Origin: Variovorax sp. V93
GTDB taxonomy: Bacteria > Pseudomonadota > Gammaproteobacteria > Burkholderiales > Burkholderiaceae_C
Length of the DNA stretch: 64,000 nucleotides
Assembly (NCBI RefSeq): GCF_041154485.1
Contig: NZ_AP028670.1
Location: forward strand, 186,001-250,000
Reading direction: 5' to 3'
Part shown: positions 1 to 64,000 of the stretch, piece by piece
Numbering within the stretch: position 1 is the stretch's first letter
How the letters are laid out: each line of letters starts with the position of its first letter
Made by a program: the position numbers and the translations under genes
The notes under the pieces: model-generated
Database searches by the model: none
Seen by the model: only the letters and a program-made list of their open reading frames with translations
What the model was told of the DNA's origin: nothing

Positions 1-1
1 G

Positions 2-859
2 CTGTCGGCGGGCACGCTGCGCGAAGGCGGTATTCAGTGCGGCTACCATGGTCTGACGTTCGACGGCTCGGGGACTTGCGTGCGCAATCCTCACGGCGCG
101 ATCCCGAAGGCTGCCTGCGTGAAGTCGTATCCGGTGCGCGAGCGTCATCGCCTGCTCTGGATCTGGATGGGCGAGCCGGCACTCGCCGACGAAGTGCTGA
201 TTCCCGACTTCAGCGCCGTCGCGGCCGCGCCCGAGCATTCGTCCTTCCGCGGCTACCTGCCCACCGCCTGCGACACCCTGCTGCTGGTGGATAACATCCT
301 CGACCTGTCGCACGTCGATTTCCTGCACCCGACCACGCTGGGTAGCGGCGCAATCTCGCGCGTGAAGGCGACCGTGGAAGACCTGTCGGAACGCAGCGTC
401 AGGGTTTCATGGATTTCCAGCGGCGACATCGCGCCGCGCGCGTTCGACACGCACCTGCGCCAGCAGGGCCAGCCCACCGACCAATGGACCGAGGTGACCT
501 GGACCGCGCCCTCCAACATGCTGCTTTGCGTCGGCGCGACCCTTCAAGGAGAACCGCGCAGCGAGGGTGTCACGACCCTGAACCTGCATCTGGGCACGCC
601 CGAGGGCCCCGGGCACACGCACTACTGGTATTGGGCCACGCGCGACTTCGCGATCTCGCCCGAAGCCAATGCCGCCATCCGTCCGATGGTGGAGCACATC
701 TTCCGCCATGAGGACAAGCCGATGCTCGAGGCCCAGCAGCGGCGCATCGGCGAGCATGACTTCTGGTCGCTCAAGCCGGTCCTGCTGGCGCCGGATGCCG
801 GCGCCGTGCGCGCCCGCCGCAAACTCACGGCCCTTGCTCAGGCCGAGGCAGCCGCCTGA
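2..859 (+). CDS. Rieske non-heme iron oxygenase, large subunit (5' end missing)
   Basis: This is the C-terminal part of a VanA-like oxygenase that would hydroxylate or O-demethylate an aromatic substrate with electrons from a reductase. The reading frame is open from base 2, so the start lies outside the window. The second half of the Rieske cluster motif (CGYHGL) is visible near the edge, and the first CxH pair is missing. The mononuclear iron site is seen as DNILDLSHVDFLH. The C-terminus (FWSLKPVLL..DAGAVRARR) closely matches the intact oxygenase at 9418-10455, so the two are paralogues. It is followed by a hydrolase, a Rieske ferredoxin and an MFS gene on the same strand, probably one operon. 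The substrate is unknown. Confidence 0.9.
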   Translation: MSAGTLREGGIQCGYHGLTFDGSGTCVRNPHGAIPKAACVKSYPVRERHRLLWIWMGEPALADEVLIPDFSAVAAAPEHSSFRGYLPTACDTLLLVDNILDLSHVDFLHPTTLGSGAISRVKATVEDLSERSVRVSWISSGDIAPRAFDTHLRQQGQPTDQWTEVTWTAPSNMLLCVGATLQGEPRSEGVTTLNLHLGTPEGPGHTHYWYWATRDFAISPEANAAIRPMVEHIFRHEDKPMLEAQQRRIGEHDFWSLKPVLLAPDAGAVRARRKLTALAQAEAAA

Positions 860-884
860 CCCCTTCACTTTCCTGGAGATCTTC

Positions 885-2042
885 TTGTTCCGTTATTTCC
901 CCACCAACTACGTCTGGAACCTGTCCGTCGACCTCGCGATAGAGATGGGCGCGCGCATCGGAGAGATCGAAGCGATGTGCGCCCCGCTCCAGGAGGCGGC
1001 CAAGGCGCCCGATGCCGCAGGCACGCAGGCGTTTCGCGAGACCTGGGCCAGCATGGCCGACAAGCTGTGCGCGCTGGCCGAAGAGGACGAAGCGCGCGGG
1101 CGGCTGCTCGCGGCCGGCGAGAAGTACAACCGCGCGGCGACCTATCTCATCACCTGCGAGCGCCTGCAGGCCCATGGCGCGCCGGGCCGGCTGGCGCTGT
1201 ACCGGCGCTTTCTCGACGTGTTCACGCGCGGCGTCAGTCTCGCCAGGGAGAACTGCGAACGCGTCGAGATTCCGTACGAAGGCAAGGTGATCGCGGGCCT
1301 GTACGTCCGCGCCGAGGGCGTGGCCGGCCGCGCGCCGGTGCTGGTGCAGCTCAATGGTTTGGACTCCACCAAGGAAATGAAGTACCGGGTCGGGCTGCCG
1401 GCATGGCTGGCCAGGCGCGGCATCTCGTCGCTGGTGATCGACCAGCCGGGCAGCGGCGAAGCCTTGCGCCTGCACAGTCTCGCGGCGCGCTTCGACAGCG
1501 AGCATTGGGCCAGCCGCGTAGTGGACTGGCTCGAAACGCGCGATGACGTGGATCGTGAACGCATCGGGCTCGAAGGCGTCTCGCTCGGTGGCTACTTCTG
1601 CCCGCGCGCCGTCGCCTTCGAGCCGCGCTTCGCCTGCGGTGTGGTCTGGGGGGCCAACCACGACTGGCGCGACGTGCAGAAGAAGCGATTGCAGAAGGAA
1701 GGCAGCCTCCCCGTGCCGCACTACTGGCATCACGTGCAGTGGGTATGGGGAGCCGGGGATCTCGACGACTTCATGCGTATCGCCGAGAACGTCCACCTCG
1801 ACGGCGTGCTGGATCGCATCAAGGTCCCTTTCCTGGTGACGCACGGGGAAAAGGATTCGCAGATTCCGATGAAGTGGGCACAACGCACCTACGAGCAGTT
1901 GGTCAACAGTCCCAAGCGAGAGCTGAAGATCTTCACCGAGCGCGAGGGCGGGGTGCAGCACTCCAGCTTCGACAACAGCGCCAACGCCGGCCACTACATC
2001 GCCGACTGGGTCGCCGAGACCCTGGGCGGGCGCACCGCGTGA
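885..2042 (+). CDS. alpha/beta hydrolase (2,6-dihydroxypseudooxynicotine hydrolase / FrsA-like)
   Basis: The 385-residue protein has a helical N-terminal cap of about 130 residues followed by an alpha/beta hydrolase fold. The nucleophile elbow is GVSLGG. A plausible acid is the Asp in THGEKDSQIP, and a plausible His is in GGVQHSS. Relatives with this cap cleave C-C bonds of diketone-like ring products, which would fit a gene next to an oxygenase. I chose the TTG at 885 because a GGAG motif lies about 7 bases upstream and the residues from there (FRYFPTNYVWN) look like the family N-terminus. The upstream in-frame codons only overlap the oxygenase gene. The gene ends 4 bases before the ferredoxin start. 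The substrate is not known. Confidence 0.82.
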   Translation: MFRYFPTNYVWNLSVDLAIEMGARIGEIEAMCAPLQEAAKAPDAAGTQAFRETWASMADKLCALAEEDEARGRLLAAGEKYNRAATYLITCERLQAHGAPGRLALYRRFLDVFTRGVSLARENCERVEIPYEGKVIAGLYVRAEGVAGRAPVLVQLNGLDSTKEMKYRVGLPAWLARRGISSLVIDQPGSGEALRLHSLAARFDSEHWASRVVDWLETRDDVDRERIGLEGVSLGGYFCPRAVAFEPRFACGVVWGANHDWRDVQKKRLQKEGSLPVPHYWHHVQWVWGAGDLDDFMRIAENVHLDGVLDRIKVPFLVTHGEKDSQIPMKWAQRTYEQLVNSPKRELKIFTEREGGVQHSSFDNSANAGHYIADWVAETLGGRTA

Positions 2043-2046
2043 GCAG

Positions 2047-2406
2047 ATGAACCATCTCGTGCGCCTTTGCCACACGAGCGAGTTGCCCGAAGGCACCGCC
2101 CGTGGCTTCGATCCGGTTTCGCGCGGCCGCGACACCCTGTTCGTGGTCCGCCGCAACGGCCTTCATGCCTACCGCAACGCCTGCCCGCATTGGGCGGACA
2201 CCTCGATGGCCTGGCGCAAGGACGCCTTTCTGAACGCCGACGCGAGCCGCATCGTCTGTGCCGCCCATGGGGCGCAGTTCGAGATCGAGACCGGGATGTG
2301 CGTGCTCGGCCCGTGCCTGGGCCAGGCGCTGACGCGCGTCGCACTGGTGGAAAGCGCAGACGGGTGGTTGACCGTCGATCCGAACACACTGGAGGCAAGC
2401 CAATGA
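2047..2406 (+). CDS. Rieske [2Fe-2S] ferredoxin-like protein
   Basis: This 119-residue protein is a single Rieske domain. The cluster ligands are visible as CPH near residue 41 and CAAH near residue 72, giving the two Cys and two His of a Rieske centre. It is about the length of stand-alone Rieske ferredoxins that carry electrons between a reductase and a terminal oxygenase. Its position behind the partial oxygenase and the hydrolase suggests it serves that oxygenase or supplies electrons to the pathway. Its stop codon overlaps the MFS start by four bases (ATGA), which implies translational coupling. Confidence 0.85.
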   Translation: MNHLVRLCHTSELPEGTARGFDPVSRGRDTLFVVRRNGLHAYRNACPHWADTSMAWRKDAFLNADASRIVCAAHGAQFEIETGMCVLGPCLGQALTRVALVESADGWLTVDPNTLEASQ

Positions 2407-3554
2407 ATGACTTCACCCGAACCCGCCGCGGGGCCTTGCTCGTCGCGCATTGCGCCGGGATGCTCGACCTGGTGTCCCTGCCTGTCTGGATGGGCGCCCT
2501 CATCGGCTGGTACCGCTTCGATCCGCAGCAGGCCGGGCTGCTGGCCAGCCTGTTCCTCGCGGGCCAGGTGGCCAGCAGCGTCCTGCTTGCGCCGAAGTTC
2601 ATGCACGTGCCGTTGCGCGCGGCCGCCGCAACCGGATTCGCGGTGGCCGCACTGTCCTTCTTCGGAGTGAGCCTGTCGACGAGCTACCCGGTGATGGCCC
2701 TCCTGCACTTCACCGGCGGGCTGGGCGCGGGCTGTGCACTGAGCGTGACGCACGGGTTGATCGGACGCAGCGCCAATCCGCACCGGCTGTTCGCCGCCGC
2801 CGGCTTCGCACTTGCATTGTTCGGCATCCTGATGCTGGGCGGAGGCTCCAGGCTGGTGGCGACGCACGGGGGAGCCGCGCTCTTCGCGCTGTTCGCCGCT
2901 GTCATGTTGGTGGCGTTGGTGGCGGCTGCGATCGGCTTTCCGCGGGTCGACGACACGACGCACCGGCACGGCGCGAGTCAAGCGCGGCTGCCGCGGCAAG
3001 TCTGGTTCGGGATGGTCGGCATGGGCCTGCTGGCCCTGGCGCAGGCCGCGATGTTCAGCTTCGTCGAGCGCATCGGTGCGGACCGCGGCTACGGCAGCAC
3101 GGCCGTGACCGGCGTGCTGGTCGCCGCAGGCATCGTGAACCTGCTGCCCGCGCCGCTGGCGGGCTGGCTACAGCACCGGCTGCGCGCCGAGACCGTGGTG
3201 GTGGCCGGGCCGCTGCTGCATGCGGCCATCGCGTTCGCCGTCACGCACACCTCCTCCTTTCCCGTTTACGCGGCGCTGGTCTCGACGCTGATCGCGGTGG
3301 CGGTATTCACGCACACCTTCCTGTTCGGCCTGTTGGCACGCCACGACGCCAGCGGCCGGGCCGTGGCGGCCACGCCGGCAATGCTGATGATCGGCGCCGC
3401 CATCGGTCCCCTTCTCGGCGGCTCGGCGGTCAAGCTGATGGGTTACCCGGCACTGGGCATCATCGTGGCGTGCACCGGCGTGTTGTCCGCCCTGGTCTTC
3501 ACCGGTGCGCGGGAACGCCGCCTCGCGTCCGCACTGGCGCAGCAAGTCGATTGA
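2403..3554 (+). CDS. MFS transporter
   Basis: The 383-residue protein has about twelve hydrophobic segments and short loops, typical of the major facilitator superfamily. The start at 2403 overlaps the ferredoxin stop, and the N-terminus MNDFTRTRRG places positive residues just before the first membrane helix. It probably moves the substrate or a product of the neighbouring oxygenase pathway across the inner membrane. The direction and the compound cannot be told from the sequence. It is the last gene of the plus-strand run and meets the LysR gene tail to tail with 5 bases between them. Confidence 0.85.
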   Translation: MNDFTRTRRGALLVAHCAGMLDLVSLPVWMGALIGWYRFDPQQAGLLASLFLAGQVASSVLLAPKFMHVPLRAAAATGFAVAALSFFGVSLSTSYPVMALLHFTGGLGAGCALSVTHGLIGRSANPHRLFAAAGFALALFGILMLGGGSRLVATHGGAALFALFAAVMLVALVAAAIGFPRVDDTTHRHGASQARLPRQVWFGMVGMGLLALAQAAMFSFVERIGADRGYGSTAVTGVLVAAGIVNLLPAPLAGWLQHRLRAETVVVAGPLLHAAIAFAVTHTSSFPVYAALVSTLIAVAVFTHTFLFGLLARHDASGRAVAATPAMLMIGAAIGPLLGGSAVKLMGYPALGIIVACTGVLSALVFTGARERRLASALAQQVD

Positions 3555-3559
3555 AGCGC

Positions 3560-4474
3560 TCAGATCTTCGGCAGCGCCTGTGCGGTCGCGATGAGCCGGT
3601 CGCGCACCCATTGCACGCCGGGATCGTCGGCGCGGTAGCGGTGCCACTGCAGCACCTCGGTCAGCCGCGGCGTCTCCATCGGAGGCCGCAGCAAGCGAAC
3701 CGGCGTGGCTTGCTCGAACTGCAGTGCCAGCCGGGTCTGCACGGTGGCGATGCGGCGCGTTCCCACGATGAAGCGCGGCATGACCCCGTACCCGTGCGTG
3801 ACCACCTCGATGCGCCGCGTATCGCCATGTTCGTTGGCATACCACTGCTCGAACCACGGGTTCGTGCCTCTGTCGTTCTGATAGACCACGTGGCCCAGGG
3901 CCTGGTATTGCTCCAGCGTGATGCCATCCTCGAGGTCCGCATGCTGCCGGCAGGCGATCACTTGGTAGGTGTCCTCGAACAGCACCGCCTGCGGATGCTC
4001 GTCGAGCGTCAGGTGCGCGGGCGTGATGAGGAAGTCGATCCGCCCCTGGTCCAGGTCCTGGACCATGCCGGAGCCGCTGGGCCGGATGTCGAAGCTCAGG
4101 CCCGGCGCCTCCTGCGCGATGCACCGCAGCGCATCTGCGAGCAGCACGTGCGACAGGTAGTCGGACGCGATGATGGTGAAGTGCCGCTGCGCCGTCGAGG
4201 GTTCGAAGTCCGGCCGACCGCCGAGGGTGGAATCGACCCGCATGATGATGTCGCGCACCGGTTGCACGAGCGTTTCGGCACGCGGCGTCAGGCGCAGGGT
4301 CCGGCCGACGGGGACCAGCAGCTGGTCGTCGAAGTGCTCGCGCAGCCGCGCCAGCACGCCGCTCATCGCGGACTGCGTGATGTGCATGCGCTCGGCGGCG
4401 CGCGTGACGCTGCGCTCGGCCAGCAGCGCATCCAGGGCCACGAGCAGGTTGAGGTCGACGCGTTGGTGCCGCAT
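3560..4474 (-). CDS. LysR-family transcriptional regulator
   Basis: The 304-residue protein starts with MRHQRVDLNLLVALDALLAE, a typical LysR N-terminus. It has a winged HTH at about residues 8-65 (SVTRAAERMHITQSAMSGVLARL) and a periplasmic-binding-like effector domain after it. The HTH resembles the NodD/NahR-type subgroup. It is divergent from the SMP-30 gene at 4571, and the 96-base gap holds a dyad that could be its operator, so it probably controls the 4571-9307 run in response to a small aromatic or acid effector. The ATG at 4474 matches the family start. Confidence 0.93.
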   Translation of the reverse strand: MRHQRVDLNLLVALDALLAERSVTRAAERMHITQSAMSGVLARLREHFDDQLLVPVGRTLRLTPRAETLVQPVRDIIMRVDSTLGGRPDFEPSTAQRHFTIIASDYLSHVLLADALRCIAQEAPGLSFDIRPSGSGMVQDLDQGRIDFLITPAHLTLDEHPQAVLFEDTYQVIACRQHADLEDGITLEQYQALGHVVYQNDRGTNPWFEQWYANEHGDTRRIEVVTHGYGVMPRFIVGTRRIATVQTRLALQFEQATPVRLLRPPMETPRLTEVLQWHRYRADDPGVQWVRDRLIATAQALPKI

Positions 4475-4508
4475 GGCGCGATCATAGTGGCAGGTATCGC
4501 GCCGCCCG

Positions 4509-4532
4509 ATGGCTCGCATTGCGAAACGCCAT
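4509..4532. promoter_or_regulatory. candidate LysR operator in divergent gap
   Basis: The LysR / SMP-30 intergenic gap holds nested symmetry: ATGGC and GCCAT arms flank an inner TCGC-ATT-GCGA dyad. The spacing is suitable for a LysR dimer. No -10/-35 pair could be assigned with confidence. This is an inference from position and symmetry only. Confidence 0.38.
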
Positions 4533-4570
4533 TGGTGCGGCGGGCCCGCGGTCCCTATGCTCCTGTCGCC

Positions 4571-5608
4571 ATGACAAAGAGCAATCCACTGCAAGGCTGG
4601 CAGGTCGACCCCGACGCCGTCCGCCATATCGGCCAGGACCTTCAGCGTCCCGAATGCATCCTCGCCGAAAAGAACGGCACGCTGTGGGCCGCCGATGCGC
4701 GCGGCGGCGTGATGCGCATCGCGCCCGACGGCAGCCAGCGCCTCATCGTGCCGCAGCAATCCGCCGCGGCGGCGACCTCCACCGATTTCCAGACACGCTA
4801 CGTGCAGAGCCAGGGCTCGCTGCCCAACGGCATGGCCTTCTTGCCCAACGGCGATTTCGTCATCGCCAACTGGGGTAGCGACGCAGTCGAGCTGATGACG
4901 CGCGAAGGGCACGTACGCCGCCTGTTCGACAGCATCGACGGACAACCCATTGGCAAGGCCAATTTCGTGCTGCGCGACAGCCGCGGCAGGGTGTGGCTCA
5001 CGGTGACCACGCGCATGCAACCATGGACCGACTCCGTCAACGCGCGCGCCCGTGACGGCTACATCGCCCTCATCGATAACAAGGGCGTGCGCATCGTCGC
5101 CGACGGCTTCGAGGGCACCAACGAGGTTCGGCTTGATGCGCGTGAGGAATGGCTGTACGTCGTGGAGAGCAACGGCCGGCACATCTCGCGCCTGCGGGTT
5201 CAGGAAGACGGCTCCCTGACGCACAGGGAAGTGTATGGCCCGAGCTCGCTGCCGGGCTTTCCGGACGGCTTCGCCTTCGATGCGCACGGCAATCTCTGGG
5301 TGACGCTCGTGATGACGGATCAGCTCATCGCCATCACCCCCGAAGGCGAGGTCCTGATGCTGCTGGACGACAGCAATCCCGAAGCGGCACGGAAGCTCAA
5401 CGAGCACTACGAAGCGCGCACCCTCACGCCCGAGATCATGGGCGCCTGCGCCGGCACGCTCGCGCCCTGGATGGCCAGCATCACCTTCGGCGGACCCGAC
5501 CTGCGCACCGTCTACCTCGGGAGCCTCCGCGGCACCACCTTGCCCAGCTTCCGCTCGCCCGTCGCCGGGCTGGCACCCATCCACTGGAATGAGATCTGCT
5601 CCGCATGA
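4571..5608 (+). CDS. SMP-30/gluconolactonase/LRE family protein
   Basis: The 345-residue protein has the repeated beta-propeller blades of the SMP-30/gluconolactonase family: RPECILAEKNGTLWAADARGG, then FLPNGDFVIANWG, then FPDGFAFDAHGNLWVT. These enzymes bind a divalent metal and hydrolyse lactones or related esters. In a ring-cleavage setting it could open an enol-lactone or sugar-acid lactone. The start at 4571 follows the divergent gap. It overlaps the next gene by four bases (ATGA), so it begins an operon with the FAH-family, cyclase and epimerase genes. The actual substrate is unknown. Confidence 0.85.
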   Translation: MTKSNPLQGWQVDPDAVRHIGQDLQRPECILAEKNGTLWAADARGGVMRIAPDGSQRLIVPQQSAAAATSTDFQTRYVQSQGSLPNGMAFLPNGDFVIANWGSDAVELMTREGHVRRLFDSIDGQPIGKANFVLRDSRGRVWLTVTTRMQPWTDSVNARARDGYIALIDNKGVRIVADGFEGTNEVRLDAREEWLYVVESNGRHISRLRVQEDGSLTHREVYGPSSLPGFPDGFAFDAHGNLWVTLVMTDQLIAITPEGEVLMLLDDSNPEAARKLNEHYEARTLTPEIMGACAGTLAPWMASITFGGPDLRTVYLGSLRGTTLPSFRSPVAGLAPIHWNEICSA

Positions 5609-6600
5609 AATTCGCGACACTCAAGAACGGCAGCAAGGACGGCCGCCTGGTGGTCGTATCGCGCGACCTGCAGCGCGCCGCCGATGCCGGCCCGATCGCG
5701 CCCAGCCTGCTGGCCGCCGTCGAGACCTGGGACGCTTGCGCGCCGCGGCTGCTCGCGCTGTACGAACGCCTGAACGAAGGCCAGGCGGAGGGCGCATTCG
5801 ATTTCGAGCCAGGCCAGGCCGCAGCGCCCCTGCCGCGCGCGCCCCAATGGTGCGACGGCTCGGCCTTCCTGAACCACGGGCGCCTGATGGAGAAGGCCTT
5901 CAACATACCGCCCATCCCGGACATGGACACGATTCCGCTCATGTACCAGGGCGGGTCGGATGACATGCTCGGGGCGCACGACGACATCCCGCTGCCGGAC
6001 GAAGCGCACGGCATCGACTTCGAGGGAGAGTTCGGCGTGATCGTCGGCGACGTTCCCATGGGCAGCGGCGCGGCGCTGGCGCACAGCCGCATCCTGCTGC
6101 TGGTGCAGATCAACGACGTGAGCCTGCGCGCCTTCGGCCCGCGCGAGATGCGCACCGGCTTCGGCTTCTTCCAGGCGAAACCTTCGTCCAGCTTTGCGCC
6201 GGTGGTCGTGACGCCAGACGAAATCGGCGACGCCTGGCGCGATGCGCGCATCGGCCTCGACCTGCAGGTGGAACACAACGGCCAATGGTTCGGCAATCCG
6301 AACGGCGGCGAGATGAACTTCGGTTTCGACCAGCTGATCGCGCACGCGGCCGCCACCCGGCGTCTGCGCGCGGGGACGATCATCGGCTCCGGGACTGTCT
6401 CGAACGCATCCGGGAAGAACGGCTCTGCCTGCATCGCCGAGCGCCGCGCGATCGAAGCCATCGGCCAGGGCGAAGCCAAGACACCGTTCATGAAGTTCGG
6501 CGACCGCGTGCGCATGGAAGCCCGCTGGCAAGGCCGGCCCGTGTTCGGCGCGATCGACCAGCGCGTGGTCCGGGCCGAGCTGCCGGAAGGAGCGAGGTAA
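5605..6600 (+). CDS. fumarylacetoacetate hydrolase family protein
   Basis: This 331-residue protein belongs to the FAH superfamily, which cleaves or hydrates beta-diketo acids with a bound divalent metal. The acidic metal-site stretch is seen around DFEGEFGVIVGDVP (about residues 134-147), and the later QINDVSLRAFGPREM segment supplies another Asp. It differs from the true fumarylacetoacetase at 12099, being shorter and only distantly alike. It is coupled to the SMP-30 gene by a four-base overlap and followed by the cyclase after 4 bases. It may act on a ring-opened intermediate of this operon. Confidence 0.85.
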   Translation: MKFATLKNGSKDGRLVVVSRDLQRAADAGPIAPSLLAAVETWDACAPRLLALYERLNEGQAEGAFDFEPGQAAAPLPRAPQWCDGSAFLNHGRLMEKAFNIPPIPDMDTIPLMYQGGSDDMLGAHDDIPLPDEAHGIDFEGEFGVIVGDVPMGSGAALAHSRILLLVQINDVSLRAFGPREMRTGFGFFQAKPSSSFAPVVVTPDEIGDAWRDARIGLDLQVEHNGQWFGNPNGGEMNFGFDQLIAHAAATRRLRAGTIIGSGTVSNASGKNGSACIAERRAIEAIGQGEAKTPFMKFGDRVRMEARWQGRPVFGAIDQRVVRAELPEGAR

Positions 6601-6604
6601 GCCA

Positions 6605-7390
6605 ATGCCACGATTCGTCGACCTGTCGATCTACCTCGAGAACGACGTGCTTTCGGACCCGCCCATGCTGGCGCCGAAGATCGAATACCAGAAGCACGGC
6701 GACACGCTGCCGGAGTTCATGAAGCTGCTCCCGGGCACGCAGCCGCAGGACTACCCGGACCAGGAAGCGGCGGCGGCCGAATGGGTGCGGCTGACCACGC
6801 ACAACGGCACGCACCTCGATGCGCCCTACCACTTCCATTCCACGCAGGATGCGAAGCTGGGCGACCCGCGCCCCTCGATGACCATCGACGAGGTGCCGCT
6901 GGACTGGTGCTTCCGCCCGGGCGTGAAGCTGGACTTCCGGCATCTGCCCGACGGCCACGTCTGCACGGCGGCCGAGGTGGCGGCGGAACTCGAGCGCATC
7001 GGCCACGAACTGAAGCCCTTCGACATCGTGGTGGTCAATACGCGGGCCGGGTCGCGCTACGGCCATGGCGACTACGTCAATGCGGGCTGCGGCATGGGCT
7101 ACGAAGCGACGATGTATCTGCTGGAGCGCGGCGTGCGGCTCACGGGCACCGACGCGTGGAGCTGGGACGCGCCGTTCTCGTACACCGCCACGAGGTTCGC
7201 GCAGACCGGCGACAGGTCGCTGCTCTGGGAGGGCCACAAGGCGGGGAAGGACATCGGCTATTGCCATCTCGAGAAGCTGCACAACCTCGAGTCGCTGCCG
7301 GGCCATGGGTTCACCATCTGCTGCTTTCCCCACAAGATCCGCAGCGCCTCAGCCGGCTGGACGCGGGCGGTCGGCATCTTCGAGGACTGA
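6605..7390 (+). CDS. cyclase family protein (kynurenine formamidase-like metal hydrolase)
   Basis: The 261-residue protein carries the family metal-binding motif HNGTHLDAPYHF at about residues 66-77, and a second conserved stretch GTDAWSWDAPF. Members of this cyclase/KynB family are zinc- or manganese-dependent hydrolases of amides, esters or lactones. Sitting between an FAH-family protein and an NAD-dependent epimerase, it is probably one step of the same catabolic route and not part of tryptophan breakdown, since no kynurenine genes are nearby. It is separated from its neighbours by 4 bases before and 1 base after. Confidence 0.85.
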   Translation: MPRFVDLSIYLENDVLSDPPMLAPKIEYQKHGDTLPEFMKLLPGTQPQDYPDQEAAAAEWVRLTTHNGTHLDAPYHFHSTQDAKLGDPRPSMTIDEVPLDWCFRPGVKLDFRHLPDGHVCTAAEVAAELERIGHELKPFDIVVVNTRAGSRYGHGDYVNAGCGMGYEATMYLLERGVRLTGTDAWSWDAPFSYTATRFAQTGDRSLLWEGHKAGKDIGYCHLEKLHNLESLPGHGFTICCFPHKIRSASAGWTRAVGIFED

Positions 7391-7391
7391 G

Positions 7392-8330
7392 ATGAAGGTG
7401 CTTGTCACAGGTGCGGGCGGCTTCATCGGCGCCCAGCTGGCGGCGCTGCTGCGCACGACCGGCCGCATCGGCCAGCAGCCGATCAGCGCCCTTGCGCTGG
7501 CCGATCAGCGGCTTGCCGACGTTCCCCCAGGCACGCTGGCGCTGCAAGGGGACCTGGGCTCCGCGCGGCTGCTGCAGCAGATCCGCGATTTCGCGCCGGC
7601 CGTGGTCTTCCATCTCGCCGCCGTGCCGGGCGGCGCGGCGGAAGCGGACTACGCGTTGGGGCGCCGCGTGAACCTTGACGCCACGCTGGCCTTGTTCGAA
7701 ACGCTGGCCGCTGATGGCAAGCCACCCGTGGTCGTCTACGCCAGCAGCATCGCGGTCTACGGGAGCAGCCTCCCCGAGCGGGTCGGCCCCGAGACGCCTC
7801 TTCGCCCCCCGCTCACCTATGGCGCGCACAAGCTTGCCTGCGAGATCCTGCTCGCCGACTTCAGCCGCCGGGGCCTGCTGGACGGGCGTTCGGTCCGTCT
7901 GCCCGGCATCGTCGCCAGGCCCCGCGCGCCCTCGGGCCTGGCGTCCGCGTTCATGAGCGACATCCTGCATGCGCTCGCCGCCGGGGAGCCATTCATCTGC
8001 CCGGTGTCGCCGCAGGCCACGGCCTGGTGGATGTCGGCGCAGTGCTGTGCCGAGAACCTGCTGCACGCGGCCGTGATGGATGTCTCGCAGGCTGATCCCG
8101 CCCGGGCATGGCCCCTGCCCGTGCTGCGGCTGTCCATCGCGCAGGTGATCGACACGTGCGCGGCGCTGTACGGAGAGGACCGCCGGCAGCTGGTGCGGTT
8201 CGCCCCTCAAGCCGGACTTGAAAACGTGTTCGGACGCTATCCGCAGCTGGACGATGCGCCTTCGCGCGCGCTGGGACTGCGCGACGACGGTTCGGCCGAG
8301 ACGCTCGTGCGGCGCGCGCTGGGCGCTTGA
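7392..8330 (+). CDS. NAD-dependent epimerase/dehydratase (D-erythronate dehydrogenase-like)
   Basis: This 312-residue extended short-chain dehydrogenase has the N-terminal NAD motif VTGAGGFIG (residues 5-13) and the catalytic YGAHK (Tyr and Lys) after a conserved SSIAVYG segment. Overall it resembles DenD-type dehydrogenases, which oxidise sugar acids such as D-erythronate, more than nucleotide-sugar epimerases. The start at 7392 lies one base after the cyclase stop. In this operon it may oxidise a hydroxy-acid product. The DenD resemblance is from memory and was not checked by alignment. Confidence 0.78.
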   Translation: MKVLVTGAGGFIGAQLAALLRTTGRIGQQPISALALADQRLADVPPGTLALQGDLGSARLLQQIRDFAPAVVFHLAAVPGGAAEADYALGRRVNLDATLALFETLAADGKPPVVVYASSIAVYGSSLPERVGPETPLRPPLTYGAHKLACEILLADFSRRGLLDGRSVRLPGIVARPRAPSGLASAFMSDILHALAAGEPFICPVSPQATAWWMSAQCCAENLLHAAVMDVSQADPARAWPLPVLRLSIAQVIDTCAALYGEDRRQLVRFAPQAGLENVFGRYPQLDDAPSRALGLRDDGSAETLVRRALGA

Positions 8331-8350
8331 GAAACCAAGGGAATGAAGCA

Positions 8351-9307
8351 ATGGAAGCGCTGAATCTGGTCGTTTGCAGCCGGCGGCAGGAAGCCGAAGG
8401 GATCTGCAGTTTCGAGCTCGAGGCGGTGCACGGTGACGAGCTGCCGCCGTTCGCCGCCGGGGCGCATGTCGATGTGCACGTGCAGCCGGGCATCGTGCGC
8501 CAGTATTCGCTGTGCGGCGATCCGGCCGATCGGCGTCGCTGGCGCATTGCGGTGCTGCGTGAGGCAGCTTCGCGCGGGGGCTCCGCCGGCATGCATGACC
8601 ACGTCCGTCCGGGCACCACGTTGCAGGTGAGCGAGCCGCGCAACCACTTCCCGCTTGTTCCGGCGCGCCACAGCCTCCTGATCGCGGGGGGAATCGGCGT
8701 CACGCCGATCCTGTCCATGGCGCGCGCGCTGAACGGCGAGGGCCGCAGCTTCCACATGCACTACTGCACGCGCTCTCCCGCGCGCATTGCATTTCGCGAC
8801 GAGATCGGGACTGGGGCTTTTGCCGATAAGGTCAGCTTCCATTTCGACGACGGCGAGCCGGCGCAGAAATTCGACGCCGACCATGTGCTGGCGAATTCCC
8901 TGCCCGGAACGCACCTGTATGTCTGCGGGCCCTCCGGCTTCATGGACCATGTGCTCGGCACGGCGCGGCGCCTTGGCTGGGCCGAGGACCGCCTTCATCG
9001 CGAATACTTCGCCGCATCGGCCGCAGCTTCAATTGCGGACGCCGCTTTTGAGGTGCGCCTCGCACACTCGGGTCACTCGCTGAGGGTCGAGGCGAACCAG
9101 ACCGTCCTGCAAGTTCTGCTGGGTGCAGGCATCGATATCACGTTCTCGTGCGAGTCCGGTGTCTGCGGGTCCTGTCTCACGCGTGTGCTGGAGGGAACGC
9201 CGGATCATCGCGACGTCTATCTCTCGGACGCGGAGCATGCGGCGAACGACCAGTTCACACCCTGCTGCTCGCGCTCGAGGACGCCCGTGCTGGTGCTCGA
9301 TCTTTAG
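8351..9307 (+). CDS. PDR/VanB-family oxygenase reductase (FMN, NAD, plant-type [2Fe-2S])
   Basis: The 318-residue protein has three domains. First is a flavin-binding barrel (RQYSLCGDP near residue 57). Next is an NAD-binding domain (GGIGVTPILSMA near residue 116). Last is a C-terminal ferredoxin domain with CESGVCGSC and a final Cys pair. This is the phthalate dioxygenase reductase / VanB order. It would pass electrons from NAD(P)H to a Rieske oxygenase, most simply the one at 9418. The ATG at 8351 has an AGGGAA motif upstream. A second reductase of the same family is at 53689. Confidence 0.92.
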   Translation: MEALNLVVCSRRQEAEGICSFELEAVHGDELPPFAAGAHVDVHVQPGIVRQYSLCGDPADRRRWRIAVLREAASRGGSAGMHDHVRPGTTLQVSEPRNHFPLVPARHSLLIAGGIGVTPILSMARALNGEGRSFHMHYCTRSPARIAFRDEIGTGAFADKVSFHFDDGEPAQKFDADHVLANSLPGTHLYVCGPSGFMDHVLGTARRLGWAEDRLHREYFAASAAASIADAAFEVRLAHSGHSLRVEANQTVLQVLLGAGIDITFSCESGVCGSCLTRVLEGTPDHRDVYLSDAEHAANDQFTPCCSRSRTPVLVLDL

Positions 9308-9417
9308 CGCCGCTGCGCGCAGTTCCCTGCACCGTGTGCTCTGTTTGTGTTGTGGCAAGCCAGCAAGGAGAAGGCAATGCTTTGCTGAGCCGGTACCGAA
9401 ACCCAGAGGAGATTTCA

Positions 9418-10455
9418 ATGGCTTTCCTGAAAAACGCCTGGTATGTGGCCAGTTGGAGCGATGCACTCAAGCCCGGCGAACTGTTGCCTCGCAAGATTCT
9501 TGGTGAGGATGTGCTGCTCCTGCGCGATTCGAAAGGTCAGGTCGCGGCCATGCAAGACCGTTGTCCCCATCGGTTCATCCCACTTCACATGGGACGAATC
9601 GTCGAAGACACCGTGGAATGCTGCTATCACGGGCTTCGCTTCGACTGCTCCGGTCGCTGCGTTTTGAATCCGCACGGCGACGGAAAGATCCCAGCGGCAG
9701 CCAGAGTGCGGACCTACCCACTCGTCGAGCGCCACAGCATTGTCTGGATCTGGATGGGTGACCAAGAGGCCAATCCGGAAAGAATCCCCGACTACGGTGT
9801 GCTCGATTCCGATAGCGGCTTCATGACCACGCGTGGCGACATCCTCATGCAGTCCAACTACATCCTGATGGGCGAGAACCTTCTGGACCTCAGCCACGTG
9901 GCGTTCTTGCACAAGGGCTTGTTGGGCAGCGACCAAATGGTCAAGACGCTACCGTCGGTGCGCGAGGAGTCGGGCCACCTCCACGTCGACCGGTTGATGA
10001 AGGACGTCGATGTTCCATCGGTGTTCAACATGATCTTCCGCAACGACGGCAAGCCCGTTGACGCGTGGCAAAACATGCGCTGGACACCGCCGAGCTGCTA
10101 CTTGCTGGACGTCGGTGTCACTGCTCCTGGTCATTCTCGCGACGACGGCGCATGGTTCTTTGGCATCCATCTGCTGACGCCAGAGACCGAGTCGACAACG
10201 CACTATCACTTCGCTTCGGCCCGCCCACCAGGCTCGGTCGTCGACCCAGACTTGGACGCGGAGTTGGCTCGCTGTCGCCGTATTGCCTTTGCCGACCAGG
10301 ACAAGCCGGTCGTCGAGGCACAGCAGCGCGTTGTCGGGACACAGGAATTCTGGTCAATGAAGCCGGTACTTCTGCCTGTCGATGCAGGACCTGTGCGCAT
10401 GCGTCGAAGCATGGAGCGACTCATCGCAGAAGAATCGAAGGGCGTCGATGCCTGA
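9418..10455 (+). CDS. Rieske non-heme iron oxygenase (VanA-like)
   Basis: The 345-residue oxygenase has a complete Rieske site (CPHRF near residue 47, CCYHGL near residue 66) and a mononuclear iron site (NLLDLSHVAFLHKG near residue 155). This layout is that of vanillate O-demethylase and toluate/phthalate-type oxygenases. The reductase gene just upstream is the natural partner. The start has a strong GAGGAG site 7 bases upstream. Gene order reductase-then-oxygenase with a 110-base gap suggests the oxygenase may also have its own promoter. The substrate is unknown; demethylation of a methoxy-aromatic is one option. Confidence 0.92.
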   Translation: MAFLKNAWYVASWSDALKPGELLPRKILGEDVLLLRDSKGQVAAMQDRCPHRFIPLHMGRIVEDTVECCYHGLRFDCSGRCVLNPHGDGKIPAAARVRTYPLVERHSIVWIWMGDQEANPERIPDYGVLDSDSGFMTTRGDILMQSNYILMGENLLDLSHVAFLHKGLLGSDQMVKTLPSVREESGHLHVDRLMKDVDVPSVFNMIFRNDGKPVDAWQNMRWTPPSCYLLDVGVTAPGHSRDDGAWFFGIHLLTPETESTTHYHFASARPPGSVVDPDLDAELARCRRIAFADQDKPVVEAQQRVVGTQEFWSMKPVLLPVDAGPVRMRRSMERLIAEESKGVDA

Positions 10456-10487
10456 GTTAACCGCTGCCTTCCTCTTGCTCAGCACAT

Positions 10488-10521
10488 AGCGGGTGCGCCT
10501 CGCTCTTGCGAGGGACCCGCT
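10488..10521 (+). terminator. stem-loop after the Rieske oxygenase gene
   Basis: Thirty-three bases past the stop, AGCGGGT and CCTCGC pair with GCGAGG and ACCCGCT around a TCTT loop, with a small asymmetric internal bulge. There is no clear run of T after it, so it may be a rho-dependent pause or an RNA-end stabiliser and not a classic terminator. Confidence 0.5.
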
Positions 10522-10619
10522 ACGTCGCGCTACTGCCGGGACTATTCCCGATTCCCGAAGATTGCCTACTTTGCTATACATGAGTGCATCAGCAAAGGGA
10601 ACTCGATGAGGGACATCGG

Positions 10620-11444
10620 ATGTCACTGATTCTCAGGTCCAGCCCGGAGTCCGCGGCTCAACTCACGAGTCTGCTCGCTCGACCCATTCTGGCGCTCGGT
10701 CAGCCCTCTTTTGGGCCTGCGCTGCTCGGCGTCGTCGGCGACGCTTTCCGGGCGGACCTGCTGTCGGCCTTCTCTCTCGACGAGGTCGGCCGCCCGCACT
10801 ATCGATTTGCGACAGCCGTCACCGAACTCGGGAACGCCTTTGCGGAACGCGCCGGTGTCCGCTATGAGTCCGATTACTGGAGCAGCGATCCCGGACTGGG
10901 CGGGCTCGTCCGGGCGCAACGAGAGACGCCTGGCACGGTGGTGTCCCAGCAGGCGTGGAGCCACATCCCGCCCACCTGGTATCGGGCCGTGTGCTACGAG
11001 CAGCCACAGTTGGTGGATCGTGTTTCGGTGCTCGCGGATGTCGCAGGCAGGCGCTTGCTCTTGAGCGCCTACCGCCGGGCGGTGCATGGCCCCTTCAGTG
11101 ACGAAGAGATCCGCGGCTTTGCCGCCAATGCCGACATCCTGGTGGCCTTGGTAGGCAAGCATGTCGAGATGGCAGACGAGCCAGGCCGCAACCCGGGCGC
11201 GCAGGAGGATTCGCTCGACGAGCGCTTGGCGGCGCGTTTTCCTGCCCTCAGCACCCGCGAGCGACAGGTTTGCGCGGGCATCGTGGGCGGCCTGTCGGCG
11301 AAGGAGATCGCCAGGACCTATGGCATCGAGCCCAGCAGCGTCGTGACCTACAAGAAGCGCGCGCTGGACAAGATCGAAGTGCCCAACGGGCACGCGCTCG
11401 TGGCGCTGTGGCACGCGTCCGGGCGGAGATCGCCGCCGGCGTAG
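10620..11444 (+). CDS. LuxR-family transcriptional regulator
   Basis: The 274-residue protein ends in a LuxR/GerE HTH at about residues 205-265: LSTRERQVCAGIVGGLSAKEIARTYG, then SSVVTYKKRALDKI. The long N-terminal region has no receiver Asp that I can see and is probably a ligand-sensing domain. I chose the ATG at 10620; a GTG at 10584 is possible. It lies directly upstream of the 11554-17348 catabolic operon on the same strand, and a perfect 7-base inverted repeat sits in the 109-base gap. This suggests it senses the pathway substrate and controls that operon. Confidence 0.88.
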   Translation: MSLILRSSPESAAQLTSLLARPILALGQPSFGPALLGVVGDAFRADLLSAFSLDEVGRPHYRFATAVTELGNAFAERAGVRYESDYWSSDPGLGGLVRAQRETPGTVVSQQAWSHIPPTWYRAVCYEQPQLVDRVSVLADVAGRRLLLSAYRRAVHGPFSDEEIRGFAANADILVALVGKHVEMADEPGRNPGAQEDSLDERLAARFPALSTRERQVCAGIVGGLSAKEIARTYGIEPSSVVTYKKRALDKIEVPNGHALVALWHASGRRSPPA

Positions 11445-11459
11445 AGCAACGGATCGCCT

Positions 11460-11480
11460 TGTCCCCATTGCTAGGGGACA
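11460..11480. promoter_or_regulatory. TGTCCCC-N7-GGGGACA inverted repeat (candidate LuxR operator)
   Basis: A perfect inverted repeat with 7-base arms and a 7-base spacer lies 16 bases after the LuxR stop and about 74 bases before the VOC gene start. Its location and symmetry fit a LuxR dimer site that activates the downstream operon. A role as a transcription terminator is less likely because the stem is short and no T run follows. Confidence 0.5.
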
Positions 11481-11553
11481 GACGTGTGAGCGCGGGGGGC
11501 CGACACTGCGGCCCCATGACACATCGACACACTTGCACGAGGCGCACCGCGCC

Positions 11554-12108
11554 ATGAGCGACTGCCCCTCCATCCACGGGCTGCACCACTACGCTGCCCG
11601 GTGTCGCGACGCCGAACAGACCCGGCATTTCTACGAGGACCTGCTCGGCCTGCCGCTGGCGCATGTGATCCGTGCCGACAGGGTCCCCAGCACTGGCGAG
11701 CACTGTCCCTACGTGCACCTGTTCTTCCGGCTGGCGGACGGCTCGTGCATCGCCTTCTTCGACCTGGGTGATGGCCAAGCGGCCGAGCCGTCTCCCAACA
11801 CACCGGCCTGGGTCCACCACATCGCCTTCAACATCCGCGCATTGCCGGAGCTGTTGGCCATGAAGGTCCGCCTGCAGTCCGCAGGGGTGGAGGTGCTCGG
11901 CCCCACCGACCATGGTTTCGTGCAGTCGATCTATTTCTTCGATCCGAACGGCCTGCGGCTGGAACTCACTGTGCCGACCGCGAGCGAAGCCGAGGTCACG
12001 GGCTACGAGCTCGAGGCGCATGCGCGCCTGCGTGCGTGGACCGCGGAAAAGACAGCTGCAGTCACAGACGGCGCGGCAGTCAACGCTCTGGAGCACCGAT
12101 GCCGCTGA
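11554..12108 (+). CDS. VOC family protein (glyoxalase / extradiol dioxygenase fold)
   Basis: The 184-residue protein shows two beta-alpha-beta-beta-beta units of the vicinal oxygen chelate fold. Candidate metal ligands are the His in GLHHYAARCRD (about residue 10), the His in WVHHIAFNI and the Glu in LRLELTV. VOC proteins include ring-cleaving dioxygenases, isomerases and glyoxalases. In an operon with a FAD hydroxylase and fumarylacetoacetase it could be the ring-cleaving or an isomerising step, but that is inference. The ATG at 11554 is preferred over a TTG at 11533. It overlaps fahA by 10 bases. Confidence 0.8.
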   Translation: MSDCPSIHGLHHYAARCRDAEQTRHFYEDLLGLPLAHVIRADRVPSTGEHCPYVHLFFRLADGSCIAFFDLGDGQAAEPSPNTPAWVHHIAFNIRALPELLAMKVRLQSAGVEVLGPTDHGFVQSIYFFDPNGLRLELTVPTASEAEVTGYELEAHARLRAWTAEKTAAVTDGAAVNALEHRCR

Positions 12109-13421
12109 ATCGCACGCACGATCCGCAGCGCCGCGGCTGGCTCGCGTCGGCCAACGCCGTCGGTACCGACTTTCCGCTGCAGAACCTGCCGCTGGGCAGC
12201 TTCAAGGCTGCCGGATCCCCGCAAGTCCGGGTGGGCATCGCCATCGGCGAGAGCGTACTGGACCTATTTGCCGTGCACAGCGCGCGGCTGTTGCGCGCAG
12301 AGGCGGCCGATGCGGCAGCCGTGGCACACGAGGGCGGACTCGCGGCCTTGATGGCCCTGCCTGCGGAAGCAATGTCTTCCTTGCGTGCCGGCGTCTTCGA
12401 CCTGCTGTGCGACGACACCGAAGCCGGCGCGCGAACGCAAGGCCTGACGCCCGAAGTGCTCCGGGACGCAGCGCAGGTGCAGATGCAACTGCCTTGCGCT
12501 ATTCGCGGCTATACGGACTTCCTGGCCTCGGAGCACCACACGGAGCGCAATGGACGGCTCAAGGGCCTCGCCGTCCCGGTGCCGGAGGCCTACCGATCGG
12601 TTCCGGTCGCCTACCACGGCCGTGCTTCTTCCATCGTCGTCAGCGGCACGGAGGTACGCCGCCCCAACGGACAGTGGAAGGCTGCGGACGGTCGGGTGGT
12701 GTTCGGCCCGGCGGACGCGCTCGACTTCGAACTGGAGATGGGCATCTTCATCGGGCAAGGCAATCCTCAGGGCCTGCCTGTCAAGCTTGCTGACGCGCAC
12801 CGGCACATCTTCGGCCTGTGCCTGCTGAACGACTGGTCCTCGAAGGCCGTGCAGTGGTGGGAGCAGATGCTCGGTCCCTTCCTCGGCAAGAACTTCGCTA
12901 CGTCCATCTCGCCATGGATCGTCACCCAGGAGGCGCTGGAGCCTTTCCGGGTTGCCGCGCCGCAGCGCGCCACTTCGCATCCGCCGGTCCTGCCCTACCT
13001 CGATGTGGGACGGCACTCGCAGGCCGGCAGTTGGAACATCGACCTTGTCGCGTGCCTCTCGACCCGGCAGATGCGCGAACGAAACCAGGCTGCCGCCGTA
13101 GTGACGCAAACCGGACTGCGCCATCTGTGTTGGACGCCGGCCCAGATGGTGGCCCACCACACCAGCAACGGTTGCAACCTCGAGACGGGCGACCTGCTCG
13201 GAACCGGAACGATCTCCGGTCCACACGACGATAGCCGCGCCTGCATGACCGAGCTCACCAGCGCCGGCCGCGCGCCGCTCGCGCTTTCTGGCGGGGAATC
13301 GCGCGGCTGGCTCGCCGATGGTGATGAGGTCGTCCTGCGCGCCCGGGCCTCCGCACCCGGGCATGTGCCGATCGGCTTCGGCGAATGCCGGGGCCTGATC
13401 CTGCCCTCCCTCACCTACTGA
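12099..13421 (+). CDS. fahA: fumarylacetoacetase
   Basis: The 440-residue protein matches full-length fumarylacetoacetases, which split fumarylacetoacetate into fumarate and acetoacetate at the end of homogentisate breakdown. Visible landmarks are the N-terminal SH3-like part (FPLQNLPLGSFK), YTDFLASEHH, LDFELEMGIFIG, LLNDWSSKAVQWWE..LGPFLGKNFATSISPW and the C-terminal WTPAQMVAHH / GTGTISGP. No homogentisate dioxygenase is seen, so here it may process a fumarylpyruvate- or acylpyruvate-like product of the VOC/FAD hydroxylase route. It overlaps the VOC gene by 10 bases and is followed by the MBL gene after 27. Confidence 0.92.
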   Translation: MPLNRTHDPQRRGWLASANAVGTDFPLQNLPLGSFKAAGSPQVRVGIAIGESVLDLFAVHSARLLRAEAADAAAVAHEGGLAALMALPAEAMSSLRAGVFDLLCDDTEAGARTQGLTPEVLRDAAQVQMQLPCAIRGYTDFLASEHHTERNGRLKGLAVPVPEAYRSVPVAYHGRASSIVVSGTEVRRPNGQWKAADGRVVFGPADALDFELEMGIFIGQGNPQGLPVKLADAHRHIFGLCLLNDWSSKAVQWWEQMLGPFLGKNFATSISPWIVTQEALEPFRVAAPQRATSHPPVLPYLDVGRHSQAGSWNIDLVACLSTRQMRERNQAAAVVTQTGLRHLCWTPAQMVAHHTSNGCNLETGDLLGTGTISGPHDDSRACMTELTSAGRAPLALSGGESRGWLADGDEVVLRARASAPGHVPIGFGECRGLILPSLTY

Positions 13422-13448
13422 TTCAACAACCACCGGAACCAGCAAACC

Positions 13449-14396
13449 ATGAACAAACCCTTCGCATCCAGTGCCGACCTCAACGAGCAACGTCCTCAGG
13501 TGGTCGAACTCGCGCCCGACGTGTACGGCTACATCAGCGCGTCCGATCCCAACTGTGGATTCGTGGTGGGGCGCGACTGCGTGCTCGCAGTGGACACCAC
13601 GGCCACCCCAGCCAGCGCCCGGCGCTGGCTCGAGGAGGTCCGCAAGATCACCGACAAGCCGGTTCGCTACGTGTTTCTCACCCACTACCACGCGGTGCGG
13701 GTCATGGGCGTATCAGCATTCGAGGGCGCCACCATCATCGCCAGCCGCGGCACCGGCTCGCTGATCGAGGAGCGCGGTTTGGCCGACTACGAGTCCGAGC
13801 GTGTCCGCATGCCACGGCTGTTCGCGGACGCCGACGTCATCGAGGGACTTTCCACGCCGCACATCACCTTCCAGGACGAGCTCACCCTGGACCTGGGCAA
13901 CCAAAAGGTCGTCCTGAAGCACCTGGGCCGTGGGCACTCGGCCGGAGACGCGGTCTGCTGGATTCCGGGGGCGGACGTCATGTTCGGTGGAGACCTGATC
14001 GAGAACCGCTGCGGCATCTATTGCGGCGACGCCTACCTGGCGGACTGGCTGGAGACGCTGGAGCGGCTGCGGGAGTGTGCGCCGCGGGTACTCGTACCCG
14101 GCCGGGGCAACCCCATGCGAACGCCCAAGGAGATTTCCGATGCGATCGACACGCACAAGGACTTTCTGGTCACGCTGCTCGCGACCGTGCGGTACGGCTT
14201 GTCGCAGGGCCTGGACCTGAAGGGCTGCTACGACTTGGCCGATCGCCAGCTCACGGCCCGCTTCGGCGACTGGCCCGTGTACCGGCACGTGCTGCCGTTC
14301 GACGTGGCGCGGGCCTTCGATGAGCTGCGCGGGCTGCGGCATCCACAGATCTGGACGACCGAGAAAGACCGGCAGCTCTGGGCTGCGCTCGTCTGA
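13449..14396 (+). CDS. MBL-fold metallo-hydrolase with altered metal motif
   Basis: The 315-residue protein has the metallo-beta-lactamase fold, seen in LTHYHAV (residues 78-83), GRGHSAGDAVCW and FGGDLIENR. The usual HxHxDH motif reads H79-Y-H81-A-V-R, so the Asp and His that bind the second metal are replaced by Val and Arg. The protein may therefore use one metal, or have changed function. Family members in catabolic operons hydrolyse lactones or thioesters. Its stop overlaps the FAD monooxygenase start (TGATG), so the two are translationally coupled. Confidence 0.85.
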   Translation: MNKPFASSADLNEQRPQVVELAPDVYGYISASDPNCGFVVGRDCVLAVDTTATPASARRWLEEVRKITDKPVRYVFLTHYHAVRVMGVSAFEGATIIASRGTGSLIEERGLADYESERVRMPRLFADADVIEGLSTPHITFQDELTLDLGNQKVVLKHLGRGHSAGDAVCWIPGADVMFGGDLIENRCGIYCGDAYLADWLETLERLRECAPRVLVPGRGNPMRTPKEISDAIDTHKDFLVTLLATVRYGLSQGLDLKGCYDLADRQLTARFGDWPVYRHVLPFDVARAFDELRGLRHPQIWTTEKDRQLWAALV

Positions 14397-16156
14397 TGCC
14401 ACAACCGGATGTGCGCCACACCATGAGTTCCGCTGAACAGCCCTACGCTGCTTCGCCGTACACGAATGGCTACGAGTTCAGCCAGGGCAGGGGCTACGCT
14501 CTTCCCGAATATCCGTTCGTTCCGCCGCCAGCGCTTGTCGAAGGCACGGTCGGGCGCTGCCAGGTGGCCATCGTCGGCGGCGGGCTTTCCGGGCTGACGC
14601 TGGCCTGCGCCCTCGCGCGACAAGGCGTCGAGGCGGTGCTGCTGGACGAGGACAACACCGTGGGGGTCAAGGGCGCCTCCTCGCGCGGCATCTGCTACAC
14701 GCAGAAGTCGCTGGAGATCTTCCAGCGACTGGGCATCTTCGAGCGGATTGCTGCCAAGGGAATCCAATGGCGCGTCGGTCGGACCTACCTCGACGACGAC
14801 GAGATCTACGCGTTCGACCTGCAGCGGCAGCCGGGCTTCGAACTGTCCGAGCAGCCGCCCTTCATCAATATCCAGCAGTTCTACGTGGAGGGCTACCTGG
14901 TCGAAAGAATCATGGAGCTCGGCCACGTCGAGCTGCGCTGGAGCAGCCGAGTGACAGGCTTCCGGATGGACGAGGATGGTGCACGCCTGGAGGTGCAGAC
15001 GCCCGCCGGGCAGTACGTCCTGCAGGCGGACTACGTTGTCGACGCCACGGGCTCGCGCAGCCCCTTCCGCGCCTGGGCCGGCGCGCAGATGTCGGGCCAG
15101 CGCAGCGATGATCGCTGGTGCATTGCCGACGTCCGCTTTGCCGACCAGCCGCCGCTGGAGCGCCACACGTGGGTCGAGGCGCCATTCAACGAGGGCCGCG
15201 CGGTCTGGCAGCACCTGATGGGCGACGGCGTCTGGCGTATCGACTACCAGATGGCACCCGACGCCGATCCCCGCGAGATCAGCCGGGAGGATATCGTGCG
15301 AGAGCGCCTGGCACAGCAGTTCGGGGCGGACTGCGAAGTCGAGGTCCTCTGGGTGGGGCCCTGGATGTACCGCAGCGAATGCATCGACCGCATGCGCTAC
15401 CACAGGCTCTTCTTCATGGGTGACGCGGCCAAGGTGGTCAGTCCGTTCGGCGCGCGCGGCGGCAATACCGGCGTGGCTGATGCCGACAACCTCGCCTGGA
15501 AGCTGGCGGCGGTGACGCGCGGCGCGGCGCCCCCAGAGCTTCTGGAGACCTACCACGACGAGCGCCATGAAGCCGCTCTGGTCAACATCGCGGTGACGGA
15601 CCGCACCGCACGCTTCATGCGCGCGCGCACCGCGACTGAGCGGCTCTTCCGCAGTGCCGTGCTGTCGCTGGCACGCCAGCACCCCTTCGCGCGTTCGTTC
15701 GTCAATACCGGGCGCATGGCGGTGGCCAACCGCTACACGCGTTCACCCGTCTGCGGCCTGCACGGCGGGACATCGGTGCAAAACGTGAGGTTCACCCGCC
15801 CGAACGGGACCCAGGCGCTGCTCAACGACCTGCTCGAATCCGGTGGCCCCCACGTCCTGGTACTGCTGCTGTTCGGGCGACCGGGGCAAGCGGACGATTC
15901 GCTTCAGCGCGAGCGCCTTGCGGGTCTGCCCGTGCGTTGCATCGCCGTGCAGGAAGGCCAGGCCTCAGCTGGCGGCATCGACCACATCGTGGACGCGGAA
16001 GGCCGGCTGCGACGCGCCTGCATGCTGCCCGCGACCTCGGGCTGGGCCTTGCTGCGACCCGACGCGTACCTGGCCGCGGCAGGCTCCCTGGAGCACGATG
16101 ACCCGGTGGCGGCGGTGCGCACGGCACTGGGCCTTGCTGCCAAAGGAATCCAATGA
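14396..16156 (+). CDS. FAD-dependent aromatic monooxygenase (MhpA/TfdB-like)
   Basis: The 586-residue protein belongs to the PHBH-type flavin hydroxylases. It has the Rossmann FAD motif GGGLSGLTLACALA (about residues 60-73), the GD motif FFMGDAAKVVSPFGARGGNTGVADADNLAWKL near residue 340, and a C-terminal thioredoxin-like domain typical of MhpA/phenol hydroxylase relatives. It would hydroxylate a phenolic ring with NAD(P)H and oxygen, which fits the fumarylacetoacetase and VOC genes upstream. The ATG at 14396 overlaps the preceding stop; the ATG at 14423 is a possible later start. It overlaps the DUF2783 gene by four bases. Confidence 0.9.
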   Translation: MPQPDVRHTMSSAEQPYAASPYTNGYEFSQGRGYALPEYPFVPPPALVEGTVGRCQVAIVGGGLSGLTLACALARQGVEAVLLDEDNTVGVKGASSRGICYTQKSLEIFQRLGIFERIAAKGIQWRVGRTYLDDDEIYAFDLQRQPGFELSEQPPFINIQQFYVEGYLVERIMELGHVELRWSSRVTGFRMDEDGARLEVQTPAGQYVLQADYVVDATGSRSPFRAWAGAQMSGQRSDDRWCIADVRFADQPPLERHTWVEAPFNEGRAVWQHLMGDGVWRIDYQMAPDADPREISREDIVRERLAQQFGADCEVEVLWVGPWMYRSECIDRMRYHRLFFMGDAAKVVSPFGARGGNTGVADADNLAWKLAAVTRGAAPPELLETYHDERHEAALVNIAVTDRTARFMRARTATERLFRSAVLSLARQHPFARSFVNTGRMAVANRYTRSPVCGLHGGTSVQNVRFTRPNGTQALLNDLLESGGPHVLVLLLFGRPGQADDSLQRERLAGLPVRCIAVQEGQASAGGIDHIVDAEGRLRRACMLPATSGWALLRPDAYLAAAGSLEHDDPVAAVRTALGLAAKGIQ

Positions 16157-16386
16157 AGACCGCACTCGCTCTCGAAGATCCGGACGGCATCTACGAACAA
16201 CTCCTGGACGCGCATGCCGGCCTGAGCGATGAACAGTCCTCGGCTTTCAATGCGCTGCTGATCCTCCTGCTGGTGAACCAAGTGGGTGATCAAACAGCTT
16301 CCGGCTGCATCCAAGCGGCACGGCTGGAGCTGGAGTCGCGCACCCCACGCTCGCATTCCTACCTCACTCCCACGGAGACATCATGA
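16153..16386 (+). CDS. DUF2783 family small protein
   Basis: The 77-residue protein matches the DUF2783 pattern I remember: DPDGIYEQLLDAHAGLSDEQSSAFNALLILLLVNQVGD. It is mostly helical and has no signal peptide. Genes of this family often follow FAD hydroxylases in aromatic operons, and here it overlaps both the hydroxylase and the Bug gene by four bases, so it is clearly translated as part of the operon. A role as hydroxylase subunit or stabiliser is only a guess. Confidence 0.82.
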   Translation: MKTALALEDPDGIYEQLLDAHAGLSDEQSSAFNALLILLLVNQVGDQTASGCIQAARLELESRTPRSHSYLTPTETS

Positions 16387-17348
16387 AGCCGATGCAATTT
16401 CTTCTCGCTGCCTGCGTAGCACTGGCGGCTTGGACGGCCCAGGCCCAGTCTTTCCCGGCCCAGCCCATCAAATGGATCGTGCCGTTCGCGGCCGGCGGCG
16501 GCACCGACAACATCGCGCGCACGCTTGCCGAAGTCATTCAGCAGGGGCTCGGCGCGCCCGTCGTGATCGACAACCGTCCGGGCGCGGCCACCAATGTCGG
16601 CGTCGCCGCGCTCCTGCACGGCAAGGCCGACGGCTACACGGTCATGCAAGCGGAGAACGGCGCCCTGCTGTTCAACGAATTCCTGTTCGCCAAGCTCCCA
16701 TATAACCCCACTAAGGACTTTACATACATCGGCGGCATCGGGCGCCTGCCGGTGGCTCTCGCCGTGCATCCTTCGCTGCCGGTCCGCACGCTGGCGGATT
16801 TCGTGGCCTATGCCAAGGAGAACAGCGGCAAGGCGCACTACGCCTCAGCCGGCGTCGGAACGCCGCACCACATGGCCATGGAGCTGTTCAAGCAGCAGGC
16901 CGGCCTCGACCTGGTCCATATTCCCTACAAGGGGGCAGCGCCGGCGCTGCAGGACCTGGTGGGCGGACAGGTGAAAGTCATGATGGTGGACTTGGCTTCG
17001 TCACTCCAGTACATCCGCGCCGGCAAGATCCATGTGGTGGCGATCGCTGCGAACCGGCGTGCCCAGGCCCTTCCGGACGTGCCGACCTTCAGGGAAGGCG
17101 GCTATAAGGACGTCGATGCCTACGCATTCCAGGGCCTGATCGGCCCGGCCGGCATGCCCGCCGACGTGGTCGCCAAGCTCAACGCCGAACTGAACAAGGC
17201 CCTCGCGCATCCGAAGGTGGTCGCCCTCTTCAGCAACTTCGGTTTCGAAGCCATGACCGGCACTCCGGAAGAATTCCGCACCGCGGCACGCGATGAGCGC
17301 ATGCGCTGGGGCCGGGTCATCAAGACGGCGGGCGTGCAGCTCGAATGA
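16383..17348 (+). CDS. Bug/TctC-type tripartite tricarboxylate substrate-binding protein
   Basis: The 321-residue periplasmic binding protein has a signal peptide ending near AQAQS and the Bug-family landmarks QPIKWIVPFAAGGGTDNIAR, VVIDNRPGAATNVG and the later IGPAGMPADVVAKLN. Bug proteins capture carboxylates, amino-aromatic acids or related ligands for TctAB permeases, or act as sensors. No tctA or tctB gene is in the window, so it is an orphan receptor that must share a permease encoded elsewhere. It is the last gene of the LuxR-linked operon and probably binds the aromatic acid handled there. Confidence 0.92.
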   Translation: MKPMQFLLAACVALAAWTAQAQSFPAQPIKWIVPFAAGGGTDNIARTLAEVIQQGLGAPVVIDNRPGAATNVGVAALLHGKADGYTVMQAENGALLFNEFLFAKLPYNPTKDFTYIGGIGRLPVALAVHPSLPVRTLADFVAYAKENSGKAHYASAGVGTPHHMAMELFKQQAGLDLVHIPYKGAAPALQDLVGGQVKVMMVDLASSLQYIRAGKIHVVAIAANRRAQALPDVPTFREGGYKDVDAYAFQGLIGPAGMPADVVAKLNAELNKALAHPKVVALFSNFGFEAMTGTPEEFRTAARDERMRWGRVIKTAGVQLE

Positions 17349-17474
17349 AGCGGGGTGACCTGACGACCCACCGACAGGCCAGCCGGTGATCAAGAGCAAG
17401 AGCACCGGATTGAGCGTCCTCCCAATGCGACTGCGCGCCTGACGCCTTGGCCGGCATAGAACGGTGAACCTGCA

Positions 17475-18182
17475 TCAGGACCACTCCCGCCGGGATGCCA
17501 CCCAACGATCCTGCGACGCCTGAAGGTGTGAACGCATGGCGGTCTGCGCTGCAAGCACGTCCCGGCTTTCCAGGGCTCGCAAGATGCCTTCATGTTCGCG
17601 CAGCGCCTCCATCCAGGTTTCGCTGCTTTCCGAGCGCACCCTGAGCCGGGAGGAGATGGGACTGTGGCGTCCATCGAACAATTCCCCGACCAGGCGCTCC
17701 ATGACCGAGTTGCCTGTCATTGCGGCGATGGCCAGGTGAAACGCGCGGTCTTCTTTCAAGGGCGGACGATTTTCTTCGATCGCGGCACGCATCTCCGCCA
17801 ACGCCTTCGATACGGCCGCGATCCCTTCAGGCGACGCCAGGCCGCATGCCAACGCGACCACCGAACCTTCGAACGCCGAACGGGTCTGCATCAGCTCGAT
17901 CGGACTCTCGCCCAACGATGCAGTCGATTGCGATGCGCGCTCCGGCGGGGCGCAGACATAAACGCCGACGCCCATGCGGACTTCAACGCTGCCATCCAGT
18001 TCCAGTGCGATCAATGCCTCGCGAACGGAAGGACGCGATACGCCCAGCTGTTGCGCGAGGTCGCGCTCCGGGGGCAACCGGGAGCCCTCCGAAAAACCGC
18101 CCTCCTTGATGAGGGCTCGAATCTGGTCGGCGATCTGCTGGTAAAGCCGCCGGTTATCGACGGGTTTGAGCTGATTGATCAC
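17475..18182 (-). CDS. GntR/FadR-family transcriptional regulator
   Basis: The 235-residue protein has a winged HTH at residues 8-75 (LYQQIADQIRALIKEGG, then RDLAQQLGVSRPSVREALIALE) and a helical FCD ligand domain with the expected Asp and His metal-site residues. FadR-type proteins of the UxuR/ExuR/DgoR kind respond to sugar acids. It is divergent from the ABC transporter / altronate operon at 18518. The intergenic gap carries four copies of a TGGTAAGGYCA-type site, so it most likely represses both itself and that operon. Confidence 0.93.
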   Translation of the reverse strand: MINQLKPVDNRRLYQQIADQIRALIKEGGFSEGSRLPPERDLAQQLGVSRPSVREALIALELDGSVEVRMGVGVYVCAPPERASQSTASLGESPIELMQTRSAFEGSVVALACGLASPEGIAAVSKALAEMRAAIEENRPPLKEDRAFHLAIAAMTGNSVMERLVGELFDGRHSPISSRLRVRSESSETWMEALREHEGILRALESRDVLAAQTAMRSHLQASQDRWVASRREWS

Positions 18183-18213
18183 GTTTGCCCTTCATTCCAA
18201 AAAAGAGGCTCGG

Positions 18214-18252
18214 CGGCCTTACCACATGCGTGCGTGGCGAGTGACCTTACCA
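18214..18252. promoter_or_regulatory. GntR operator pair (proximal to the regulator gene)
   Basis: Two sites on the plus strand read CGGCCTTACCA (18214-18224) and TGACCTTACCA (18242-18252), 28 bases centre to centre. Both are versions of TGGTAAGGYCA on the other strand, which fits the TGGT-N3-RCCA pattern of FadR-subfamily operators. They lie 32-70 bases upstream of the GntR start codon and suggest autorepression. Confidence 0.62.
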
Positions 18253-18358
18253 CCGATTGACCCGCAGTGTACCCCGCAAAGCGCGCTTGAAAACAGGGGG
18301 AGCTATGCCCCGCCAGAAGGGAACGTGTCCTCGGCCAGTTGGCAACCAAGGGTATATA

Positions 18359-18400
18359 CGGTAAGGCCACGACCGCCAATTGGGTAAAGTGGCCTTACCA
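18359..18400. promoter_or_regulatory. GntR operator pair (proximal to the ABC transporter operon)
   Basis: Two facing copies, CGGTAAGGCCA at 18359-18369 and TGGCCTTACCA at 18390-18400, form a perfect 11-base inverted repeat (GGTAAGGCCAC and GTGGCCTTACC) with an 18-base spacer. They are 31 bases centre to centre, about three helical turns. A TATATA sequence lies just before the first copy. The pair is about 120 bases upstream of the first permease gene and is the likely main control site. Confidence 0.66.
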
Positions 18401-18517
18401 AGATGTGTCGATTTTTTGAGCATACGAAACGACAGGAAAGCGATTTGGCCAGACCACGCTGCCTCGGCAGGCTCAGCCCTTCAAGGCGCACATCCCCACA
18501 GAACCAGGACAGGAGCC

Positions 18518-19201
18518 ATGAAATACGACTTTGACATCAGCGCCCCGCTGGCCTATTGGCCGGATCTGTTGCACGCCGCCGGAACAACCTTGGGCTTGTC
18601 GCTGGCCGCGACGGTGTTCGGCTTCTTGCTCGGTGTGTTCTGCGCCGTCGCCGGCAAGAGCCGCGTCGCCTGGCTTGCACGATTGACCACGATCTACGTG
18701 GAGACGATCCGCAACACGCCATTGCTGGTACAGATATTCATCGTGTACTTCGGGCTTGCCACCATCGGCCTGAAAGTCGATGCGTTCACCGCTGCCACGG
18801 CGGCGCTGGTGATCAACGTCGGTGCGTACACCTCGGAGATCGTCCGTGCGGGCATCGAGTCGATTCCCAAGGGCCAACTGGAGGCGGCTGAGTGCCTGGG
18901 CCTCACGCGGCGTCAGCTTCTGACCCACGTGGTGCTACCGCCGGCCATCGAGCGGGTCTACCCGGCGCTCACCAGCCAGTATGTGCTGCTCATGCTGGCC
19001 TCGTCGATCACCTCGCAAATCTCTGCCGAGGAACTGACGGCGGTCGCCAACCGGATCCAGTCCGAAACCTTCCGCTCGGTGGAAACCTACCTGATCGTGG
19101 CTGCCGCCTACCTGGTGCTCTCGCTGGTGATGCGACTGGTCTTCTGGTGCGCGAGCTACGTCGCCTTCCCTCGCCGCCGACGCCTAGGCACGACCGTCTG
19201 A
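18518..19201 (+). CDS. polar-amino-acid-type ABC transporter permease 1
   Basis: The 227-residue inner-membrane permease has five or so membrane helices and the HisM/GlnP signature: ETIRNTPLLVQIFIVYFGL, then the EAA loop IPKGQLEAAECLGLTRRQLLTHVVLPPA. A good AGGAG site precedes the ATG. It pairs with the next gene to form a heterodimeric channel. By family the ligand would be a polar amino acid, but the following genes are for sugar-acid oxidation, so the ligand may instead be a sugar acid. Confidence 0.93.
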   Translation: MKYDFDISAPLAYWPDLLHAAGTTLGLSLAATVFGFLLGVFCAVAGKSRVAWLARLTTIYVETIRNTPLLVQIFIVYFGLATIGLKVDAFTAATAALVINVGAYTSEIVRAGIESIPKGQLEAAECLGLTRRQLLTHVVLPPAIERVYPALTSQYVLLMLASSITSQISAEELTAVANRIQSETFRSVETYLIVAAAYLVLSLVMRLVFWCASYVAFPRRRRLGTTV

Positions 19202-19213
19202 GGAAGAAATGCC

Positions 19214-19864
19214 ATGACCGCCTTGTCTCTTCCCCAGCTCCAGTTCCTTTTGAGCGGCTTCGGGTGGACGATCGTCCTGACCCTGCTTGCATTCTCCGGT
19301 GGCGGAATCCTGGGCTTCGTGGTCGCGATCGCTCGCGTCTACGGGCCGAACTTCACCCGCCAGATCGTGATGCTCTACATCAAGCTGATCCAGGGCACGC
19401 CTCTACTGGTCTTGCTGTCTCTCGCCTACTTCGGCCTGCCGACGCTGGGCTTCAACATCAAGCCGCTCACCGCTGCCGCACTCGGCCTGAGCATCTATGT
19501 GTCGGCCTACCTGGGGGAGATCTGGCGCGGCTGCATCGAGTCCGTGCCGCGCACGCAGGCCGAAGCCGCAGAGTGCCTGGCGCTCAACTGGGGGCAGCGA
19601 CTGATCCACGTGATCCTTCCCCAGGCCATGAAGATCGCCACGCCGCCGACCGTCGGATTCATGGTGCAAATCGTCAAGAACACCTCTTTGGCCTCCGCCA
19701 TCGGATTCGTCGAACTCGCACGTGCCGGCCAGGTGATCAACAACGCCACCTTCCAGCCCTTCGTCATCTTCGTGCTCGTCGCAGCGCTGTACTTCGCCCT
19801 GTGCTACCCGCTGTCGGTGCTGAGTCGGCGCCTCGAAAGGAAATTCAATGTCGCCCATCGTTAA
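19214..19864 (+). CDS. polar-amino-acid-type ABC transporter permease 2
   Basis: The 216-residue permease has the same fold as its neighbour: LIQGTPLLVLLSLAYFGLP and the EAA loop VPRTQAEAAECLALNWGQRLIHVILPQA. It starts 12 bases after permease 1 and overlaps the ATPase gene by 17 bases, so the three membrane-complex genes are tightly coupled. Confidence 0.93.
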   Translation: MTALSLPQLQFLLSGFGWTIVLTLLAFSGGGILGFVVAIARVYGPNFTRQIVMLYIKLIQGTPLLVLLSLAYFGLPTLGFNIKPLTAAALGLSIYVSAYLGEIWRGCIESVPRTQAEAAECLALNWGQRLIHVILPQAMKIATPPTVGFMVQIVKNTSLASAIGFVELARAGQVINNATFQPFVIFVLVAALYFALCYPLSVLSRRLERKFNVAHR

Positions 19865-20576
19865 TGTCCAGTCGATCTCGAAGAGCTACGGAGCCACCCG
19901 TGTGCTCAACGATGTGTCCTTCACTGTCGACAAGGGCTCGGTCGTTGCGATCATCGGGCGCAGCGGCTCCGGCAAGACCACGGCCTTGCGCTGCATCGAT
20001 CGGCTCGAGACGGTCAGCGAGGGTCGCATCGATGTCTGCGGGCACGAGATCACCTCGCCCAAGCTGGACCTCCACCAACTGCGGCGCGATGTGGGCATCG
20101 TGTTCCAAAGCTACAACCTGTTCCCGCACATGACGGTCGAGCAGAACATCATGCTTGCTCCGCGCATTGTTCTCAAAGGCAAGCGGGACGAGGTCCGCGA
20201 ACGAGCCCACGCCGTGCTGGCTCAAGTGGGCCTGTCGGACAAGGCGGACTTCTACCCGTCGCAGCTCTCCGGCGGCCAACAGCAACGTGTCGCCATCGCC
20301 CGGTCGCTCGCGATGTCTCCGCAACTGATGCTGTTCGACGAAGTCACCTCAGCACTCGATCCGGAGCTGACCGGCGAGGTCCTGCGCGTAATGGAAAAAC
20401 TGGCCGCTGACGGAATGACCATGGTGCTCGTCACACACGAGATGGCTTTCGCCCGCAAGGTCGCCGACAAGATCATCTTCATGCACCGCGGCACCGTTTG
20501 GGAGGAAGGCCCTGGCGAGATGCTCGACGCTCCCAGGACCGAGGAACTGCGCAACTTCGTCGGCAGCGGCCTGTGA
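19848..20576 (+). CDS. polar-amino-acid-type ABC transporter ATPase
   Basis: The 242-residue ATPase is of the GlnQ/HisP type. It has Walker A GRSGSGKTT (about residues 38-46), the ABC signature LSGGQQQRVAIARSLA, Walker B LMLFDEVTSALDPE and the switch His in LVTHEMAFA. It powers the two permeases just upstream. It overlaps permease 2 by 17 bases and is followed by the binding-protein gene after 82 bases. Confidence 0.95.
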   Translation: MSPIVNVQSISKSYGATRVLNDVSFTVDKGSVVAIIGRSGSGKTTALRCIDRLETVSEGRIDVCGHEITSPKLDLHQLRRDVGIVFQSYNLFPHMTVEQNIMLAPRIVLKGKRDEVRERAHAVLAQVGLSDKADFYPSQLSGGQQQRVAIARSLAMSPQLMLFDEVTSALDPELTGEVLRVMEKLAADGMTMVLVTHEMAFARKVADKIIFMHRGTVWEEGPGEMLDAPRTEELRNFVGSGL

Positions 20577-20658
20577 AATGACCGCATCGCACAAGCCTCA
20601 TCGAGTACGCCCCACGGCACAACCACCTTTGCAACCATCCACCGAAAGAGAGACTCCC

Positions 20659-21423
20659 ATGATTCAACGTTCCAAGATCTTGCGCCGCCTGTGTGCGGGT
20701 ATTGCCCTGGTCGCCATTGCGGGTGCTGCACAGGCAGACCAACTCGACGAGGTGCGCGCAGCGAAGAAGATTCGCGTCGCCATCGACCTCGGGTCGCCCC
20801 CGTTCGGCACGAACGACGCGCAGATGAACCCGACCGGCTCCGACGTCGAAACGGCGCGCCTGCTGGCCAAGGACCTCGGCGTCGAACTGGAAATCGTCCC
20901 GACGACGGGCGCCAACCGGATTCCGTTTCTCCAGACCGGCAAGGCGGACGTCGTGATTTCCTCCTTGTCGGTCACGCCAGAGCGCGAGAAGGTCATCGAC
21001 TTCTCGGCTCCCTATGCGCAGATCCAGGCGGTCATTGCGGCGCCCAAATCCGTCGTGGTCAAGGACTTTGCCGGCCTCGTCGGCAAACGGGTTGCCACTG
21101 CGCGCGGCACGACCAACGACAAACTTGCCACCGAGAGCGCCAAGGGTGCGCAGATCGTTCGCTTCGATGACGACAGCACCCTCGTCACCGCCGTCGCCAG
21201 TGGCCAGGTCGAGATCTTCGCAACGTCGCCCGCCATCGTGAAGACGGTCGCGGACAAGGTGCCCGCACTGGGCGTCGAGACCAAATTCGTGATGAAGAGC
21301 TTCCCCTTGGGCATTGGCATGCGCAAGGGTGAAACCAAGCTGCAAGCTTGGATCAACCAGTGGGTCGGCAACAACACCGAGAACGGCAAGCTCGCCGCCA
21401 TCTACAAGCGCTTCCACGGTTGA
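20659..21423 (+). CDS. periplasmic amino-acid/sugar-acid ABC binding protein
   Basis: The 254-residue protein belongs to the SBP_bac_3 family. The N-terminal signal peptide is MIQRSKILRRLCAGIALVAI, cut near AAQAD. The ligand-binding core shows IDLGSPPFGTND, GSDVETARLLAKDLGVELEIVPT and KADVVISSLSVTPEREKVIDFSAPY. It delivers the ligand to the 18518/19214 permeases. It lies directly before the dehydrogenase genes, which suggests a sugar acid ligand; this needs a binding test. Confidence 0.93.
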   Translation: MIQRSKILRRLCAGIALVAIAGAAQADQLDEVRAAKKIRVAIDLGSPPFGTNDAQMNPTGSDVETARLLAKDLGVELEIVPTTGANRIPFLQTGKADVVISSLSVTPEREKVIDFSAPYAQIQAVIAAPKSVVVKDFAGLVGKRVATARGTTNDKLATESAKGAQIVRFDDDSTLVTAVASGQVEIFATSPAIVKTVADKVPALGVETKFVMKSFPLGIGMRKGETKLQAWINQWVGNNTENGKLAAIYKRFHG

Positions 21424-21454
21424 AGCGTTCGTTCCATCACTCAAGGAAATTTTC

Positions 21455-22465
21455 ATGCTGACTGTGATCTGCGAAACCCCCGGCACGCTGCGCGCCGAAG
21501 ACCGGCCGATGCCGCTGCGTGGCGGTGACGAGGTGCTGCTGCGCGTCAAGCGCGTGGGCGTGTGCGGCACCGATCTGCACATCTTCACCGGCAACCAGCC
21601 GTATCTCAGCTACCCGCGTGTCATGGGTCACGAACTTTCCGGCATCGTCGAAGCCGCGCCGATGGGCAGCCGGTTGTCTCCGGGAGACCAGGTCTACGTC
21701 ATGCCGTACTTGTCCTGTGGCAAGTGCATTGCCTGCCGCCAGGGCAAGACCAATTGCTGCGTCAACATCCAGGTGTTGGGCGTGCATCGCGATGGCGCAT
21801 TTACCGAGTACCTCAGCGTTCCGCAGGCCTTCGTGCACAAGGCCGAGGGCGTATCGCTTGACCAGGCGGCGATGGTCGAGTTTCTCGCGATCGGCGCCCA
21901 CGCGGTGCGACGTGCCGACGTTCGCGGTGGGCAGCGCGTACTGGTGGTCGGCGCAGGACCCATCGGCATGGCTGCGATGATCTTCTCGAAGTTGCGCGGT
22001 GCGCAGGTGACCGCGCTCGATACGCGCAAAGACCGCCTCGACTTCTGTTCAGCGCAACTCGGGATGGCTGCCAGCGTTCAGATTTCGGACGACGACGAAA
22101 AGCAGTTGGCTGCACTCACCGACAACGAGTTCTTCGACATCGTCTTCGATGCCACCGGCAATCCGAAGGCGATGGAGCGCGGCTTCAAGTTCGTCGCGCA
22201 CGGCGGCACCTACGTGCTGATCTCCGTTGTCGGTGCCACGATCAGCTTCTCGGACCCGGAGTTCCACAAGCGCGAAACCACCTTGCTCGGAAGCCGCAAC
22301 GCGACGACCGAAGATTTCGAGACAGTGCTCGAGGCGATGCGCGCGGGCCTCATTCCGGACGCGGCGCTCAACACGCACCGCCTTGCGCTGGCCGATGTTC
22401 CAGCCGACTTCAAGAACCTGCTGGATCCTGCCAGAGGCGTCGTCAAGGCCATCGTGGAGTGCTGA
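21455..22465 (+). CDS. zinc-dependent alcohol dehydrogenase (L-galactonate/L-idonate dehydrogenase-like)
   Basis: The 336-residue medium-chain dehydrogenase has the catalytic zinc site (GVCGTDLH, GHELSG) and the structural zinc Cys cluster (CGKCIACRQGKTNCC). The NAD fold is VLVVGAGPIGMAAM. E. coli LgoD (YjjN) of this family oxidises L-galactonate to D-tagaturonate, and the next two genes fit the following steps. I therefore favour a hexonate C5 dehydrogenase, but sorbitol/threonine-type activity is possible. The ATG at 21455 has an AAGGA site upstream. Confidence 0.85.
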   Translation: MLTVICETPGTLRAEDRPMPLRGGDEVLLRVKRVGVCGTDLHIFTGNQPYLSYPRVMGHELSGIVEAAPMGSRLSPGDQVYVMPYLSCGKCIACRQGKTNCCVNIQVLGVHRDGAFTEYLSVPQAFVHKAEGVSLDQAAMVEFLAIGAHAVRRADVRGGQRVLVVGAGPIGMAAMIFSKLRGAQVTALDTRKDRLDFCSAQLGMAASVQISDDDEKQLAALTDNEFFDIVFDATGNPKAMERGFKFVAHGGTYVLISVVGATISFSDPEFHKRETTLLGSRNATTEDFETVLEAMRAGLIPDAALNTHRLALADVPADFKNLLDPARGVVKAIVEC

Positions 22466-22470
22466 GCATC

Positions 22471-23607
22471 ATGGGCCAGGCCATCCTCCAGTTCGGCACC
22501 AGCCGCTTCCTTCAGGCGCATGTGGACCTCTTCGTTTCGCAGGCGCTCGATCGCGGCGAAGCGGGCCAGGCGCTCGGCGGCATCATGGTCGTGCAGACGA
22601 CCCGCAACCCGGCGAGCACCGAACGGGTGGCAGCCCTTGCAAGCGGTGGCGGCTATCCGGTCCGCATCCGCGGCATAAGGAGTGGTCGGCAAATCGACGA
22701 AACCATCACCTGCCGCGCCGTGCGCCAGGCCATGCAGGCGGACGCCGACTGGTCGGCGCTGCGCGACGCGGTCGCGACCGACGTCCGGGTGATCATTTCC
22801 AACACGGCCGATCGTGGGTATCAACTCGACGACGAGGACGGCCCGGGATTGATCGCCGACCGCCTGCATGCGCCCCGCAGCTTCCCGGCAAAGTTGCTGG
22901 TGCTGCTCCACCATCGTTGGCAGGCGATCCCCGCTGCCGACCTGTCGATCTTTCCCTGCGAACTCATCGAGCGCAATGGCGATGTCTTGCGCGATGTGGT
23001 GCGCGCAATGGCTGCACAGTGGAAGCTGGACGCGAGTTTCATCGAGTGGCTGGGCGAGCATTGTGTCTGGGCCAACTCACTCGTCGATCGCATTGTGTCG
23101 GAAGCCCTGCATCCGGTCGGCGCGGTTGCCGAACCCTATGCACTGTGGGCCATAGAACGTCAGCGAGGATTGACGCTGCCCTGTGCGCACCCGGACATCG
23201 TGGTGACGGACGATCTTGAGCGGTTCGAGCGGCTGAAACTGTTTTTGCTGAACGCGGGGCACACGTTCCTCGCTGAACGCTGGCTGACGGAGAACCGCGC
23301 CCAGGACGAGACGGTGAAGCAAGCCATGAACGACGCCGCCTCGCGGGGGGATCTCGAGTCGCTTTGGGCCGATGAAGTTCTGCCAGTGTTCGACGCACTT
23401 GGACAACGCACCGAAGCAGAGGCTTACCTCGTCGAGCTCAGGGAGAGGCTGCTCAATCCCTTTCTGAACCATCGTCTCGCCGATATTGCGCAGAACCACG
23501 CGCAAAAGAAACAACGGAGGCTCGCTCCCATCGTGGATCTTGCAGACAAGCTGCGGTGCGGACTCGCCCAGCCGCGGCTGCGCGCAGCGCTTGCAACGAC
23601 GACTTGA
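22471..23607 (+). CDS. mannitol dehydrogenase family: tagaturonate/fructuronate reductase-like
   Basis: The 378-residue protein has the family N-terminal motif LQFGTSRFLQAHVDLF and the middle segment VITNTADRGY-like (VIISNTADRGYQLDD). It also carries the ...LNAGHTFLAERWL part. Members reduce D-tagaturonate to D-altronate or D-fructuronate to D-mannonate with NADH. The shorter length than E. coli UxaB (about 480) fits a proteobacterial short form. The ATG at 22471 follows the dehydrogenase stop by 5 bases; a GTG at 22459 would overlap it. The altronate dehydratase downstream favours tagaturonate as substrate. Confidence 0.82.
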   Translation: MGQAILQFGTSRFLQAHVDLFVSQALDRGEAGQALGGIMVVQTTRNPASTERVAALASGGGYPVRIRGIRSGRQIDETITCRAVRQAMQADADWSALRDAVATDVRVIISNTADRGYQLDDEDGPGLIADRLHAPRSFPAKLLVLLHHRWQAIPAADLSIFPCELIERNGDVLRDVVRAMAAQWKLDASFIEWLGEHCVWANSLVDRIVSEALHPVGAVAEPYALWAIERQRGLTLPCAHPDIVVTDDLERFERLKLFLLNAGHTFLAERWLTENRAQDETVKQAMNDAASRGDLESLWADEVLPVFDALGQRTEAEAYLVELRERLLNPFLNHRLADIAQNHAQKKQRRLAPIVDLADKLRCGLAQPRLRAALATTT

Positions 23608-23628
23608 ATACACCCCGGAGCCACACTG

Positions 23629-25203
23629 ATGCTGTCCCCTATCGAAGAGCAAGCCATCGAGAAAATCACGGCACCCACTGGCGCGCGCGTCATTCGCCTG
23701 CATCCCGATGACGATGTCGTCATTTCCCTGGACCAATTGGTATCCGGAGCGCACATCGCTTCCGAGAACACCACGGTCTCCGGCCTGATACCTCCGGGCC
23801 ACAAGATGGCGACGCGCGCCATCGAAGCGGGCGCGGCGGTGCGGCGGTACGGTCAGATCATTGGCTTTGCAAGCCAGCCCATCCGGCCTGGTCAGCATGT
23901 GCACACGCACAACCTGGAAATGGGCGAGTTCGAGCGCGACTACGCCTTTGGGGCCGAAGTCCGCGAGACGGTGCCAGCGCTGCTGCCCGCCAGTTTCGAG
24001 GGCATCGTGCGCGAGGATGGCCGGGTGGCGACGCGCAACTACATTGGCATCCTCACCTCGGTCAATTGCTCGGCAACAGTCGCTCGCGCGATTGCGGACC
24101 ACTTTCGACGCGATGGACACCCCGAGGCTCTTGCGGAGTTTCCCAATGTCGACGGTGTTGTCGCACTGACACACGGCACAGGCTGCGGGATCGACTCGGC
24201 CGGTGAAGGTCTTCAAATCCTTCAACGTACGCTTGGCGGCTATGCGTGCCATCCCAACTTCGCGGGCGTCCTCGTTGTCGGACTGGGCTGCGAGACCAAT
24301 CAAATCCCGAAGTTGCTGGCCACGCAAGGCCTGAGCGATTCGGGGGCGTTGCGCTCGTTCACGATCCAGGACGTAGGGGGAACGACGAAGGCGATCGCCC
24401 GCGGCATCCAACTCGTCAAGGAAATGCTTCCATCGGCCAACCAGGTCCGACGTCAGTCCGTGCCAGCCAGCCACTTGATCATTGGGCTGCAGTGCGGTGG
24501 CTCTGACGGCTATTCCGGGATCTCAGCCAATCCGGTCTTGGGCGCGGCCGTCGACCTGCTCGTGGCACACGGTGGAACGGCCATTCTCTCGGAAACCCCT
24601 GAAATCTATGGCGCCGAGCATCTGCTGACTCGACGCGCTCAAACCCTCGAAGTTGGGCGAAAGCTCGTCTCGCGCATTCGTTGGTGGGAAGACTATTGCG
24701 GGCGTAACGGCGCGCAGATGAACAACAACCCCTCTGCTGGCAACAAGGCCGGTGGCCTGACCACGGTGCTCGAGAAATCGCTGGGAGGGATCGCCAAGGG
24801 CGGGTCCACCAATCTCACCGAGGTCTACGAATACGCGCAGCCCGTCAGGGCGCGGGGCTTGGTCTTCATGGACACGCCCGGCTATGACCCCATATCGGCC
24901 ACGGGTCAGGTGGCGGGCGGCGCCAATCTGATCTGTTTCACCACCGGGCGGGGCTCGGCCTATGGATGTGCGCCATCGCCTTCGGTCAAGCTTGCCACCA
25001 ACTCAGCGCTGATGGACAGGCAGGCGGACGATATGGACCTGAATTGCGGCCAAGTCCTGGATGGCACGAAGTCGATCAATGAGCTCGGCGCCGAGTTGTT
25101 CCAACTCTTGCTCGACACAGCTTCGGGCCGGCCATCACGCAGTGAAGTGCATGGCTATGGCCAGAACGAATTTGTTCCTTGGCAGATCAGCGTCATCACC
25201 TGA
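23629..25203 (+). CDS. uxaA: altronate dehydratase (UxaA family, SAF plus catalytic domain)
   Basis: The 524-residue protein has an N-terminal SAF domain (GHKMATRAIEAGAAVRRYGQIIG, then GQHVHTHNLEM) joined to the large GD_AH/UxaA catalytic part (TRNYIGILTSVNCSATV, HGTGCGID, GLGCETNQI, LQCGGSDGYSG, GGSTNLTEV, FTTGRGSAYGCAPSPSVKLATNS). The family dehydrates D-altronate or galactarate to a 2-keto-3-deoxy acid using iron or manganese. It is the last gene of the operon. The altronate assignment rests on the two neighbouring oxidoreductases; galactarate is an alternative. Confidence 0.88.
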   Translation: MLSPIEEQAIEKITAPTGARVIRLHPDDDVVISLDQLVSGAHIASENTTVSGLIPPGHKMATRAIEAGAAVRRYGQIIGFASQPIRPGQHVHTHNLEMGEFERDYAFGAEVRETVPALLPASFEGIVREDGRVATRNYIGILTSVNCSATVARAIADHFRRDGHPEALAEFPNVDGVVALTHGTGCGIDSAGEGLQILQRTLGGYACHPNFAGVLVVGLGCETNQIPKLLATQGLSDSGALRSFTIQDVGGTTKAIARGIQLVKEMLPSANQVRRQSVPASHLIIGLQCGGSDGYSGISANPVLGAAVDLLVAHGGTAILSETPEIYGAEHLLTRRAQTLEVGRKLVSRIRWWEDYCGRNGAQMNNNPSAGNKAGGLTTVLEKSLGGIAKGGSTNLTEVYEYAQPVRARGLVFMDTPGYDPISATGQVAGGANLICFTTGRGSAYGCAPSPSVKLATNSALMDRQADDMDLNCGQVLDGTKSINELGAELFQLLLDTASGRPSRSEVHGYGQNEFVPWQISVIT

Positions 25204-25286
25204 CCCCGTCGCTATCGCGCCGCCTTTCGAGTTCGGCCCCGCCTGGCACTCCACTGCGTGATGCCCAGCATGACAGTCACCAGCAC

Positions 25287-25448
25287 AGCGCCTGCGCCAA
25301 GCCCGAAGCTTCAGTGGCTAGCATTGCGCTGGCCCATGGCCTGAACGCGAACCTGGTGCACAAGTGGCGCCGGATGGCAGCGGCGCCCGCAGTCCCGAAG
25401 CTTGGCGCAAGTGCGGAACCTACGTATTCTTTTATTTCGCTGGCAGTC
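25287..25448 (+). pseudogene. IS66-family transposase accessory gene remnant
   Basis: A short in-frame stretch reads SVASIALAHGLNANLVHKWRR and then TYSFISLAV, which fits the HTH and C-terminal part of an IS66 OrfA-type (TnpA) protein. The gene has no proper start, no IS66 partner genes and no terminal repeats nearby. It is therefore a decayed scrap of an insertion sequence, fused at its 3' side to another broken gene on the minus strand. Confidence 0.62.
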
Positions 25449-25454
25449 GCCGTC

Positions 25455-25722
25455 TCGCAGGACCCGTTGCCGGGCCGCGGGATCCGTGAAACCGTCCGCG
25501 CCAAGTTCGCGGGCTGCACGCGCCAGGGCGGCCAGATGAGCGCCCAGCTTGTCGTCGAGGTCCGCCGCAGCGCTCTCGGTCAGCGCCTGCTGCTGCTCGC
25601 GCATCAGGTTGACGTACTCACCCGACAGGCTTTCGGTACAACCACCAGCCCGTTGCACCTACCAGCGTGAGCACGAGCGAGGTGATCGGCAGTGCTGTCT
25701 TCGTTCTCAGCTTGAGCCGCAC
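25455..25722 (-). pseudogene. 5' fragment of a membrane-bound sensor gene (chemoreceptor or cyclase type), frameshifted
   Basis: Read from a GTG at 25722 with an AAGGAAA site upstream, the minus strand encodes VRLKLRTKTALPITSLVLTL, a positively charged start and one membrane helix, then stops at 25618. The next frame continues with YVNLMREQQQALTESAAADL and KLGAHLAALARAAREL, which looks like the helical start of a dCache sensory domain. The continuation needs a frameshift, and the gene is cut off where the IS66 scrap begins at about 25450. It was probably a chemoreceptor or diguanylate cyclase. The family is inferred from pattern only. Confidence 0.5.
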
Positions 25723-26049
25723 TTGGTTTCCTTCGCGAGCACGGCGGTGGTTCGAGGCTGCATTTTTCGACGATAGCAACGGCCTTCCTTGACCGCGGCA
25801 TGGTACGGGGGCAGTTCGCGGCAGGATCCAGCTATATCTTCAATGTGTGTACGCAATCCGAATGAGTTGGGGCGTTAGATAAAACCGAGCCGCCTACAGA
25901 GGACCAAAAACAAAAGCCGAGATCGCAGTCGTTGTTTCAACAACAGATCGCCCAGGCCACCGCCACCAACATCCTCCCGAAACTTGATCAAAGTCAAGCG
26001 CCGAAAGCCACACGCGTAGATAACATCGAAGGCGACGCGAGGAGACGCC
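25723..26049. other. 327-base gap before the AAA ATPase gene
   Basis: This stretch holds no convincing gene. Its only recognised content is the FNR-like box at 25984-25997 and the GAGGAG ribosome site just before the GTG at 26050. Short open frames here lack starts or family resemblance. Confidence 0.5.
25984..25997 (+). promoter_or_regulatory. FNR/ANR-like box
   Basis: The 14-mer TTGATCAAAGTCAA differs at one position from the FNR consensus TTGAT-N4-ATCAA. Its centre is about 59 bases before the ATPase start codon, which allows activation from a start site near 26032 at about -41.5. It suggests oxygen-limited or nitrogen-oxide-linked expression of the ATPase/hydrolase pair. Confidence 0.55.
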
Positions 26050-27714
26050 GTGGAACTCGAGATACCGGAAATGCTGGCCGCCGCGCTGCAGGGGCAGGTC
26101 GGTGCGCAATCGCCGCTTGGCCTTCAGCTGGGTGGACAAGGCGCCGGCAGCGGCACCCGGGTCGTGTCCAGCCGCCATTTCGACGGCCACTCGCTCAACC
26201 TGCTCTACCAGCTGGGCCTGACCACCGGTGCGCGCGACTTGGTGTTCCAGCTTCTCGCGCTGGACAACCTCAACGGCGAACCGCTGGTGCGCCCCATCCC
26301 CAGCCTGGAGTTGATGGTCCCGGCGCTGATCGAGTGGCTCGGGCGGGACTTGATCGACGGCTGGCTGTACCAGCGCGGCAAGGACGGTGTGCTTCTGGCC
26401 TGGCTGATCCATTCGGTGCGCCTGGTGAAGCCAGCGGACGGTCAGTCCTATGTACTGGTGGGACTGCTGGCCAACACGCTGTCGGCGGCCGGCCGCGATC
26501 CGCCCGCCGAACCGCGCCTGCGTTTCGCCGGAATGACCTGGGGCCTGAGCTTCTATGCCGAAGACCTGCCTGGACGCACCCTCGCCGGCCTGTTTGCCGA
26601 TCACGGCTTTCACAAGGAATGCGCCGAATTCAAGCGCGAGTACGACTTGCAGGTGGCCTGCTTCACCAGGCTGCAGCCGCAGTTCGGCGCTCAATTCACC
26701 GTCAGCGGCAGCGCCTGGACTCCCGGTGAAAGCCCGCGGGCAGAGATGGTGCGCCATCGGCTGCCCACAGGCACGGTGGCACGCTGCGTGAACGACGAGG
26801 AACTGGTGCGCCGACGCTTTGATCTGTCCGCCGACCCCCGCTACTGGCGCGAGAACGGCGTCGCCAATGGCTTCGACCGCATTCCCCAGCACTGCTACCT
26901 GCACTTGTTCCACTTGGATTGGCACCGCAACATCTGGGTCCACGCGCAGCACGTGCAGGAATATAAATACCAGCCCAGCCTGCGCGAGCGGCTGGTGCTG
27001 CCGCAGGCGCACCGCGACCTGATCGACATCCTCACGGCCGACCGCAACTTCCTCGTGGAAGATGTGGTGTCCAATAAATCGGGCGGCACCACGATCCTGT
27101 GCAAAGGCGCGCCGGGGCTGGGCAAGACCCTCACCGCCGAGGTCTACGCGGAGGTGGTCGGCAAGCCCTTGTACCGCGTGCATTCGGGCCAGCTCGGCGT
27201 CACGGCCAGTTCGGTCGAGGCCAGCCTGACGCAGATCCTGCAGCGCGCGGCGCGCTGGGACTGCGTGCTGCTACTGGATGAGGCTGACGTCTATATCCGC
27301 CGGCGCGACAACGACCTGCAGCACAACGCCATCGTCGCGGAGTTCCTGCGTACACTGGAGTACTTCAGCGGCCTTCTCTTCATGACCACCAACCGGGTCG
27401 GCGACATCGACGAGGCCGTCCTGTCGCGCTGCATCGCAGTGATCGACTACCAGCCGCCGGGCCCCGACGACGCGCGGCGCCTGTGGTCCATGTTGTCGGC
27501 ACAGTTGGGCGTCGACGTACCGGACACGCTAATCGACAGGCTGGTGGTGGACTACGCCGGTGCCAGCGGCCGCGACATCAAGGAACTGCTCAAGCTCACC
27601 AGCAAGTACTGCCGGCGCAAGGACCTGCCGCTGTCGACGCCCACGTTCGCGCAATGCGCGGTATTCCGCGGCATCGCCTGCGCCTCGTCGCCTGCAGGAG
27701 CGACCGCACCATGA
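26050..27714 (+). CDS. AAA ATPase with large uncharacterised N-terminal domain
   Basis: The 554-residue protein has an N-terminal domain of about 330 residues that I do not recognise, then one AAA module. Walker A is GAPGLGKT (residues 353-360), Walker B is VLLLDEAD (406-413), and sensor-type TTNRVGDIDEAVLSRC follows. The style around the Walker B and TTNRV parts recalls AAA proteins with a DUF7025-like N-terminal region, better known from fungi. It starts with GTG after a GAGGAG site and overlaps the hydrolase gene by four bases. The neighbouring FNR-like box and broken genes suggest an accessory locus. Its function is unknown. Confidence 0.85.
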   Translation: MELEIPEMLAAALQGQVGAQSPLGLQLGGQGAGSGTRVVSSRHFDGHSLNLLYQLGLTTGARDLVFQLLALDNLNGEPLVRPIPSLELMVPALIEWLGRDLIDGWLYQRGKDGVLLAWLIHSVRLVKPADGQSYVLVGLLANTLSAAGRDPPAEPRLRFAGMTWGLSFYAEDLPGRTLAGLFADHGFHKECAEFKREYDLQVACFTRLQPQFGAQFTVSGSAWTPGESPRAEMVRHRLPTGTVARCVNDEELVRRRFDLSADPRYWRENGVANGFDRIPQHCYLHLFHLDWHRNIWVHAQHVQEYKYQPSLRERLVLPQAHRDLIDILTADRNFLVEDVVSNKSGGTTILCKGAPGLGKTLTAEVYAEVVGKPLYRVHSGQLGVTASSVEASLTQILQRAARWDCVLLLDEADVYIRRRDNDLQHNAIVAEFLRTLEYFSGLLFMTTNRVGDIDEAVLSRCIAVIDYQPPGPDDARRLWSMLSAQLGVDVPDTLIDRLVVDYAGASGRDIKELLKLTSKYCRRKDLPLSTPTFAQCAVFRGIACASSPAGATAP

Positions 27715-28445
27715 TCGACCCCACCCTGCTGGGCGGCGCGCTGACCGGCCGCATGGCCTTCCGGCCCGGCGCTGTGCCCGTGGCGGACCCGCTGCCGCCC
27801 GGACGCCACGGCCTGTCGTTCGCCGAGGGGCGCGAGGCGGTGCTGGTGGCACCCGAGGGCCTGCCCGTCGATGCACCGCTGCCACTGCTGGTGATATTCC
27901 ATGGCGCGGGCGGCGAGGCCAACCGGGTGCTGCCGCATTTCGTGGCCCACGCGCGGGCACGGCGCTTCTTGCTGCTGGCCCCGCAGTCGATGTACCCCAC
28001 CTGGGACATTGTGGTCGGCGGGTACGGCCCCGACCTGGAGCGGCTGGACGGCGCGTTGTCCAGGGTGGCCGATCATTTCCGGATCGACCCCACGCGCTTG
28101 GCATTCGCCGGCTTCTCCGACGGCGGCAGCTACGCCCTGTCGCTCGGCCTGACCAACGGCGACGTGGCGAGCCACGTGATCGGGTTATCGGCGGGCTTCA
28201 TGAGCGCGTTCACGCAGACGGGCAAGCCGCGCGTGTTCCTCGCGCACGGGCGGTCGGACAACCAGTTGCCGATCGAGACCAGCGCCCACCCGCATGCACG
28301 GCGGCTGCTGGAGAGCGGGTACGACCTGACGCTACTGCCCTTTGACGGCGACCACGTCATCGAGCCGTGGGTTGTTGCAGGGGCGGTCGAGTTTTTCATG
28401 GGGATGCAGACAATAGGAAAACCAGCAACAGCAGCGCCGGGCTGA
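27711..28445 (+). CDS. alpha/beta hydrolase (phospholipase/carboxylesterase-like)
   Basis: The 244-residue protein has a complete hydrolase triad: nucleophile GFSDGGS, acid in AHGRSDNQLPI and His in PFDGDHVI. The oxyanion-hole segment is LLVIFHGAGGEANR. No signal peptide is present, so it acts in the cytoplasm. It is coupled to the AAA ATPase by a four-base overlap, and this fixed pairing suggests the two work on one target. Serine carboxylesterases, PHB depolymerase-like esterases and peptidases all share this fold, so the substrate is open. Confidence 0.85.
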   Translation: MIDPTLLGGALTGRMAFRPGAVPVADPLPPGRHGLSFAEGREAVLVAPEGLPVDAPLPLLVIFHGAGGEANRVLPHFVAHARARRFLLLAPQSMYPTWDIVVGGYGPDLERLDGALSRVADHFRIDPTRLAFAGFSDGGSYALSLGLTNGDVASHVIGLSAGFMSAFTQTGKPRVFLAHGRSDNQLPIETSAHPHARRLLESGYDLTLLPFDGDHVIEPWVVAGAVEFFMGMQTIGKPATAAPG

Positions 28446-28925
28446 ATTCGACCGGCCGCACCTGCCTCTCGCGGAGATGCGCCGCTGCGCCGACCGCAAA
28501 AGTAACGATGACGGGGCGACACCAACTGGTCGGCGAGATAGGTACCTGAGGGCTCCGGCACGCAGAAGCCCGACCTTCGACCTAAGTCGACTATGTGGGC
28601 GAGGCGCTTCCATTTTCACAATCCGTTCGGACAACTCGTCAGCATCCCCTCGCATGCTTGCGAAGGGTGTCCAAGTGTGATGCTCCGGTATCCCAAAAAC
28701 GGGGTGCCTGCCGACACACCACACGAGGAGCAAAGCCGAAGCGGGCGAAACCAAGGCCTTGGAGCTGAAGATTGCCCCGCCACCGGCGACGACCACGCCA
28801 TCGTCCGCGCGTCTGTCACGATGTCCGCCGTGTTGTAGAACAGTTCGTCCTACAGCACGGGCGCGTCGACTGGGAGTTCGGTCATTGCCGTCACCGGCAT
28901 GGCCCAGGAATATGAAGAAGAGAGC
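28446..28925. other. 480-base gap with no recognised gene
   Basis: Between two convergent operons I see only short, low-quality open frames. One minus-strand frame (28332-28796) runs antisense to the hydrolase end and has no family resemblance. No clear terminator, repeat or RNA gene was found. The composition looks less coding-like than the flanks, which fits decayed DNA. Confidence 0.45.
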
Positions 28926-30443
28926 TCAGGCGACGCGCCGCGTCGCAGATTGTCGCACTGCGCCTTTCGGCGCCAGGGCGCGCCAGCCAATGACGCACGA
29001 CGTGATGCACAGGGCGATACCGAGCAGGGAAAGGACCAGCACCAGCGCTTCGCGCAACCAGGGCCGTTCGCGCAGCGGCTCGAAGTCGAGACTGTGCAAT
29101 CCCTGGTAGAGAAGCCGCTGCCAACGGCCCGACGGGTCGACCCGCAACAGCACCTTGCCCGAGGCAGCGTCAGCATAGAGGGCCGTGCCGTCCGGCCAAT
29201 GGGCGCGCCAGACGGGCAGCGGCCGGGTGTCCGGCGCCTCCGCCGACGCCGGGTCCTTCGCGTAGTAGACATCGTCGTAGCGATCCATCCGCGTCACGTT
29301 CGACGCGGGCTGGTCGATGCCGCGCAGGCGCCGCAGGGCGTCCGACACCAAGCCGTCCGGCAGCACCGATTCCACCGCCGGCCGGGCGTCCGCATCGTCC
29401 GCACGCACCCACCACCGGCGCTGCGTACCCTGGAGGCGGTACCAGACCTGCCCGTCGATCCGGACCCGCTCCAGTTCCAACGCCTGCGCGCCGGCCGCCC
29501 GGGACGCGACCGCGGCCAGGGCCAGCTGCGGCGCCACAGCGGCACCCCGGTCGGCGCCGAGCCAGCGGTCGCGCTCGGCGGGCGGAAGTCCCCGTGGAGA
29601 GAACACCCCGTAAGGATTCATCGACATCAGGCCCGAGAAAATCCAGGTCAGCGTGAACACCGCGGCGACCAGACCGACCATGTGGTGCCAACGCATCCAG
29701 AACTTGCGATACGGAATCCAGCGGGACCGGTTGAGAAACAACTGCCAGATGCCCAGCACCAACCCGCTCGCGGCCAGCAGCACGCCCAGAATCGAGAGCC
29801 AGACGACGACCTGGTTCCACGCCTGCGGGAACTGCCGCAGCACGGTCGGATAGATCCAGTGCGGCACGGCGCCGATCCAGTTCCAGAACCGCTCGGCGCG
29901 GCGCGTGTCGCGCACCACTTCGGCGGCCGTGCGGGACACGTACAGTTCGAGACCGTCGTCGCCATCCAGGCTGACTTTGAACAGAGGACGGTAAGGATCC
30001 AATCCTTGCGGAACCGTCCACTGGTCACGCTCGAGCGCTTCGGCCGCCAGCGCCCGCCGGCCGCTGAAGGTCTCGGCCACCTTCATGGCCTGGACGGTCG
30101 TCAGCGGCGCCTTCAGTGCACCGGTGCGGGCATCGAGCGCTTGCCATCGAGGGGGGGTCTTGTCGCCGGCATCGACCAGGAGTCGCCAGACCGGCGCCCC
30201 TTCCTCGGCCATGGCGAGGCGCGCTTCGGTGAACGCCACGCCGGCTCGCCGCGCAGCGTCTTCGGCCGTCAGGCAGCAGCCGGTGGCCGGAACCAGGGGC
30301 CGCAGTCCGGCCCGGCGCTCTGCCTGCGTGAGGTTCGGGAACGGCACGTAGTACAGCACGATGCCGCTGAGGAACCACATCAGAAACAGCAACGCCAGCG
30401 AGATGCCGAGCCACTTGTGAATGAAGATCAAGGCCGGCTTCAT
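28926..30443 (-). CDS. PepSY-associated transmembrane protein
   Basis: The 505-residue inner-membrane protein starts with MKPALIFIHKWLGISLALLFLMWFLSGIVLYY, the typical first helix of PepSY_TM proteins, and has about four membrane helices around large periplasmic PepSY-like parts. Such proteins commonly accompany TonB receptors and are thought to reduce or release metal from imported chelates. It lies 31 bases after the TonB receptor gene at the 3' end of the nitrile hydratase operon. A link to cobalt or iron-chelate uptake is inference from that position. Confidence 0.87.
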   Translation of the reverse strand: MKPALIFIHKWLGISLALLFLMWFLSGIVLYYVPFPNLTQAERRAGLRPLVPATGCCLTAEDAARRAGVAFTEARLAMAEEGAPVWRLLVDAGDKTPPRWQALDARTGALKAPLTTVQAMKVAETFSGRRALAAEALERDQWTVPQGLDPYRPLFKVSLDGDDGLELYVSRTAAEVVRDTRRAERFWNWIGAVPHWIYPTVLRQFPQAWNQVVVWLSILGVLLAASGLVLGIWQLFLNRSRWIPYRKFWMRWHHMVGLVAAVFTLTWIFSGLMSMNPYGVFSPRGLPPAERDRWLGADRGAAVAPQLALAAVASRAAGAQALELERVRIDGQVWYRLQGTQRRWWVRADDADARPAVESVLPDGLVSDALRRLRGIDQPASNVTRMDRYDDVYYAKDPASAEAPDTRPLPVWRAHWPDGTALYADAASGKVLLRVDPSGRWQRLLYQGLHSLDFEPLRERPWLREALVLVLSLLGIALCITSCVIGWRALAPKGAVRQSATRRVA

Positions 30444-30474
30444 GTCTTTTCCATCGGCTTGATTCGGACGCGCA

Positions 30475-32664
30475 TCAGAACGCCGCCCGGTAGCTGACTT
30501 CGAAGCTGCGCGGCGCGCCGATCAGGACCTGGTTGTTCGAATTCGCGCCGCTCCAGTAGGCGTAGAGCTTGTCCGTCAGGTTGCGCACACGAAACGTGAG
30601 GTCGCCCTTGGGCAGTGTCCACGTGGCATAGGCGCTGGCCGTGGTGTACCCGTTCATGCGCACCGTGTTGGCGTTGTTGGCGTAGGAGTGGCCGGTCCGG
30701 TTGACGCCCGCACCCACGCGCACGGGCCATCCGGGAATCTGGTAGTCGGCCCAGAGATTGGCGACCGTCTTCGGCACGTTGGGCGGCGTGTTTCCGGCGC
30801 GCGAAACATTCCCGGCCTCGATCAGTTGATCGAACTGCGCATCGACACGCGCCAGGTTGCCGCTCAGCGTCAGTGCACGCGTCGCCCTCCAGGCCGCAGC
30901 GAGCTCGAGGCCGCGGGCCGACTGCTTGCCGCTGTTGACGGTGAGCGTCGGGTTGCTGGAATCGCGCGACAGCACGTTGTCGAGTTCGATCTTGTAAGCC
31001 GCCACCGTGTAGTCGAGCCGCCCGTCGAAAGCCGACTGCTTGATGCCGACCTCGAGTTGCTTGCCCGTCGAGAGACTGAAGGCACTGTTGGCGGCCGAAA
31101 GCAGCAGGAGGTTGCCCGTCCCGACCGGCGCGCTCGCGTTGGTGTACTGCGCATAGACCGACGTGTCGGTGTCGATGGCGAACACCACGCCCAGCCGTCC
31201 CGACGTCGGCCTGTACTTCTGGGTGAACGACGTGAGCGCACGGGTGTTCAGGTCCACGTTCTGGCGCTGCAGCTTCACGTCGTCCTGCCGCAAGCCGCCC
31301 ACGATGGTCCAGCGGTCGCTGACGGACAAGGCGTCCTCCAGAAACAGTGAGCGGGTGGGGATCCGTGCGTCGAAGACCGTGCGGTTGCCGGCGCCGGCGT
31401 AGAGCGCCGGATTGGCGGCAAAGGCGTCGTAGCGTCCCGGGAAGGTGGCGAACTCGCCCACTGCGAGGGCAGTGTTGGCCGCGGCCGATCCATTGGAGAA
31501 ATCGCGGTTGGAAGAAAAGTCGGTCTTCGTGTATTCGAGGCCCACCACGAACCGGTTCTTCATTCCGGCGATGGGCGAGGTGTTGGTGAGGTCGAGCCGA
31601 TTCGTCAGGATCTGGTGATCGTGCGTGATGCCGACCAGGTCCCGCACGATTCGCCCGGGCGCGGCAAAGGCAAAGGACTCCGCATTGCGCCACGCCCTGT
31701 CCGCCGTGTAGTAGGACAGTTCGTTGCGCAGCTTCCATTCCGGGGCGATCTGCCAGCTCAGCTTGGCACGCGTCCAGAGGCTGCGCGCGCTCATCTGGGC
31801 ATCGTCGACGTTGTAGTTGCGAAAGGCGATGCTGCGATCGACCACCCGCCCCGACGAGTCGCTGAGGATGCCGGTCGGCTGCAGCGCAAAGGCGCGCGGC
31901 ATCAGCGGCGTCCCCTGGTACGACAGTGCGCTGTCCTTGGCGTAGTCCATCGTCAGATCGAGGACCAGGTCACGCGTCAATGCCGTGGTGAACCCCATGG
32001 TGAGGTTGTCGTACCGCTGCTTGTTGCGGTCGATGTACCCGTTGGTCTCCTGGTGGCTGTAGTCCAGCCGGAAAGCACTCGATTCGCCGACGTTGACGCC
32101 CAGGCCGACGCCGGCACGCGCCGTGCCGAAACTGCCGTAGGACAGCATGGCCTCGGCGCCCGGGTTGTTGCGGTCGGGCCGCTTGGTCACGAAATTGACG
32201 GCCGCGCCGATGGCGCCTTCGCCGTAGAGCACCGAGGCGGGGCCCTTCAGGACTTCGATGCGCTCGTAGTTCCAGGTGTCCTGCGGCCGGCTCACCATCG
32301 AGGCCACGGCCACCCGATCGCCGTCGAACAGGTAGGTGATGAAGCCGCCGGTGAAGCCGCGCGTCGATGCCACGGAGGGCGAGCCGGGTGCGCCGCCCGC
32401 GGTCATGCCCACGCTGCCGCGCAATGCCTCCTCGAACGTTCGCGCACCGCGCCGTTCCATCGTTTCCTGCGTGATCACCTCCGCCGACGCGGGCGTTTCG
32501 CGGACGCTCAGGCCCAGCCGGCTGCCGACCGCGGGCGTGGCCTGCAGCGATGGCGACTGGTCCTGCTGCGTGGCCGTCACCTCGATGGCTTGCAGGCTCG
32601 GCTGCGCCATCGCCTGGGTGCTGGCCAGGGCGATGAAGCCCGGGAATGCGATGTGTTTGAACAT
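30475..32664 (-). CDS. TonB-dependent siderophore-type outer-membrane receptor
   Basis: The 729-residue receptor begins with a signal peptide (MFKHIAFPGFIALASTQAMA, cut at AQ). A plug domain follows (SVRETPASAEVITQETMERRG, then YERIEVLKGPASVLYGEGAIG and VNFVTKRP). The last part is a beta-barrel ending in ..SYRAAF, a normal outer-membrane C-terminus. The family imports ferric siderophores or other metal chelates. It sits between the Ni/Co permease and the PepSY gene in a cobalt-enzyme operon, so it may carry a cobalt chelate. The ATG at 32664 is chosen because the signal peptide follows directly; its upstream ribosome site is weak. Confidence 0.92.
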   Translation of the reverse strand: MFKHIAFPGFIALASTQAMAQPSLQAIEVTATQQDQSPSLQATPAVGSRLGLSVRETPASAEVITQETMERRGARTFEEALRGSVGMTAGGAPGSPSVASTRGFTGGFITYLFDGDRVAVASMVSRPQDTWNYERIEVLKGPASVLYGEGAIGAAVNFVTKRPDRNNPGAEAMLSYGSFGTARAGVGLGVNVGESSAFRLDYSHQETNGYIDRNKQRYDNLTMGFTTALTRDLVLDLTMDYAKDSALSYQGTPLMPRAFALQPTGILSDSSGRVVDRSIAFRNYNVDDAQMSARSLWTRAKLSWQIAPEWKLRNELSYYTADRAWRNAESFAFAAPGRIVRDLVGITHDHQILTNRLDLTNTSPIAGMKNRFVVGLEYTKTDFSSNRDFSNGSAAANTALAVGEFATFPGRYDAFAANPALYAGAGNRTVFDARIPTRSLFLEDALSVSDRWTIVGGLRQDDVKLQRQNVDLNTRALTSFTQKYRPTSGRLGVVFAIDTDTSVYAQYTNASAPVGTGNLLLLSAANSAFSLSTGKQLEVGIKQSAFDGRLDYTVAAYKIELDNVLSRDSSNPTLTVNSGKQSARGLELAAAWRATRALTLSGNLARVDAQFDQLIEAGNVSRAGNTPPNVPKTVANLWADYQIPGWPVRVGAGVNRTGHSYANNANTVRMNGYTTASAYATWTLPKGDLTFRVRNLTDKLYAYWSGANSNNQVLIGAPRSFEVSYRAAF

Positions 32665-32740
32665 GGGGGAACCGGAGAAGAAGCAAGAGAAAACCACCGG
32701 CCCGCGGCTGCGCTGCCTGTCGGCAGCCGTCGGTTCCCCG
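32665..32740 (-). promoter_or_regulatory. folded leader before the TonB receptor gene
   Basis: In the 95-base gap after the permease gene, GGGGAACCG (plus strand 32666-32674) and CGGTTCCCC (32731-32739) form a perfect 9-base inverted repeat. One arm directly abuts the receptor start codon. Inside it is a GCTGCC-TGTC-GGCAGC hairpin. When transcribed, the outer stem would cover the start region of the receptor message. No cobalamin-riboswitch B12 box is seen. Control of translation is an inference. Confidence 0.42.
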
Positions 32741-32759
32741 ACGGGATCGCGAGGCGGCA

Positions 32760-33596
32760 TCAGGAGGTCCGTGAAGGGCGGGGTGCGGGGGCCGCTTTGG
32801 CGCTGCGTGCGCGCCTGGCACTCCACGCCCAGATCCCCAGCATCACAGCCACCAGCGCGGCGCCGGTGATTGAAAACGCCATGTCGTCGAGTTCGACTTC
32901 CGGCAGCAAGACCTTGGCCACGTTGTAGCCCGCCACGCCAAACGAGATGGCCACGACGAGCCAGCCCAGTGTCCGGCGCACGCGGCGCCCCGCTTCCGGA
33001 TTCTCGATGCCCCGGCCGATCCGGCAGATGATTCGGCCGTCCAGCGTGTCGGTCACCATCATCCCTGCCGTGAAGGTCAGCCCTGCGAGCAGGGCGGCCC
33101 ACGCGCCGCCGTTCTTGTTGCTGGCGACGTAGCCCCAGGCGGCCGCCTGCGTGGCGGTGTCGAAGACGGTGGCGAACAGCACGCCGATGACCACCACCGA
33201 CCAGGCACTTGACTGCTGGCGCAAGCGCGCAGGGATCAGGCTCATCTTCCAACCGGTCGGCGCGTAGGCCTCGTTCCTGCGCAGCAGCAGGCGCAGATTG
33301 AGGCAGCCGACCACGACCAGCAGCAAGGTCGGAATCCAATCGAAAACGGTCACCACGAAGCCCGGGGGGTCGAAGTGCAGCGCCAGCTTGCTGACGACCA
33401 CCGCGATCAGCGTGACCAGCAGGCCGTGACCCAGTGCGAACAAGGTCCCGATCCAGCCCGCATGGGCATGCGAATGATTGAGCGCGCGCCAGGTGAGGCC
33501 ATCGATGCAGGCGATATGGTCCGGATCCAGCCCGTGCCGCAACCCCAGGACAAACATCAGCAACAGCCCTGACAGGGAAAGCAACTCGGCACTCAT
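32760..33596 (-). CDS. nickel/cobalt permease (NiCoT, HoxN/NixA/NhlF family)
   Basis: The 278-residue membrane protein has the NiCoT signature in its second helix, RHGLDPDHIACID, which supplies the HX4DH metal ligands, followed by the LFALGHGLLV motif. About eight hydrophobic segments are visible. NhlF of Rhodococcus, in the same family, feeds cobalt to nitrile hydratase. This gene is 21 bases after the nitrile hydratase accessory gene, so cobalt uptake for that enzyme is the simplest role. Nickel transport cannot be excluded by sequence. Confidence 0.92.
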   Translation of the reverse strand: MSAELLSLSGLLLMFVLGLRHGLDPDHIACIDGLTWRALNHSHAHAGWIGTLFALGHGLLVTLIAVVVSKLALHFDPPGFVVTVFDWIPTLLLVVVGCLNLRLLLRRNEAYAPTGWKMSLIPARLRQQSSAWSVVVIGVLFATVFDTATQAAAWGYVASNKNGGAWAALLAGLTFTAGMMVTDTLDGRIICRIGRGIENPEAGRRVRRTLGWLVVAISFGVAGYNVAKVLLPEVELDDMAFSITGAALVAVMLGIWAWSARRARSAKAAPAPRPSRTS

Positions 33597-33617
33597 TTAC
33601 TGCTCCGCCATGGTCAT

Positions 33618-33959
33618 TCAGGCCTTCTTCGGTTGCCCGGCGACTGCCTGGGCCAGCTCGCCCGCGGTGACCACCCGATGCTGCTCGAGCACCTGCAGCA
33701 GCGCCGCCAGGAAGCGCTCGTAGTAATCCCACGGCGGCTGCGCCGCGCAGTCGAGCCGTTCCCAATCGCCGATCGATCCTATCAACTGCTGGCGGAAGTC
33801 CTCCCACTCGAAGTGGCCCTGCTTGGCCACCGCGAGCGTCAGTCCAAAAAGCTGGCGCTGCCAGTCCTGGCCGAAGTACAGCTTGCCATGGCTGCGGGGG
33901 GGAGAGTCCGCATGGCCAAGCATCTGGGCGGCCGCGTATTCCTCGAAGCGGGTGAACAT
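33618..33959 (-). CDS. nitrile hydratase accessory/activator protein (P14K-like)
   Basis: The 113-residue protein resembles the nitrile hydratase accessory family, which is related to the N-terminal part of the beta subunit: landmarks are HGKLYFGQDWQRQLFGLTLAV, then FEWEDFRQQLIGSIG and YYERFLAALLQVLEQ. Such proteins help load cobalt by subunit exchange. It lies 10 bases after nthA and 21 bases before the cobalt permease gene, the usual place in Co-type clusters. Confidence 0.9.
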   Translation of the reverse strand: MFTRFEEYAAAQMLGHADSPPRSHGKLYFGQDWQRQLFGLTLAVAKQGHFEWEDFRQQLIGSIGDWERLDCAAQPPWDYYERFLAALLQVLEQHRVVTAGELAQAVAGQPKKA

Positions 33960-33969
33960 CGCGCCGACC

Positions 33970-34602
33970 TCACGCTGCCGATGCAGGCGGCTGAACCAGC
34001 GCGACGCCCATCATCGACTCAGGTGTGACCAACGCGGCCAACTGCTCTTCGCTGAGGCCGTCAGTGTTGATGGGCCGTTCCGGCACGACGAACCAGCGGA
34101 TCTGCGCGCTGCTGTCCCACACCTTGACTTCGCTGTCCTCGCTCACCGGCACGCCGAACTCGCGCAGGACAGCCCGAGGCTCGCGCACGCCGCGGGCGCG
34201 GAACACCGGGTCCTTGTACCAGTACGGAGGCAGGCCGAGCACCGGCCACGGGTAGCAGGAACACAACGTGCAGATGATCAGGTTGTGCACGCCAGGGCCG
34301 TTGGCCACCGCGGCCATGTGCTCGCCTTCGGCGCCCTCCATGCCCTGCGGCAGCTGGAGTTCGGCGATGGCCTTGGGCGTGTTCGCCAGCAGGCGCTCCT
34401 TGTAGTCGGGGTCGGCCCACGCCCGCGCGACAATGCGTGCGCCATTGAAAGGGCCGGCGACCTTCTCGAAATGATCGAGCACCGCATCGACCGAATCGCT
34501 GGCGATCACGCCCTTCTCGATCAGCAGGGCTTCCAGTGCGCGAACCTTCGCCGCGCTCTCGGCTTCACGCTCGGCGTTGTACTTGAACAGATCGCTGCTC
34601 AT
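33970..34602 (-). CDS. nthA: nitrile hydratase alpha subunit, cobalt type
   Basis: The 210-residue subunit carries the metal-claw motif C111-T-L-C114-S-C116. Thr at the second position is the mark of cobalt enzymes (iron enzymes have Ser), so this is a Co-type nitrile hydratase that converts nitriles to amides. The flanking PWPVLGLPPYWYKDPVFRARGVREPRAVL is the classic alpha-subunit stretch. It is 15 bases after nthB and 10 before the accessory gene. The order beta-alpha-activator is that seen in Co-type clusters. The length is typical. Confidence 0.97.
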   Translation of the reverse strand: MSSDLFKYNAEREAESAAKVRALEALLIEKGVIASDSVDAVLDHFEKVAGPFNGARIVARAWADPDYKERLLANTPKAIAELQLPQGMEGAEGEHMAAVANGPGVHNLIICTLCSCYPWPVLGLPPYWYKDPVFRARGVREPRAVLREFGVPVSEDSEVKVWDSSAQIRWFVVPERPINTDGLSEEQLAALVTPESMMGVALVQPPASAA

Positions 34603-34617
34603 GATATTTCCTCTTCT

Positions 34618-35364
34618 TCAAGTGTTCGGGGATTGCAGGTAGACCTCGAAGAGGTCGGCGTAGATCGTCGTGTTCGGCTCGCACAGCTCGGGACCCCAGA
34701 TGTCTCCGGCGTCGAACGCAACGCGGTACACCGGCATCGGCGCTCCGAGCCCGTCCGGCCCGGTCGAGCAGAAGTACCCGAAGGCGCCTGGATACACCTC
34801 GCGGATGGTGCCCTTCTTGTGGCGCAGGTAGCCGGGCAGCCGCGTGTGTTCGGCGGCCGTGGGGTCGGCCACGTACACCGTTTGGCCCGCCGTGAACTGC
34901 GGCGCATGGGGCAGAGGCCGCAAACCGGAATCGCCGCGCAGCAGATAGTCGATCACCTGGCGTTTGATCGGCTCGCTGGGCCGGTCGGGCAGCGGCGCGT
35001 CCGGCTGGATGCGGTAGTGCGCAGTCATCCTGGCCAGCTCGTCGGCTGTGATGTAGCCCTTGTCGACGAAGAACTGGCTGATGCCCATCAGCCACTTCTC
35101 GTAGTAGCGGAACTTGAAGTACTCGAAGGGCTGCATGCTCTCTGCGCCAGTACGCAGCGAGGCCCAGGTCCAGGAGTCCTTGAACGAAGTTGGAAGCGTG
35201 TCGACGGGGTACTTCGGCAACGCCTCGGCGAGATGGGCGCTCTCGGCCATCATCACGGTGTGGATGCCGAAGATGCGCTTCTCCCAGTCCTGCACGAAGA
35301 CGCGGGTTTCGAGGTTGACGGGCCCGAGGTTCTCGAGACCGCCCAGCGCGTGTTGAAGTTTCAT
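34618..35364 (-). CDS. nthB: nitrile hydratase beta subunit
   Basis: The 248-residue subunit starts with MKLQHALGGLENLGPVNLE, the usual beta-subunit opening, which is why the ATG at 35364 is preferred over the one at 35394. Later landmarks are FVDKGYITADELARM, the FTAGQTVYVADP region of the SH3-like domain and LCEPNTTIYADLFEVYL near the end. It forms the alpha/beta heterodimer with NthA. It lies 34 bases after the CobW-type GTPase gene. Confidence 0.96.
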   Translation of the reverse strand: MKLQHALGGLENLGPVNLETRVFVQDWEKRIFGIHTVMMAESAHLAEALPKYPVDTLPTSFKDSWTWASLRTGAESMQPFEYFKFRYYEKWLMGISQFFVDKGYITADELARMTAHYRIQPDAPLPDRPSEPIKRQVIDYLLRGDSGLRPLPHAPQFTAGQTVYVADPTAAEHTRLPGYLRHKKGTIREVYPGAFGYFCSTGPDGLGAPMPVYRVAFDAGDIWGPELCEPNTTIYADLFEVYLQSPNT

Positions 35365-35398
35365 GGGTACTCCGGTTGGCAGATTCGAGGCCACGCCT

Positions 35399-36388
35399 TC
35401 ATGGCACTCGTTCGGATTGAGAAACGAGACAATTGAGGAAGCCTTCGCGCAGCGCGTCTACCGCCAGATCCCGGCCGATGAAGACCAGCCTGTTGCGGCG
35501 CGGCTCATCGGGGCGCCATCGACGCCCCGGCCGTGCGTCCAGCAACATGTGCACGCTGTGGAAGTGGAATTGGCGCGCCTCGCCGTGCAGGCGCAGCACG
35601 CCCTTGGTCCGCATCAACTGGGCGCCTTCGCGTTGGACCAGTTGGCTCATCCAGCGATTGAATCGCTCCGGGTCGAGGGCACCGTCGGTTTCGATACAGC
35701 ACGATCCGATCGAGGTATCGTGTTCGTGGTCGTGCTCCTCGCCATCCAGCAGATCAGGCTCGATCGATAGCACGTGCGGCAACGAGAAGCGCTTCGTCCC
35801 CAGCAGCTCAGCAGCCGAGACCTGTGCGTGTTCAGTGCGGATCAGATGCGCGGCCGGGTTCAACCGGCGCAGTTCGCGCTCGAGCCGCGCCAGTTCCTGC
35901 GGGCTGGCCATCTCGATCTTGTTGAGCACGATCACGTCGGCAAAGGCGATCTGTTCGCGCACGATGTCGTCATCGATGTGAAGCAGGACATGGCATGCAT
36001 CGGCGACGGTGACCACCGACTCGAGTTCCACACGCTCCAACAGCGCGGCGTCGGCAAGAAAGCTCTGCAGCACCGGGGCCGGGTCGGCCAGGCCGGAGGT
36101 CTCGATGATCAATCGATCGACCGGGCGGCCGGCACGCTGCAGCAGCTCGTCGACCGCTGCCGTCAGGTCCTTGCGCACGGTGCAGCAGACGCAGCCGTTG
36201 GTGATCTCGATCAGTGGCTGTTCATCGGCGACGATCAGCTGACTGTCGATGCCGACCTCGCCGAACTCGTTGACGATGATGCCGATGTAGGCATCGCCGC
36301 ACTGCGCCAGCAGATTGTTCACGAGCGTGGTCTTGCCGGCCCCGAGGAAGCCGGTGACGATCGTGACGGGGATGTTGTGGAGCGCCAT
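35399..36388 (-). CDS. CobW/COG0523 GTPase, probable metallochaperone
   Basis: The 329-residue G3E GTPase has the P-loop GFLGAGKTT (about residues 11-19), NEFGEVGID, the metal-binding NGCVCCTVRKD and a C-terminal CobW_C part near the end. COG0523 proteins deliver or insert zinc, cobalt or iron into client enzymes; relatives in nitrile hydratase clusters act as activators. Being directly upstream of nthBA, cobalt insertion into nitrile hydratase is the likely job. I chose the ATG at 36388, with AGGA upstream; an ATG at 36400 is possible. Confidence 0.9.
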   Translation of the reverse strand: MALHNIPVTIVTGFLGAGKTTLVNNLLAQCGDAYIGIIVNEFGEVGIDSQLIVADEQPLIEITNGCVCCTVRKDLTAAVDELLQRAGRPVDRLIIETSGLADPAPVLQSFLADAALLERVELESVVTVADACHVLLHIDDDIVREQIAFADVIVLNKIEMASPQELARLERELRRLNPAAHLIRTEHAQVSAAELLGTKRFSLPHVLSIEPDLLDGEEHDHEHDTSIGSCCIETDGALDPERFNRWMSQLVQREGAQLMRTKGVLRLHGEARQFHFHSVHMLLDARPGRRWRPDEPRRNRLVFIGRDLAVDALREGFLNCLVSQSERVP

Positions 36389-36422
36389 ACCGGTCCTCAT
36401 AGCCACTTGCCGTTCGTCCGGA

Positions 36423-38090
36423 CTACTGTTGCGAAGCGGTGAGTGTCGCGACCGGGCTCGGCTTCTCCGTCGGCGTCGTCGGTTCGCGCATGTCCAGGCC
36501 GCGGCGGTCACGGATGCAGAACGCGCCGACCACCAGCGTAAGCAGCGACACGACGATCGTGTAGATGAGGCCGCGGTAGATATCGCCGCTGCTCACGACC
36601 ATCGCGGTGGCGATGAACGGCGCGAAGCCGCCGATCCAGCCGTTGCCGAACTGCAGAGCCACCGAGACGCCGCTATAGCGCACCTGTGTCGGAAACTGCT
36701 CGACGAGGAAAGCGCCCATCGGACCGTACACCATGGTCGCGAGCAGGACCAGCACGAACAGCATCAGCACGACCATAGGCGCATTGACGCGCGCCGGATC
36801 GGCCGACAGCGGCATGCCGCGCTCGACCAGCACCTGGCGCAGCGCTGCTTCGTCGAAACCGGTCAGCGTCGTCTCGTCGACTACAAGCCGCAGCTCACCC
36901 GCCTGCGGCCGCAGCACATATGGCACGCCTTGCGCTGCCAGAAACGAGCGGGCGCGCGTGCACGGCTTGGTCGCCTTCGGCTGGAACAGCTGGCCGATGA
37001 AGGACTGGTCCTCGCGACAGTCGCCGCCCTGGATCACGACCTGGGTGCGGGCGCGGAACTCCTCCTGGGCGGGGTTGCCGTACTTCGCCATGCCCTGGAA
37101 AAGCGGCATGAACAGCAGCGCCGAGAGCAGGCAGCCCGTCAGCATGATCCACTTGCGCCCGATCAGGTCGGAAAGCCAGCCGAAAAACACGAAGAACGGC
37201 GTGGCCAGCACCAGGGCGATCGTGAGGTAGGCGTAGGCGGACTGCGGCGGCAGCTTGAGCGTGGCGGTGAGGAACTGCAGGCTGTAGAAGTGCGCGGTGT
37301 ACCAGATCACCGCTTGTCCAGCCACCGCACCGAAGATCGTCACCAGCACGATCCGCAGGGTGCGCGGATTGCCGAAGGTGTCCTTGATCGGGTTTTGCGA
37401 TCCCTTGCCGTGCGCCTTCATCTCGAGGAAGACAGGCGACTCCTCCAACCGCATGCGCACGTAGAGCGAGTACGCGAGAAGCCCGATCGACAAGATGAAC
37501 GGTACGCGCCATCCCCACAGGGCGAAGGACTCAGCAGATAGCGAGGAGCGCAGCATGAGGATCACGGCCAGGGAGACGAGCAGCCCGATGGTGCCGGTGA
37601 TCTGCAGCCAGCTCGTCATGAAGCCCCTGCGCCGCGGGTCTGCATGCTCGGCGATGTAGGTGACCGCGCCGCCGAACTCGCCGCCGATCGCCAGGCCCTG
37701 CAAAAGACGCAGCAGAACCAGGATTGCAGGCGCGGCCCAGCCGATGGTCTCAAACGTGGGTAGGAATCCGATCGTGGCGGTGGCGGTGCCCATGATCATC
37801 ATCGTCACAAGAAAGGTCTTCTTGCGCCCAACCAGATCGCCCAGCCGCCCGAAGACGATCGCACCGAATGGCCTCAACACGAAGCCTGCCCCGAAGGTCG
37901 CGAGCGACGCGAGGATGGCCGCCGACTCGTTGCCCTTGGGAAAGAACAGCCCGCCGAAGAACACGGCGAGGCTGCCATAGATGAAGAAGTCATACCACTC
38001 GAACACGGTGCCGAGCGCCGCGGCGAAGACCACACGGCGCGTTTCACGCGCATGCCGAGGCGTTGCGGGGGATGCATTGACTGTTGTCAT
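36423..38090 (-). CDS. MHS-family MFS transporter with a large internal loop
   Basis: The 555-residue carrier belongs to the metabolite:proton symporter (MHS) family: LGTVFEWYDFFIYGSLAVFFGGLFFP, RPFGAIVFGRLGDLVGRKKTF and GEFGGAVTYIAEH. A hydrophilic insert of about 90 residues (near residues 360-450, with Cys residues in GDCRED and TKPCTRA) separates two late helices and makes it longer than usual. It probably imports the nitrile or an acid. The ATG at 38090 has GGAG 7 bases upstream, better than the ATG at 38096. Confidence 0.88.
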   Translation of the reverse strand: MTTVNASPATPRHARETRRVVFAAALGTVFEWYDFFIYGSLAVFFGGLFFPKGNESAAILASLATFGAGFVLRPFGAIVFGRLGDLVGRKKTFLVTMMIMGTATATIGFLPTFETIGWAAPAILVLLRLLQGLAIGGEFGGAVTYIAEHADPRRRGFMTSWLQITGTIGLLVSLAVILMLRSSLSAESFALWGWRVPFILSIGLLAYSLYVRMRLEESPVFLEMKAHGKGSQNPIKDTFGNPRTLRIVLVTIFGAVAGQAVIWYTAHFYSLQFLTATLKLPPQSAYAYLTIALVLATPFFVFFGWLSDLIGRKWIMLTGCLLSALLFMPLFQGMAKYGNPAQEEFRARTQVVIQGGDCREDQSFIGQLFQPKATKPCTRARSFLAAQGVPYVLRPQAGELRLVVDETTLTGFDEAALRQVLVERGMPLSADPARVNAPMVVLMLFVLVLLATMVYGPMGAFLVEQFPTQVRYSGVSVALQFGNGWIGGFAPFIATAMVVSSGDIYRGLIYTIVVSLLTLVVGAFCIRDRRGLDMREPTTPTEKPSPVATLTASQQ

Positions 38091-38118
38091 GTCCATACTC
38101 CTTGATGTATGGCGGGCG

Positions 38119-38910
38119 TCAGGCGCCGCTCCAGTTGTCGACGCAAGCGATGAAGTCGCGCAAGATGGCATTGAAGCGCTGGGGCTGCTCGAGCATCGGG
38201 AAGTGCGCGGCACCAGCGACGAGTTGCAGTATCGCGCCGGGGATGCCGGCGGCGAGCGCATGGGACTCGGCGGGCGGCGTGATGGCATCCTCGTCGCCAC
38301 AGACGACGAGCGTCGGCAAGGCCAAGCGCGCGAGTTGCGCGCGGCTGTCGGCCTCGTTGAGCGAGATGATGGCTTCACGGGCGACGAACTCTGGCGTCTG
38401 CGCCACCTGTTCGCGCGCGAACGCCAACAGCTCGGCCGAGGCGGCGGAGCCGAACGAGCGGTCGATCACTGCCTGGCTCGCCGCTGCCACGCCCAGGCTG
38501 TCGATGGCCTGCAGCACATTCTTCACCTCTACGTCCGGGCCGAGTCCATGGGGCGTGGCGCCCACCAGCACCAATGCGCGCAAGCGGCTTCCGTGCGTGA
38601 GTGCGAAGCGCTGAGCGATCGTGCCGCCCATCGATAGCCCAACGAGAATGGCATCGTCGAGACGCAGTTTGTCGAACAGCAGTACGAGGTCATCGACGAA
38701 AGCATCGATCGTGTAGCGGCGCGTGGCCGGGGATGCCGAGCGGCCGTGCCCCGGCAGATCGAGGACCACCAATTGGTGGTCACGCGAGAACGGGGCGATC
38801 TGCTCGCGCCAGAACTCGCCGGTCGTGGTGTAGCCGTGGCAGAACACGAGGGCCGGACCGTGGCCCGCCACACGTACTTGCATGTCTCCGATAGTAATAA
38901 TGTCGTTCAT
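38119..38910 (-). CDS. alpha/beta hydrolase, first gene of the nitrile hydratase operon
   Basis: The 263-residue protein is a 3-oxoadipate enol-lactonase-like hydrolase. It has the oxyanion stretch FCHGYTTTGEFW, nucleophile elbow GLSMGG, acid in VCGDEDAITPP and His in VAGAAHFPMLEQP. It is not an amidase-signature enzyme, so whether it could hydrolyse the amide product is unclear. It is the promoter-proximal gene, about 65 bases downstream of the -24/-12 promoter, and is followed by the MHS carrier gene after 28 bases. The ATG at 38910 matches the family start. Confidence 0.88.
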   Translation of the reverse strand: MNDIITIGDMQVRVAGHGPALVFCHGYTTTGEFWREQIAPFSRDHQLVVLDLPGHGRSASPATRRYTIDAFVDDLVLLFDKLRLDDAILVGLSMGGTIAQRFALTHGSRLRALVLVGATPHGLGPDVEVKNVLQAIDSLGVAAASQAVIDRSFGSAASAELLAFAREQVAQTPEFVAREAIISLNEADSRAQLARLALPTLVVCGDEDAITPPAESHALAAGIPGAILQLVAGAAHFPMLEQPQRFNAILRDFIACVDNWSGA

Positions 38911-38975
38911 TGCATTTCCACTGAGGTGAGGGATGGAAGGCGCCACGCCGATTGCGCGCGGTGCGGACGACATAG

Positions 38976-38991
38976 AGCAAGCCTGATGCCA
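38976..38991 (-). promoter_or_regulatory. sigma-54 (-24/-12) promoter of the nitrile hydratase operon
   Basis: On the minus strand the sequence TGGCAT-CAGGC-TTGCT keeps the invariant GG and GC at the exact 10-base separation of sigma-54 promoters (consensus TGGCAC-N5-TTGCW). Transcription would start near 38963, giving a leader of about 55 bases before the hydrolase at 38910. A GAFTGA-containing activator is encoded just beyond it in the other direction. Confidence 0.75.
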
Positions 38992-39086
38992 ATCGCGCGG
39001 CGGACTCTGGCGCGCACACTAAGTCGTTGATTCCTCAGGGATAAACGCCACAGCGCCAATTGATTGACGGCGTTCCGCACATGCAC

Positions 39087-39127
39087 TAGTCTCAGATTTG
39101 CGTCCAGATTTCGCAAATTCGAGACTA
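39087..39127. promoter_or_regulatory. large dyad, candidate enhancer (UAS) of the sigma-54 activator
   Basis: TAGTCTCAGATTTGCG (39087-39102) and CGCAAATTCGAGACTA (39112-39127) are inverted copies matching at 14 of 16 bases, with a 9-base spacer. The dyad is about 145 bases upstream of the -24/-12 start site, the normal enhancer distance, and ends 3 bases before the activator's ATG. It could therefore also repress the activator's own gene. Confidence 0.66.
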
Positions 39128-39130
39128 TCC

Positions 39131-40504
39131 ATGCCCTTTCCTGAATGGTTCGGTTCCGGCCAGAACGAGGCCGAGTTCCTGCGCAGCGTGCTTGACCATG
39201 TGTCCGACTGCCTTGTGGCGGTCGACACCGATGGCCGCGTGGTGCTCATCAATGCGCCCTACTGCCGCCTGCTGGGCGGCCCCCCCGAGGACTTCATCGG
39301 CAGGCACATCACTGATGTCGTGTCGGCGAAGACGCGCCTGCATCGTGTAGCGCGCGGCGACACCACTGTGACCATGATGCCGCTGGAAGTGCGAGGCCAT
39401 CAGTTGCTCGCACGCCAAGTGCCGGTTTACCAGAACGAACGGATCATCGGCGCGGTCGGCTTGGCGCTGTTCTCGAACATGGCGGCGCTTAAGAAGGCAG
39501 TCGCCGTCGCCGGGAGCGAGGATCGCGCCATCCACAGCCCGCCCACGCCATGGACTGTGCGGTACGGGCCCGATGACATCCTGGGCCGGGGCGCCACCAT
39601 GGATGGAGTGCGCGCGGCCATCGAACGAGCCGCATCGCTGTCGCAGCCAGTGCTTGTGCAAGGGGAGACGGGCAGCGGAAAAGAACTCGCGGCCAACGCC
39701 GTCCACGCGCTATCGCCGCGCGCCCGACGGCCATTTGTTTGGGTCAACTGCGCGTCGATTCCGGAGTCGCTGATCGATGCCGAGCTCTTCGGCTACGAAG
39801 GTGGTGCGTTCACGGGCGCCCGGACGCGCGGCAAGCCAGGCAAATTCGAACTGGCGAGCGGTGGCACGCTGTTTCTCGACGAGATTGGCGACATGCCGCT
39901 CAGCCTGCAAGCCACACTTCTGCGTGCTGTGCAGAACCAGGAGATCGTGCGAGTGGGCGGCGTCTCGCCGATCCCGATCGACACGCGCGTCATCTGCGCC
40001 ACGCACCGCGATCTGCAAATGCGTGTGGATGCCGGCAAGTTCAGGGCCGACCTGTATTACCGGCTCAATGTTCTCGGCGTGCACATGCCAGCGCTGCGCG
40101 AGCGCGAGGACCTGGATTGGTTGACCGAGCAGTTGCTCGAGCGCATCGCGCAGCGAGAAGGTCTGCCGTCTCGCCGCGTGCCGCCCTCGGTACGCGCGCA
40201 ATGGCGCGCGTTCGACTGGCCGGGCAACGTGCGTCAACTTGAAGCCGCGCTCCTACGCTTCCTCATATCCGGGGACGCGGGGCTGCCGACGAGACCGGCT
40301 GCGAAGCTCTCGCGGGCCGGCACCGACCCGCGTGAGGCCTCGTCAGCGACCACCTTGCAGGAACACCTCGATCGCGAGCGCGCCGCCTGCATACGGAAAA
40401 CGCTGGCGGAGACCGTCGGCGACAAGGACGAAGCCGCACGACGGCTCGGGATCAGCCGTGCGACGCTGTACCGCGAACTTCGACACTTGCCCTCGTCGCT
40501 CTGA
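39131..40504 (+). CDS. sigma-54-dependent activator (PAS, AAA, Fis-type HTH)
   Basis: The 457-residue protein has a PAS domain at about residues 15-120 (FLRSVLDHVSDCLVAVD), then a sigma-54 interaction AAA domain with Walker A GETGSGKE, the GAFTGA loop, and Walker B GGTLFLDEIGD. A Fis-type HTH closes it (DKDEAARRLGISRATLYREL). The full GAFTGA motif means it can drive sigma-54 polymerase. It is divergent from the nitrile hydratase operon and probably activates it when the PAS domain senses a nitrile, an amide or another signal. Confidence 0.95.
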   Translation: MPFPEWFGSGQNEAEFLRSVLDHVSDCLVAVDTDGRVVLINAPYCRLLGGPPEDFIGRHITDVVSAKTRLHRVARGDTTVTMMPLEVRGHQLLARQVPVYQNERIIGAVGLALFSNMAALKKAVAVAGSEDRAIHSPPTPWTVRYGPDDILGRGATMDGVRAAIERAASLSQPVLVQGETGSGKELAANAVHALSPRARRPFVWVNCASIPESLIDAELFGYEGGAFTGARTRGKPGKFELASGGTLFLDEIGDMPLSLQATLLRAVQNQEIVRVGGVSPIPIDTRVICATHRDLQMRVDAGKFRADLYYRLNVLGVHMPALREREDLDWLTEQLLERIAQREGLPSRRVPPSVRAQWRAFDWPGNVRQLEAALLRFLISGDAGLPTRPAAKLSRAGTDPREASSATTLQEHLDRERAACIRKTLAETVGDKDEAARRLGISRATLYRELRHLPSSL

Positions 40505-40632
40505 CGGCCGGATGCCGGGGTCCGATTGCCTATTGCGTTCCGCCCATGAGCGCGGGCAGACGATGTCCAGGCGCCAACTTGCTTCCGCGCGGCCCGCTTA
40601 TGCGGGGCCTGTCTTCCAGTCCTGAACCAGGA

Positions 40633-41835
40633 CTACCCGGCTCGAATCACTGGCCCGAGAGTTCCGGTTCGAAGACTCTCCTCCACCAAGGCCGTGTCGA
40701 CGCCAAATCGCTGGCAGACGGAAACAGAGTGCTCACCGACGGACGGCGCGCGGCATCTGTCTTCGCATGGGTTCGCCACACCAGGGATCTCGGCAAGAGG
40801 AAGAGAGCCGAGCGCGCCACCATCGATCCATCGGTATGCCTGCCGGGCGAGGACATGCTCGTCGCACAGCCATTCATCATAGGTCTGCACCTTTTCCACG
40901 AGCACCCCGACTGCCTGGAGTGCAACAAGCAGATGGCCCGTTGTCCAGCTTTCGGCCAGTCGAGCGAGCTCCTGCATCAGCACACCTTCGTTGCGAACAC
41001 GATCCTCCCCCGACTTGAACCGGGCATCCCCTGCAAGGGCAGGCTCTCCCAGCACTTGGCATAGCAAGACAAAGTGTTCGCCCTTTCGGCAGGAAACAGA
41101 AACCCCGCCATCGCTCGTCGGGAGAAAACCGACCGGCCCGTAGAACGACTTGGGCTCGCCGCCACTGGCATGGAACTCGGCAATCTTGGCACCCTGAAAG
41201 GCAGCCGCCGACTGCATCAAGTTGAGGTCCAGATAGCCGCCCTCCCCCTGTTGGCGGCGCGCCGACAGTGCCGCTGAAAGCGCAGAGAACACGTACAAAC
41301 CGGTCAGGACGTCGGCAGCGACCATTCCCTGGCGGTGAGGCGTTCCGTCGGGTGTGCGATTCATCACCATCATCCCCGAGAAGCCCTGAATGAGCGAGTC
41401 AACAGTGCCCCGTTGACTGTAGGGACCGGTCTGCCCAAACCCCGACACGGACGCATAGATCACGTCCGGACGAATCGCCTTGACTGCGTCGTACGAAAAG
41501 CCGAGCCGTTCGATGACGCCGGGCCTGAAGCTCTCGATGAAGATGTCGCATTGGCTGGCAATCGTCCTTAGCACCTTTTGGCCGGACTCGCTCTTCAGGT
41601 CCAGAGCGATCGATCGCTTGCCGAGGTTGTAGTGCCACGAGTGCACGCAGTGATCGCCGCTTCGGGGCCCAAGAAGGCGTCCCCAATCGCCATCCGGCGG
41701 CTCCACCTTGACGACCTCTGCGCCATATTGAGCCAGCAGCATCGTGGCGTGTGGCCCTGCAATGCCCTGGCTCAGATCGCAAACTCGAACGCCTTCAAAG
41801 GCTCGACCAAGATCCATTCGGACACTGCCTTTCAC
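40633..41835 (-). CDS. CaiB/BaiF family (class III) CoA-transferase
   Basis: The 400-residue protein moves CoA between carboxylic acids. The N-terminus (LGRAFEGVRVCDLSQGIAGPHATMLLAQYGAEVVKVEPP) and the middle segment YASVSGFGQTGPYSQRGTVDSL, which holds the likely catalytic Asp, are diagnostic. The GTG start at 41835 has a strong GGAGG site 6 bases upstream and overlaps the dehydrogenase stop by four bases. It is the last gene of the acuR operon and should activate the acid whose CoA ester the dehydrogenase uses. A perfect 7-base hairpin (40618-40634) covers its stop. Confidence 0.92.
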   Translation of the reverse strand: MKGSVRMDLGRAFEGVRVCDLSQGIAGPHATMLLAQYGAEVVKVEPPDGDWGRLLGPRSGDHCVHSWHYNLGKRSIALDLKSESGQKVLRTIASQCDIFIESFRPGVIERLGFSYDAVKAIRPDVIYASVSGFGQTGPYSQRGTVDSLIQGFSGMMVMNRTPDGTPHRQGMVAADVLTGLYVFSALSAALSARRQQGEGGYLDLNLMQSAAAFQGAKIAEFHASGGEPKSFYGPVGFLPTSDGGVSVSCRKGEHFVLLCQVLGEPALAGDARFKSGEDRVRNEGVLMQELARLAESWTTGHLLVALQAVGVLVEKVQTYDEWLCDEHVLARQAYRWIDGGALGSLPLAEIPGVANPCEDRCRAPSVGEHSVSVCQRFGVDTALVEESLRTGTLGPVIRAG

Positions 41836-43022
41836 GAATACCTCCGCCGCAGATGACTGCCGATCCGTTCGTTCAGAATCTCCGTCGTGCCATCTGCATA
41901 GCTTGCCATCTTGACCTCGGCCAGTTGCCGCTGCAGCCCGTGCGTGCGCAGCAGACCGTTGGCTCCCATGCTCTGCATGCAGTGTTCGATCCCCGAGATT
42001 GCCCTCGACGTCGCGAACTTCTTTGCATGCGCGGCCGCAAGTTCGGCGTTCTCGCCCGCGTTGATCAGCTGGGCTGCCCGCAGTACCAAGGCGTTGGCGG
42101 CATCCAGTTCATTGGCCACGTCGACCAATCGCCACCGAAGACCTTGGTGATCCATCAGAGGATGCCCGAATGCCGTCCGGGTCAGGGTGTAGGCCACCGC
42201 AACCTCAAGCGCCCGCTCAAGGCATGCCGCCGCCATGGCAGCGACATGGACCCGCGCGCCGTTGATGGCAGCCATCGAGCGCTTGAACCCTTCGCCCGGA
42301 GCTTCGAGGAGATGGTCGTCAGGGACAAAGACGTCCGAAAACCTCAGGCCCCCGACCCCGCTGGCAGAACCGGCATCCACGGGATGTGCGCCCAAGCGAT
42401 CCACACCCGACGCCGACAGGGAGACCAGGAATCGCCCAATGCCGGCGGTTCCTGTGGCCGTCTGCGCGCCGACCACAGCCAGATCAGCGATCGTCGCATT
42501 GGTGATCCACGCCTTCTCGCCGTTGATCAACCAGCCACCGTCGACTTTCTTGGCCAAGGTTCTGGTCGCAGCCAGATCACTGCCCCCTGTGTGCTCAGTC
42601 AGCGCGATGCAGGCCACCAGCTTGCCGGACAGCAGATCGCCAAGATAAAGATTGCGCAGCCTGTCCGACGTCTGCGTCGCGACCATGTGGACCATGCTGT
42701 GCGAATTGTTCAGACTGAACGCCGCCGCAAAGGCGAAGCGCGACAGCACCTGCACCACCCTGATCTTCGCCAGGTACGAAGCTCCCTGGCCTCCGAGGTC
42801 CTGCGGAGTCTGCAACCCTTGCAGCCCGAGTGCGGCCCATGCCTGAATCAGCTGCTTGGGGAGCACTTCTCCGGTGTGATGAGCTCGCTCGGCGAAGGGC
42901 ACCAGTTCGGAGGCACAGAAGGACTTGGCCCTTTGCACCAACTCGACCTCACGCGGCGTCAGCAGCGCATCCCAATCCGCATAGAAGCTGCGCGAGTCAC
43001 CCGACTTCGTCGAGGTGCTCAT
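41832..43022 (-). CDS. acyl-CoA dehydrogenase
   Basis: The 396-residue flavoenzyme has the family landmarks ALTEHTGGSDLAATRT, GGWLINGEKAWITNA, and the C-terminal YADGTTEILNERIG near the catalytic base region. It introduces a double bond into an acyl-CoA and hands electrons to ETF. It overlaps both neighbours by four bases. It is a paralogue of the 50406 dehydrogenase (shared GLQTP-LGG, KIRV and GGSDL stretches), although each sits in a separate operon with CoA-transferase genes. Confidence 0.93.
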   Translation of the reverse strand: MSTSTKSGDSRSFYADWDALLTPREVELVQRAKSFCASELVPFAERAHHTGEVLPKQLIQAWAALGLQGLQTPQDLGGQGASYLAKIRVVQVLSRFAFAAAFSLNNSHSMVHMVATQTSDRLRNLYLGDLLSGKLVACIALTEHTGGSDLAATRTLAKKVDGGWLINGEKAWITNATIADLAVVGAQTATGTAGIGRFLVSLSASGVDRLGAHPVDAGSASGVGGLRFSDVFVPDDHLLEAPGEGFKRSMAAINGARVHVAAMAAACLERALEVAVAYTLTRTAFGHPLMDHQGLRWRLVDVANELDAANALVLRAAQLINAGENAELAAAHAKKFATSRAISGIEHCMQSMGANGLLRTHGLQRQLAEVKMASYADGTTEILNERIGSHLRRRYS

Positions 43023-43627
43023 CTTCCCCGTGCCTTCTCGATGGTCCTGTCGAGCATGTCGAGCCGATCCTGGCCCCAGAAGGCCTCCCCCCGGAAAAAG
43101 TAGAACGGCGCGCCAAACACTCCCTTTTCAATCGCCTCGTTCGTGTACTTCATGTAGGTCAGTTCCGTTCGCCCGTCCTGCGCGCTCTTCAGGATCTCCT
43201 GACCGTCCAAGCCCATGTCGTTGGCAATGGACACCAGCGTGCCAGCGTCTTCGGCATTGCGGTCCTCCACCCAGATGGCGCGCATGATGCCCTGGCTCAG
43301 GTCCGCCACCTCGTGACCAAGCGCCTCCGCCGCGATCACGAACCAGGAGGGAAGATGCCCCGTCACGCAGAAGTGCTTGGGCTCGAGATTGATGGGCATG
43401 CCAAGGATTTCCCGGAAGCGCCTCATCTCCAGCAGGCGATAGTCCTTCCGTTCCTTCGAACGGTAGGGAAGCTTGATGCCGCCCGTTCTTGAGTAGACCG
43501 TTGCGAGATCCACGGGGCGATGGTTCACCTTGAGTCCATGGCGCTCACCCATGGCCTTCAACCGTGGGCCTCCGAAATAGGCCCAGTCTGAATGAATCCA
43601 ATAGAAGGCATCGATGCAGTCGGTCAT
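43019..43627 (-). CDS. 2-hydroxychromene-2-carboxylate isomerase/DsbA-family protein
   Basis: The 202-residue thioredoxin-fold protein resembles HCCA isomerases: the N-terminal WIHSDWAYFGGPRL has Ser/Asp in place of a redox CxxC, and later VFGAPFYFFRGEAFWGQDRLDML is the family C-terminal motif. Such enzymes use glutathione to isomerise ring-derived products. A paralogue is at 59757 with the same SDWAY and FWGQDRLDFL motifs. It is coupled to the dehydrogenase by a four-base overlap. The substrate is unknown. Confidence 0.87.
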   Translation of the reverse strand: MTDCIDAFYWIHSDWAYFGGPRLKAMGERHGLKVNHRPVDLATVYSRTGGIKLPYRSKERKDYRLLEMRRFREILGMPINLEPKHFCVTGHLPSWFVIAAEALGHEVADLSQGIMRAIWVEDRNAEDAGTLVSIANDMGLDGQEILKSAQDGRTELTYMKYTNEAIEKGVFGAPFYFFRGEAFWGQDRLDMLDRTIEKARGR

Positions 43628-43645
43628 CTTCAGATCTCCTGTGAG

Positions 43646-44611
43646 TTACTCGTCGGCTTTGAGCACGCCCTTGTCGATGAGCATCTGCGCGGCCCGGTGG
43701 TCGGCCCGCGCCCGCTCAATGAATCGCGATCGATCGGTCGCAAGCACCACAAAGCTCGCGTCCTCGAGTTGCTTCTTGACCGCGGGCTGCTCCAACCCCC
43801 GTCGGACAGCCAGGGCGATGCGCTCCGTCACCGCCTTGGGCGTGCCCTTGGGAGCGACCAGGCCCACCCATATCGTTGATTCGTAGCCCGGGACCACGGT
43901 GCTCAGCGGCGGCACGCCGGGCAGCGCTGGAAGGGGCTGAGCCGATCCCACGGCGATCGCGTTGACCCTTTTTGCCTGAATCAAAGGCAAAAGCGCCGGG
44001 ACCGAGGCAAGGACCACGTCAATCTGCCCTCCAGCGAGCGCCGTGAACGCAGGCGCCGCCCCCGAGAATGGCACATAAGTGACGCGCGAGCCGAGTGCCT
44101 GGTTCAGCAGCTCAGGTTTCAGCATGCTCGCCGCACCAGGTCCGGGTACTGCCTGGTTGATCTGCTCCGGCCTTGCCTTCAAGGCAGCGATGTACTTCGC
44201 AAGCGTGTCATAGCCCGATTGGAGCGAGGTTGCCAGGACCGTTGGCGACTGACCCAGCAGCGATATGTACTCGAACGAATCGAATGCGTCGAACTTGTAG
44301 TTCTTGTTGAAAAGATTGGCCGTCGCGTGGGTCTCATAGACCATGGACAGCGTGTACCCGTCCGCCTTGGCTCGCGCCACTTCGCCAGCGGCAATGTTGC
44401 CTCCGGCTCCGGCCTTGTTTTCGACAACGATCGGCTGACCCAACTCCTGCCCCAAAGGGCCGCTGATCACCCGTGCAACGAGATCGACAGGCCCGCCAGG
44501 CGGGAAGGGCACTACCAGCCGGACCGGCGCCGAGGGATACACATCTGCATGGGCCGAAACCAGGCCCGCGACCAAAGGCAACACGGCCGCAATCAACTTG
44601 GCTGGGGACAT
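43646..44611 (-). CDS. Bug/TctC-type substrate-binding protein
   Basis: The 321-residue periplasmic protein has a signal peptide ending at SAHAD and the Bug landmarks APVRLVVPFPPGGPVDLVARV, IVVENKAGAGGNIAAGEVARAK and GLVAPKGTPKAV. It is the closest relative of the protein at 44749, which looks like a tandem duplicate. No TctAB genes are present. The pair suggests that the operon handles an imported acid, with two receptors of differing specificity. Confidence 0.93.
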   Translation of the reverse strand: MSPAKLIAAVLPLVAGLVSAHADVYPSAPVRLVVPFPPGGPVDLVARVISGPLGQELGQPIVVENKAGAGGNIAAGEVARAKADGYTLSMVYETHATANLFNKNYKFDAFDSFEYISLLGQSPTVLATSLQSGYDTLAKYIAALKARPEQINQAVPGPGAASMLKPELLNQALGSRVTYVPFSGAAPAFTALAGGQIDVVLASVPALLPLIQAKRVNAIAVGSAQPLPALPGVPPLSTVVPGYESTIWVGLVAPKGTPKAVTERIALAVRRGLEQPAVKKQLEDASFVVLATDRSRFIERARADHRAAQMLIDKGVLKADE

Positions 44612-44748
44612 TCGATTCTCCTTGTTGTCTCCTAGGGGAACAGGAACTGTTGAGGCGGCCATTCAGCGGGCGGACATCCCAAAGCACGTCACGCCGAAGA
44701 TGAGCGAAACCAGCTCCTACTGCGCCGCCTCTGCCGCAGAGGCAAGCA

Positions 44749-45717
44749 TTACTCTTCGGGCTTGAGAATTCCCTTCTGGACCAGTTGCTCCGCGTCCCGA
44801 AAGTCCGCCCGGGCACGATCGATGAAGCCGTTCTGATCGGTCGCGAGGACGACAAACGTCGATGCCTCGAGCTGCTTTCGGACGGCGTCACTCGCCATCA
44901 CTTTCTGCACGGCCCCCTGAAGACGATCGAACACGTCCTTGGGCAGTCCCGCAGGTGCCACGATGCCAATCCACGCCGTCGACTCGAAGTTGGGGATACT
45001 GCTGTTCATGGTGGGAACGCCCGGCAGCGCGGGCAGCGGCTTGGCCGATCCAACGGCGACCGCATTGACTTTCTTGGCCTGTATCAAGGGCAAGGCCGCA
45101 GTAACCGAGACCAGCGCGATGTCGATCTGCCCACCGACCAGTGCCTGCATCGCCGGCGCGACGCCCGGATACGGAACGTAGGTCACCTTGGTGCCCAGCG
45201 CCTGATGCATCAGTTCCGGCTTCAGAACGCTCGCTGCGCCAGGACCGGTAACTACTTGGTTGAGCGCGCCGGGCTTGCTCTTCAACGCAGCGATCAGCTT
45301 CGGGAAGGTGTCCAGGCCTGACTGCGTTGATGTCGTGAGCACCAGTGGCGAGTAGCCGAGCAGAGAGATGTGGTCGAAGGACTTGAAGGCGTCGAACTTG
45401 AAATTCTTGTAGAACAGATTGGTCGTTGCATGGGTCTCGTAAACCAGCGACAGCGTATAGCCATCAGGCTTCGCGCGAGACACCTCATTGGCAGCGACAT
45501 TTCCGCCTGCTCCCGCCTTGTTCTCGATGACGATAGCCTGACCCAGCTCCTGACCAAGCGGCACACTGACGACCCGCGCCACGAAGTCGACGGGCCCTCC
45601 TGGCGGGTAGGGAACGACAAGTCTGATCGGGGCATTGGGATAGCCGCTGGCCTGCGCTGCCCCCATCGCAAGGAGCATGAAAGCACCTGCGGCAAGACTC
45701 GACTTCTTGACTGACAT
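44749..45717 (-). CDS. Bug/TctC-type substrate-binding protein
   Basis: The 322-residue protein has a signal peptide ending near AQASG and the same landmarks as its neighbour: APIRLVVPYPPGGPVDFVARVV, IVIENKAGAGGNVAANEVSRAK and GIVAPAGLPKDVF. The high likeness and adjacent position point to recent tandem duplication with the 43646 gene; they are 137 bases apart. It follows the TPP enzyme gene by 30 bases in the same operon. Confidence 0.93.
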   Translation of the reverse strand: MSVKKSSLAAGAFMLLAMGAAQASGYPNAPIRLVVPYPPGGPVDFVARVVSVPLGQELGQAIVIENKAGAGGNVAANEVSRAKPDGYTLSLVYETHATTNLFYKNFKFDAFKSFDHISLLGYSPLVLTTSTQSGLDTFPKLIAALKSKPGALNQVVTGPGAASVLKPELMHQALGTKVTYVPYPGVAPAMQALVGGQIDIALVSVTAALPLIQAKKVNAVAVGSAKPLPALPGVPTMNSSIPNFESTAWIGIVAPAGLPKDVFDRLQGAVQKVMASDAVRKQLEASTFVVLATDQNGFIDRARADFRDAEQLVQKGILKPEE

Positions 45718-45747
45718 CGGCTTCTCCAGGAAGTTAAACGCAGCAAC

Positions 45748-47388
45748 TCACTCCCACTTGAGCGATCGCTCCACAGACATGTCGGGATCGCTGCAGACCT
45801 CGATCACCACCGGTCCCTCGGTCGCCATCGCCCGCTCGACCATTCCTGCTGCGTCCCTGGCGTGCTCGATCCTGAAACCACGGGCGCCAAACGCCTCAGC
45901 AAGCTTGGCAAAGTTCGGATTCCCCAAGTCAGTACCACTCACCCGATTCGGAAAGTGCCGCTGTTGATGGGTTCGGATGGTCCCGTACGAGCCGTTGTTG
46001 GAAATCACCACCCGGATGTTCAGTCCTCGATCAACGGCTGTGATCAGCTCGTTGCCGTTCATGAGGAAGCCTCCGTCACCTACGAATGCGAGGACCTCCC
46101 TGTCCGGATAGCGCAAGCCGGCCGCCACCCCGGCTGGAACGCCCGTCCCCATGGCGCCGCACGCGGATCCCAGCAGCCGGTTCTCCGGTGTCATCTTGAA
46201 GATGCGGTGCACCCAGGAGGCGAAGTTCCCGGAGTCCGTCGTCAGGATCGCATCGCGCTTCGCCAAGCGCTCCAACGCCATGATCGTGTGCCCCATCACG
46301 TCGTCGGCCACCACGTTCTGAGGCTGCCAGCCGTGCGCACGATTCGCCGCTTCAGCAACGCGCTGCATCCAGGCCGCGGAGGTGCCTGCCCGCCTGCCGT
46401 GGCGCAGCGTCGCGCGCACGAATCCATGCGCTGTCGAAACGATCGGCAAATCCGTTTGAAAGTGCCGCCCGATCATCTCAGGATCGGGATACACGTGAAC
46501 GAACCGCTGAGGGTTCAGGCCCTGACGCGGGAATGCGAAGCCGAGCGATGAGACATCGCCCATCCGGCTCCCGATGGCGATCAACAGGTCGGCTTCGCTG
46601 AACAGCGCCGTGTGCGCTGGCGAAGCGAAGAAGCTCAGCTGGCCGACCCAATGTGGATCCAGGTTGGAGAACTGGTCCTGATTCTTGTTCGTCAGCGCCA
46701 CCGGCACGTCCCACAGGCCCACGAGTTCCTGGAGATCGCGTCGGAACTCGGAACTGCGGCATTCACCACCCACGATCAGGATGGGCCGGCTCGCGCTTGC
46801 AAGCAGCTCATGGACGCGAGCGGCATCGTCCACGCTCGCTTCAGCAATGGCTCGACCGTGGACTCGTGCTGGCCGCTGGTCGACAACGGCCGTCAGAACG
46901 TCTTCGGGCAATTCGACCGTCACGGGACCGGGTGTGCCCGAAACTGCCATGGCGAAGGCTCTGGCCATGACCTCGGCTACCGCGTCAGCGCGATCGATGC
47001 GCCCGGACCACTTGATACTTCCCCAGAACGCTTTGGACGAATCGATCTCCTGGACCGCTCCTCGTCCCAGATTTGGCGTATCCACCTGTCCAATCAGGAG
47101 GATCATGGGAATCGCTTCTTCCGCAGCCACGTGAACACCAATCGCAGCGTTGAATGCGCCAGGACCACGACTTGCCATGACGATGCCGGGGCGGCCGGTC
47201 AGCTTCGAGTCGGCGATGGCGGCCAGGGCGGCGGAACCTTCATGACGGCAAGTGACCAGATCGAAGTCGCGACGTGCGTGCAAGGCGTCCAGCAGTCCCA
47301 GAAAACTCTCCCCGGGGACGCTGAATCCGCGATCCGCACCGTGCGCGACCATGCTGTCAACGATTGCGTCAGCAACTCGGTATGCCAT
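45748..47388 (-). CDS. thiamine pyrophosphate-dependent enzyme (acetolactate synthase-like)
   Basis: The 546-residue protein has the three-domain layout of acetolactate synthase relatives. The activating Glu lies in TCRHEGSAALAA, the domain border in PMILLIGQVDTP, and the TPP motif is GDGGFLMNGNELITAVDRG..VVISNN. No small regulatory subunit is near, so it is not likely to be the biosynthetic enzyme. In this operon it could decarboxylate a 2-keto acid or cleave an acyl-CoA (oxalyl/2-hydroxyacyl-CoA lyase-like). It starts 46 bases after acuI. Confidence 0.88.
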   Translation of the reverse strand: MAYRVADAIVDSMVAHGADRGFSVPGESFLGLLDALHARRDFDLVTCRHEGSAALAAIADSKLTGRPGIVMASRGPGAFNAAIGVHVAAEEAIPMILLIGQVDTPNLGRGAVQEIDSSKAFWGSIKWSGRIDRADAVAEVMARAFAMAVSGTPGPVTVELPEDVLTAVVDQRPARVHGRAIAEASVDDAARVHELLASASRPILIVGGECRSSEFRRDLQELVGLWDVPVALTNKNQDQFSNLDPHWVGQLSFFASPAHTALFSEADLLIAIGSRMGDVSSLGFAFPRQGLNPQRFVHVYPDPEMIGRHFQTDLPIVSTAHGFVRATLRHGRRAGTSAAWMQRVAEAANRAHGWQPQNVVADDVMGHTIMALERLAKRDAILTTDSGNFASWVHRIFKMTPENRLLGSACGAMGTGVPAGVAAGLRYPDREVLAFVGDGGFLMNGNELITAVDRGLNIRVVISNNGSYGTIRTHQQRHFPNRVSGTDLGNPNFAKLAEAFGARGFRIEHARDAAGMVERAMATEGPVVIEVCSDPDMSVERSLKWE

Positions 47389-47434
47389 GACTGTCCTCTC
47401 ATGAAGCCCATCGGTCTGGGCGGTTCAGCTCTTG

Positions 47435-48418
47435 CTAAGCGTTGGGATTGACAATCAGGCGACCGCGAACCTCTCCTCGCATCAGCCTTTTGGCAGCATC
47501 AATCGCCTGTCCCAAAGGGATTTCATCGGCGATGTCTTCCAGGATCGGCCCGTGCAGATCCTTTGCAAGGCGCTCCCACGCTGCCAACCGATCTGCCTTC
47601 GGACGCATCACGCTATCGACACCGAGCAAGGTCACGCCGCGAAGAATGAAGGGAGCGACGGAAGACGGGAAATCAAGTCCTTGCGCCATGCCGCATGCCG
47701 CGACAGCCCCGCCGTATTGAACTTGCGCGCACACATTCGCCAGAGTGTGGCTCCCCACGGAGTCCACGGCAGCGATCCACCGTTCCTTCTGCAAAGGCTT
47801 GCCTGGCTCGTTCAGTTCCTTGCGATCAATCACGTCGCTCGCGCCGAGGCGGCGTAGATACTCCGACTCAGCGGGGCGACCCGTCGAGGCCACGACCTGA
47901 TAGCCCAGATTGGCCAGGAGCGCGACCCCGAAGCTACCTACGCCCCCGTTCGCACCGGTGACCAACACGGGCCCCTGCCCCGGCTTCAGGCCATGCCACT
48001 CAAGTGCCATCACGCAGAGCATCGCGGTATAGCCAGCGGTCCCGATGGCCATCGCCTGCTTGGCACTGAAGCGCTGCGGCAGTGGGATGAGCCAGTCACC
48101 TTTTACGCGCGCGCGCTGGGCCAACCCACCCCAGTGAGTCTCACCCACGCCCCAGCCATTGAGGAGCACCCGATCACCGGCTTTGAAATCGGCGTGTTCG
48201 CTCTGTTCGACGACGCCCGCAAAGTCGATGCCCGGCACCATCGGAAAGCTCCGGACGACCGGCCCCTTGCCCGTGATGGCCAGTCCGTCCTTGTAATTGA
48301 GGGTGCTGTACTCGATCCGAACCGTGACGTCGCCTGCAGGCAGGCGGCTGTCATCGATCTCGCTCACCGACGCACGATGGCCTTCGGCGTCCTTCTCTAC
48401 AACGATGCCTTTGAACAT
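47435..48418 (-). CDS. acuI: acrylyl-CoA reductase-like MDR oxidoreductase
   Basis: The 327-residue medium-chain reductase matches the AcuI/YhdH group: MFKGIVVEKDAEGHRASV, YSTLNYKDGLAITGKGPVVRSFPMVPGIDFAGVV, and the NADPH region VLVTGANGGVGSFGVALLA. AcuI reduces acryloyl-CoA to propanoyl-CoA and detoxifies acrylate. The adjacent AcuR-like TetR gene (15 bases upstream) supports this call. It links the operon to short-chain enoyl-CoA chemistry. The substrate range should be treated as inferred. Confidence 0.9.
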   Translation of the reverse strand: MFKGIVVEKDAEGHRASVSEIDDSRLPAGDVTVRIEYSTLNYKDGLAITGKGPVVRSFPMVPGIDFAGVVEQSEHADFKAGDRVLLNGWGVGETHWGGLAQRARVKGDWLIPLPQRFSAKQAMAIGTAGYTAMLCVMALEWHGLKPGQGPVLVTGANGGVGSFGVALLANLGYQVVASTGRPAESEYLRRLGASDVIDRKELNEPGKPLQKERWIAAVDSVGSHTLANVCAQVQYGGAVAACGMAQGLDFPSSVAPFILRGVTLLGVDSVMRPKADRLAAWERLAKDLHGPILEDIADEIPLGQAIDAAKRLMRGEVRGRLIVNPNA

Positions 48419-48433
48419 GCTTTTCCGTTCCAG

Positions 48434-49108
48434 TTAAAAGTGCTGCTGATTCGCCCCGGGGTGGGGGATTGCCTCGGCACGCGCGCCCAGGCTCGAGAGA
48501 AATGCAGTGATGAAAGTGATCAACGGGCGGTCGCTCTGAACGAGCCGGGCACGAAGCACCGCACCTTCCCACGCGATCCAGAAGAACTCGGCAAGCTGCT
48601 CTGGGTCCAATGCAGCCGAAATGCTTCCCTCGACCTGGGCGGCCTCGAGACAACGGGCTACCCGCGCCTGCCATCCGAGGAGGATGGCATCCAGGCGTTC
48701 GCGAAATCCGGAGGGCAGCACACCCAGCTCCTGGCTCAAGTTCCCGACGAGGCATCCACGCGTGAAGCGATGCTTGCGCATGCCCTTCGACGCATCGGCG
48801 ATGAAATCCGCGAGACGGTCCAGCGGCGGACGCTCCTCGCTCAACAACCACCGATCGAGCTTTCGCTTGAAGTAGTCGTCGTAGGCGTCCATCACCGCAG
48901 CGCCGAATGCATCCTTGCTCTCGAAGTAGTGATAGAAGGACCCCTTGGGCACTGTCGCCCGCTTCAGCACCGCATCCAGGCCGGTCGCGCTGAAACCCTG
49001 CTCGGTCAGCAGTTCCATCCCACACCGTATCAGCACGTCTCTCGTGGCCGAATAGGCTGGCGAGGCACCGCGGCCGCGAGACACGGCCACCTTCAGTTTT
49101 GTCGTCAT
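48434..49108 (-). CDS. acuR: TetR/AcrR-family regulator (AcuR-like)
   Basis: The 224-residue repressor has an N-terminal HTH (RDVLIRCGMELLTEQGFSATGLDAVLKRATVPKGSFYHYFESKDAF) and a C-terminal ligand-binding part with the Cys in RGCLVGNLSQELG, a segment common in AcuR/NemR-type proteins. AcuR proteins sense acrylate and control acuI. It is the first gene of the minus-strand operon 49108-40633, and a CTAG-edged dyad lies 10 bases upstream. It likely represses its own operon and possibly the divergent 49398 operon. Confidence 0.87.
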   Translation of the reverse strand: MTTKLKVAVSRGRGASPAYSATRDVLIRCGMELLTEQGFSATGLDAVLKRATVPKGSFYHYFESKDAFGAAVMDAYDDYFKRKLDRWLLSEERPPLDRLADFIADASKGMRKHRFTRGCLVGNLSQELGVLPSGFRERLDAILLGWQARVARCLEAAQVEGSISAALDPEQLAEFFWIAWEGAVLRARLVQSDRPLITFITAFLSSLGARAEAIPHPGANQQHF

Positions 49109-49117
49109 TTTTTTATT

Positions 49118-49134
49118 CTAGACCGATCGACTAG
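49118..49134. promoter_or_regulatory. TetR-type operator before acuR
   Basis: CTAGACCGATCGACTAG has CTAG at both ends around a CGATCG core and resembles the TAGACC-N4-GGTCTA operators of NemR-like TetR proteins, with an imperfect right half. It lies 10 bases upstream of acuR, where bound repressor would block transcription start. Confidence 0.52.
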
Positions 49135-49330
49135 GAAACATCCAGCGATTTTTCCAGCCTGCGCAATCACGCCGAGTTGAGGCGCATGGCGCACCACAAC
49201 GCGACAGAGTTCCGCACCCTTATTGTGCAAATGGGTGAATTCGTGGTTTGCACCAAGAGTGAGGCGTTGCGCTCGGACGCACTGCCAAGCTGGCCCGGGT
49301 CTTGCTGGAAAACCCCTATGAGAGTCCTTA

Positions 49331-49360
49331 TTGACACAATGTGTCCTTGGATTTCATACT
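49331..49360 (+). promoter_or_regulatory. promoter with embedded GACACA-A-TGTGTC operator
   Basis: A TTGACA -35 (49331-49336) and CATACT -10 (49355-49360) are 18 bases apart, 38 bases before the 49398 gene. A perfect palindrome GACACAATGTGTC at 49333-49345 overlaps the -35 and spacer, so a repressor bound there would block polymerase. The same core, GACAC-N3-GTGTC, is at 55217-55229. Confidence 0.6.
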
Positions 49361-49397
49361 GCCCACACCCTCCTCGACTCAGCTGAAGGAAGCCCGA

Positions 49398-50381
49398 ATG
49401 AAATTCAATGCGATCAGGAAATGGCTCGTTGCCGCCGGCCTTGCCTGTATGACCGTCGCGCCCGCACTGGCCGATGAAGCCTATCCGTCCCAGCCCATCA
49501 AGCTTGTGGTTGGCTTCCCTCCCGGTGGTCCCACGGACATCGTCGCCCGCGTCATCGCCCAATCGTTGGGCAAGGAACTCAAGGCTTCGGTCATCGTCGA
49601 CAACCGCGGCGGCGCTGGCGGCATCATCGGCGCCGAGGCCGTGGCGAAAGCCAAGCCCGATGGCTACACCCTCCTGGTTGCGGTCGAGTCCTCTCAAACG
49701 CGTGGACAGGCACTCAATCCCACCCTGCCTTACGACCAGATCAAGGATTTCACCTACATTCGAAACGTTGCCAAGCAACGCAACCTGATCGTGGTGAATC
49801 CCGGTGTTTCCATCAACAGCATCAAAGAGCTCATTGCCTACGCCAAGGCAAACCCTGGGAAGCTGAACTCGGGTGGCACCTTTGGCGCTACCTCGCACAT
49901 CGGCGGTACTTTGTTCGACGCGCTCAATGGCACTGAACTGACCTTTGTGAATTACAAGGGCGGCGCGCAGCCCATCAGCGACCTGATAGCCGGTGTAGTT
50001 CAAGTCGGGTTCTTCACGGAGGCGACCGTTGCTCAGCACGTTCGCGCCGGCAAGATCAAGGCTCTCGCGGTTGCCGCACCAGAGCGCTCGCCGGCGTTCC
50101 CGGACCTCCCGACCGCAGAGGAAGCTGGCGGCAAGCCGATGGATCTCTCCCCTTGGTTCGGGATTGCCGCACCCGCCGGCATGCCGAGTGCCGTGACCAA
50201 GAAGATCGCCGCAGCACTCGACAAGGTAGTGACGAGTCCTGAATTCCTCTCGCAGCTGGAGACGCTCGGAGCGGTCCCAGTCAAGAACTCGTCGCCCGAG
50301 GCCTACTCCAAGCAGGTTGCCCGCGAAATCGACTTCTGGAACAACTGGGCCAAAACGCTCAAGACGCCGCTGGCCCGTTGA
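49398..50381 (+). CDS. Bug/TctC-type substrate-binding protein
   Basis: The 327-residue periplasmic protein has a signal peptide ending near ALADE and the Bug motifs QPIKLVVGFPPGGPTDIVAR, VIVDNRGGAGGIIGAEAVAKAK and GIAAPAGMPSAVTK. The ATG at 49398 is used because the signal peptide follows it. It opens the operon that also encodes an acyl-CoA dehydrogenase and a CoA-transferase, so it likely binds the carboxylic acid that is then turned into a CoA ester. It lies divergent from acuR. Confidence 0.93.
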   Translation: MKFNAIRKWLVAAGLACMTVAPALADEAYPSQPIKLVVGFPPGGPTDIVARVIAQSLGKELKASVIVDNRGGAGGIIGAEAVAKAKPDGYTLLVAVESSQTRGQALNPTLPYDQIKDFTYIRNVAKQRNLIVVNPGVSINSIKELIAYAKANPGKLNSGGTFGATSHIGGTLFDALNGTELTFVNYKGGAQPISDLIAGVVQVGFFTEATVAQHVRAGKIKALAVAAPERSPAFPDLPTAEEAGGKPMDLSPWFGIAAPAGMPSAVTKKIAAALDKVVTSPEFLSQLETLGAVPVKNSSPEAYSKQVAREIDFWNNWAKTLKTPLAR

Positions 50382-50405
50382 CCGTCTGGCGAGGACACTT
50401 GCTTC

Positions 50406-51590
50406 ATGAGCTTCTACGATTCGTACGACGAGAAACTCGCCGCTGAGGAGCTGGCTCTCGTCGCTGCCGCGGCCGACTTCTGCCAGGGCGAGTTCAGCAC
50501 CCACTTGCTTGACACGCACACCCAGGGCCAGCCCTACGACTCAGCATGGATTGGCAAGTGGGCCAAGGCGGGCTTTCTGGGACTGCAGACGCCCCGTGAA
50601 CTCGGCGGCCACGACGCTTCCTTCCTGTGCAAGATTCGAGTTGCACAGACGATGGCCGAACATGGCTTTGCTGCCGCCTTTGCCATCAACAACCTCCAAG
50701 GCTCGGTGACCCGAGTCGCGCGCCTGGGCTCTGACAAACACCGCTCCGAGCTTTTGGAGGGCTTGCTCAGCGGCGGCATCTTGTGTGCCCCCGCGATGTC
50801 CGAGCCTGATGGAGGCAGCGACCTGGGCGCGCTGAAGACCTGCGCGCGACGGGTGGACGGCGGCTGGTCGATCACCGGCACCAAATCGTGGATCACGAAT
50901 GGCCAGATCATTCAATGCGCGAATCTCCTCGCGCGCGTGACTGCAACAGGCGGCGGCTCCGACGAGATCGCATCCTTCCTCGTGCCATTGGCTGACGGAC
51001 CGACGTTCAGTCGTGAAGAGATCCTCATGCCGGGCGCCCGGTCGTTCCGACTGTCGAGGCTGACCTTCCAGGATCACTTCGTTCCCGACTGGTTTCTTTT
51101 CAGTCAACCCGGTCAGGCCTTCAAGGCTTCCATGGCATCAGTCAATGCAGCCCGCGTTCATGTCGCAGCGATGTGCGTCGCATCAACGCGAGCGGCCCTC
51201 GGTGAGGCGGTCGGCTATGCAGGGAGCCGACAGACGTTCGGCAAGCCGCTGATCAGCCATCAGGGATTGGCTTGGGAGCTGGCAGAAGTCTCCCTGCGGC
51301 TGGAGGCCGCCAACGCACTGGTGTTGCGCGCTGCCCTGGCTGTGCAGACAGGTGCGCCCGCATTGACGCTGGCCGCCCAGGCCAAGAAGTTCGCCGTGGA
51401 CGTCGCGGTGTGGGGAATCGATCAGTGCCTTCGTGCGATGGGGGCCACCGGGGCAAGCGCCTCACACCGTCTGGCCATGTTGTTCGCGGAAACGCGCCTG
51501 GCTGCCTATGGCGATGGAAGCAGCGAGATGCTGCTTGACCGCATCGGCAAGGGACTCGCAAAGGAGTACGGGCCTGCGCCCCTCCAATGA
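50406..51590 (+). CDS. acyl-CoA dehydrogenase
   Basis: The 394-residue flavoenzyme shows APAMSEPDGGSDLGALKT, GGWSITGTKSWITNG and the C-terminal YGDGSSEMLLDRIG. It is paralogous to the dehydrogenase at 41832; the order within the two proteins is the same, with similar GLQTPRELGG and KIRV stretches. It acts with the CoA-transferase encoded immediately downstream (13-base gap). Confidence 0.92.
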   Translation: MSFYDSYDEKLAAEELALVAAAADFCQGEFSTHLLDTHTQGQPYDSAWIGKWAKAGFLGLQTPRELGGHDASFLCKIRVAQTMAEHGFAAAFAINNLQGSVTRVARLGSDKHRSELLEGLLSGGILCAPAMSEPDGGSDLGALKTCARRVDGGWSITGTKSWITNGQIIQCANLLARVTATGGGSDEIASFLVPLADGPTFSREEILMPGARSFRLSRLTFQDHFVPDWFLFSQPGQAFKASMASVNAARVHVAAMCVASTRAALGEAVGYAGSRQTFGKPLISHQGLAWELAEVSLRLEAANALVLRAALAVQTGAPALTLAAQAKKFAVDVAVWGIDQCLRAMGATGASASHRLAMLFAETRLAAYGDGSSEMLLDRIGKGLAKEYGPAPLQ

Positions 51591-51603
51591 AGAAAGTGTC
51601 AAG

Positions 51604-52266
51604 ATGAGAAATGTAGTCGTCAAGGATGCACACGCCGCGGTCGCGGGCCTGCGCGACGGTGACACGGTGATGGTTGGCGGCTTCGGCGGCGCCGGCCTGC
51701 CGCGCACCATGATCAAGGCCGTGCTGGATCTGGGCGTCCGCGAATTGACCGTCATCTCCAACAATGCCGGCTCTGGCGGCGATGACCTATCGCTCTGGTT
51801 CGGCGCACGAATCGTGCGCAAGATCGTCTGCTCCTACCCACGGAGCGCGGACGTGTTCGCCGAGCAGTACCGCGCCGGCTCGGTCGAGCTGGAACTGGTT
51901 CCCCAAGGCACACTGGTGGAGCGAATTCGCGCGGGCGGCGCAGGACTCGGCGGCTTTCTCACCCCTACCGGCGTAGGAACCATGTTCGAGAAGGAAAAGG
52001 AGAAGATCGTCGTCGATGGTCGCGAGTATCTCCTGGAGAAGCCGTTGCATGCCGCGTTCTCGCTGCTGAAGGGCCGGCAGGCCGACGTTCTCGGGAATGT
52101 CAACTACAACAAAACCGCACGCAACCACTCAGTCGTGATGGCCACTGCAGCAAAGACCGTCGCGGTCGAGGTCGACGAGCTCCTCGACGCCGGCGAACTC
52201 GATCCGGAGAGCATCGTCACACCATGCATCTTTGTGGATCGGGTATTTCTTTCGAGGAAAGCATGA
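51604..52266 (+). CDS. 3-oxoacid CoA-transferase-like subunit A
   Basis: The 220-residue subunit belongs to the family I CoA-transferases (AtoD/PcaI/ScoA type): GDTVMVGGFGGAGLP near residue 20 and the later GVGTMFEKEKEKIVVDGREYLLE. It pairs with subunit B, overlapping it by four bases. The enzyme moves CoA from a donor such as succinyl-CoA onto the pathway acid, supplying the dehydrogenase encoded upstream. Confidence 0.93.
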   Translation: MRNVVVKDAHAAVAGLRDGDTVMVGGFGGAGLPRTMIKAVLDLGVRELTVISNNAGSGGDDLSLWFGARIVRKIVCSYPRSADVFAEQYRAGSVELELVPQGTLVERIRAGGAGLGGFLTPTGVGTMFEKEKEKIVVDGREYLLEKPLHAAFSLLKGRQADVLGNVNYNKTARNHSVVMATAAKTVAVEVDELLDAGELDPESIVTPCIFVDRVFLSRKA

Positions 52267-52949
52267 ATTCGCTATCAAGACAGGAACTTGCACGCCTGGT
52301 CGCCAACCAGCTTCCCAAAGAGGGTTTTGTCAACCTGGGCATCGGGGCGCCGACGAGCATCGCCGACCATCTTCCCAAAGACACGTCGGTGATGCTTCAC
52401 AGCGAGAACGGGATTCTCAATGTGGGGCCAAAGCCGGTCGCCGGGCAGGAGGACTGGGACCTGATCAACGCCGGAAAGATGCCAGTCACCCTTGCTCCGG
52501 GCGGCTCCTACTTCGACTCCAGCCTCTCGTTCTCGATGATGCGAGGAGGCCACCTGGACATAGCCATCCTGGGCGCGTTCCAAGTCTCCCAGCATGGCGA
52601 CCTCGCCAACTGGACGACCGGTGACTCCAACGGCGCGCCGCCTGCCATAGGCGGGGCCATCGATCTCGCGGTGGGAGCCCGGCAGATCTGGGTAATGATG
52701 GAGCACACCACCCGGGACGCGCAGCCGCGGTTGGTCGAGCGTTGCACTTTGCCCCTCACGGCCGTCGGCGTGGTCGCCAAGGTGTTCACCAACCTGGCCA
52801 TCATCGACGTCAGGGCCGAGGGCTTTGTCGTGGAAGCACTCTTTGAGGACGCGTCCCTCGGCGCTGTGCAACAACTCACCGGTGCACCGGTCAAGGCTGC
52901 ATCCCGTGTCCAGCGATTCGGGCGAGATGGCGTGCTGTTTTCTGACTGA
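52263..52949 (+). CDS. 3-oxoacid CoA-transferase-like subunit B
   Basis: The 228-residue subunit has the catalytic SENG motif (LHSENGILNVGP; the Glu forms the CoA thioester) and the following GGSYFDSSLSFSMMRGGHLDIAILG. The start at 52263 overlaps subunit A by four bases, so the two are made in equal amount. Both subunits are complete. It is the last plus-strand gene before the XRE-cupin regulator, which is encoded on the opposite strand. Confidence 0.94.
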   Translation: MNSLSRQELARLVANQLPKEGFVNLGIGAPTSIADHLPKDTSVMLHSENGILNVGPKPVAGQEDWDLINAGKMPVTLAPGGSYFDSSLSFSMMRGGHLDIAILGAFQVSQHGDLANWTTGDSNGAPPAIGGAIDLAVGARQIWVMMEHTTRDAQPRLVERCTLPLTAVGVVAKVFTNLAIIDVRAEGFVVEALFEDASLGAVQQLTGAPVKAASRVQRFGRDGVLFSD

Positions 52950-53015
52950 GTCCGCCACCACACGTGCGAGCGAGCAGCATTGCGGCGGAACCGCCGCGGT
53001 CTCGGCAGCAAAGAC

Positions 53016-53681
53016 CTACGCAGTGGCGGCAATCACTACAAGCGCCGAGGCGGGCTTGTCGGTCAGTGCCGTCAGCTTGTGAGGGATCGTCGAGTCGAAC
53101 TGGACGCAATCTCCGGGGCTCAGGCGCTCCCTGCGCGCACCGATCTGCATCTCGATGCTGCCTGTGAGGACGAACAGTATCTCCTCGCCCTCGTGGTGGC
53201 TCATGATCCGCCCGCGCTTCTGTGTCTTGCCCGGACGCACGACAAACGCGCGCATCACCCGGTCTTTGCGAAGTCCCCCCACCAACGACAGATGGGTCGT
53301 GAGGTCACCTGCGATCGAACCATTGCCTCGAACAATGGTGATGATGTCTTCCTCGGTCTGCTGCCCAAAGAGACGATCCACAGTCACGCCCAGCGCCTTC
53401 GCTATGTTGAGGGCAGACTCGATCGACGGTGTGGAGACGCCGCGTTCAATTTTGGACAAGTAGCTTCGCGTCAACCCGGAATCCCGGGCCAGATTCTCCA
53501 GCGTCAATCCGCTTTGAACGCGCAGGTACTTTAGATGTAGTGCCAAGGCCTTGTATGGGTCCGCAACTGTTTGATCTGCTGCCGGGGACCCACTGTGAGT
53601 TGCTCCAACCTTCGATTCTGGCACGGCCGTGTCGCCCGCACCCTCGCCGGTGGCCGCAGCGGCCCGATCGCTTGTCGTCAA
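53016..53681 (-). CDS. XRE-family regulator with cupin domain
   Basis: The protein has an HTH_3 domain (LKYLRVQSGLTLENLARDSGLTRSYLSKIERGVSTPSIESALNIAKALG) and a C-terminal cupin with HHEGEEILFVLTG and RLSPGDCVQFDSTIPH. Such regulators sense small acids or amines. The start is uncertain: the TTG at 53681 lies just after the reductase stop, and a GTG at 53624 is equally possible; the N-terminal 40 residues look low-complexity. It is the regulator closest to both GACAC-N3-GTGTC sites and a candidate for binding them. Confidence 0.85.
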   Translation of the reverse strand: MTTSDRAAAATGEGAGDTAVPESKVGATHSGSPAADQTVADPYKALALHLKYLRVQSGLTLENLARDSGLTRSYLSKIERGVSTPSIESALNIAKALGVTVDRLFGQQTEEDIITIVRGNGSIAGDLTTHLSLVGGLRKDRVMRAFVVRPGKTQKRGRIMSHHEGEEILFVLTGSIEMQIGARRERLSPGDCVQFDSTIPHKLTALTDKPASALVVIAATA

Positions 53682-53688
53682 GGCGGGA

Positions 53689-54639
53689 CTAGATATCGAG
53701 AACCAGGCGCGGCCCGGCACACTCTGCGACACACACAATGACCTCGTGCACACGCTCCTCCGGGCTCAGGACTCGATCGCGGTGAATGGGTGGTCCTTCG
53801 ACCCATCGTGTTCGACAGGCGCCGCAAATACCGCCAGCGCAAGAAACCGATATGTCGGCATCCATGGCCTCGAGTGTCGCCAGGAGGCCGACTTCGGGAG
53901 CAACTTCCATCTCACGACCGCTCTTTGCCAAAACCACGCTGTATGGTCTGGCCGTTCGTGTTGGCGCGAGCTTCGGCGGGGTGAAGCGTTCCACGTGCTT
54001 GCGCTCTTCGGGCCAATCGGCGACAGCGGCCTCGAAGGCATCGAGCATGCCGCCCGGCCCACAGCAAAATGCCTTTGCCTCCTCGCCGTAGCCTTGCACG
54101 AGTGAATGGATATCGGGCGGAGCCACCTCCAGGGTGTTGTACAGGCACACGCGTCCGGCCTTGACCGCAGGCTCCAGCACGTCGATGAGACAGGGCTCTC
54201 CCATGCTTGCCCAATGCAGCACGTAGTTCGTCCTGCCCTCCCGCTCCAGTGCCAGGATCGCAGAGACAAACGGCGTCACACCGATCCCGCCCGCGATGAA
54301 GATGTTCATTGCTTCGGACGAGAAGGCCAGTCCACTTCGCGGCACGGAGACACCAATGATTTCTCCGGTTCGAAGTTCGTCGTGGATATGGCGTGAGCCT
54401 CCACGGCCGGCGTCCTCGCGTTTGACGGCGACAACGTACCTGCGGCAATCGGCGGGGTCATTGCACAGTGAATAGGTTCTCACCAACCCGTTGGCGAGGT
54501 GCAGGTCGACGTGGGCGCCGGGTCGAAAGGCGGGCAGGCGCCACCCGTCCTGATCCGCCAGAACCAGACGCTTTACGCCTGGGAGCGGTTCGTCGATCTC
54601 TTGTACGACGGCTTGGAGATGTTTGATCGCCTTTGCCAT
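53689..54639 (-). CDS. PDR/VanB-family oxidoreductase
   Basis: The 316-residue protein has the flavin barrel (VRTYSLCNDP), NAD domain (IFIAGGIGVTPFVSAIL) and C-terminal plant-type ferredoxin (CAGGICGACRTRW, then a final Cys in IVCVAEC). It would transfer electrons from NAD(P)H to an oxygenase, but no oxygenase gene is adjacent, so its partner is distant or unknown. The 54639 ATG is preferred because it lies one base after the MOSC stop; an earlier ATG at 54666 would overlap that gene. Confidence 0.88.
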   Translation of the reverse strand: MAKAIKHLQAVVQEIDEPLPGVKRLVLADQDGWRLPAFRPGAHVDLHLANGLVRTYSLCNDPADCRRYVVAVKREDAGRGGSRHIHDELRTGEIIGVSVPRSGLAFSSEAMNIFIAGGIGVTPFVSAILALEREGRTNYVLHWASMGEPCLIDVLEPAVKAGRVCLYNTLEVAPPDIHSLVQGYGEEAKAFCCGPGGMLDAFEAAVADWPEERKHVERFTPPKLAPTRTARPYSVVLAKSGREMEVAPEVGLLATLEAMDADISVSCAGGICGACRTRWVEGPPIHRDRVLSPEERVHEVIVCVAECAGPRLVLDI

Positions 54640-54640
54640 C

Positions 54641-55177
54641 TCACCCCCCGCGAACGATGTCGCCAACGCGGATCACTCCTCCTTTGAGGATGCGACAGTT
54701 CAGACCTGAGCGGTTGATGAGTGGATCGAACACCTGCTTGCCCAGGATCTCCTCGATATGACGGCATGGCGTGGACAGCCGCGTCGCCTCCAGAAGTGCC
54801 TCGCCTACCCAGAACTGGCGGCCCACGAGGTGGTTGAGAGGCACGCCCTGCACCGTCACGTTTCGCCGATGTTCCTCCGGCAGGAGTTGGATCTTGGCAT
54901 CGCGAGCGAGTGCCTCCAGCGTTTCGATTTCGAACAGCGTGATCTGGCGGCCCTCCTCCGGCTTGTGGGAATAGAAGCCGGCCTCCTGACCGATCATGTA
55001 TCGGTCCCCCTGAATCCCCTTGCCCGCAATCAGGTTCAGTTCCTCGAAGGACTCCATCGGAAGGAAGGCGCGAGGCGTGATGTGCAAATGCCGAACCACC
55101 CCTGTCCAGGCGAGGATGCCCTCGCGGGCGGAGGCTGGAGTGTGCCGTGCTGTTGCGTTGGAGATCGAGGCGCTCAT
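54641..55177 (-). CDS. MOSC domain-containing protein
   Basis: The 178-residue protein is a MOSC-type sulfur-carrier/molybdenum-linked protein: FEELNLIAGKGIQGDRYMIGQEAGFYS near residue 45, then a conserved Cys in TRLSTPCRHIEEILGKQ and LNCRILKGGVIRVGD at the end. MOSC proteins such as YiiM/YcbX reduce N-hydroxylated compounds with a flavin/ferredoxin partner, and the reductase gene directly downstream could be that partner. The first gene of the operon, it lies behind a repressible promoter. Confidence 0.87.
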   Translation of the reverse strand: MSASISNATARHTPASAREGILAWTGVVRHLHITPRAFLPMESFEELNLIAGKGIQGDRYMIGQEAGFYSHKPEEGRQITLFEIETLEALARDAKIQLLPEEHRRNVTVQGVPLNHLVGRQFWVGEALLEATRLSTPCRHIEEILGKQVFDPLINRSGLNCRILKGGVIRVGDIVRGG

Positions 55178-55215
55178 GATGCAGGATGGACGATTCAGCA
55201 GAATGAAGACAGGTA

Positions 55216-55270
55216 GGACACTTTGTGTCCATTAGGACCAAATGATATGGCGGTCTCGACGGATTGACAA
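55216..55270 (-). promoter_or_regulatory. promoter and GGACAC-N3-GTGTCC operator before the MOSC operon
   Basis: On the minus strand TTGTCA (plus 55265-55270) and TATCAT (55242-55247) are 17 bases apart. A perfect palindrome GGACAC-AAA-GTGTCC at 55216-55230 lies just downstream, near the start site. Its core matches the operator at 49333-49345, suggesting one repressor controls both operons. Confidence 0.62.
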
Positions 55271-55409
55271 GTGGGCTCGCCACCACATCCGAGCTGTGGA
55301 CATGCTGCATTGACGCCCCCAAATTGTCGGAAAAGTGACAGTTTCCCGGTGAGCATTGCCATAGCATTCGCGGCCCCGTACCCAAGGTGCCTTACAAGTT
55401 CGCCTGCAG

Positions 55410-56078
55410 ATGAGACTCTCACTCCAAACTCCCTTGCCCAACCGCAGGACCGCGCTTCTGGCGATTCTCTTGCTCGCCATCGGCCTGGCCTCAGCCTTTG
55501 CGGCTGCTTGGTTAAGTCGCGATGCCACCATCTTCTCCCTGGCGCCGGCGCCCGGAAAGCCACCCGACATGCTGGCGAGCCAGCGTCTGGATCTGCATCG
55601 CACGTTCTTCACGATTTGGGTAGCCTTGCTGTTGGTCATGCCCGCTCTGTGCCTGTTCCCTTTTCGACGGCGTTCCGAGTTGGCTGCCCGGTATTGGCTT
55701 GCTTTCTGGACGGTGGCTCTGGCCGCCTTCTGCGTTCACTTCTATTGGGCCGTCGTCGTTATCTTTGGGAACGACTGGAAACGCATCATGAGCACTCCCC
55801 GAGTGAGTGCTCCTGTACTGGATACAGTTTTTGCGCTCTGGTGGTGCGTGGATGTCGCGATTGCATGGCTGATTCGCTCTGAGGCCGCCTGGGTGAGAGT
55901 TGAGCGCACTCTCGTGCACGTCCTCGCATTCGTTCTGTTCTTCATGGGCGCAGCACGAGAGGGCGAACTGACTGCATCGCGATTGCTCGGCTGGACCATG
56001 GCAGGTCTTGTTGCGGCAGCTCTCGCAGCGTGGCTGGTCGGGTTGAGGAAGTACCGACTGAGCATCAGCGTCGTATAG
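55410..56078 (+). CDS. uncharacterised multi-pass membrane protein
   Basis: The 222-residue protein has about five hydrophobic segments (for example ALLAILLLAIGLASAFAAAW, TIWVALLLVMPALCLFP, WLAFWTVALAAFCVHFYWAVVVIFG, VLAFVLFFMGA and MAGLVAAALAAWLVGL). I do not recognise the family. It stands alone between operons on the opposite strand, so it may have its own promoter in the 232-base gap upstream. Its start is the ATG followed by RLSLQTPLPNRR, with positive residues before the first helix. The function is unknown. Confidence 0.75.
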   Translation: MRLSLQTPLPNRRTALLAILLLAIGLASAFAAAWLSRDATIFSLAPAPGKPPDMLASQRLDLHRTFFTIWVALLLVMPALCLFPFRRRSELAARYWLAFWTVALAAFCVHFYWAVVVIFGNDWKRIMSTPRVSAPVLDTVFALWWCVDVAIAWLIRSEAAWVRVERTLVHVLAFVLFFMGAAREGELTASRLLGWTMAGLVAAALAAWLVGLRKYRLSISVV

Positions 56079-56141
56079 CAATGAAGAAGCTGCCAAGAAT
56101 GTGTCGTGTGGAGTTACAGCACCAGAGGAATCGCGCCTCGA

Positions 56142-56798
56142 CTAACTATCGCCGCGCTGTTGCGTCGCCTCAATCGCCTTCATTACAAGGCTGGCCATCG
56201 CCTTGGATTCGTCGCGAAGATCATTCTGCAAGCCCGCCACCGTGCCGCGCCTGTCCTGTATGGCTTCGTCCTGACTTGCCTTGAGCTTTCCCTCGAGTCG
56301 ATCAATCGGAATTTCGATCCCTACGATGGCGCCCAGGAGCTTGTCGATGAACGCAGTGGGTGCATCGGCGATCCGCCACGGCACCTGCTGATTGGACTCG
56401 TGATAACCAGTAAGCCGGTTCAACATGTCGAGCACCCACCCCCTGTCCTCGACGGCCCGCGCAATGCCATGTGCATGGGCGACGGCGTAGTTCCAAGTGG
56501 GCACGACCATGCCGTGCTCTGCCTTGCTCGGATACCACCCCGGCGTTATGTACGCCTGTGGACCCTGGAACGCCACCACCGAGGATGCAGCGCGCAGATC
56601 GCGCCAAACGGCGTTGGCGCGAGAGACATGTCCAATCAGGGTGCCGAAGCGCCCTCTGCTCCTGTCCAGGAAGAAGGGCAAATGGTTCGCGACGAGGGCA
56701 CCGTCCACCTGGCACACCCAAGCCCCAAGGGGATGGGACTCCATCAGCGAGAAGATTGCATCTTGATCTGTCAGTTGATGATGTTTTGAAACGTACAT
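56142..56798 (-). CDS. FMN-binding negative transcriptional regulator (PaiB family)
   Basis: The 218-residue protein matches PaiB-type flavin-binding split-barrel proteins: MYVSKHHQLTDQDAIFSLMESHPLG, then ATYITPGWYPSK-like (QAYITPGWYPSKAEHGMVVPTWNYA) and GIEIPIDRLEGKLKASQ. I chose the ATG at 56798, with AAAAGGA upstream, since it gives the usual family start. It lies downstream of and on the same strand as the aldoxime dehydratase gene with 142 bases between. Whether it regulates or acts as a flavin enzyme is not decided by sequence. Confidence 0.85.
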   Translation of the reverse strand: MYVSKHHQLTDQDAIFSLMESHPLGAWVCQVDGALVANHLPFFLDRSRGRFGTLIGHVSRANAVWRDLRAASSVVAFQGPQAYITPGWYPSKAEHGMVVPTWNYAVAHAHGIARAVEDRGWVLDMLNRLTGYHESNQQVPWRIADAPTAFIDKLLGAIVGIEIPIDRLEGKLKASQDEAIQDRRGTVAGLQNDLRDESKAMASLVMKAIEATQQRGDS

Positions 56799-56940
56799 TC
56801 CTTTTCCCTGGAAGCGAGCGAAGCTAGGCAAGTTCGGCATGCGCAAAGCATGCCTGCACACGCTGACGAAGACAAACTCTCTTTGCTAACGCCAATTTAG
56901 TGAATCTAATCTTGTGCTGGACCGCTCGAAGCAAGATTCT

Positions 56941-58044
56941 TCAGTCCAAACGCTCGCCGTCGAACCATCGCAGCAGGCCGGTTTCCGGACCGCAATTGAT
57001 GTATTCAAAGAGCTGGTCGCCCGCCGGCAGCACATAGACCTCATGCCAGGTACGCAATTGATTGTCTTTGCCGTAGCGCTTGTAGCGAGACATCGCGGCT
57101 TTGAAAATGGCGGCATGCGTCGCGTGGTCTTCCGCCCATTTCTCCATGTGCCGCAGCGAAAGAAAATGCCCGAGCGCATGCTCCTCGGGCAGGAGGCGCC
57201 CATCCGTGTCGAGCTTGCACTGCATGCGCAGCGAAGCACAGCCGGTAGGCAACGGTGACCCGCGCAGATAGGCCATTCCGTCATTCAGCGGCTTCTTGAG
57301 ATTCGTCTCGAAGTCAGCCAACTGCTCCTCGTCCATGCGCTCCCATGAATTCGCGGACCTTATGACGGCCAGATTGTGAGGCGGTGTGATACGCCAGCGC
57401 TCTTCGTACCCAGCGCGCCCGGACTGCACGACGAGTGCCGAACCCTCCGGTGCATCCAAAGGATCGTCCGCAGCAAGCGGAATACGATCACGCATCGCGC
57501 CATAGTAGCCACAATAAGGCGTTGGATAGACCGCGACCTCCTCGCTCGACATCAAACCTGCCGGATAGTCTCTCCAGTAGATGCTCTCCTGGCGTTCGCG
57601 TGGCACGCGCAGCATCTCGCGCCACACGCCTGTTCCATCGTGCAGTCGTTCATTCGAGGTCCACCACGACTGCAATACGTCGTCGGAGCGCCAACGTTCG
57701 AACCGGCGCTCGTCGACCCAGTAGGCGGTGATCACGTGATTCCGCAATCCCTGCGTATCAGTGAAACGGGCGTGGTCGAAGGTCGCCGGACTGGCGGGAT
57801 GCGACAGCGCACCCCTTGCCCACTTGAAGAATGCGCTTTGCTCAAGCGCGGCGTCGTCCACACCCTGTACCGCCAGAAAGCCAACGCGCATCTGCATGCA
57901 ATCGGGCGGCAGTTGAAAAGACCAGCGTTGCACTTGGGGAACGAACCCGTCGCGCTTGCGCAAGGGGAACTTGCGCTCTGAAGGCCCGTGAGCCTCCGCC
58001 GGCGCATTCTCAAGGATCTTTGCTGTCATGGGGGGTTCTGACAT
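56941..58044 (-). CDS. phenylacetaldoxime dehydratase family protein (heme enzyme)
   Basis: The 367-residue protein belongs to the aldoxime dehydratases, which turn aldoximes into nitriles using ferrous heme b. Landmarks are YWRDYPAGLMSSEEVAVYPTPYCGYYGAMRDRIP and the C-terminal LGHFLSLRHMEKWAEDHATHAAIFKA, which carries His residues spaced like the proximal and catalytic ones. In EEHALGHF and ATHAAIF two His are 21 residues apart, as I recall for His299/His320 in characterised enzymes. The ATG at 58044 is chosen; another at 58029 is possible, and neither has a strong ribosome site. Confidence 0.88.
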   Translation of the reverse strand: MSEPPMTAKILENAPAEAHGPSERKFPLRKRDGFVPQVQRWSFQLPPDCMQMRVGFLAVQGVDDAALEQSAFFKWARGALSHPASPATFDHARFTDTQGLRNHVITAYWVDERRFERWRSDDVLQSWWTSNERLHDGTGVWREMLRVPRERQESIYWRDYPAGLMSSEEVAVYPTPYCGYYGAMRDRIPLAADDPLDAPEGSALVVQSGRAGYEERWRITPPHNLAVIRSANSWERMDEEQLADFETNLKKPLNDGMAYLRGSPLPTGCASLRMQCKLDTDGRLLPEEHALGHFLSLRHMEKWAEDHATHAAIFKAAMSRYKRYGKDNQLRTWHEVYVLPAGDQLFEYINCGPETGLLRWFDGERLD

Positions 58045-58138
58045 TAGTGGGTGAATCGACGTCCTGCACCAAGCAGACTCTGGCGCACTGCAGCATAGGC
58101 CGCATATGCGCCTCTGCGAAGCCGGCGTGCCGAACCGC

Positions 58139-58167
58139 ATAGCTGCTATGCCTTGTGATGCATGGCT
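58139..58167 (+). repeat. ATAGCTGCTATGCC element, copy 1
   Basis: A 29-base element beginning ATAGCTGCTATGCC and ending GCATGGC lies about 95 bases before the broken aldolase fragment at 58263. It matches copy 2 at 61433-61461 at 24 of 29 positions. It holds a CATAGC-T-GCTATG palindrome, so it may be an operator or promoter-linked site duplicated together with the following gene. Confidence 0.6.
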
Positions 58168-58262
58168 CCACGCGACTGTGCTCCGGATACTTTGGGTTTC
58201 GAAACGACGCGCCGAGCCGTCGTCATCGCTTCAGGCACGCGAACCCCGGATCCAAAGGACTG

Positions 58263-58420
58263 ATGATGACCAAAGATCTGCGCCGGAAAAACTACGTCGA
58301 CGACCGCGTCGCCCGAGGACACGGCACCTGCTGGTGGAGGCAGACCGAAGTTCCGTCCAAGTCCCTGTCAGGTGCTGGCACGCAAGTACAGAAAGATCCT
58401 GAAGCGAGGAGGACAGCTTG
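58263..58420 (+). pseudogene. 5' remnant of a class II aldolase/adducin gene
   Basis: After a second copy of the upstream element the reading MTKDLRRKNYVDDRVARGHG matches the start of the intact aldolase at 61546 (MTETLRPKNYFDDRATRDMA). Similarity goes on across two frame changes: RHLLVEADRSSVQ corresponds to KHLPSPQRDMKE, and LARKYRKILKRGG to LAYACRILAMTG. It then breaks off into the ribosome site of the MFS gene. It is a truncated, frameshifted copy and cannot make an active enzyme. Confidence 0.68.
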
Positions 58421-59752
58421 AACTCTGCAACATCTTCATCGGGCCGCGGGCGCACCAAAGGCTACGTGACCGCGGCACTGGCGAGCATGATGGGCACCAC
58501 GATAGAGTGGTACGACTTCTTCTTGTACGGCACGGCAGCGGCGCTCATCTTCAACAAGATCTTCTTTCCGTCGTTCGATCCGATCGCGGGCACGATGGCT
58601 GCGTTTGCTACCTACTCGGTGGGCTTCTTCGCCCGCCCTCTGGGCGGCGTCATCTTTGGGCATTTCGGTGACCGCGTCGGACGCAAATCGATGCTGCTCA
58701 TCACGCTCTTCCTCATGGGCGTTCCCACAGTCTTGATCGGACTGATCCCCTCCTACGAGTCGATTGGATACTGGGCCGCGTTCCTGCTGGTTCTGATGCG
58801 CTTCCTGCAGGGGGTCGCCGTCGGGGGCGAATGGGGCGGTGCTGTGCTGATGGCCGTAGAGCATGCGCCTCCCGGCAAGAAGGGCTTTTTCGGCAGCCTG
58901 CCCCAGGCCGGCGTGGCGCCTGGACTTATCCTATCTTCGCTGGCCATGGGAGCAGTGGCCAAGTTGCCTGAGGCCGACATGCTTTCGTGGGGCTGGCGCC
59001 TCCCCTTCTTGGCCAGCGTGATCTTGCTGCTGGTGGGTTGGTTCATTCGAATCAAAGTGGCAGAGTCCCCGGACTTCGAGCGCATGACCCATCGCGGCGC
59101 GCGTGTCGAGATGCCAATAGCGAAGGTGCTTAGGGAGTACCCGCGGGAAACCATCGTTGTGATCGGGGCGCGTCTTGCGGAAGTCACTTGGTTCTATACG
59201 ACAGTGACGTTTGCGCTGGCATATGCAACCGGAACCCTGGGGATACCTCGCACGCTCATGCTGGACGCAACGATCTGGGGTGCGGCAGCGGCATTGGTCA
59301 TCATGCCGCTGGCCGGCGTGCTTGGCGACAGGATCGGCAACAAGTGGATTTTCGCCCTCGGCACCGTCGGGATCATCGCCTGCGCCCCGCTCTTCTTCGA
59401 GCTGCTGCAGACACGTCAGCCCTTGCAGGTCAAGCTGGCGGTCATCCTCGCGGTCGGCTTGGTGTACGCAACCCTGTACGGTCCCGAAGGTGGGCTCTTC
59501 TCCAGTCAGTATCCAGCGGAGGTCCGATACAGCGGCATCTCGCTAGCGGTGCAGGTCTCTGGCGCCATCGGCGGCGGCCTGGCACCGATTGTGGCGACTT
59601 GGCTCCTGGCCAAGGGTAACGGTGACCCGCGATATGTGGTTTGGTACCTGAGCGGCCTCGGTGTGGTCGCTCTGATCAGTGCCTTGAAGATGCACGGCGA
59701 GTCGCGGTTCGCACACGGCCCGATCGTCGGTGATCCATTGCATACAAAGTGA
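58418..59752 (+). CDS. MHS-family MFS transporter
   Basis: The 444-residue carrier has the metabolite:proton symporter marks MMGTTIEWYDFFLYGTAAALIFNKIFFP, RPLGGVIFGHFGDRVGRK and GEWGGAVLMAVEHAP. Twelve membrane helices fit. The TTG at 58418 is used because GAGGAGG lies just upstream. It probably imports the acid processed by the enzymes encoded downstream; it is 4 bases before the isomerase gene. Confidence 0.92.
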   Translation: MNSATSSSGRGRTKGYVTAALASMMGTTIEWYDFFLYGTAAALIFNKIFFPSFDPIAGTMAAFATYSVGFFARPLGGVIFGHFGDRVGRKSMLLITLFLMGVPTVLIGLIPSYESIGYWAAFLLVLMRFLQGVAVGGEWGGAVLMAVEHAPPGKKGFFGSLPQAGVAPGLILSSLAMGAVAKLPEADMLSWGWRLPFLASVILLLVGWFIRIKVAESPDFERMTHRGARVEMPIAKVLREYPRETIVVIGARLAEVTWFYTTVTFALAYATGTLGIPRTLMLDATIWGAAAALVIMPLAGVLGDRIGNKWIFALGTVGIIACAPLFFELLQTRQPLQVKLAVILAVGLVYATLYGPEGGLFSSQYPAEVRYSGISLAVQVSGAIGGGLAPIVATWLLAKGNGDPRYVVWYLSGLGVVALISALKMHGESRFAHGPIVGDPLHTK

Positions 59753-59756
59753 ACTC

Positions 59757-60431
59757 ATGAAGCTCATCGACTACTATTTCTGGCTGAACTCGGATTGGGC
59801 CTACCTGGGCGCAGACCGCCTCGAAGACCTTGCCGCCCGTCAAGGGGCGAAGATCCGCTATATGCCAGTGGACCTGCCTTACGTCTACTCCAAGACCGGT
59901 GGCGTCATCCTTCCGCTTCGAGCACCCGAGCGCCAGGCCTACCGAGTCGCCGAGCTCGAGCGCTGGTGTGCACGGCTGGACATTCATGTGAATCCGAGCC
60001 CCAGATTCATGTGCCCCGACGCCGGATTGGCATCGCGCATCGTCATTGCGGCGGACATGCAAGGCATCGCCTGTCATCCGCTCTACAAGGCCATCCTGCA
60101 CGCCGAATGGTGCGACGACCAAGACATCTCCGACGAAGCAACGCTTCGCTCGATCATTCACTCGCTGCACCTCGACGACGAGGGCCTCGTACGTGATGCA
60201 GAGTCGGCGCGTGTGAAGGCGGCCTACTCAGGCTACACGCACGCCGCAATCGCTGCTGGCGTCTTCGGCTCCCCAACTTACGTTTATCACGGCGAGGTCT
60301 TCTGGGGCCAAGATCGTCTCGATTTTCTCGAAGAGGCGATCGCCAGATCCTCGATCCAGCCGTGGCGGGCCACTGCTGGCAAACGCCCCGGCGAACCCGA
60401 ACGCAGCTTTTCCACCCAAGAACGTTCTTGA
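59757..60431 (+). CDS. 2-hydroxychromene-2-carboxylate isomerase/DsbA-family protein
   Basis: The 224-residue thioredoxin-fold protein resembles the one at 43019: FWLNSDWAYLGADRLEDLAARQGAKIRYMPVDLPYVYSKTGG, and GVFGSPTYVYHGEVFWGQDRLDFL. It lacks a CxxC redox pair, so a glutathione-dependent isomerase role is likely. It lies 4 bases after the MHS carrier gene and 7 before the aldolase gene, so it belongs to this operon. Confidence 0.86.
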   Translation: MKLIDYYFWLNSDWAYLGADRLEDLAARQGAKIRYMPVDLPYVYSKTGGVILPLRAPERQAYRVAELERWCARLDIHVNPSPRFMCPDAGLASRIVIAADMQGIACHPLYKAILHAEWCDDQDISDEATLRSIIHSLHLDDEGLVRDAESARVKAAYSGYTHAAIAAGVFGSPTYVYHGEVFWGQDRLDFLEEAIARSSIQPWRATAGKRPGEPERSFSTQERS

Positions 60432-60438
60432 GGCATAT

Positions 60439-61242
60439 ATGACCGATTCGGACACATTCCAACTCGACAAGGCCACCCTTGTCTTGCAATCGACGAGACA
60501 GATGGACCAGCAATTTCAGGACAGTGTCTATACGCTTCGCCAGAAGCTCGCGCTGACCTGCCGCGTCCTGTTCGACAACGGGCATGACTCCGGACTGGCC
60601 GGCCAGATCACTGGGCGCACGGAGACGCCCGGGAAGTTCTACACGCAGCGCTTGGGCCTGGGATTCGATGAAATCTCCGAAGACAATCTCCTGCTCGTGG
60701 ACGAGGACCTCAACGTCCTGGAAGGCGCAGGCATGCCCAATCCGGCGAACCGTTTCCATTCGTGGGTCTATCGCGCACGCCCCGATGTGAATTGCATCAT
60801 CCACACGCATGCGGTCCACACGGCAGCATTGGGCATGTTGGAACAGCCTCTCGTGGTCTCGCACATGGACAATTGCGTGCTGTACGACGATGTCGCCTTC
60901 GTGGCCAAGTGGCCAGGCATTCCCGTGGGAAATGAGGAGGGAGAATTCATTGCGGCAGCGTTGGGCAACAAGCGCGCCCTCTTGCTCTCCCACCACGGCC
61001 TCCTGATCGCCGGCAGCACGGTGGAAGAAGCCTGTGTGCTGGCGATCGCGTTCGAGCGGGCCGCGCGCATGCAGTTGCTGGCGAGCGGAGCTGGCGAGAT
61101 CAAGTCGATCGATCCCGCATTGGGCCTCGAAGCCCATGATTGGGTATTGCGGCCCAAGCGCAACCAATTCGCATTCGACTACTACGCGCGGCGGTCCTTG
61201 AAGGACCCGCGCAACGCAGATTGTCTTCGCTCTCCTTCGTAG
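60439..61242 (+). CDS. class II aldolase/adducin family protein
   Basis: The 267-residue protein has the aldolase II metal site: IIHTHAVHTAALGM supplies two His, and LLSHHGLLIAG a third. It also shows GMPNPANRFHSWVYRARPDVN. Such enzymes split or epimerise sugar phosphates, or decarboxylate or hydrate related acids with a divalent metal. It is a paralogue of the 61546 gene, with extra N-terminal residues. Family annotation cannot give the substrate. Confidence 0.88.
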   Translation: MTDSDTFQLDKATLVLQSTRQMDQQFQDSVYTLRQKLALTCRVLFDNGHDSGLAGQITGRTETPGKFYTQRLGLGFDEISEDNLLLVDEDLNVLEGAGMPNPANRFHSWVYRARPDVNCIIHTHAVHTAALGMLEQPLVVSHMDNCVLYDDVAFVAKWPGIPVGNEEGEFIAAALGNKRALLLSHHGLLIAGSTVEEACVLAIAFERAARMQLLASGAGEIKSIDPALGLEAHDWVLRPKRNQFAFDYYARRSLKDPRNADCLRSPS

Positions 61243-61545
61243 GGAGCATCAGCAAGGGATGCGGTATTGGGCCGGCAGGCCTGAGGCGCGAATAGCGCGA
61301 AGCCGGCTACGCCACGAGCCGCTGGCGCGTCGGCTCAATTGCAATCCCTGGACCGGCAGTGTCACGTCGATCCTTTACCTCTGCTCCTTCCCGCAATCAC
61401 TGGTCACCACGTATGGCGCAGGCAGCCCGTTTATAGCTGCTATGCCCTCAGGTGCATGGCATGTCTTGCGCGAGGTCAAGATACTTCGTGTCATCAACCG
61501 GATGGGCACGAGTGCCTGTCAGATCACGGATCCGAAGAACCCTCG
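61243..61545. other. 303-base gap with duplicated upstream element
   Basis: No gene is supported here. The gap holds copy 2 of the ATAGCTGCTATGCC element (61433-61461) and GATACTTCGTGTC (61480-61492), a one-mismatch version of the GACAC-N3-GTGTC operator. The last third matches the region before the broken aldolase at 58263, so it is the promoter region of the 61546 gene. Confidence 0.55.
61433..61461 (+). repeat. ATAGCTGCTATGCC element, copy 2
   Basis: This is the second copy of the element at 58139-58167, matching at 24 of 29 positions, about 85 bases before the intact aldolase start at 61546. Its conserved distance to both aldolase starts argues that element and gene were duplicated as one unit. 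Confidence 0.6.
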
Positions 61546-62340
61546 ATGACTGAAACCCTGCGCCCCAAGAACTACTTCGACGACCGCGCCACCCGAGACA
61601 TGGCGAAGCACCTGCCCTCGCCTCAGCGGGATATGAAGGAGACGCTAGCCTATGCCTGCAGGATCCTGGCGATGACCGGCCAGGAAGCCGGACTGGCGGG
61701 ACAGATCAGCGCGCGCTCGGAGCGGGAGGGGGCCTACTGGACCTTGCGTTTCGGCTTGGGATTCGACGAAGCCACGCCGGAAGACTTCATCGAGGTCGAC
61801 GGAGATCTCAACACACTGACGGGTACGGGCATGCCCAACCCCGCGACCCGCTTCCACCTTTGGGTCTACCGCGCGCGTCAGGACGTACAGTCGATCATCC
61901 ACACCCATTCGCCGTGGGCCTCCGCACTCGCCGCAGCCAGACAGCCTCTGGTGATCGCGCAGATGGACATGACCCCTCTGCACGACGACTGCGCGTTCCT
62001 GCCGGACTGGCCCGGAGTGCCGATCGCCGACGATGAGGGCGTCATCATCTCCGGCGCCCTTGGGAGCAAGCGCGCAATCGTTCTCGCCCATCATGGATAC
62101 CTGACCGCGGGCAAGACCATTCAGGAGGCCACCTACCTGTCGGTCTATCTCGAGCGTGCCGCCCGCATGCAGTTACGCGCCCAGGCTGCTTTCGGCGCTT
62201 TGACTCCCGTCGACGACGCACTCGCACGAGAAGCCCACGACTACCTGCTCAAGCCGTCGATCGTCAACAGCACCTTCGACTACTGGTGCCGTCAGACGGC
62301 AGGTGCACCACAGCCCATCTCGAGTTCGACGGCCTGCTGA
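61546..62340 (+). CDS. class II aldolase/adducin family protein
   Basis: The 264-residue protein shows the aldolase II metal site (SIIHTHSPWASALAA, then VLAHHGYLTAGKT) and GMPNPATRFHLWVYRARQDVQ. It is a paralogue of the 60439 gene and the intact version of the fragment at 58263. The ATG at 61546 is used because its N-terminus (MTETLRPKNYFDDR) aligns with the fragment. Catalysis with a divalent metal is expected; the substrate is unknown. Another small frame (62292-62600, minus) overlaps its end. Confidence 0.9.
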   Translation: MTETLRPKNYFDDRATRDMAKHLPSPQRDMKETLAYACRILAMTGQEAGLAGQISARSEREGAYWTLRFGLGFDEATPEDFIEVDGDLNTLTGTGMPNPATRFHLWVYRARQDVQSIIHTHSPWASALAAARQPLVIAQMDMTPLHDDCAFLPDWPGVPIADDEGVIISGALGSKRAIVLAHHGYLTAGKTIQEATYLSVYLERAARMQLRAQAAFGALTPVDDALAREAHDYLLKPSIVNSTFDYWCRQTAGAPQPISSSTAC

Positions 62341-62600
62341 CGTCTGCGCGCCATGGCTTCTTGTGTTGCGGCTGTCGACCTGGGGATCGCGGCCAACAGT
62401 TCGGTAAGCGAGGCCGGCACGCCACAAGCGGGATCCAGCCACCCCGATAGCACCATGGTGCTATCGCGCACGGTGTTCTTGGCTTCCGATCGTCCCTCTA
62501 TCAAGAGGAGGCTTGCAGCGGGCAGGCCTGCATCGGTTTCCAGGTGGAGGCACTCGCCATTTCTCAACAGTACGCACGCCTTCACCCACACGGACAACAC
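62292..62600 (-). CDS. possible small protein, unrecognised
   Basis: An ATG frame of 102 codons on the minus strand overlaps the aldolase end by 49 bases and covers most of the 305-base gap to the binding-protein gene. It looks moderately codon-like (SLLLIEGRSEAKNTVRDSTM, then ACGVPASLTELLAAIPRSTA) but resembles no family I know and has no good ribosome site. It could be chance or a decayed gene. Confidence 0.25.
   Translation of the reverse strand: MLSVWVKACVLLRNGECLHLETDAGLPAASLLLIEGRSEAKNTVRDSTMVLSGWLDPACGVPASLTELLAAIPRSTAATQEAMARRRQQAVELEMGCGAPAV
62446..62467. promoter_or_regulatory. perfect 22-base palindrome CGATAGCACCATGGTGCTATCG
   Basis: Both strands read the same across 22 bases, with no spacer. 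It lies 179 bases before the amino-acid binding-protein gene. Its ATAGC and GCTAT ends recall the ATAGCTGCTAT element at 58139 and 61433. It is probably a protein-binding site; a terminator is less likely because no T run follows. Confidence 0.55.
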
Positions 62601-62645
62601 ATCTCACCGCCGGTCCTTCCCCTCGATCAACAACAGGAGACAATC

Positions 62646-63665
62646 ATGAAGATCATTCACCTCGCAGCCACTGCACTCATGGGGTTATGTTTGGCCGGCG
62701 TCGCGCAAGCCGGCCAAACCTTTGACGCTGTCAAGAAGCGAGGCTTCGTCCAATGCGGGGTATCCACGAACCTGCCGGGCTTTGCATTCACCGATAGCAA
62801 GGGTGAATGGCAAGGCATTGACGTCGACACTTGCCGCGCGATCGCCGCCGCCATGTTCGGCAATGCCACAAAGTTCAAGGTCGTGCCGCTCACGACCCAA
62901 GCGCGCTTCACAGCTCTTCAATCAGGTGAAGTGGATGTCCTGACGCGCAACACGACACAGACCATGTCGCGCGATACCACACTGGGGCTGATCGGCGTCG
63001 GCGTGAACTTCTACGACAGCCAAGGCATCATGGTCACCAAAGATGCCAATGTCACCAGTGCCAAGAATCTCGCTGGTGCCACCATCTGCGTCCTCCCCGG
63101 AACAACGACCGAGTTGAACCTTACCGATTGGTTCCGAGGCCTCAAGATGGCGTTCAAACCCGTGCTGCTCGACACGGTCGACGAGATCAAGCGCGCCTTT
63201 GCTTCCGGCCGCTGTGACGGCATCACGATGGACAAGTCCCAGCTCGCGCTCGCCCGAATCAACTTCGGCAACTCGGACAAGTACGTGATCCTGCCGGAAG
63301 CGCTCTCGAAAGAGCCGCTGGGCCCCATGGTTCGCCAGGGTGACGAAGCGTGGTTCAACGTCGTACGGTGGTCGCTCAATGCACTCCTCGAGGCGGAGGA
63401 GTACAACCTGACCTCGAAAAATGTCGACGAGGTCGTCAAGAACAATACGGCTCCGCACATCCAGCGCATCCTCGGGACGACCCCGGGTATGGGGAAGGGC
63501 CTCGGTCTGGACGACAAGTGGGCATATAACATCATCAAACAAGTCGGCAACTACGGCGAGATCTTCGACCGTAGCTTGGGCGCACAAAGCCCGATGAAGC
63601 TCGATCGCGGACTGAACGCCCTCTACAACAAGGGCGGATTGATGTACGGGTGGCCGATCCGATAA
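62646..63665 (+). CDS. aapJ: general L-amino acid ABC transporter binding protein (AapJ/BztA-like)
   Basis: The 339-residue protein has a signal peptide (MKIIHLAATALMGLCLAGVAQA) and matches the AapJ/BztA type of the SBP_bac_3 family: FDAVKKRGFVQCGVSTNLPGFAF, RDTTLGLIGVGVNFYDSQGIMV, and the late KNNTAPHIQRILGTTPGMGKGLGLDDKWA. These bind many L-amino acids. The next gene is the matching AapQ-like permease, so the system is probably complete beyond the window. The ATG at 62646 is used because the signal peptide follows it. Confidence 0.93.
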   Translation: MKIIHLAATALMGLCLAGVAQAGQTFDAVKKRGFVQCGVSTNLPGFAFTDSKGEWQGIDVDTCRAIAAAMFGNATKFKVVPLTTQARFTALQSGEVDVLTRNTTQTMSRDTTLGLIGVGVNFYDSQGIMVTKDANVTSAKNLAGATICVLPGTTTELNLTDWFRGLKMAFKPVLLDTVDEIKRAFASGRCDGITMDKSQLALARINFGNSDKYVILPEALSKEPLGPMVRQGDEAWFNVVRWSLNALLEAEEYNLTSKNVDEVVKNNTAPHIQRILGTTPGMGKGLGLDDKWAYNIIKQVGNYGEIFDRSLGAQSPMKLDRGLNALYNKGGLMYGWPIR

Positions 63666-63681
63666 GGATCCGTGGGTGATG

Positions 63682-63715
63682 CCGGACTGAGGCGCTCGTC
63701 GGCGCCTCAATCCGG
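63682..63715 (+). promoter_or_regulatory. stable stem-loop between binding-protein and permease genes
   Basis: CCGGACTGAGGCGC (63682-63695) pairs with GCGCCTCAATCCGG (63702-63715) at 13 of 14 positions around a 6-base loop. There is no T run. A hairpin at this place in ABC operons usually slows mRNA decay and lowers read-through, so that more binding protein than permease is made. Confidence 0.66.
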
Positions 63716-63731
63716 TGCCGCCTTCGCTTCA

Positions 63732-64000
63732 ATGCTCTACCGCCACATCATGAAATCACGCCATCGTGCCCCTTTCAGATTCTCCTGGCAGCATCCGGAG
63801 TTCAGGGCTGTCCTTTACCAGATCATCGTAGTGGGCCTTGTCGCCCTCGCCGCCTGGTATCTCGTCTCCAATACGCTGCACAACCTGGCTACGCGCAACA
63901 TCGCTACAGGCTTTGCATTCCTCGATCGGGAAGCCGGATTCGCGATTGGCGAATCCGTGATTGACTATTCTCCCTCCGACACCTATCGCCGCGCTATCTT
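63732..64000 (+). CDS. aapQ: general L-amino acid ABC transporter permease (AapQ/BztB-like), 3' end missing
   Basis: An open frame from the ATG at 63732 runs off the window end. Its 89 residues include FSWQHPEFRAVLYQIIVVGLVALAAWYLVSNTLHNL (first membrane helix) and the family-specific FAFLDREAGFAIGESVIDYSPSDTYRR, which matches AapQ/BztB. An in-frame ATG at 63750 is a possible later start. It forms the inner-membrane channel with an AapM-like partner expected just outside the window. Confidence 0.88.
   Translation, partial: MLYRHIMKSRHRAPFRFSWQHPEFRAVLYQIIVVGLVALAAWYLVSNTLHNLATRNIATGFAFLDREAGFAIGESVIDYSPSDTYRRAI

Follow-up and report, generated by a model that had tools for sequence, protein, structure and literature searches.

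A candidate sigma-54 switch with tandem GTCTC-N6-GAGAC sites beside a hydrolase, transporter and nitrile hydratase gene string in Variovorax

Nitrile hydratases are important for industry and for breaking down nitrile pesticides. A review describes their induction as amide/urea-, metal- or nitrogen-controlled (PMC11573777). Two described systems are closest to the locus analyzed here. In Pseudomonas, NitA regulates the nit1C nitrilase cluster (PMC11049912). As in our locus, the gene of this Fis-family, sigma-54-type regulator is divergent from a nitrile-hydrolyzing cluster, but nit1C encodes a nitrilase and has different partner genes, whereas the Variovorax locus has a predicted nitrile hydratase. 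Among the listed matches of the ten proteins scanned here, no nitrilase family appeared, which sets the locus apart from nit1C. In Ensifer adhaerens CGMCC 6315, NtrC is reported to control nitrile hydratase (Jiang et al. 2023, as described in the reviews PMC11573777 and PMC13243292). There too, a nitrile hydratase stands under a sigma-54-class activator, but NtrC is a global nitrogen regulator and the gene order is alpha-beta-activator (PMC11573777), whereas our locus has its own linked activator and the order beta-alpha-accessory after a hydrolase and an MFS transporter. Additionally, a Xylella study includes a nitrile hydratase activator gene among those under negative RpoN control (PMC3224663), and a thiocyanate study places a sigma-54 regulator beside the operon of another enzyme (PMC5744179).

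Control of nitrile hydratase by a sigma-54-class activator is thus not wholly new, given the reports on NtrC in Ensifer and on NitA for nitrilase clusters. A previous reading of the DNA letters without database searches (the sequence-only reading) had not counted such control among the usual properties of these clusters. This agrees with the many hydratase clusters that lack the activator (see below), but has to be qualified by the NtrC report (PMC11573777). No dedicated sigma-54 activator of nitrile hydratase was found in the open-licence literature searched, among the matches listed. One-component PAS/AAA+ sigma-54 activators of catabolic operons are a known kind of regulator. The Variovorax activator resembles them in domain order, divergent layout and upstream sites, and differs by its site, GTCTC-N6-GAGAC, for which we know of no named owner, and by NCBIfam scores below the cut-offs of the families listed. 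A dedicated activator with its own site as a private nitrile hydratase switch appears unreported, although the kind of switch is well known. Here we present the evidence that the locus probably encodes a dedicated one-component sigma-54 switch for a hydrolase, MFS and nitrile hydratase gene string.

The activator gene and the intergenic gap of Variovorax sp. V93

The window, i.e., the whole 64-kb stretch that we analyzed of NZ_AP028670.1, the second contig of the genome, harbors a 220-base gap between the activator gene and the leftward gene string, with the following features.

38991 to 38976, minus strand: sigma-54 -24/-12 promoter box TGGCATCAGGCTTGCT, predicted from a sequence match and the GG-N10-GC core in relatives
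39064 to 39092, plus strand: TTGACG-N17-TAGTCT, a sigma-70-like motif and possible promoter for the activator gene, seen by eye and conserved in the genus
39087 to 39102 and 39112 to 39127, no strand: arms of a 14/16 inverted repeat that spans both dyads (repeat search)
39089 to 39104, no strand: predicted upstream activator site, first dyad GTCTC-agattt-GCGTC (comparison with relatives)
39110 to 39125, no strand: second dyad of the predicted upstream activator sites, TTCGC-aaattc-GAGAC, at a spacing of 21 bp (comparison with relatives)
39131 to 40504, plus strand: activator with PAS, AAA+ (GAFTGA) and Fis-type HTH domains (Pfam, motif)

An AAA activator with a GAFTGA motif had been proposed at 39131, and the domain analysis bears this out. 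The protein scored 217.6 bits for Sigma54_activat (PF00158, cut-off 20.2) and 34.7 bits for the Fis-type HTH (PF02954, cut-off 22), and it carries the GAFTGA loop as well as the nucleotide-binding motif GETGSGKE; one of 13 aligned activators, its own sequence included, has GSFTGA instead. Furthermore, rpoN is represented by one PF04552 match in the genome (6.74 Mb). The AAA+ domain, the GAFTGA loop, the HTH and rpoN thus place the protein among the sigma-54 enhancer-binding activators, its promoter and upstream sites being recognized by sequence and conservation. No receiver domain was present among its Pfam matches, which, together with the PAS domain, points to a one-component sensor. The protein remained below the NCBIfam cut-off for all of the best 25 of 32 families listed (e.g., PrpR, 315.6 of 499.2 bits).

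The putative promoter box, TGGCAT-CAGGC-TTGCT, differs from TGGCAC-N5-TTGCW by one mismatch and ends 65 bases before the ATG of the hydrolase gene (38910). Its score was equaled by 2 of 2,000 dinucleotide shuffles of the gap on the box strand. The exact spacing, the minus strand and the distance to the first gene, all put forward in the sequence-only reading, were retained, and transcription would be predicted to start near 38965. Boxes with up to two mismatches were not enriched in the window (28 found versus 36.3 expected from shuffles), and the case for the promoter consequently depends on position and conservation.

Sites with up to three mismatches to the NtrC consensus TGCACY-N5-GGTGCA occurred 121 times in the window (144.6 expected), none of them in 38911-39130. 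For this reason we rejected the possibility that NtrC drives the sigma-54 promoter under nitrogen limitation while the local activator regulates something else. The Ensifer reports (PMC11573777 and PMC13243292) provide a precedent for it, but the gap lies beside a divergent activator with conserved sites of its own, and we consider it very unlikely.

The 14/16 inverted repeat at 39087-39127, already noticed from the letters, is the only one in the window (arms of 16, spacer of 0 to 20), and none of 300 base-shuffled gaps held such a repeat. Its proposed role as a distant enhancer dyad stood in part: a site lies upstream of the promoter in all 17 loci compared below, but instead of a single 41-bp repeat we probably have a tandem of two 16-bp sites of the form GTCTC-N6-GAGAC, at a distance of 21 bp. 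The window's own dyads are degenerate, each with three of the five half-site bases symmetric, and no other pair in the four loci of the genus departs as far from the motif (four mismatches versus two); the tandem reading was therefore taken from relatives. Over the 37 bases, the congeners have GTCTC-N6-GAGTC-N5-GTCGC-N6-GAGAC, and an example pair from rhizobia reads GTCAC-N6-GAGAC-N7-GTCTC-N6-GAGAC. A second, loose pair occurs in the window at 23776 (spacing 22, four mismatches in total).

The possible promoter of the activator gene was not found by the promoter scan. Its TTGACG/TAGTCT motif is present in 4/4 loci of the genus, with N17 in three and N18 in one, and its -10 box overlaps a half-site of the first dyad. 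This overlap suggests self-repression, by which the activator may limit its own synthesis.

Tandem sites and promoter cores in related loci

We compared 17 loci, namely, the window, three congeners, ten rhizobial plasmids and three held-out loci from another genus of the phylum. Tandem pairs (spacing 21 to 23, at most four mismatches in total) were found in 14/14 gaps of the window, the congeners and the plasmids, and none of 2,000 shuffles reached the pair score in any of these gaps, the motif having been derived from the same 14. Four of the rhizobial loci (L091, L098, L099 and L100) are nearly identical, so that the independent number is smaller than 14. The three held-out loci are a cleaner test of the tandem site than the 14 defining gaps. 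Each of them contained one pair in 17 to 20 kb, located at the activator start with a spacing of 20. As this falls outside the initial 21 to 23, the range was widened to 19 to 24 for the shuffles, and in each held-out gap none of 2,000 reached the pair score. By way of background, the loci of 80 other, distant activators (1.28 Mb; 30 to 49% identity in the best segment, recovered in the contig scan with the activator) gave 3 pairs at spacing 21 to 23 and 10 at spacing 19 to 24.

The tandem pattern of the genus (at most three mismatches) occurred once in each of its four genomes with the activator and was absent from a genome of the same species that lacks the activator (G401); the reversed control gave one match in total. 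Single GTCTC-N6-GAGAC sites (at most one mismatch) were, in whole genomes, at most slightly more frequent than in the reversed control (56/45 in G000, 66/59 in G478, 52/53 in G435 and 71/62 in G427), and only the tandem pair is thus informative.

As for the promoter, TGGC-N8-TGC was present in 10/10 plasmid gaps and was equaled by 12 to 50 of 2,000 shuffles. The congener box, GGGCCT-N5-TTGCT, has three mismatches, and 155 to 210 of 2,000 shuffles were as good, so that the box alone would not convince. The held-out boxes, with three mismatches each (65 to 153 of 2,000 shuffles as good), keep GG-N10-GC and TTGC. Related genomes had been suggested earlier as the place to look for the same promoter and dyad; across the 17 loci, every corresponding gap has both the tandem pair and the GG-N10-GC core. 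The box and the repeat might have been chance matches in a GC-rich gap: boxes with up to two mismatches are no commoner in the window than in shuffles, and the congener and held-out boxes are individually unremarkable. Against this, the same arrangement recurs in 17/17 loci, three of them held out, and on account of this conservation we rejected an explanation that we find barely credible.

The gene string and its link to nitrile hydratase

Leftward of the gap, the window contains the following genes.

38119 to 38910, minus strand: alpha/beta hydrolase, first gene, esterase/enol-lactonase-like (sequence resemblance)
36423 to 38096, minus strand: MFS transporter, metabolite:H+ symporter-like, below the NCBIfam cut-off
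35399 to 36400, minus strand: CobW-type GTPase, probable metal chaperone; alternative start 36388
34618 to 35394, minus strand: nitrile hydratase beta; alternative ATG start 35364
33970 to 34602, minus strand: nitrile hydratase alpha, with a CTLCSC motif
33618 to 33959, minus strand: nitrile hydratase accessory protein (NCBIfam)
32760 to 33596, minus strand: NicO-family nickel/cobalt transporter
30475 to 32664, minus strand: TonB-dependent receptor, operon membership uncertain
28926 to 30443, minus strand: PepSY-associated TM protein, operon membership uncertain

The sequence-only reading had called this a nitrile hydratase operon. The hydratase does belong to the gene string, but the first gene encodes the alpha/beta hydrolase, and nitrile hydratase beta comes fourth, about 3.5 kb downstream. 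For the hydrolase, none of the best 25 of 35 NCBIfam families listed reached its cut-off. The alpha, beta and accessory proteins exceeded theirs (286.4 of 249.85, 216 of 152.2 and 51.4 of 46 bits, respectively), and the alpha subunit carries CTLCSC, which we take to be the cobalt-type metal motif of nitrile hydratase; with these scores and this motif, a cobalt-type enzyme is predicted. The end of the hydrolase gene (38119) lies close to the MFS start (38096), and 22 or 34 bases separate MFS from CobW, depending on the start chosen. Speaking against a single long transcript, pattern matching in 28500-40700 yielded 13 terminator-like sites where 6.6 were expected. All but one are on the operon strand; the majority are intragenic, and a weak one lies between the NicO and TonB genes (32709-32692).

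The activator was found in 4/101 genomes of the genus, own included. The three congeners have the same gene order through NicO, with short gaps, and the stops flagged in their matches sit at gene ends. TonB and PepSY matches follow NicO in two of them, and the third (G435, locus L105) showed neither in the 4 kb after NicO. Among 72,556 plasmid records, the activator was present in 10 (E up to 1e-100) and the hydrolase (E up to 1e-30) only in those same 10, divergent from the activator and followed by the MFS gene. In a phylum sample, 2/398 genomes harbored the activator, own included, and the genus of the other one had it in 3/89 genomes, which provided the held-out loci. It was also detected in 5/299 genomes of a family sample (E up to 1e-80; own and four at 41 to 43% identity), in only our own of the 399 genomes of an order sample (at 1e-110) and in 0/58 genomes of a second genus of the order; in viral contigs, no hydrolase or MFS relative was found. 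In Rhizobium sullae (L095), tblastn matched the activator over its full length, but the annotation begins 357 bases further on, so its start or frame is misannotated or damaged. Hydrolase and MFS transporter are linked to the activator in 17/17 loci. The constant unit with the activator is therefore hydrolase plus MFS transporter, and not nitrile hydratase.

The hydratase is nevertheless closely associated with this unit. A relative of nthB (E up to 1e-20) was found on 9/10 activator plasmids, hydratase beta not being found on that of Mesorhizobium amorphae. In the genus, nthB relatives occur in 6/101 genomes, four of them activator-bearing (83 to 100% identity) and two with distant relatives (33%), so that activator and close hydratase are present in the same 4/101 genomes. 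The same-species genome G401 gave no match to the activator or to hydratase beta, and the cluster thus looks accessory. Conversely, nthB relatives (E up to 1e-5) are present on 135/72,556 plasmids, at least 125 of which are without the activator at the thresholds used. In a genome of the family (G039), CobW, nthB, nthA and accessory genes have 64 to 83% identity to ours, and no activator, hydrolase or MFS match was found in the 19.9 kb analyzed. A cobalt nitrile hydratase cluster on a Paraburkholderia graminis plasmid likewise shares CobW, nthB, nthA, an accessory protein and a NixA-type transporter with our locus but has no match to the activator, the hydrolase or this MFS in 24.8 kb; there, a GlxA regulator follows. 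Overall, the association between activator and hydratase is strong, and neither half needs the other.

The arrangement of the hydratase genes varies. They are distal in the gene string of the window and the three congeners, and linked but differently arranged elsewhere. The held-out loci keep the gene order from activator, hydrolase and MFS through CobW, hydratase and accessory protein to NicO, MFS and CobW being set apart by a gap. In some lineages about 640 bases separate MFS from CobW, and in L125 the interval between them holds a GlxA-like frame (by eye). On the plasmid of Bosea sp. 685 (L093), the hydratase block lies on the opposite side of the activator, pointing towards it, and the 18-kb locus contains no second tandem pair and no box within two mismatches. 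Three plasmids, from Rhizobium CB3060, Sinorhizobium alkalisoli and Agrobacterium pusense, contain a second pair with a sigma-54-like box, flanked by a chemotaxis gene on one side and an AraC/HTH regulator gene on the other. Behind the regulator, CB3060 and S. alkalisoli have CobW, DUF1097, nthB, nthA and accessory genes; the S. alkalisoli regulator is an unlisted open frame that looks AraC-like by eye. The pair of A. pusense is the weakest (four mismatches); there, an IS30 gene follows and the hydratase is about 130 kb away.

These second pairs bear on the idea that the dyad is an operator or RNA structure serving only the self-control of the activator gene, with no role at the leftward promoter. 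In its favor, only a few bases separate the dyad from the activator ATG, and the conserved TTGACG-N17/18-TAGTCT overlaps it. But a pair with a sigma-54-like box precedes another gene in three plasmids, and we rejected the idea for this reason. No Rfam family reached the gathering score in the window or in seven loci, hence no cobalamin riboswitch was seen, and no terminator-like site was found in the dyad region. All this makes a purely autoregulatory dyad highly improbable.

The activator could instead govern hydrolase and MFS only, the hydratase block being a mere neighbor with its own promoter or a GlxA/AraC regulator. Consistent with this are the constancy of hydrolase and MFS in 17/17 loci, the separation of MFS and CobW in some lineages, the Bosea arrangement, the excess of terminator-like sites on the operon strand over shuffles, and annotated GlxA-family genes next to hydratase clusters, some on plasmids that also carry the activator and some with no match to it nearby. 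However, the genes are closely spaced in the window and the three congeners, and 28500-40700 contains no sigma-70-like site according to the promoter scan (1.3 expected). Furthermore, activator and hydratase co-occur in the genus and on the plasmids, and a second site pair precedes the regulator gene and hydratase block in CB3060 and S. alkalisoli. We consider a mere neighbor unlikely, although the strongest of the alternatives. The earlier view that the activator turns on cobalt nitrile hydratase, its chaperone and metal uptake as one unit thus fits the close gene string of the window and three congeners, but it is too narrow for the constant unit and too broad for loci in which the hydratase is separate or, as in M. 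amorphae, was not found.

Regulator genes of the GlxA family or AraC type are repeatedly found next to hydratase clusters, whether or not the activator is present (L090, L108, L110 and L125, the last two by eye). CbtA/CbtB genes stand beside the hydratase accessory gene in the rhizobial blocks of L091, L095, L098, L099 and L108, where the window has NicO; cobalt uptake is probably served by different genes at this position.

The proposed switch and its possible substrates

We thus hypothesize that the activator of the gene string is a dedicated sigma-54 switch working as follows. The activator would bind the two GTCTC-N6-GAGAC dyads that lie in tandem next to the start codon of its own gene. 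Once its PAS domain meets an inducer, it would contact sigma-54 RNA polymerase at 38976-38991, about 140 bases away, and this contact would open transcription leftward. One transcript would then cover hydrolase, MFS, CobW, nitrile hydratase beta and alpha, accessory protein and NicO, and perhaps the TonB receptor and PepSY protein. Through the sites overlapping its possible promoter, the activator would perhaps limit its own synthesis.

A broader hypothesis, which in our judgment stands evenly balanced, is that this undescribed PAS-type activator family and its tandem sites constitute a transferable nitrile-response regulon of the Variovorax lineage, rhizobial plasmids and another genus of the phylum. 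The hydrolase and the MFS importer would form its core. Cobalt nitrile hydratase and cobalt uptake would be attached to this core either as part of a single operon or through a second promoter that carries such sites, and the PAS domain would sense a nitrile, its amide or the hydrolase product. If the switch is as proposed, its defined site would be a direct route to the natural inducer, and hence to the natural substrate, and would serve for building inducible expression. The constancy of hydrolase and transporter suggests import and hydrolysis of the natural substrate, in addition to hydration of a nitrile. As candidates, beta-cyanoalanine or legume nitriles are speculation on our part.

Several neighboring genes were also noted. 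In the window, three frames resembling Bug-type tripartite tricarboxylate substrate-binding proteins (43646-45717 and 49341-50381, by eye) lie near CoA-transferase-like and acyl-CoA dehydrogenase-like frames. An agmatinase gene adjoins the cassette on the Bosea sp. 685 plasmid. On the S. alkalisoli, A. pusense and Rhizobium CB3060 plasmids (L094, L096 and L097), acetate-CoA ligase and methyl-accepting chemotaxis genes flank the cassette, and the compound might thus be one that is sensed by chemotaxis and yields acetate.
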